Shown: piece by piece, positions 1 to 22,708 of the stretch
Position numbering within the stretch: position 1 is the first letter of the stretch
Layout: each line of letters begins with the position of its first letter
IMG/VR virus record: IMGVR_UViG_3300042549_006386
Location: 1-22,708 of that record
Direction: 5' to 3' (one strand)
Length of the DNA stretch: 22,708 bases
Origin: a virus
Notes under the pieces: generated by a model
Database searches by the model: none
What the model saw: only the letters and a program-made list of their open reading frames with translations
What the model was told of the DNA's origin: nothing
Position numbers and translations under genes: made by a program

Positions 1-849
1 TATCGAGCCTGATGATGTGAAGGTAAATATCTTCCATTGTGCATCAGGACTATTTGTCTTTGTGGCAGTTGTGAAAATTGGGTCTCTGTGATATGATGGG
101 TAGCGGATGATTACGATACCGCTACCGCCAGCGGCTGGGGAAGTTAAATCCCAAATTCCACCACCACCACCGCCTGTATTAGCAGTTCCAGCAGTTGGAT
201 TAGTTGCCGAGCCTTTACCTCCATTGCCACCACCACCCACACCACCTACACCCGCAACTGAAGAGGCTTCAGCCCCACAAGCACCACCACCTCCACCCGC
301 ATATGTTGTAACAGTTCCTGAGATTGAAGAGGCTACGCCAGCACCTCCATTACCGGAAAGCCCATAAGCAGACCCCGGAGATGTTCCAGTTAGACCAACA
401 GTTCCCGCCCCACCGCCACCGCCAGCAGATAAGTTTCCAGTATTGCTTCCTCCTGCGTTTCCCTGTCCAGCAATTCCTTGACCACCGATGCGGGTTGCAT
501 TTCCTGAGCCACTACCAGAACCACCCGCTACTCCATTGGTATCAGAATTTCCTCCCGCACCGCCACCGCTAGATGTAATAGAACCAAATACAGAATTTAC
601 GCCATTTGAGCCAGCCGAACCACCAGCACCTACAGTAACTGTTAAAGCAGAACCAACAGTTACACCTGCAAATCCTGCAAGCAAGCCACCTCCACCGCCT
701 CCACCACCTCGTTGGGCAGAAGCACATCCACCGCCACCTCCAGCAACGACCAAATACTCCACATTAGGTGGTACTGTACCAACCCAATTGTTATCAGCTA
801 TTGCTTGACCTACGTCTGATTGTCTAAAGATGCCTGAGTGTTTAGTCAT
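1..849 (-). CDS. Glycine-rich tail-fibre adhesin, 3' end cut by window
   Basis: The frame is open from ATG at 849 to base 1 with no stop, giving 283 residues. After a unique leader of about 27 residues (starting MTKHSGIFRQ) comes VEYLVVAGGGGG, then alternating poly-glycine runs and short Ser/Thr/Asn-rich segments. It then has GGSGIVIIRYP and a C-terminal strand ending KIFTFTSSGSI. The paralogues at 856-1713 and 5476-6330 end TSSGTVTF and ASGTITF, so probably only two or three residues lie outside the window. Glycine-rich islands of this kind form polyglycine-II sandwiches in gp38-type adhesins of T-even phages. A receptor-contacting role at a fibre tip is inferred from that resemblance and from the position in the fibre locus. 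Two cysteines (in GGGCAS and GACGAE) are unusual for the group. The gene starts 6 bases after the stop of the preceding paralogue and no clear Shine-Dalgarno is visible. Confidence 0.85.
   Translation of the reverse strand, partial: MTKHSGIFRQSDVGQAIADNNWVGTVPPNVEYLVVAGGGGGCASAQRGGGGGGGGLLAGFAGVTVGSALTVTVGAGGSAGSNGVNSVFGSITSSGGGAGGNSDTNGVAGGSGSGSGNATRIGGQGIAGQGNAGGSNTGNLSAGGGGGAGTVGLTGTSPGSAYGLSGNGGAGVASSISGTVTTYAGGGGGACGAEASSVAGVGGVGGGGNGGKGSATNPTAGTANTGGGGGGIWDLTSPAAGGSGIVIIRYPSYHRDPIFTTATKTNSPDAQWKIFTFTSSGSI
97..117 (-). repeat. 21-bp exact direct repeat, copy 1 (pairs with 961-981)
   Basis: This stretch in the adhesin at 1-849 encodes the conserved GIVIIRYP segment. It is base-for-base identical to 961-981 in the next adhesin gene, synonymous positions included. 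That suggests recent duplication or exchange between paralogues. The distance between copies is 864 bases. Confidence 0.8.
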
Positions 850-855
850 TGTAAT

Positions 856-1713
856 TTAAAATGTAACTGTACCTGAAGAAGTCCAAGTATATATTTGATA
901 TCCTGCAGCATAACCAATCTGTACATTTCCCGTAACTGCTGCTGGAGGAGAAAGTGTTTGTGGGTAGCGGATGATTACGATGCCTGAGCCGCCAGCACCA
1001 CCTACTGAACCTGTATCATTTTTAACACCACCGCCCCCACCACCAGAACCTGAATTTGATAAAGCAGGACTTCCTGCTGTTGGTGTTGCACCATTACCGC
1101 CATTGCCACCACCAGCCGCACCTAGTGCAACTACTGTACCTGATGAAGCGGAATATCCACTACCACCGCCGCCGCCAGCATAGAAGACCCTTGAACCTGT
1201 AATTATTGAACAAGTTCCTGTTCCACCGTTGCCGCCAAAATAAGCACCGCCTGAGGTGCCCGCAGAACCAGAACCTCCACCACCACCGCCAGCATCCACA
1301 GTATTACCGCCAGCAAATCCTTGGCCTGCTGTACCAGCCGCACCAGTTGTACTTGCATAAGTTCCACCACCACCTGAACCACCAGTTGCAGGAGGTGCTA
1401 CTGTACCACCAGAAGGGTATCCACCACCTCGGCCACCTCCAATGGTTGTAATAGAACTAAAAACAGAATTAGATCCGCTTGTACTTGCCGCACCACCAGC
1501 ACCTACAGTAATGGCCAACGCAGAACCAGTCGCAACAGCAAAACCTGTCGCTTGCAATAAACCTCCAGCACCACCGCCACCGCTACCAGCAGTATTGAAT
1601 GTGCCAGTAGAACCTCCACCACCACCAGCTACCACCAAATATTCAACTTCAGTTGGTTTCTTACCTAGTGGATTAATTGTTGCAGTCACAAGACCGCCAA
1701 GATATTTACTCAT
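856..1713 (-). CDS. Glycine-rich tail-fibre adhesin (285 aa, complete)
   Basis: A complete single-module glycine-rich protein. It has a leader of about 22 residues (MSKYLGGLVTATINPLGKKP), then VEYLVVAGGGGG, then poly-glycine islands separated by Ser/Thr/Ala/Asn segments. GGSGIVIIRYP lies around residues 241-251 and the C-terminal strand is YQIYTWTSSGTVTF, followed by TAA. The ends of the module match the other three family members in this window while the inter-glycine segments differ, as expected of receptor-contacting loops. The likely role is a fibre-tip or baseplate-attached adhesin. This is inferred from composition (polyglycine-II type, as in gp38-like adhesins) and from neighbours, because no catalytic motif is present. 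It follows the chaperone-like gene at 1724-2290 by 10 bases, and a weak GGAAC element precedes the ATG. Confidence 0.85.
   Translation of the reverse strand: MSKYLGGLVTATINPLGKKPTEVEYLVVAGGGGGSTGTFNTAGSGGGGAGGLLQATGFAVATGSALAITVGAGGAASTSGSNSVFSSITTIGGGRGGGYPSGGTVAPPATGGSGGGGTYASTTGAAGTAGQGFAGGNTVDAGGGGGGSGSAGTSGGAYFGGNGGTGTCSIITGSRVFYAGGGGGSGYSASSGTVVALGAAGGGNGGNGATPTAGSPALSNSGSGGGGGGVKNDTGSVGGAGGSGIVIIRYPQTLSPPAAVTGNVQIGYAAGYQIYTWTSSGTVTF
961..981 (-). repeat. 21-bp exact direct repeat, copy 2 (pairs with 97-117)
   Basis: This is the second copy of the repeat over GIVIIRYP. A shorter exact match of 17 bases (acgatgcctgagccgcc on the plus strand) links 977-993 to 4734-4750 in the 1054-residue adhesin. 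The short shared blocks therefore run across at least three paralogues and could seed homologous recombination. Confidence 0.75.
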
Positions 1714-1723
1714 CTAAGTTCCA

Positions 1724-2290
1724 TTATTTTGGCCAATTAGCAGAATTAACTGTTGTAATAAAATCTGGCATGTTAGTAGCCGCAGTAATTGCAGCAATCA
1801 ATCTATCACACTCAGTTAGAATAGCTGCACGTTTAGTAACAACGTCAGCAGGTATATCTATGCTACGTTCAAACTTACGAATGGCCATCCAATCAGTAGA
1901 GGCTAACATTGAGTTAGCTGTATGTTTAAACTGAGCAGTATATTGTGACTTCAAACCCTTGGTGATAACCTGCTCGGTTGTATCAACCATTGTGCTTGTT
2001 GTTGGATCATATACCTTAACGTACAATGGAGTATTGTCTTCTTTAACTTCTGCTTTATCTTCTAATGCCTTTGGTGTATTGACATATGTTCTTGTGACCG
2101 ATTCGGCACCAACTTCATACTTGTCAAATGTTACCCAATAGAAGCGTTCATCTTGTTTAGTACCATCAACAATAGGTTTAGCACCATGTTGAATGGCATA
2201 TAGATGTGTTGGCTGAAACTCGTTAGGAAACAGAGTTTGTAGTTCACCCACTTGAGTGATTTCGTTATTGTTTGTTAATAGTGCGTACAT
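1724..2290 (-). CDS. Tail-fibre assembly (chaperone)-like protein
   Basis: A 188-residue soluble protein with no signal peptide or membrane segment. The N-terminus (MYALLTNNNEITQVGELQTLFPN) is followed by a beta-rich middle that includes a WVTFDKYEV strand. The C-terminal third is alpha-helical with the order MLASTDWMAIRKFERSIDIP, a helix rich in Arg/Leu/Ile, and a final NSANWPK. A C-terminal helix with 'DW...R..E....IP' and a terminal 'WP' resembles phage tail-fibre assembly chaperones, which help trimerise or fold adjacent fibre proteins. This is a pattern match, not a database hit. It lies 12 bases after the 1054-residue adhesin and 10 bases before the next adhesin, as expected for a fibre chaperone. 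AGGAAA six bases before the ATG serves as ribosome binding site. Alternative: a minor virion protein. Confidence 0.55.
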   Translation of the reverse strand: MYALLTNNNEITQVGELQTLFPNEFQPTHLYAIQHGAKPIVDGTKQDERFYWVTFDKYEVGAESVTRTYVNTPKALEDKAEVKEDNTPLYVKVYDPTTSTMVDTTEQVITKGLKSQYTAQFKHTANSMLASTDWMAIRKFERSIDIPADVVTKRAAILTECDRLIAAITAATNMPDFITTVNSANWPK

Positions 2291-2302
2291 TGTTTTTTCC
2301 TG

Positions 2303-5300
2303 TTATCTTGCGAGTGAATATTTGAATGGGGATTCGGCAAAGGCCATGTAAATGTAGTTAAACCCATTGCCATTGAATTGAGTATTTGTTCCTCTCAATT
2401 TAAATCCATTTGATAAAAAGTCAGCAACATCTGCTGTTGCTTCTGCGTCAGATAAATTAGGAAACAGTTTTTTATCAACAACATTATTTACGTTTCGTTT
2501 GTTATCGTGAATTAACCACGATGCAGTCCCATCTGAAACCTTAAAAATAATGAAAGCAGGTCTAAAACCCGTGTATACAAATGTTCCATCTGTACTACCA
2601 TTTCCAACATAACCGCCAAACGCAGAATATCCTGCTATTGGAGCAAAGCAGTATGCGACAAATCCAATAGTGCTTTGATTAGTTGAGGCATCTGTGCCAA
2701 CGCTAAAAACTGCTGGTGTTGGCGCTGTGCTATTGAAGTAATTTGGGTCATTATCTGCCGCAATGGTGTTGTTCAAAAGTAACGCATAAGTTGTTGGATT
2801 GGATATATTTGCGTGGTACACAATCCAATTGTCTACGTTGCCTCTACCTTTAATAATCATCATTCTTGGAGTTACACCAAGACCATGACCCACAGTAGCA
2901 TTAGCTCCCGTACCCGTATAAGTCACAATTGAAAATCCACTTGCAGGGCTTGCACTTACTTGTGAAGTGATGGAGCCAGTTGTGTTGTTAACGGCAGTAC
3001 CGCCACCTTTCCATGCCCAAGTAACAATGCTATCGCCATTTGCATTAGTAGAGTTAAAATTTTCAGGGACACCGACAGTAAACCCATCAGAGTCAAAAGA
3101 AGCCAAATCCCTGCCAGCAATAGAGGTGTACTCTGCGTTAGTGACTTCAGATGCTAAACCATAAGTTCGGGTTGCAACCGAATTAAACAAAGCATGAGAC
3201 CTTCCGGCACTTCTTGATTTAAACCATAAGAAATCAGGTTGAAAACCTAATCCTGATTTTACATTTCCAGCTGAACCATTACCTGTATATGTAAGTATAT
3301 TAAAAAACTTATCAGCTAAAGTCGTTGGGCTTGATCCAATTGTTGGTGTTGGCAAGTTCTGTGTGTTCAGTGCCTTGAAGCCGCCGGGTGGTGTGTAGGC
3401 CCATGCTCGTTGACCGAAGTTGGCACTATAAGATAACGATGCCGAACCCGAACCATCACGCCATGATGGAGATACATTTAATGACGCAGTTGCATAAGTA
3501 ATTGCACCTTGACTTGTTCCATTTTTGTAGAAAGTTACTGTGCCAGCATCAACATCTACAGCAGTACCAATAATGTCCCCATTGCCATATGAAGAACCAT
3601 AAGATGACGTTGTGCCATCTAATTGTTTAGTACCATCACCTATGTATCTCACAATATTTGTTATTGATGCGCCTGTGCTTGAAACCACATTTTCAATACC
3701 TGAATAAGATGTTCCAGTATTGGTTTGTGTATATTCCCAATACCATTTACCGCTATTTGGAATGTTCATTGTTGCGTAAACAACACCGCCATTTGTAGTC
3801 CCTGTATCGCCATCCAAATTGCCATTAGATGTAGTGCCTACCAAAACAGATAAAGGATTCAGCGTAGCGTAGTTACCACGCACAACACCACCAACACCGT
3901 AGTCAGAACCGTAGTTTGTAGGCACATCAACAAGTGAGTCATTACCCGCACCCGCAGACACGCTGAAGTTATTAGGTGTCCAGTTATTGCCGTTACCTGA
4001 GTAGTCTTTACCCAATGTAGCGGCAGTTGTGTTGCTGTTGTCTGAGAAGTTCAGATAGAAGCCATTTGTACCATAGGTTCCTGTATAAGCTTTCGGTCCC
4101 CATACGCCTGTGTTGGTATTGGTTGCGCCAAATGATGACGGAGTTAAGGCTTGACCATCAACAAAGTTGACCTCGGTCATGTAGCCATCGAAATATTCGC
4201 CATCATTACTCTTACCAATAGTGTATGTGCTTCCAGACAAGTTAAACGCATTAGTTTGACCCGTGGCGGTAAGTTGACTTACGCCATTAAAGTAAACATT
4301 TACAGTTGTTGAGTCAGTTCTTTGAATGACTAAATGATACCAAGCACTTGGGTCACGAAAAACCGCAGTAGTGGTAGTGCTTCCAGAGTCGTAAACGCCA
4401 AAAGTGCTAGTAGTACTAATAAATTGATATATTGGATATAAACTTCCAACACGACCAAGTATTGTGCCAAATGCACCAAAAGCACTTCGCTTAATCCAGC
4501 AACTAAATGTCCAAACATTGGCGTTTGTTGGTGTTCCAAAAGTCCTGCTCAAGTTAGCAGAATCGGCTGAATTAAATCGCAATGAACGTGAAATCTGGTA
4601 GTCAGTTGCAATAACTGCTGGTGTTGTTGGTGCCAATGTGCCTGTTGCATAGAAGATATGAACAATGTAACCATTGGCGTAAGTGACTGCGCCTCCAGTG
4701 TAGAACTGCACGTTGCCGGGATATCTGACAATAACGATGCCTGAGCCGCCTGCGCCGCCCGAACCGCTTGACCCAGCACCCCCACCGCCGCCTCCTGTAT
4801 TGCCTCCACCAGATCCGCCCAAAGAACCTGACGATCCAACACCACCACCTCCAACTCCACCAACACCTGCCGTACCTGTTAAAACACCTGCACCGCCACC
4901 GCCCGAATAAACTGTTACCGTACCTGTTATGGCACTTGCAATCCCTGCGCCGCCATTTCCAGCTGCTGATGTAGATGTGGCGTTTAAACCTATTGTTCCC
5001 GCACCACCACCGCCTCCGCCAGCATAGATAAATCCACCATTACCACCAGCAGTGCCTTGGCCAGATATACCTTGTTCGCCAGTGCCATAGTTGTAATTAC
5101 CGCCACCGCCAGAACCGCCCGTCCCCGCACCAGCGGCAGATAGCGTGTTGTCAGTGCTTCCCCTACCGCCACCATTTGCTGTAATAGAGGAAAACGAAGA
5201 ATTTACACCAACTATTCCGGGATTTCCTCCAGAGGATCCTCCAGCACCGCCGCCACCAACAGTAACGGTGTAAGAATTGCCAGCAGTAACAGTTACGATG

Positions 5301-5467
5301 CCTGTTAATAAGCCGCCAGCACCACCACCTCCTCCTCCCGCTTGAGAACCTGCTCCACCACCACCAGCAACAACAAGATACTCTACAAATTGAGGTGCAG
5401 CTCCTGGTAATCCACCAAGAGTTCTTAATTGATTTATATTACGTTGTGTAAAAATACCACTAGCCAT
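2303..5467 (-). CDS. Mosaic adhesin: glycine-rich + LamG-like + SPRY-like + triple C-terminal module
   Basis: A 1054-residue virion protein, probably a receptor- or glycan-binding fibre. Residues 1-26 are a unique leader. Residues 27-280 form a whole glycine-rich module (VEYLVVAGGGG ... GGSGIVIVRYP ... YIVHIFYATGTL) like its stand-alone neighbours. Residues 288-475 look like a LamG/concanavalin-type jelly roll (RSLRFNSADSANLSRTF, WTFSCWIKRS, WYHLVIQRTDS, VYFNGV, YFDGYMTEVNFVDGQALTP). Residues 535-690 resemble a SPRY/B30.2 fold (GKWYWEYT, GDIIGTAVDVDAGTVTFYKNG, ANFGQRAWAYTPP). Residues 720-1047 hold three related modules of about 100 residues with the pattern 'TYTGxG ... GLGxxPxFxxxK ... WxxxH'. 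LamG and SPRY are known carbohydrate/protein binding folds, so host-surface binding is the natural inference. AAGGTG, eight bases upstream of the ATG, is a good ribosome binding site. It lies 8 bases after the stop of the adhesin at 5476-6330. Confidence 0.85.
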   Translation of the reverse strand: MASGIFTQRNINQLRTLGGLPGAAPQFVEYLVVAGGGGAGSQAGGGGGGAGGLLTGIVTVTAGNSYTVTVGGGGAGGSSGGNPGIVGVNSSFSSITANGGGRGSTDNTLSAAGAGTGGSGGGGNYNYGTGEQGISGQGTAGGNGGFIYAGGGGGGAGTIGLNATSTSAAGNGGAGIASAITGTVTVYSGGGGAGVLTGTAGVGGVGGGGVGSSGSLGGSGGGNTGGGGGGAGSSGSGGAGGSGIVIVRYPGNVQFYTGGAVTYANGYIVHIFYATGTLAPTTPAVIATDYQISRSLRFNSADSANLSRTFGTPTNANVWTFSCWIKRSAFGAFGTILGRVGSLYPIYQFISTTSTFGVYDSGSTTTTAVFRDPSAWYHLVIQRTDSTTVNVYFNGVSQLTATGQTNAFNLSGSTYTIGKSNDGEYFDGYMTEVNFVDGQALTPSSFGATNTNTGVWGPKAYTGTYGTNGFYLNFSDNSNTTAATLGKDYSGNGNNWTPNNFSVSAGAGNDSLVDVPTNYGSDYGVGGVVRGNYATLNPLSVLVGTTSNGNLDGDTGTTNGGVVYATMNIPNSGKWYWEYTQTNTGTSYSGIENVVSSTGASITNIVRYIGDGTKQLDGTTSSYGSSYGNGDIIGTAVDVDAGTVTFYKNGTSQGAITYATASLNVSPSWRDGSGSASLSYSANFGQRAWAYTPPGGFKALNTQNLPTPTIGSSPTTLADKFFNILTYTGNGSAGNVKSGLGFQPDFLWFKSRSAGRSHALFNSVATRTYGLASEVTNAEYTSIAGRDLASFDSDGFTVGVPENFNSTNANGDSIVTWAWKGGGTAVNNTTGSITSQVSASPASGFSIVTYTGTGANATVGHGLGVTPRMMIIKGRGNVDNWIVYHANISNPTTYALLLNNTIAADNDPNYFNSTAPTPAVFSVGTDASTNQSTIGFVAYCFAPIAGYSAFGGYVGNGSTDGTFVYTGFRPAFIIFKVSDGTASWLIHDNKRNVNNVVDKKLFPNLSDAEATADVADFLSNGFKLRGTNTQFNGNGFNYIYMAFAESPFKYSLAR

Positions 5468-5475
5468 TATTCACC

Positions 5476-6330
5476 TTAAAATGTTATTGTACCAGATGCA
5501 ATGAAAACATATACTCGGTGAGAACCAGTCTTATATGTCAAAGGAGAACCTGTTGTTGATTTAGCGGCCGCAAAATATGAAGGGTATCGGATGATGACTA
5601 TGCCTGAGCCACCTGTGCCTCCAACAAGACCACTAGTGCCATCGCTAAGACTTCCACCGCCTCCACCGCCTGTGTTGGCAAAACCTGCTTGACCATTTGA
5701 AATAGCAGTTGAGCCACCAGATGAGCCACCAGAGCCACCACCAGCAACTCCATATCCAGCAATGTTGGTGTTTTGATTTCTACCACCACCAGCGCCACCG
5801 CCAGCGTATTGTATTTGTGCGCCAGAAATGGATGAAACTAAACCTGTGCCACCATTGCCACTTGTTAAAGTTGTTGTAGTTGTTCCAGCAGACCCTGCCC
5901 CACCGCCACCGCCTGTTGCATATTGACTAGCGGTCGAAGCAGAACCGCCAGCAAAACCTTGCCCAGATGTTCCAGTGCCACCAACATTTTGCCAACCAGC
6001 ACCACCACCAGAACCGCCTGATGCACCAGGACCACCATAACCTCCAGCACCGCCACCTGTTGCAGTTATTGTTGTTCCACCAGCTAAAACAGAATTTACA
6101 CCATTATTTCCAAATGTAGCGTTACCTCCAGCACCGCCAGCACCAATGGTCACAGTAATGCTTGATCCAACAGTAACAGCAAAACCAGTTGCGGTTAGTA
6201 ATCCACCAGCACCGCCACCACCGCCCCAATAACCACCGCCGCCACCTCCGCCAGCCACAACAAGGTACTCTACTGTCGTTGGTGCTTCGCCGTAATTGGT
6301 TAAATTTCCACCGAAGTAACGATTAGACAT
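5476..6330 (-). CDS. Glycine-rich tail-fibre adhesin (284 aa, complete)
   Basis: A complete single-module member of the glycine-rich family. The leader is MSNRYFGGNLTNYGEAPTT, close to the MSKYLGGLV leader of the protein at 856-1713. VEYLVVAGGGGGGG follows, then poly-glycine islands separated by variable Ser/Thr/Asn/Gln segments. GGSGIVIIRYP precedes the C-terminal HRVYVFIASGTITF. The variable segments are where it departs most from its paralogues. The likely role is a receptor-contacting fibre-tip protein of polyglycine-II architecture, inferred from composition and context. Its ATG overlaps the TAA of the upstream gene by one base (TAATG), so its translation is probably coupled to the 137-residue protein. 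It is followed after 8 bases by the mosaic adhesin. Confidence 0.85.
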   Translation of the reverse strand: MSNRYFGGNLTNYGEAPTTVEYLVVAGGGGGGGYWGGGGGAGGLLTATGFAVTVGSSITVTIGAGGAGGNATFGNNGVNSVLAGGTTITATGGGAGGYGGPGASGGSGGGAGWQNVGGTGTSGQGFAGGSASTASQYATGGGGGAGSAGTTTTTLTSGNGGTGLVSSISGAQIQYAGGGAGGGRNQNTNIAGYGVAGGGSGGSSGGSTAISNGQAGFANTGGGGGGSLSDGTSGLVGGTGGSGIVIIRYPSYFAAAKSTTGSPLTYKTGSHRVYVFIASGTITF

Positions 6331-6743
6331 TAGGTAATAGTTTCTAAGTTGACAACAAAGCTTACTGAGTTAGCAACACCTGTAGTAACACCTACTGATT
6401 GAAATTCTGTGATGTATACTGGAACACTCTTATCAGTTACAATCAATGATGAGTTTGGTGGAATAGAAGTTTGATATGCAAGATAGTATGCATTTGCAGC
6501 ACTATATGTTGCAGTTCCAGAAACAGCAACAGTCACGTTTGTTGTGTTAGGTGTCATGTTTGTTGCAACAATACTTCCAAGTCTATTCACACTACCAGCT
6601 GCAGGTGTAAGACCAGTCAAAGTTGCAGTACCACTTGTCGTACTAGCATATTGCCATGAAGTATTTGTTGCAGTTGTAGAGGGTTGCACATAGGCAGTAC
6701 TGCCGAATATGAACACCGAGTTTGCCATGTTTGGATTTGCCAT
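6330..6743 (-). CDS. Small beta-rich virion protein, function unknown (137 aa)
   Basis: I do not recognise a family. The sequence is rich in Thr, Ser, Val and Ala with alternating hydrophobic residues, as in an all-beta sandwich. It has the blocks SVFIFGSTAYVQPSTTATNTSW, TATLTGLTPAAGSVNRLGS, NVTVAVSGTATYSAANAYYLAYQTSIPPNSSLIVTDKSVPVYITE and a final VSFVVNLETIT (positions spread over the whole length). The 'IPPNSSLIVTDKSVPVYITEFQSV' stretch resembles small phage decoration or fibre-connector proteins. It has no membrane segment. AAGGA seven bases upstream supports the first ATG over an internal Met at residue 6 (MANPNMANS). It sits between the 184-residue fibre protein and the first glycine-rich adhesin, which suggests a structural or linker role. 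That role is an inference. Confidence 0.7.
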   Translation of the reverse strand: MANPNMANSVFIFGSTAYVQPSTTATNTSWQYASTTSGTATLTGLTPAAGSVNRLGSIVATNMTPNTTNVTVAVSGTATYSAANAYYLAYQTSIPPNSSLIVTDKSVPVYITEFQSVGVTTGVANSVSFVVNLETIT

Positions 6744-6757
6744 TTATTTTTCCTTAA

Positions 6758-7312
6758 TTATCCGTGAAATATGTTAGCAAGTATGATAGTTTTTGCACCT
6801 GCAACTCCAGTACCACCTGAACTTACCACATTTGCAGCGGCTGTAATTCTACCTTGTGCATCAACAGTTATATTTACTGTATTTCCTGTACCACCGTATA
6901 CACCAGCAGTAACACCAGTTGTTGTTAGGTTTGAAGAACCAATTGTTGCGGCTGTAATTTTATCACCAGTAAGTGTACCGGTTGCAATCTTAACTCCTGT
7001 GATGGAGTTATTAGCAATCATAGCTGCTGTAACAGTCTCATCATCAGGCACAATCTTTGTTACAACATAGGCACGATATCTAACAATGATATTGCCTGTG
7101 CCAACTGATGGCGCTTCTGAAAATGTTAGGGTGTTACCATTAACTGTATATGAATTATTTGGGTCTTGTGGAACACCGTTAACTGTAACATCTAAATCTT
7201 TCTCTGTACCAACAATACGAGACAAAGTAAATGCAACTGTAACAGCATCACCGTTATAGGTGTCGAGTGCTGAACTAAACAGTTGTGTGGTAGGTGTATT
7301 ACCGATGTACAT
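6758..7312 (-). CDS. Tail-fibre-like protein (184 aa)
   Basis: The N-terminal 100 residues form a beta domain (MYIGNTPTTQLFSS, VTVAFTLSRIVGTEKDLDVTVNGVPQDP, YTVNGNTLTFSEAPSVGTGNIIVRYRA). This pattern is frequent at the start of phage tail-fibre proteins, where it docks the fibre to the particle. Residues 100-160 have short pseudo-repeats typical of fibre shafts (VTAAMIANNSITGVKIATGTLTGDKIT). YGGTGNTVNITVDAQGRITAAANV at about 140-163 is a motif common in fibre shafts. The protein is much shorter than most fibres, so it may be an adaptor or a short fibre. Its ATG shares one base with the TAA of the upstream gene, and GGAG inside that gene's end is a plausible ribosome binding site. The role is inferred from motif style and neighbours. 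Confidence 0.7.
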   Translation of the reverse strand: MYIGNTPTTQLFSSALDTYNGDAVTVAFTLSRIVGTEKDLDVTVNGVPQDPNNSYTVNGNTLTFSEAPSVGTGNIIVRYRAYVVTKIVPDDETVTAAMIANNSITGVKIATGTLTGDKITAATIGSSNLTTTGVTAGVYGGTGNTVNITVDAQGRITAAANVVSSGGTGVAGAKTIILANIFHG

Positions 7313-7629
7313 TAACTAATCTCCAGCACCGATAAGATAACGTCACAATTTGAAGTTGCTGAGCATTTGATTGCATCTGCCGCTTCTAGTACCAATTTTT
7401 GGTCTCCGCCAATTGGAACAAGAGCACCGCCAACTGCAATAGAAGCGTCTTTGACCATGTAATAGTCAACTCCACCGGCCGTTACGAATACGTTACAACT
7501 GATTGGAGCGGCTGTGATGTTTGCAATAGACATACCAATAATAGTAGCCTGAACCCCACTGCCAGCGGTAAAAACAGTCGTATTTGCTGCGACATTTTTG
7601 CCAAAATAATTTTTAAAAGTGTTTGCCAT
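7312..7629 (-). CDS. Small virion structural protein (105 aa)
   Basis: A compact protein of the beta-sandwich type. MANTFKNYFGKNVAANTTVFTAG is followed by SGVQATIIGMSIANITAAPISCNVFVTAGGVDYYMVKDASIAVGGAL (spanning roughly residues 24-70) and PIGGDQKLVLEAADAIKCSATSNCDVILSVLEIS at the end. I recall this 'IIGMSIANIT....NVFVT...VDYY.VKDASI..G..LVPIGGDQKLVL' layout from small structural proteins of marine phages, but I cannot name a function. It has three cysteines and no membrane segment. A late-promoter octamer lies 22 bases upstream, and AAGGATATT between promoter and ATG gives a normal ribosome binding site. This gene could therefore start its own late transcript covering all the adhesin genes downstream. 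Confidence 0.75.
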   Translation of the reverse strand: MANTFKNYFGKNVAANTTVFTAGSGVQATIIGMSIANITAAPISCNVFVTAGGVDYYMVKDASIAVGGALVPIGGDQKLVLEAADAIKCSATSNCDVILSVLEIS

Positions 7630-7646
7630 GTTTTAATATCCTTGAT

Positions 7647-7658
7647 ATTCTATTTATC
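7647..7658 (-). promoter_or_regulatory. Candidate T4-type late promoter upstream of the 105-aa gene
   Basis: The minus strand reads GATAAATAGAAT, matching the T4/cyanophage late octamer NATAAATA. It shares the 11-mer ATAAATAGAAT with the sites before gp8 and gp25. It overlaps the stop codon of the upstream gene. The predicted start is about 15 bases before the ATG, leaving room for the AAGGA ribosome binding site. It would drive the fibre/adhesin genes. Confidence 0.65.
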
Positions 7659-8436
7659 CTAGTGCGATTGCGAAGGCAACCGCATCATCTGAAGCTCTAC
7701 TGTAAGCTGATGATACTGTTGTCTGTATGATTAAATTACCCACCATAACTGAGTGATTTTGACATTGATACACATAAGTGTTACCTGCTAATACAGAAGG
7801 AACTTTCCAGATAAGTGTTCCGGTTTGTTTTGCTTGAGCATCACTTCCAGTAGTAACAACACCAGCTGTTGATACGTGTGTAAGTCCTACATTATAAAGT
7901 GTTCCACCATTTGACTGTCTTATAAGGAACGGATGGCCTGAAGCATTAATGTTAAATGAAACTGTTTGGCCAGGATGTAAATATATGTCAGGATTGTTAC
8001 CAGAGTATTGGTCAAATAGGTAAGCGCCTGAACCAGAATTAACTACAGCAAAAGTAGTAACACCAGTTCTTACATTAGCATTTGAAGAAAGTGCGAATCC
8101 ATCTACAAAAAGATTTGAGTTGACACTTAAAAGACCAGTTTTACTGGTAATAATATTAAGATTTGAAGTACCTAAAACTGTTAGATTATTTGCAAAAGAA
8201 GCCGAACCATTAGAGTTGATATCATCAAAACTAATTGAATCTAGTACAATATTTCCCGATACTGTTAAGTCGCCACCAATTGTAAGGTTGTTAGCAACCG
8301 CAAAGTTGGTATTTGAATAGAAGGTAGAATTACCACCACCTTCAATCAGTGAATTAGTTTTAGTTACTAAATCCTGTGTCGCAGTCAACCATTGACTAAA
8401 AGTATTTGCGGTATTTAATTGTGAAATTATAGACAT
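7654..8436 (-). CDS. Fibre-like virion protein with C-terminal cupredoxin-like domain
   Basis: 260 residues. Residues 1-35 form a helical leader (MSIISQLNTANTFSQWLTATQDLVTKTNSL). Residues 36-120 have fibre-shaft-like short repeats (NLTIGGDLTVSGNIVLDS, SFANNLTVLGTSNLNIIT). Residues 125-240 look like a cupredoxin: IYLHPGQTVSFNINASGHPFLI, then GTLIWKVPSVLAGNTYVYQCQ, then NHSVMVGNLIIQ. His168, Cys225, His228 and Met231 occupy the places of type-1 copper ligands, and the C-x2-H-x2-M spacing is that of amicyanin. The last 20 residues are a short tail. I recall similar 'GHPF ... YxCQxHxxMxG' domains in marine phage structural proteins, so the family is probably widespread though not functionally explained. 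Copper binding is inferred from the ligands; the domain could also be a metal-free fold relic. The ATG shares one base with the upstream TAA, and AGGATA is the ribosome binding site. Confidence 0.75.
   Translation of the reverse strand: MSIISQLNTANTFSQWLTATQDLVTKTNSLIEGGGNSTFYSNTNFAVANNLTIGGDLTVSGNIVLDSISFDDINSNGSASFANNLTVLGTSNLNIITSKTGLLSVNSNLFVDGFALSSNANVRTGVTTFAVVNSGSGAYLFDQYSGNNPDIYLHPGQTVSFNINASGHPFLIRQSNGGTLYNVGLTHVSTAGVVTTGSDAQAKQTGTLIWKVPSVLAGNTYVYQCQNHSVMVGNLIIQTTVSSAYSRASDDAVAFAIALG
7717..8064 (-). other. Cupredoxin-like domain with full type-1 Cu ligand set (His, Cys, His, Met)
   Basis: Residues 125-240 of the 260-residue protein. Ligand codons read directly: His168 at 7935-7933, Cys225 at 7764-7762, His228 at 7755-7753, Met231 at 7746-7744. 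Cys225 is the only cysteine in the domain. The 57-residue His-to-Cys distance falls between the plastocyanin and azurin values as I remember them. Confidence 0.65.
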
Positions 8437-8663
8437 TACTTATCCTGATTTGCCGCTATTTGTAACAGCAACTGTTTAATCTCTTGCATATCTTCTTCTA
8501 GTTTATTCAATCGAGCTTTATCTTCAGTCTTTTCTAGTTGCTGCTTTTTTGCAAGCTCACGTTTCATATAATACTCATTCAGACCATTTCTATCTGTATT
8601 TAGAATGGCCTTAGAATGAATATCTCTTACAAACGTAGTATCATCAACTTTTACTAATGGCAT
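8436..8663 (-). CDS. Small coiled-coil virion-associated protein (75 aa)
   Basis: Residues 1-35 read MPLVKVDDTTFVRDIHSKAI followed by LNTDRNGLNEYYMKRELAK. Residues 36-72 form a highly charged amphipathic helix with heptad spacing of Leu/Ile (LEKTEDKARLNKLEEDMQEIKQLLLQIAA), a strong coiled-coil candidate. I recall small proteins with the same 'PLVKVD...FVRD..S.AILNTD...NEYY' start followed by a coiled coil next to DUF4815 genes in marine T4-like phages, but no function is known to me. It sits between the giant DUF4815 protein and the cupredoxin-bearing protein. Its 3' end overlaps the latter by one base, suggesting coupled translation. AGGT upstream is a weak ribosome binding site. It might oligomerise or link fibre proteins; that is a guess. 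Confidence 0.75.
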   Translation of the reverse strand: MPLVKVDDTTFVRDIHSKAILNTDRNGLNEYYMKRELAKKQQLEKTEDKARLNKLEEDMQEIKQLLLQIAANQDK

Positions 8664-8666
8664 ATG

Positions 8667-11600
8667 TTAACCTGCTGGGAATGCGATTGCACGAAGGTCA
8701 CGCACTTTTGGAATATCAACTGTATTACTTCCAGACATTACAACTTTAATTGAGAATGTTCTGAACGTAGAGAATCCAGTTGTATCAGTTGTATATCCAA
8801 CAGAGTTGTTTGCAACACCACCAGATCCTGGTGCAAATACTAATTCACGATAATCATTTCTATTTGTAGAAACAAAATTTTCATTACCAAGTTCTGTCAT
8901 CAATTGATAGTTCTTATTATCAAACAAATCACTGTCGGATTTAGAAAGAATTTTGTAATAAACGAATATATTAGATCCGTCCGGTTTGTAACCAGTCAGA
9001 TATACACGAAGATCACCAGAATCAAATCCATCATTTAAAATAACTTTACGAGTCATGTAACGCACCTCAGAGTTACCACCAAGTATTTTATCTTCACCAT
9101 TATATGTAACAATCGCACCAGAACCACCGCCTGATCCAGGAGTTAATGTAATCGTTGGTGAAGTTGTATATCCAGAACCATTAGCAGTAATATACACAGA
9201 AGTGATAGTATTACCACTAACTGTTGCAGCTGCAGTTGCACCAGTACCACCACCACCTGTAATTGATACAGTAACATCAGTAGAATTGGCATAACCAGTT
9301 CCTGATGATGTGATGAAGATTTCAGAGTTTCTTAATGGTAATGTATTGATTATATTTTCAACAATACACATACCAGCTCTAGACGAATCAACAACTGGAG
9401 TTACCGTAGGATTCAATGTTGCCATTGTTGCCTTGAGTATCAAAGATGAATTAGCGCCAGTAATTACACGGCGTCCAAATCCATCATCTGTATAATAATC
9501 TTGCAGCGGTGTGATTGGTAAAAATCCTGTTGAAGCACCAGTGCCATTTATTGTAGAATTAAATGTATACGCAACAGAAGTATTACCAATAATTAAATCA
9601 TTTGTAATTAAGTGTGTTAAATCAAATACTGTATTTGTACTTGGTGCAACAACTTTAAACTGTAATACAGCTGGTGTTCTTGAGAATACATTTCTGTATA
9701 TTCGGAACAACATGTCCGATGTTTGATCCGCAGTCCATGTAGAACCGTTCTGCGACAAGAATAGAGAACCGCCATAGGCCTGTTCTGAAATTTGTCTTTG
9801 TTGCACAATATCTAACTTACCAACTTCAGCAACATATGCCTCATATTTGTTTGAGTTGGCGAAGAATACAAATGAATGTTCGCCTGGTTGTAAATAAATT
9901 GGTGAGTCAAACTTAAATTCAGTATACTTTGTATCATCATCCAAATTTGGAGAATCTGTAGTTTTAACTTTATCTGGTGTTAAAGTAACTGTACCATTTG
10001 GATAAATCACAGAAGATGATGGAACACCATTTACTGTGGGTCTTAATTGTAATGTGATTGGAACAGTATCGTCTTTTGTTTTAAAACAAGCACGAAGTCT
10101 ACTCATATACAGACCTTGTGGGTATGTAATTGGATCAACTAAGAATGTTTGTGCCAATGGATCATACCAACCAACAACTACATCCGTTCTAGCTTGACCA
10201 CTAACTCTAGAAATAGGTTGTTCTTGTTGTACCGCTGTTCTTTGGATTGTAGGTTGAGTAACAGAAAGAATAGTTGCCTCAACTGTTTGCACAGCACCTT
10301 GAGCAAAGAATGATGCATCTCCGTTTGTTGTAGATGATACTACATCATTAATAGCACTATCAATTAGACGAAGTTTCTTTTCACCAATGCGGAAAGTAGA
10401 AGTTGGAATTACAAAGACACCTGCAACATCGCCAGCGGCAGTTGTTTTCATTCTTCCAATAGAATAGAAAGAATCATTGGCAATAGGAGTTGTTGTCCAT
10501 GCGCCAGAAATCATAGCAACTCTTGTTGCAGGATTATATGAAGTAATTGTTGCAGTTTGGCCAGCGCCAGTTCCTGAAACCACAAAAATTGGCGATGTAT
10601 TGTAATCTGAAACATTGTTTGCAGAATTAGCATCTAAGGCCAATGTAATCGAATTTGTATTAGCCGCAGTAACTCGACCTGTATAGTGTTCATAACGGAC
10701 AATCTTAGAAGATGTTCCTGTTGATTGGCCAATCAGATTTGCAGAAGCGAGATTATAAGAACCAGTTGGTTGATTATTAACAATGAAAGCTTCAGTATTT
10801 GATGTTCTAACTATGAATGCAGTACCAACAGATGATGAAGTACCATTGTTGTAAATAGTTACTTGTTCAAAGTTACCAACTTCTGTTCTGTACCCAAGAT
10901 TATTGTTTTGTAATGTAAACTTATTAGCACGAGCTGTAAATGATTCAACAGAAGTTGAATCAAAGAATGGAAACAATGTTGTGTTTGGTTTAAAGTCTGA
11001 AGCAACTACAACAATACCTTTACTTCTCATATAAGGAACAATCGACAAGTCAACTAATCGATCACCAATATTTTGTGTAATGGTTTCTGGAACAACCCTA
11101 GACACAACACCTGAACGAGTAGTGGAACCAGTTTGTGTAGTTGTTGTAATATATTGATCAACGATTGCCAATCCAGGGGTGCCGGCGATGGCGCCAGCAA
11201 AAACCCCTCGGTTAACTGTTTCTGTGGTTGATGTTCCTGTCCAATTCTCTTGCCATGAACCCCATGTGTAATCATAAGGAGAAGTCAATGAAGTGATTCT
11301 ACTCCATGCATCAGCTGAACCGCCAAGATTAATTTTAACATCTGGTTGTCTTACTGTATCTAGCCAAATATCTGTTGTTGGGTCAATTGATATTCTACCA
11401 ACAAAATTAGTAATATTAAATGGATTGACACTTATAGCTTTTGATGCTTTTGGTTGGTCAATAAACATAGTATCAGAAGAACTTACAGTAATAGAAGTTC
11501 CATTTTGAGTATATCCACTTGAGTTAGCAGAATCAAATTCTAATGTAACCGAACTTACAGTAAATGGTGGTCTCAATTCTTGTCTTTTTGGATCAACTGA

Positions 11601-14600
11601 AGCTCTATAATCAACTTGAGCCACATCTGCAACACCAGAACCAGTAAACGAATCTACAATAATACCATTTTTAAATCTTGGCAAATTCTGAGAGTCTAAA
11701 ATTGTCAAATCTTGTTTAGAAACAGTGCTTTGTTCAAGTAATGACAATGCAGTATAGTACTCAAGATTTTCAACACGTTTTTCAATAGTACCAATATCAC
11801 GCATTGTATAACGTCTATGGTTAATAAATTGTGTTGATACATTTGAAGTATTTGCAGTAAAAGCTGGATTACGCAAAATAAACAATGTCATTGAGTTGTC
11901 TTTGTCTTTTGGATCATCTGGATATAAAGATGATACACCCTTAACAACTTCAAATGTTCTATCTTTGTTTAGTATAACTTTATCATTTCTTGCCAAATAA
12001 TAATTATAACTCAGAATAATATCTGAACCATTTTCTGGAATCTTAGGTCCGGTTGTTGATGAATCTACATCGAATACAACAGAGTTTGCTGTCGCAGCAG
12101 TTGCCGAAGCACGAACAGGCCTAAAATCTAAACAATCACGAAGTGAATAGTTTGATCCAGTTGATGAGGTATATGTTGGAATATCTTCATATGCGAATCC
12201 ACTATATGAATCATTTGTAAAGAATCCTGCACCAGATGATGAGAACCTGTTAAATTTAATAACAATAGGACCAACCGGTGCAGCAACACCAGGCTTGAGT
12301 TTAATAGAACCGTGATCGTAATATGAATCTTTTTGACCAGTATTGAATGTATACCTTGAAGTAACATCAATTGCATTAGCAGAGTTAGCCTGTGTAATAT
12401 GGGTATTATTAAAATCTAATACAGAAACTATATTACAAACATCTGAAACATATAATGATTGTGCAACACTTGGTACTCTAACAACATTATTTGCCGCAAT
12501 TTGAATTTGACCATTTGATGAATATAGATTTACACCACCATTGGCAAATATATTAACACCACCAGATAATTGCAATGATGTATTTGCAGCTACATATGTT
12601 TTAGTTTTTGGATTTGGTGCAGTAGCGTCAATTGTTGCATATACATTTGCAGTTAAATTGACACCATTTGTAATTGTAATTCTTCTTGTTGCTTGATCAA
12701 CTGTAAATAGGTCAGCAGGAATTGTTTTACCAACTTCATATCCAGAAGAACCAGCAGCTGTAACAACAACTTGATAATTAGATTGTCTTGTAGTTGTTGA
12801 TGTAGCAGTGGATAAGGCTTCACCAGAACCCAGACTTAATGCCGTTGATAGTCCAGTTGAAAATGGTACTGCCTCATACAGTCTTCTGAATGACAATGAA
12901 AGACCAGAAATTGAATTATTTGCAATATAATCTTCACCTAATCTAAACAACAAAGCTTCAGAGTTTGTGTCGCTAATAAAAACATCATCAAATGTTGTTG
13001 AGTGATCTTTTGATCTTTGGTCAATATCGATAGCAGCAACTCTTGCAGCTGCGCCAGCACCACTAGTAACTACAATAGAGTTTACATCATTAAATTCAAA
13101 ATCAATTGAATATGCGGATGCATTTGTTAATGTTGCAACAAATGGATCAGACAAAGTAATAGTCGAATTTACTCCACTATAATTGGTAATTAATTTTGGA
13201 TTTTCACCAACTCCCGGACCACTAGTTATTCTGAATTTTGCACCAATGTAAGCATTATCAGTTGTCATCCTGTTATTAGCTAAAATCAAAGTATTAGCAA
13301 TTTGAACAGCACTCACATTGATAGCTGTATTAACTACACCTGTTAATGATCCAACATTAACGTCAAACAAGAAAGTTTTGTATTGATATGTTGCAGAATT
13401 GGATGTGTTTGTTGCTGAATCAAACTGAATAGATTTAATTCTTGCAGTACCAATCTTTGTGTTGGAAATAGTTGCAGTAGAGGTTACATTAATCGATGAG
13501 TTGGGAACACAATGCAAGTCAACAGTTTGAAGACTGTTAATTGGTAATGTACCGTAAAGTGTATTTGCGTAGACATAATATCCATAGTCTGCGGTAATAC
13601 GCTTACTTGTTACACTTTCAGTTTCTCTTGGTTTTGGAACAATAAGTGTTGTTGGCGAAACTGTTTCATATTCATAACCATACACATACGCTTTGCCTGG
13701 AGATATAATAACTTCCATGTTTGCTGTATTTGCAGCGGATGTGTTTAATGTTAAAGTGAATGGTCTAACCGTATAGTTACCAGATTCGTCATATGTTCTA
13801 CGAGCTAAATTGTCTTCTAATACAGAGTAAACTGGATATCTATCATATTTTGTTAGATTACCCTCTTGAATTCGAGCAAGTTCAATGAATTGAGTATCAT
13901 CCGTAGATTCAAGACTTCTTTGTGCCAAAGTCAGTACAATCTTGTATCTATCAGATCCTGGTGCTTGATAGTTTGAAGCATCTTGTGCTGGATCTAAAAG
14001 AGTTGTATCTGATGTGTATGATACTATAGATTCCGTTATTTCAAAACCAACTCTTGCATTTGCAGTTGCTGAATATTTTGAAACATCTATGGTTTGTGCA
14101 TTGTTCTTAATAAAGAAGCCTTCGTAATAGAAAACGCCTTCATTAACTGAAAAAATTTGACCTGCACCAACACCAGATGCGGCAATATTAGCTGAAACAG
14201 TAGTAGTCTCAAATGTTTTAATTGTATCACCAGCAGCAAATGGTGCACCATAAATTTGTTTAACCAATAAAGTTTTTGGGTCGCCAGTGCCAGCATTAGC
14301 ATCAAATACTTTAAGAACAAGAGCTCTTTTTGTTGGATTTGTATTGTCATCTACAAGAGTTTTGTCGATGAAATTATTCGCTGTTACAACTGTTCCAGCA
14401 AATGTAGATTCTAAATTTAAAGATACTACATCTTGAAAAAATGTTTGGCCGCCAGTTACAACAGAACCGTTCTTGTATACAGAAGTACCAAAGCGTTGAA
14501 CTTGCTTTTGTAATATGGTTTGTAGTTGTGTTAATTCACGAGCTTGAACCGCATATCCTGGCTTAAACAACATGCGAAGAAATTTCTTATCTTCATCATA

Positions 14601-14645
14601 GTCATCATAATATGGGTTTACATTAAAATTGGTATCAAGAGCCAT
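8667..14645 (-). CDS. Giant DUF4815-type virion structural protein (1992 aa)
   Basis: The N-terminus (FNVNPYYDDYDEDKKFLRML, FKPGYAVQARELTQLQTILQ, FGTSVYKNGSVVTGGQ) matches the DUF4815 proteins of cyanophage- and pelagiphage-type myoviruses as I remember them. Further landmarks are YTSSTGSNYSLRDCLDFRPV near 824-844, a helical TIEKRVENLEYYTALSLLEQ near 953-972, and DPLAQTFLVDP near 1495. Two copies of the Gly-Tyr beta module follow near 1775-1848, then a C-terminal beta domain. By position it stands where T4 has genes 9-12, so it may be the large peripheral baseplate or fibre-anchoring protein. That role is inferred from gene order. It has no enzymatic motif, signal peptide or membrane segment. 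AAGGA before the ATG overlaps the end of the gp8-like gene. It covers about a quarter of the window without a frameshift. Confidence 0.85.
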   Translation of the reverse strand: MALDTNFNVNPYYDDYDEDKKFLRMLFKPGYAVQARELTQLQTILQKQVQRFGTSVYKNGSVVTGGQTFFQDVVSLNLESTFAGTVVTANNFIDKTLVDDNTNPTKRALVLKVFDANAGTGDPKTLLVKQIYGAPFAAGDTIKTFETTTVSANIAASGVGAGQIFSVNEGVFYYEGFFIKNNAQTIDVSKYSATANARVGFEITESIVSYTSDTTLLDPAQDASNYQAPGSDRYKIVLTLAQRSLESTDDTQFIELARIQEGNLTKYDRYPVYSVLEDNLARRTYDESGNYTVRPFTLTLNTSAANTANMEVIISPGKAYVYGYEYETVSPTTLIVPKPRETESVTSKRITADYGYYVYANTLYGTLPINSLQTVDLHCVPNSSINVTSTATISNTKIGTARIKSIQFDSATNTSNSATYQYKTFLFDVNVGSLTGVVNTAINVSAVQIANTLILANNRMTTDNAYIGAKFRITSGPGVGENPKLITNYSGVNSTITLSDPFVATLTNASAYSIDFEFNDVNSIVVTSGAGAAARVAAIDIDQRSKDHSTTFDDVFISDTNSEALLFRLGEDYIANNSISGLSLSFRRLYEAVPFSTGLSTALSLGSGEALSTATSTTTRQSNYQVVVTAAGSSGYEVGKTIPADLFTVDQATRRITITNGVNLTANVYATIDATAPNPKTKTYVAANTSLQLSGGVNIFANGGVNLYSSNGQIQIAANNVVRVPSVAQSLYVSDVCNIVSVLDFNNTHITQANSANAIDVTSRYTFNTGQKDSYYDHGSIKLKPGVAAPVGPIVIKFNRFSSSGAGFFTNDSYSGFAYEDIPTYTSSTGSNYSLRDCLDFRPVRASATAATANSVVFDVDSSTTGPKIPENGSDIILSYNYYLARNDKVILNKDRTFEVVKGVSSLYPDDPKDKDNSMTLFILRNPAFTANTSNVSTQFINHRRYTMRDIGTIEKRVENLEYYTALSLLEQSTVSKQDLTILDSQNLPRFKNGIIVDSFTGSGVADVAQVDYRASVDPKRQELRPPFTVSSVTLEFDSANSSGYTQNGTSITVSSSDTMFIDQPKASKAISVNPFNITNFVGRISIDPTTDIWLDTVRQPDVKINLGGSADAWSRITSLTSPYDYTWGSWQENWTGTSTTETVNRGVFAGAIAGTPGLAIVDQYITTTTQTGSTTRSGVVSRVVPETITQNIGDRLVDLSIVPYMRSKGIVVVASDFKPNTTLFPFFDSTSVESFTARANKFTLQNNNLGYRTEVGNFEQVTIYNNGTSSSVGTAFIVRTSNTEAFIVNNQPTGSYNLASANLIGQSTGTSSKIVRYEHYTGRVTAANTNSITLALDANSANNVSDYNTSPIFVVSGTGAGQTATITSYNPATRVAMISGAWTTTPIANDSFYSIGRMKTTAAGDVAGVFVIPTSTFRIGEKKLRLIDSAINDVVSSTTNGDASFFAQGAVQTVEATILSVTQPTIQRTAVQQEQPISRVSGQARTDVVVGWYDPLAQTFLVDPITYPQGLYMSRLRACFKTKDDTVPITLQLRPTVNGVPSSSVIYPNGTVTLTPDKVKTTDSPNLDDDTKYTEFKFDSPIYLQPGEHSFVFFANSNKYEAYVAEVGKLDIVQQRQISEQAYGGSLFLSQNGSTWTADQTSDMLFRIYRNVFSRTPAVLQFKVVAPSTNTVFDLTHLITNDLIIGNTSVAYTFNSTINGTGASTGFLPITPLQDYYTDDGFGRRVITGANSSLILKATMATLNPTVTPVVDSSRAGMCIVENIINTLPLRNSEIFITSSGTGYANSTDVTVSITGGGGTGATAAATVSGNTITSVYITANGSGYTTSPTITLTPGSGGGSGAIVTYNGEDKILGGNSEVRYMTRKVILNDGFDSGDLRVYLTGYKPDGSNIFVYYKILSKSDSDLFDNKNYQLMTELGNENFVSTNRNDYRELVFAPGSGGVANNSVGYTTDTTGFSTFRTFSIKVVMSGSNTVDIPKVRDLRAIAFPAG
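9100..9320 (-). repeat. Gly-Tyr beta module (two tandem units) in the 1992-aa protein
   Basis: The units read TSSGTGYANSTDVTVSITGG and TANGSGYTTSPTITLTPGSG, each followed by a glycine turn and Ala/Thr strand (GTGATAAATVSGN; GGGSGAIVTY). The same pattern occurs in gp6, gp7-like and gp8-like proteins of this window. Confidence 0.7.
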
Positions 14646-14654
14646 TGACTGTCC

Positions 14655-16256
14655 TTAGAAACTTACGATTAGTTTAATATTTTCCGCCTGGCCATCTGCC
14701 CGGTCGAGTTTTGTTATATTTTCCGTATACATTATATCACCTGTATATGGTTCAAATTCTGGTTGAGATGTTGCGGTAACTGTTCTAGAAGAACCCGAGC
14801 TAAAACCAATAAGTGGAAGACCCGTAACAAATGTTCCTTTGACTTTTGTTAACCTAACTCCGTTGGTAGTTTGTGCATTAATAAAACCATAAGCATTTGG
14901 ATTAGATACTGATCCTTGATAAACATATTCATTCAAAGAAAAAGAACTTCCAGCAACAACATCTAAATTGGTAGTCTGTGATATAACAGAATTAGCTGTA
15001 GCAGTATTTGCTGCAACAGTTGAACCATATTTATATGGATCTCTCAACAATCCAATTTGTCTAAATGAAGTATCAATTGAAATTAATCCCTGTTCAGTAG
15101 AATCAATTTCTCCAATTCTAACAGCAACCATTACATTATTTGCACTTAATTCTTTAGCAGGATTAAAAGAGTGACCAAACTTTGGTGGCAAAATAACTCT
15201 AGTTTGAGCACCAGAACCTGAACCGTAAATGAACGCATTTGCTGTGGTATAATCAGAACCAATAGTAGAAACAGTAATCTTAGATATATTAGCTTGAGCT
15301 GCTGAAGCACCAGAAGACGTGTTGGAAAGCGTGGCACTTGCAACAGCACCAATGCCATCACCAGAAATATAAACTCTGGTTGAGATTGTTATGTTATTAG
15401 CATTACCACCAACTCCACTTGTTGCGGCTGACAATGTTATAATACCTGTTGTGTTTGAAATAGAGCTAATGAAAGTATCTGCCAATATACCTGTTCCACT
15501 GATGGTCAAGTTACTTAAATTGGCTAAAGTTGGAATACTGAATACAGATAAAGTTAATGAGGTGTTTGATAGCTTTAACGATGTTTGACCAGAGGTGAAA
15601 GAATCAACCCTAATGTTGGAAGCTTGTCTATAATTAACACCTGAATTGGTAACAACAATTGTAGTTAGTTCTCCATCAACAACACCAGAACTATTAACGC
15701 CATAGTCTAATGCAGCTGTAGAGGTTGGAGCTGGTATCCATTGCGTTGTTAAAAACTTATTTGATGGTTTAACATTGTACATATACTTCCAAACAAACCC
15801 ATCACCTGTAGAGATGTTGCCGTTAGAAGTTGTATAGTCACCTGAAGGTTCGACTGTGGAGTTTGCAGATGCGTTATTAGAAACACACTTATAAACATTT
15901 CTTGCCGATGTGATTACATACATCGGCTTCAAATTTTGTGTGGTATTTGAAGACAATAATGTTGCAACTTCAATTGTATCATCATATTGACGATATCTGG
16001 TATTTGAAGTCCAGTTAACCTTTGGAACCACCAATTCAACATCATTTCCTGTTGCTCTTTTTGCAGCAAAGATGTTATCCCAAGTATTTTTTTCTGCCGA
16101 TATTGTATCGACAATAGAATCTGGAGAGGATTCATTTGCGTAAGGAACATGGTTTCCAATAAAGACATATGCTATAGTTGGATTAGCCTCCGAGAACGAT
16201 TCTTTGAATTGTTCCGCCGTATTAAACGATAATTTTTTGTTAGTTATTGCTGCCAT
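14655..16256 (-). CDS. gp8: Baseplate wedge protein, gp8-like (533 aa)
   Basis: The conserved blocks match T4 gp8 as recalled. They are AEQFKESFSEANPTIAYVFIG at the start (T4: ..YNSIGSGPDKNTIFITFG), VVPKVNWTSNTRY near 76-88, DGFVWKYMYNV near 152-162 (T4 DGYVWEYLFEI), FRQIGLLRDP near 398-407 (T4 FRQISIITNP), and the C-terminus GDIMYTENITKLDRADGQAE followed by NIKLIVSF (T4 GEMIYMENRP...QTEEINILFTF). T4 gp8 has about 334 residues. The extra length lies mainly between DGFVW and FRQI, where Gly-Tyr beta modules are inserted. gp8 is a wedge component that binds gp7 and gp10 in the T4 baseplate. Its ATG lies 6 bases after a late-promoter octamer, with no Shine-Dalgarno. It follows the gp7-like gene, the same order as T4. 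Confidence 0.88.
   Translation of the reverse strand: MAAITNKKLSFNTAEQFKESFSEANPTIAYVFIGNHVPYANESSPDSIVDTISAEKNTWDNIFAAKRATGNDVELVVPKVNWTSNTRYRQYDDTIEVATLLSSNTTQNLKPMYVITSARNVYKCVSNNASANSTVEPSGDYTTSNGNISTGDGFVWKYMYNVKPSNKFLTTQWIPAPTSTAALDYGVNSSGVVDGELTTIVVTNSGVNYRQASNIRVDSFTSGQTSLKLSNTSLTLSVFSIPTLANLSNLTISGTGILADTFISSISNTTGIITLSAATSGVGGNANNITISTRVYISGDGIGAVASATLSNTSSGASAAQANISKITVSTIGSDYTTANAFIYGSGSGAQTRVILPPKFGHSFNPAKELSANNVMVAVRIGEIDSTEQGLISIDTSFRQIGLLRDPYKYGSTVAANTATANSVISQTTNLDVVAGSSFSLNEYVYQGSVSNPNAYGFINAQTTNGVRLTKVKGTFVTGLPLIGFSSGSSRTVTATSQPEFEPYTGDIMYTENITKLDRADGQAENIKLIVSF
15192..15674 (-). repeat. Inserted Gly-Tyr beta-module region in gp8-like protein
   Basis: Residues 195-355 contain VVTNSGVNYRQASNIRVDSF near the start and TVSTIGSDYTTANAFIYGSG with GAQTRV near the end. 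These are diverged units of the module also seen in gp6 and gp7-like. The stretch is absent from T4 gp8 as I recall it and lies between two conserved gp8 blocks. Confidence 0.6.
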
Positions 16257-16258
16257 AA

Positions 16259-16270
16259 ATTCTATTTATG
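16259..16270 (-). promoter_or_regulatory. Candidate T4-type late promoter immediately before gp8-like gene
   Basis: The minus strand reads CATAAATAGAAT, including the shared 11-mer ATAAATAGAAT. By the T4 rule (start six bases after the octamer) transcription would begin one base before the ATG at 16256. No Shine-Dalgarno is present between octamer and ATG. It overlaps the stop of the gp7-like gene. Confidence 0.6.
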
Positions 16271-18806
16271 TCACTATATTTAAAGGTTCGCTGCTGGCAT
16301 TCATAGTCCATGCAGAAGAAACAGAAATATTTGTGTTACTTATGATACTATTTACGATTCTCAATTCACCATTAACTGCAACATTGGTACCGAGTGTGAT
16401 TGTTCCAAGTGAGTTTGCAATATTAAATTTGGTGTTTACTCCATTAACATAGATTGACCCGTTTGATACTGATACTGTACCAGAAATTTGGTTAGTAATA
16501 GCTTTAGAAACAGCTGTGTCTTTCTGTGATACAATTAGATTCTTATTCAAATCTGCATAGTTTACAAATCCAGCTGGATGTAACAACTCTTTCAGGATTG
16601 TTTTGTATTTTGTAAATTCTGTTAGTGATGATGTGATATAAGAATAATCAACATAAAAGTTGCTACCTTGAAGTTTTCTTTCAGAACTTGATAGAATCGA
16701 ATCAGATGTTATCCAACGGCCAGATAAAGTGGAATAAGAATTACCAACTGTTGCAGCTGCAGTTGCAGTACCATCACCTTTGGTTGTCAAGTCAACTGTT
16801 GGAATATATTGATATCCAGCACCACCACTAGTAACTTTGATTGTGATGATTTGACCAGGTACTGTATCAGTCAAAGCACTTAATATTTCACCATCACCTA
16901 TTAAAGAAGTGATTGCTACATTTGCATTAGTTCCAGTTGTTGATGAAACTGTAATTGTTGGGAAGCTGCCTTGAGTATAGTTAATACCACCAATAACACC
17001 TCTTGATAGTGAACCAATAGGTGAGTTATTAGACCATACTGTTCCATCACTAAACGAAAAGGCTGCATTTACAGTTGCCGATGTTGATGAAGTAACGGCA
17101 TTGATAAAGCGTTCTTGGCTTCTGATTGTAATCTTATCACCAACACCCAATTCAGTACCAAATGCAGTACCAGTACCAACAACAACAATTGAATTGTTCA
17201 ATACGTTTGCAGTACCAGCAACCCTCTGAGATTGTATTTTAATTTTGGTGATTGTTCCAGAACCAGCAACTTCAGTTACCGCAGCTGCTGCACCATAACC
17301 ATATGTGCCAGATGGATTCGTACCAAATACAACTTCATCACCAACTTTATAGTTTACACCACCATTGTTGACATCAATTCTTCCAACTGAACGATACGAT
17401 TTAATATCATATATTGTACTACCAAGAAGATAACGAGCACCTTCCGAATCAAGTATTGCGGTATTAACAGATGTGTTTGAAAACAAAATAACTGCATTAG
17501 TTATTGGACCAAGGTCTGATATAGTCAATGAAGTCAATGCATCAAAAATTCTGGTATTAATATTCTCACCAGCTGGAATAACTTGAGATGGAAATCCATA
17601 ATCTGCAGCTGATAATACAATAGTGGAATATGAATTGATAATGTCATCACTAATTAAGAATGAAATTGCCGCATTTGCACCAGAAGTATCAACACCATCA
17701 ACAGCGCCAGTAAGAAATGAATTACCTGGAGTGTTAGAACTTGTTATCAATGAAGCAGTATGAAATCCTGCGCCGCCATAATTAACAACAATACGATTTG
17801 TTAGACCAGCTGTTACAGACTCAACTTCTGCTGTAGCAACACTTGTTGCGCCGCCGCCAAGAATAGTTACGGTATCACCAACATTATACGAAGCACCGGA
17901 ACCTGTAACTAGAATTGTAGTAAGAATGGAGAAAGTGTCAGCATTTAAAGTTATTATTGTTCCGTTTGAATCAATAATATCGGTTACAATTTGTTCACCA
18001 TTGGTAAATATTCCACTCAATGATTTCTTATCAACAAACAATTCAAAAGGTAAACCAAAATTTAATCGGTCTGTAATAATTCGTTTTGTCGCACGTTCAA
18101 TAACTGCACTTGCCCCAGAAGTTAATCCTGTAACTTTTCTGTTGTTTAATATTGTAATATCAAAATTACTATAAACAGCTTTGATTACTGAATTTGCAAC
18201 TGGTGCTGTAGTAAAAACTAATTTTCTTGATTCTTTACGAATTGTATAATCGGTATCAATCGTTTTTAATGCATCATCAACATAGACAGAAACATCACCA
18301 ACATCAACTGATTGTGCCAAATAAAATACTGTGTTTGAACCATTGGCAACATATGTACTTCGAATATCAGTTTCCAACTTTAGAATATTATCAATAGTCC
18401 ATTGACCATCAGAAGCTTTAAGAACATTGTTTTTTGGTAAAAGAACTTCAACTTCGTCACTAAAAAGTAATCGAAACAATAATTTAAATGATTTTTCATT
18501 ACCTCTTGCAAGATAAAGAGGCAAAACATTTTTAATTAAAGTTTCTTTACTTACTTGAACATCTCTAGGAATAAGAGATGCGTACATATTGAAGAAACTT
18601 TCCTCAAACGTAGTAATAGATGCATCAACATCGGAAAGATATCTTAAATCTTTAGATTGTTTTAATACATCATTCTTTTGGGTACCCTGAGCTTGTTCTA
18701 AAAACTCATAGTAAGCTTCTAAAAATGAAATAAATACAGGGTATTCTTCCCGAACATATTCAGGAACTTGTTTGTTAACAAGTAGTGATGTTTTATAATC
18801 AGACAT
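16266..18806 (-). CDS. gp7: Baseplate wedge protein, gp7-like (846 aa)
   Basis: Two blocks resemble the C-terminal part of T4 gp7 as recalled. Residues 15-122 hold EYPVFISFLEAYYEFLEQAQGT and LPLYLARGNEKSFKLLFRLL with FSDEVEV (T4: FEAFCEAYIQYLSDGYGTQ ... YSTKGIEASYKFLFKVLYNEEVEI). Residues 722-752 hold YITSSLTEFTKYKTILKELLHPAGFVNY (about that span), against WKSDVIRFVHPVGFGF in T4. In T4 these blocks are about 100 residues apart and follow a long N-terminal part. Here the N-terminal part is missing and some 600 residues of beta modules separate the blocks. gp7 ties wedge proteins together in T4. The position between gp6 and gp8 supports the call. The ATG shares one base with the gp6 stop and no Shine-Dalgarno is visible, so translation may be coupled. 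Other phages may list this simply as a structural or tail protein. Confidence 0.78.
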   Translation of the reverse strand: MSDYKTSLLVNKQVPEYVREEYPVFISFLEAYYEFLEQAQGTQKNDVLKQSKDLRYLSDVDASITTFEESFFNMYASLIPRDVQVSKETLIKNVLPLYLARGNEKSFKLLFRLLFSDEVEVLLPKNNVLKASDGQWTIDNILKLETDIRSTYVANGSNTVFYLAQSVDVGDVSVYVDDALKTIDTDYTIRKESRKLVFTTAPVANSVIKAVYSNFDITILNNRKVTGLTSGASAVIERATKRIITDRLNFGLPFELFVDKKSLSGIFTNGEQIVTDIIDSNGTIITLNADTFSILTTILVTGSGASYNVGDTVTILGGGATSVATAEVESVTAGLTNRIVVNYGGAGFHTASLITSSNTPGNSFLTGAVDGVDTSGANAAISFLISDDIINSYSTIVLSAADYGFPSQVIPAGENINTRIFDALTSLTISDLGPITNAVILFSNTSVNTAILDSEGARYLLGSTIYDIKSYRSVGRIDVNNGGVNYKVGDEVVFGTNPSGTYGYGAAAAVTEVAGSGTITKIKIQSQRVAGTANVLNNSIVVVGTGTAFGTELGVGDKITIRSQERFINAVTSSTSATVNAAFSFSDGTVWSNNSPIGSLSRGVIGGINYTQGSFPTITVSSTTGTNANVAITSLIGDGEILSALTDTVPGQIITIKVTSGGAGYQYIPTVDLTTKGDGTATAAATVGNSYSTLSGRWITSDSILSSSERKLQGSNFYVDYSYITSSLTEFTKYKTILKELLHPAGFVNYADLNKNLIVSQKDTAVSKAITNQISGTVSVSNGSIYVNGVNTKFNIANSLGTITLGTNVAVNGELRIVNSIISNTNISVSSAWTMNASSEPLNIVT
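16737..16994 (-). repeat. Gly-Tyr beta modules in gp7-like protein (distal pair)
   Basis: Residues 605-690 include VIGGINYTQGSFPTITVSST with GTNANVAITS, and KVTSGGAGYQYIPTVDLTTK with GDGTATAAATVG. Both fit the pattern of a G-x-x-Y turn, a strand with P-T-I/V, a glycine turn and an Ala/Thr strand. Confidence 0.65.
17232..17384 (-). repeat. Gly-Tyr beta module in gp7-like protein (middle copy)
   Basis: Residues 475-525 read VNNGGVNYKVGDEVVFGTNP, then GTYGYGAAAAVTEV, then GTITKIKI. The unit matches the other copies, with KVGDEVVF replacing the P-T-I strand. Confidence 0.65.
17757..17915 (-). repeat. Gly-Tyr beta module in gp7-like protein (proximal copy)
   Basis: Residues 298-350 read VTGSGASYNVGDTVTILGGG, then ATSVATAEVESV, then RIVVNYGGAGFHTAS, which begins a second partial unit. 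Confidence 0.65.
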
Positions 18807-20851
18807 TAAATTTTAATCAAATCTACTGTTATTGCTGTTGGATCTGTTTCATCGATTGTAATAATTGTATTTCGTACAGTTTCGATAATACCTATTTCAG
18901 ATTCAATTGAAAGTCTTATATACCCATCAGGTGAATCAACTGACAATATTTTAATGTCATATATTTGAATGGCGCCTCTGTCATAGTCAATAAGACCAAC
19001 ATTAGAATCTACAACTTGTCTTTCTGCATTAGAGTCATAATAAATTGTTCGCAATGAACCTATTTTGCCATCAATTACAGCAACAGCAGTAGCGCCGTAA
19101 CCACTTCCACCAGAAATTGTTACAATAGCTCTAGTGTAATCTGTTCCTCTTTTTGTAATATTGATCGATTGAATTCTCCCATTCAAAAGAACAGCTTCGG
19201 CTTCTGCGCCAGATCCGTCACCACTAATTGTAATTGTTGGTGCTGTAACATAACCAACACCGGCATCATTAACTTCAATTGAACTAATGCCAGAAGATGA
19301 TTGTGGAATTTCGTCAAGAACTACTGTTCGTATAACACCATTAGCGTCATAAACAGAAAATGATGTGGATGACAATTTGTTTGTTATTGTTCCACGGTGT
19401 AAGGGTGCATTAAATTCAATATTATAATTTTTATTTTCATTAATTAAAGGCAAAAATCTTTTTTGCAATCTAACTGTAGTCTCAGAACCTAAAATCGCAT
19501 TTAAATTTGAACCATCAATGTTATCTTGTAATTTTGACAGAACGAATCTTGCACTAAACTTATTCAAGTTAACATTCCTATATGTTATGACAGAATCTCT
19601 AATGTTTACTTTTATTGCATCCGAACTCAATGGCGTTTTTCTTGGATCATATTTGACATAACTATTTACCAACAAATATAAAAAATTTGGATCAACAAGT
19701 TGTGTTTGTACGGCAACAATTGATTTTGGTTTTACAATATCATCAATAATTCTTTTCTTTTCCGTTTCTGAAACAAAGAAACCGGATTTGGGTTTGATAG
19801 AAACAAAAACTTTACCATAAACAGGAGGAACTTGATCTTCACCACCCCAAACAGAAATAGAATCTAAGGCTGGATAATTTTTCCGAATATATGTTTCGTA
19901 ATCTTTAAATGTAACTAATCTATTTTGTGTTGCAAATTGTGACATTGAGCTTTGTTTGATTTCATCAACACCTTCTCTATCAGAACCACCAGCAGCTGGA
20001 TCAACAACATTAATAGTAAAGTTACTTAAACCATTTAATGTAGAAGTTGGAATAATAACATCAACACCATTAGCTAAAGAACCATTTGTTACAAGATACG
20101 TCATCGTAACAATAGAACCGTCATCTATCTTTTGACCAATAGTATTATCACCAAAATAAATTTGAAACTTACCACTCCTATGTTCCTGTAAGAAATAAAC
20201 TTGTGATTCAGCAGTAACATCTAAGATATCTGTTACTTTATTGTATACTACAGTTTGTGTATTTGATGATGATGGCTTAACAGATATTTTAATTGTATTT
20301 GTATCAACATTGGCATCAGGAATCACAAATGTTTGTTTTGGATTTGAAGAATTATCTTGTGTATATTGGTACGTTACCAATTGTCCCTCATAGAAATCAA
20401 TGTCTTCAAAAAAATAATTACTTCCACTTTTTGTCACAGTAACATCATCTAATAAAACAAAATTGTAATTTGAATTATCAATTTGATTTGAGGAAAAAGA
20501 AAATCCTCTTGGCATCGTAATGCTGTCTGATATTGTTGAACCACTATTGAGTACAACATTACAAGTAATTCTAGGTGATGTTACAGAATATGGTGTATAA
20601 CCTAATGTCTTTGCATGTGATACAACTGAATCTCTTAAAATAGCAGAATCTAAAAACGATTCATTAGCTACCATGTTTAAATAGTATGCGTTATAATGCG
20701 TATTGTACGCCAATATATCTAATAATACACTAAAGCCAGACCCGTCAAAATCGTAGTCTGAAAATTGTGATTGTTGCTTTAAAAAAGACTTTAGATTTTG
20801 TTTGATTGAATCAAAGTCTAATTCAGCAATTTCTAAACGGTTTGTTGCCAT
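18806..20851 (-). CDS. gp6: Baseplate wedge protein gp6 (baseplate J-like)
   Basis: 681 residues, close to T4 gp6 (about 660). The N-terminal hallmark is FDSIKQNLKSFLKQQSQFSD and GFSVLLDILAYNTHYNAYYL with NMVANESFLDSA (residues 13-70), which is diagnostic for gp6/baseplate-J-type wedge proteins. AAGGSDREGVDEIKQ near 286-300, then VTFKDYETYIRKNYP near 313-327 and GKVFVSIKPKSG near 346-357, are typical of the J-like core. gp6 forms the inner ring of the T4 baseplate, joining gp25 and gp53 with gp7. Residues 519-600 carry two Gly-Tyr beta modules that I do not recall in T4 gp6. The ATG overlaps the gp25 stop by one base. Only a weak GGGCAAGA lies upstream, so coupling to gp25 translation is likely. 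Confidence 0.93.
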   Translation of the reverse strand: MATNRLEIAELDFDSIKQNLKSFLKQQSQFSDYDFDGSGFSVLLDILAYNTHYNAYYLNMVANESFLDSAILRDSVVSHAKTLGYTPYSVTSPRITCNVVLNSGSTISDSITMPRGFSFSSNQIDNSNYNFVLLDDVTVTKSGSNYFFEDIDFYEGQLVTYQYTQDNSSNPKQTFVIPDANVDTNTIKISVKPSSSNTQTVVYNKVTDILDVTAESQVYFLQEHRSGKFQIYFGDNTIGQKIDDGSIVTMTYLVTNGSLANGVDVIIPTSTLNGLSNFTINVVDPAAGGSDREGVDEIKQSSMSQFATQNRLVTFKDYETYIRKNYPALDSISVWGGEDQVPPVYGKVFVSIKPKSGFFVSETEKKRIIDDIVKPKSIVAVQTQLVDPNFLYLLVNSYVKYDPRKTPLSSDAIKVNIRDSVITYRNVNLNKFSARFVLSKLQDNIDGSNLNAILGSETTVRLQKRFLPLINENKNYNIEFNAPLHRGTITNKLSSTSFSVYDANGVIRTVVLDEIPQSSSGISSIEVNDAGVGYVTAPTITISGDGSGAEAEAVLLNGRIQSINITKRGTDYTRAIVTISGGSGYGATAVAVIDGKIGSLRTIYYDSNAERQVVDSNVGLIDYDRGAIQIYDIKILSVDSPDGYIRLSIESEIGIIETVRNTIITIDETDPTAITVDLIKI
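19052..19297 (-). repeat. Gly-Tyr beta modules (two units) in gp6
   Basis: Residues 519-600 contain VNDAGVGYVTAPTITISGDG with SGAEAEAVLLNG, then ITKRGTDYTRAIVTISGGSG with YGATAVAVIDG. The two units are the clearest copies of the shared module in this window. Confidence 0.75.
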
Positions 20852-21255
20852 TATCTTGCCCGTTCAAGGAAAAATTTAATTGTTACTGGATCTGTTCTGT
20901 TAACTATGTAGAATTCAAGATTTATACTATAACCATTTTTGTCGAAGTCTGGTATTAGTTGTATTTTTGAAATTGAAACCCGTGGTTCAAAGTTGCCAAC
21001 AACTGTTTCTATTTCTCTTTCCAGAGTTGCAGAAGTTACATTGTCCATAGGCTCAAATAACAATCGTCTGAGATTGCTGCCAATGTCTGGCCTGAATGGT
21101 TTCTCATAATGGCCTAACAACATCAGATTTTTTATAGAGTTTATAACAGCATATTCACCAATATGCTTATTGATATCTTTTTTAATAGGATGCACTTTAA
21201 ACGATAAGTCTAAGTCCCTATATTCTCTCGAAATATTTGTATTTGTTGTTGCCAT
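20851..21255 (-). CDS. gp25: Baseplate wedge protein gp25
   Basis: 134 residues (T4 gp25 is 132). The alignment from memory is continuous: YRDLDLSF near the start (T4 YSDIDPEM), AVINSIKNLMLLGHYEKPFR with PDIGSNLRRLLFEPMD (T4 RSIKNSLLGIITTRKGSRPFDPEFGCDLSDQLFENMT), LEREIETVVGNFEPRV (T4 VERNIESAVRNYEPRI), then the IPDF and LEFYIV strands. gp25 is the lysozyme-like-named but structural wedge component that nucleates sheath assembly and contacts gp6. In T4 gene 25 lies in a different cluster; here it directly precedes gp6. The ATG lies 5 bases after a perfect TATAAATA with no Shine-Dalgarno. Alignment with T4 supports this ATG as the true start. Confidence 0.93.
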   Translation of the reverse strand: MATTNTNISREYRDLDLSFKVHPIKKDINKHIGEYAVINSIKNLMLLGHYEKPFRPDIGSNLRRLLFEPMDNVTSATLEREIETVVGNFEPRVSISKIQLIPDFDKNGYSINLEFYIVNRTDPVTIKFFLERAR

Positions 21256-21267
21256 ATTCTATTTATA
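21256..21267 (-). promoter_or_regulatory. Perfect T4-type late promoter octamer at gp25
   Basis: The minus strand reads TATAAATAGAAT, an exact T4 late -10 octamer plus the locally shared GAAT. By the T4 spacing rule the transcript would start at about 21254-21255, on the ATG itself. It covers the stop codon of the upstream gene. It would drive gp25, gp6 and gp7-like genes. Confidence 0.7.
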
Positions 21268-22123
21268 AGTTGTTTTTGAGTTTATCTGTACCAACAAACT
21301 TATCTATTAGATGTAAAGAAACTTTAGACAATGAGTTGAATTTTGAAATTTGATTAAATTTATTCATTGTGGAAATAGAGTTTCTGAAGAAATTTATGTC
21401 GTGATTGTATCTATCGTTGATTAGATTATAACATTCTGTAATATCATTTGTAATTGTAGTAATCAAACCAGCTGACAAATTCGTAGAGTATGTTGTTACT
21501 GGATCTTCACCACCAGAAGTTTCTACAACAATACTGGTTGCAACTCTTTTAGCACCATCGTTGATTTTAATCACTAAAACACCTAATTCATCACCAATAA
21601 ACAAGCTTGTGAAAGCGCCTAACGCAGCTGAAGCATCTTGAACACCATCGTATCGATTTGTCAGTTGCATCATATATTCACCAATTGCCATACCACTATT
21701 AAAATCTGGAAAGGAAGAACTTGTAGAAGCAGTCACACCAGAAATGTTATTCGTGTGCGGTATAAAAAACTCAATAATTCCTTTAGTATGTGTAGTGACG
21801 ATTGGTGGATTTTCAGCATCTCCAGTCGTTGTATCAAAACCAGCTAAACCACCAGCTGCGGTTGTTATAGCAGATAGTGCAGGAACTGGTTTTGAAGCAG
21901 TATACATTGTGTTAGCTGCATTTCTAATTTCTTGTGAAATTTCTAACATTGGATTTTTAAAATATCCATTAATGTCGTCATTAGCAACAGCATCAAATTG
22001 CCATTTTTTGTATGGTGAAGGAGTTTTGATTAGACTCTTATTCAAATTACCAAATGGGTCCAAAGCTTCGTTGAACTTTTCGTTACTAAAATTTAATCCT
22101 AAATTATCTATAAGTCTTGTCAT
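21263..22123 (-). CDS. Unrecognised virion/baseplate-region protein (286 aa)
   Basis: I do not recognise this family. Residues 1-75 are polar (MTRLIDNLGLNFSNEKFNEA, KWQFDAVANDDINGYFKNPM, EISQEIRNAANTMY). Residues 75-105 are Ala/Gly/Thr-rich (ALSAITTAAGGLAGFDTTTG). Residues 112-215 look like a beta/alpha domain (KGIIEFFIPHTNNISGVTAS, FNSGMAIGEYMMQLTNRYDG, ELGVLVIKINDGAKRVATSI). Residues 220-286 are helical and rich in Asn, Lys, Ser and Phe (ITECYNLINDRYNHDINFFR, STMNKFNQISKFNSLSKVSL). There is no signal peptide and no convincing membrane segment. It lies between the spike-tip PAAR gene and gp25, so a baseplate hub or wedge role is plausible but unproven. It is unlike T4 gp53 as I recall that protein. 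GTGAGA upstream is a weak ribosome binding site. Confidence 0.75.
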   Translation of the reverse strand: MTRLIDNLGLNFSNEKFNEALDPFGNLNKSLIKTPSPYKKWQFDAVANDDINGYFKNPMLEISQEIRNAANTMYTASKPVPALSAITTAAGGLAGFDTTTGDAENPPIVTTHTKGIIEFFIPHTNNISGVTASTSSSFPDFNSGMAIGEYMMQLTNRYDGVQDASAALGAFTSLFIGDELGVLVIKINDGAKRVATSIVVETSGGEDPVTTYSTNLSAGLITTITNDITECYNLINDRYNHDINFFRNSISTMNKFNQISKFNSLSKVSLHLIDKFVGTDKLKNNL

Positions 22124-22130
22124 AATTATC

Positions 22131-22400
22131 TCACAATGCTAATGTTGTAAATGAACCGGTAACAATTGCGTGGCCACAAGTTTCAATATCACCCATGTGA
22201 ACTACTGGACACCCATTAAAAAATACTGTTGTTGGTGCTGGTAAAACAAAACCAGGAAAAAAGAATGGTCCGTGTGGATGTGGACTTGACATTGAACCAG
22301 TTATTAAAGCTGGTCTACCATTTGCAATAATATTTGGATGTGGAAATCCATGAACTCCACCACCCCAATTAACATCACCCAAGCAAGCTATTGGTCTCAT
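22131..22400 (-). CDS. PAAR-domain spike-tip protein (gp5.4-like)
   Basis: 89 residues, the size of stand-alone PAAR proteins. It has the PAAR layout: CLGDVNWGGGVHGFPHPNII, NGRPALITGS, PHPHGPF, FFNGCPVVHMGDIETCGHAI and a final VTGSF. Histidines 17, 21, 41, 43, 68 and 77 and Cys75 include the likely zinc ligands of the cone tip. PAAR proteins cap the central spike of contractile tails and pierce the host envelope. T4 gp5.4, which sits just before gene 6, is the equivalent. The gene starts with an ATGA overlap with the upstream gene and has by far the strongest Shine-Dalgarno in the window, which may raise its output. It is followed after 7 bases by the 286-residue protein. Confidence 0.9.
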   Translation of the reverse strand: MRPIACLGDVNWGGGVHGFPHPNIIANGRPALITGSMSSPHPHGPFFFPGFVLPAPTTVFFNGCPVVHMGDIETCGHAIVTGSFTTLAL

Positions 22401-22708
22401 ACTTCTCCTCCTATATTTCCTGTTAATTCACCAGAATCTTGAATTGCTCTGTTTGTTAATGGAGCAACTTTTGCTTGATTTGCTGCATAGTAGTCTCTCC
22501 AAGAAGTTTGTATTCCATCTGCAATTGTTGTTTTAACATCATCTAAACTACCACCATTGAGTCTAACCTCAAGAGCTGAACCAGCAACTTTATCTATAAC
22601 ATCATCTTTGTTTTGAAACACCCATTCATCAGCAACTTTGTTTGCGTTTTTACCTAAATTATCAGTTAATGAATTTGCATTCTCTTTAATTAAATCGACA
22701 TAGCTATC
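22397..22708 (-). CDS. C-terminal fragment of an unrecognised protein, 5' end outside window
   Basis: The frame is open to the window edge. Reading from 22708 it begins DSYVDLIKENANSLTDNLGK and continues NANKVADEWVFQNKDDVIDK without a stop, so the GTG codon at 22621-22619 is internal rather than a start. The visible 103 residues are mostly helical and polar (DVKTTIADGIQTSWRDYYAA, NQAKVAPLTNRAIQDSG) and end LTGNIGGEV. No domain is recognisable. The position before the PAAR gene would suit a baseplate hub or spike protein (gp5-like) or a small protein of that cluster. This rests on gene order only. Its TGA overlaps the ATG of the PAAR gene (ATGA). Confidence 0.75.
   Translation of the reverse strand, partial: DSYVDLIKENANSLTDNLGKNANKVADEWVFQNKDDVIDKVAGSALEVRLNGGSLDDVKTTIADGIQTSWRDYYAANQAKVAPLTNRAIQDSGELTGNIGGEV
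22405..22412 (-). promoter_or_regulatory. Strong Shine-Dalgarno of the PAAR gene
   Basis: The minus strand reads AGGAGGAG four bases before the ATG, inside the 3' end of the preceding gene. Most other genes in the window have weaker elements or none, so this one stands out. Confidence 0.75.

Follow-up and report, generated by a model that had tools for sequence, protein, structure and literature searches.

A cupredoxin domain with a predicted type-1 copper site in a phage fibre protein and in cyanophage tail proteins

Our analysis indicates that a phage fibre protein carries a domain which, judged from structural models, almost certainly has the cupredoxin fold, and which probably binds copper. 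The protein, of 260 amino acids, is encoded on the minus strand at positions 7654..8436 of the window, by which we mean the whole 22,708-nucleotide stretch of viral DNA that was analysed. As far as open-access searches show, what is new is the predicted place of a known fold and metal site. Conservation of the ligands across relatives carries this interpretation, together with the fold models. The domain is exchanged as a unit between otherwise similar fibre genes.

Fold and copper ligands

The original prediction had located a His, Cys, His and Met of the type-1 copper kind within 7717-8064, and all four residues were found in their places, in GHPFLI and YVYQCQNHSVMVG. The interval corresponds to residues 125-240 of the protein. 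The proposed ligands are His168 (7933..7935, ligand 1), Cys225 (7762..7764, ligand 2 and the protein's sole Cys), His228 (7753..7755, ligand 3) and Met231 (7744..7746, the axial ligand), all on the minus strand. The whole protein contains just one Cys, four His and two Met. A stretch of 57 residues separates ligand 1 from the Cys and includes His187 (7876..7878, minus strand), which is almost invariant within the close clade (96 of 100) and lies in a stretch absent from cyanophage domains; on this comparison His187 is not a core ligand. Shuffling the window protein 200,000 times gave the loose pattern H-x25..80-C-x2-H-x2..4-M 35 times, and the pattern occurs in no other of the window's 88 ORFs of at least 60 amino acids.

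Profiles built from relatives, unlike single sequences, gave useful fold matches. A single-sequence Pfam search of the window protein returned nothing useful, the best phmmer hit in the PDB had an E value of 0.12 and was to an unrelated protein, and neither the protein nor its domain matched PF00127 (plastocyanin/azurin) at the Pfam curated cut-off. Curated Pfam and NCBIfam models likewise did not recognise the window sequence. Weak PF00127 matches were present in 29 of 38 and 21 of 35 relatives, the best at 6.2e-5. From an alignment (A1) that brought together 38 domains of viral contigs, AlphaFold2 produced a confident domain model (mean pLDDT 92.1, pTM 0.85). Foldseek placed rusticyanin, amicyanin and plastocyanin as its best PDB matches (probability 1.00, E down to 5.5e-5, TM ~0.5), and VIA-align ranked copper nitrite reductase highest (Z 11.2, with 110 residues superposed at an rmsd of 2.5 A); next came multicopper oxidases, laccases and the cupredoxin AcoP. 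A second profile (A2), made from 35 diverse domains with a mean column identity of 37%, matched nitrite reductase (3.5e-6), plastocyanin (2.6e-5) and amicyanin (5.9e-5) in the PDB, and its matches were almost all to blue-copper or copper-reductase proteins. A match to a generic beta-sandwich was considered and rejected, as the top structure and profile matches are copper proteins throughout. The cupredoxin fold that had been proposed from the sequence is thus borne out by model and profiles.

The ligands also fall where they would be expected. Using domain numbering, hhalign aligned His52, as well as the C-x2-H-x2-M loop, in register with amicyanin, and the HMMER alignment to the PDB shifted His52 by two residues from the plastocyanin His. 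Ligand 1 is identified from the hhalign register, from its conservation and from the surrounding 'GHxF', which we take to resemble that of azurin and rusticyanin. In the AlphaFold2 model, His52 immediately precedes strand 54-57, Cys109 ends strand 104-109, and His112 and Met115 lie in the loop before strand 116-121. As modelled, this is the usual type-1 arrangement.

Conservation of the four ligands was striking at every depth of sampling. All four were invariant in the 38 A1 domains. In A2 only six columns were invariant, namely H52, P53, Y107, C109, H112 and M115, four of which are the ligands; with six of 107 columns invariant, four given columns would all be among them by chance with a probability of ~3e-6, columns being treated as independent. 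An earlier, smaller locus set kept all four ligands in 118 of 120 distinct domains. With more loci and loop variation allowed, the figure was 132 of 137, although BLAST and HMM sampling favours ligand-bearing copies and true loss may exceed this count. Among these 132, the axial loop read C-x2-H-x2-M in 126 and C-x2-H-x3-M in six, with H and M constant. Of the five misses, one (L142) was a partial match with C-H-M present and the other four were divergent copies without the site. These cupredoxin-like copies, divergent or in tandem, lie at L103:1291-1575 and L092:1958-2266 and, as two copies, in L070 (ORF from 5721). In the sequences at hand, where the copper site is lost the whole site goes. 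The four divergent copies show that the scaffold tolerates loss of the site, which suggests that something other than folding keeps the ligands in place; whole-site loss in a few copies, together with this tolerance, argues that their function lies with the metal and not with the fold.

The patterns used as early seeds could include the ligands themselves. This was countered with a sample (A3) seeded on the neighbouring 105-amino-acid gene, in which 11 of 11 distinct cupredoxin-bearing fibre genes kept all four ligands, three of them with the longer C-x2-H-x3-M loop. A sample seeded on the N-terminus gave only 14 loci, nearly all already seen. The gp9-type proteins of different cyanophages had the four ligands in 12 of 12 cases. 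Free replacement of the ligands, which would have told against the original prediction, was therefore not what the 132 of 137 and the 11 of 11 showed, and the conservation pattern indicates that the domain is under selection for a metal site.

The fibre gene and its exchangeable cassette

The window protein matched phrog_677, 'baseplate wedge tail fiber protein connector', with E=3.6e-23 over residues 12-239, a match that spans only positions 205-410 of the 412 in the profile. The full-length AlphaFold2 model, a monomer that is poor in the shaft and was used for domain boundaries only, laid out a helix (residues 3-31), an uncertain shaft, the cupredoxin domain (126-237) and a short C-terminal helix (250-258). 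The N-terminal helix (8344..8430, minus strand) bears a TANTFSQW signature and is kept in aligned relatives with and without the cupredoxin domain; it is probably an anchoring or trimerising segment. The shaft (residues 32-115, 8092..8343, minus strand) has low pLDDT and differs in length among relatives through repeats, in an alignment of proteins of 153-321 amino acids. The cupredoxin domain (7717..8064, minus strand) is followed by a C-terminal peptide, SSAYSRASDDAVAFAIALG (7657..7713, minus strand), which is conserved whether or not a cupredoxin is present and is possibly a docking peptide. No signal peptide was seen by eye in the window protein, which starts MSIISQLNTANTFSQW.

Two loci, L028 and L180, show how the domain comes and goes. 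Their DNA is 82% identical to the window upstream to 8176 and 74% identical downstream from 7716, and the 460-nt window segment between (the cassette, 7717..8175, minus strand) is replaced by ~140 nt. The L028 protein has 153 amino acids, starts as the window protein does and also ends in SSAYSRASDDAVAFAIALG. The IALG-ending fibre genes of L028, L053, L063 and L189 share the N-terminus, the C-terminal peptide and the next gene with the window gene, but lack its cupredoxin cassette. In the A3 survey, 59 distinct upstream genes ended in the (A/S)I(A/T)L(G/S) peptide; 11 had a cupredoxin and 48 did not, and 27 of the 48 had a TANTFxxW-type N-terminus. By these sequence comparisons the cupredoxin is a cassette that can be exchanged within a T4-like baseplate/fibre locus. 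Since L028 and L180 have a fibre gene without it, the domain, and hence copper, is not needed to build the fibre. Metal-dependent stability of the whole fibre, one role suggested originally, is accordingly unlikely.

Several further features of these loci were observed. Fibre genes ranging from 86 to more than 1300 amino acids (upstream genes in L185-L264) share the (A/S)IALG end and are followed by a ~105-amino-acid MANxFK... gene. Similar C-terminal peptides occur in CRP-9 (ALAIALG), HMO-2011 and HTVC203P (AMAIAL) and Melnitz (AIGVALG). The shared end may serve to dock the part of the fibre that comes next. In L069 a 198-amino-acid ORF (4160-4756), by eye presumably a GIY-YIG homing endonuclease, lies between the fibre gene and the 105-amino-acid gene. 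In L246, L250, L253 and L255 the gene immediately before the 105-amino-acid gene encodes a small protein whose end, IKxLLQQI.., resembles that of the window's 75-amino-acid virion protein, and from their sequences the fibre gene seems to be absent.

The window gene lies among structural genes. It is flanked by the 105-amino-acid small structural-type gene (7312..7629, minus strand), which other phages also have next to an IALG-ending fibre gene and after it, and by the gene for the 75-amino-acid virion structural protein (8436..8663, minus strand, phrog_473). Further along are a baseplate wedge subunit (14655..16256, minus strand, phrog_438) and two more (18806..21255, minus strand, phrog_219 and phrog_261). 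Between the baseplate and fibre genes, positions 8667-14645 encode a 1992-amino-acid structural-type protein (phrog_358, function unknown). A glycine-rich VEYLVVAGGGGGG domain is common to four other proteins (1-849, 856-1713, 2303-5467 and 5476-6330), three of which match phrog_2295; by sequence, these look like multiplied adhesin-type fibres. The window's baseplate protein is closest to those of Methylophilales phage Melnitz and Pelagibacter phages (38-40% identity), and a cyanobacterial host is thus not indicated for the window phage.

Distribution and presence on virions

A copper-site domain in a phage structural protein had been thought unusual, and this did not hold. The window protein as query matched 175 phage records, and the domain of Prochlorococcus phage P-TIM68 matched 354, which are not independent species and are nearly all from cyanophages: 271 are labelled Synechococcus phage, 55 'Cyanophage' and 19 Prochlorococcus phage, the rest being marine virus records (5), Pelagibacter (2), uncultured virus (1) and Actinomycetia (1). 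Among the matches listed, most are in gp9, the 'baseplate wedge tail fibre connector'. The cupredoxin is C-terminal in all of 12 gp9-type proteins but that of MA01, which has more sequence beyond it. The domain was also found in podovirus proteins of P-GSP1 and P-SCSP2, in a 'proximal tail fiber' of P-SSM2 and in a 'peptidase S8' of S-BM3. A single-sequence scan of bacterial genomes gave one relative, in Bacteroidetes: a secreted protein encoded by a metagenome-assembled genome (L168:4326-5309) that has collagen-like repeats and ends in an HCHM domain. Plasmids yielded no relatives of the domain.

One of the gp9-type proteins, S-SZBM1_206 (gene 146110-147606), contains HPFEI...CTIHSGMIG and was detected in CsCl-purified virions with 9 peptides and 24.9% coverage (PMC9146016). 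The window protein is likewise presumed to be on the virion, and is probably trimeric. Long tail fibres were reported absent from S-SZBM1, S-WAM1, P-RSM6 and P-TIM40 (PMC9146016). All four of these phages keep the cupredoxin domain, which suggests that it is not merely a socket for the long fibre.

Possible roles and comparison with known systems

Based on these observations, the explanation we prefer is a copper-loaded accessory surface module. The cupredoxin domain would hold copper tightly, and would probably take it up once the virion has left the cell, since the cytoplasm has little free copper. A rigid, copper-loaded module exposed on the fibre or baseplate might then help the virion to engage the host surface, much as is thought for Ig-like accessory domains, and electron transfer as such would be unnecessary. 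Gain and loss at one site, the unrelated fibre scaffolds that carry the domain and its presence in a bacterial surface protein lead us to prefer an accessory role at the surface to a mechanical one at the core. No other step of the chain is as weak as this one. Taken as a whole, host contact included, the proposal is plausible but falls a little short of probable.

The metal might instead be a structural centre, copper or another metal hardening an exposed domain against seawater, light and proteases with no part in recognition or redox chemistry. Bound metal does stabilise cupredoxins, and in several different fibre scaffolds the domain is found at an end or where it looks exposed. Nevertheless, the existence of ligand-free copies and domain-less relatives means that the fibre needs no metal, and stabilisation would not alone demand all four type-1 ligands so strictly; we regard this reading as unlikely. 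Still less probable is that the cupredoxin is a relic fold, serving without metal as a beta-sandwich spacer or a protein-binding surface. Its modular, dispensable nature and the loss of ligands in some divergent copies would suit such a relic, but exactly the four ligands are strictly kept at 37% column identity, as they are throughout the ligand-independent sample.

About as improbable as a relic is a sensor of redox state or copper, in which arrival at the cell alters the reduction state or loading of the site and so tips the baseplate/fibre switch. In T4, gp9 joins the long fibre to the baseplate, and the C-terminal domain of the cyanophage gp9-type connectors has its ligands intact; moreover, the type-1 ligand set is of the electron-transfer kind. 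Against sensing, no redox partner is known, close relatives lack the cassette, and cyanophages reported to be without long fibres keep the domain. Copper piracy, a 'copper Trojan horse' in which the loaded domain baits host metal-uptake receptors, seems the most remote of these ideas: type-1 sites bind copper tightly, but no receptor is known and, to our knowledge, such receptors are scarce in streamlined oligotrophic hosts. An iron version of this idea has been discussed for T4 gp37-like HxH motifs in marine phages (PMC11705849). A wider proposition is that virions of many T4-like cyanophages and related aquatic phages have functional type-1 copper centres on baseplate/fibre proteins, and that the bound copper, through its presence or redox state, serves to recognise the host or to gate an infection switch. 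Phage particles would then be copper-binding ligands in natural waters. This proposition is in our view doubtful at present.

By open-access PMC searches, no blue-copper module has so far been assigned to a phage particle, and the conserved copper site would be the first. In that literature no paper was found that treats cupredoxins and phage tail fibres together, and the sole paper found on cupredoxin with cyanophage concerns Borgs. A paper on viral nirK (PMC8115048) was set aside as a precedent because its subject is a genuine nitrite reductase. In the ocean, T4-like cyanophages rank with the most common viruses, and a conserved copper site in a core baseplate/fibre protein would link copper availability to infection. 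The domain is small (~115 residues), and a type-1 copper site in its holo form is blue. Annotation is also corrected, as these domains are now listed as regions of 'connector', 'tail pin', 'hypothetical' or 'peptidase S8' proteins.

With amicyanin, plastocyanin and rusticyanin the window domain shares the cupredoxin fold and the ligand order His...Cys-x2-His-x2-Met, and its C-H-M loop, aligned by both hhalign and HMMER, has the spacing of amicyanin. In contrast, the stretch from ligand 1 to Cys is longer than in amicyanin, identity to blue copper proteins is ~15-20%, and the domain is embedded in a phage fibre rather than forming a stand-alone periplasmic carrier. The window protein thus falls outside the exported electron carriers of the PF00127 family, and its gene sits in a baseplate/fibre cluster. 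T4 gp37-like HxH fibres are similar in that a metal site has been proposed on a phage fibre; those sites, however, hold octahedral iron in the fibre trimer and have no cupredoxin fold (PMC11705849). The gp9 proteins of Syn9, S-RIM2 and P-SSM7, together with S-SZBM1_206, have the same domain and four ligands as the window protein. Their N-terminal ANDGTGDTLR...KIN.NF.E.Y motif is absent from it, and the window protein instead has the TANTFSQW helix at its start and the IALG peptide at its end. Accessory Ig-like domains are optional beta-sandwich modules found across unrelated phage virion proteins; compared with the window cupredoxin, they have another fold and are without conserved metal ligands.
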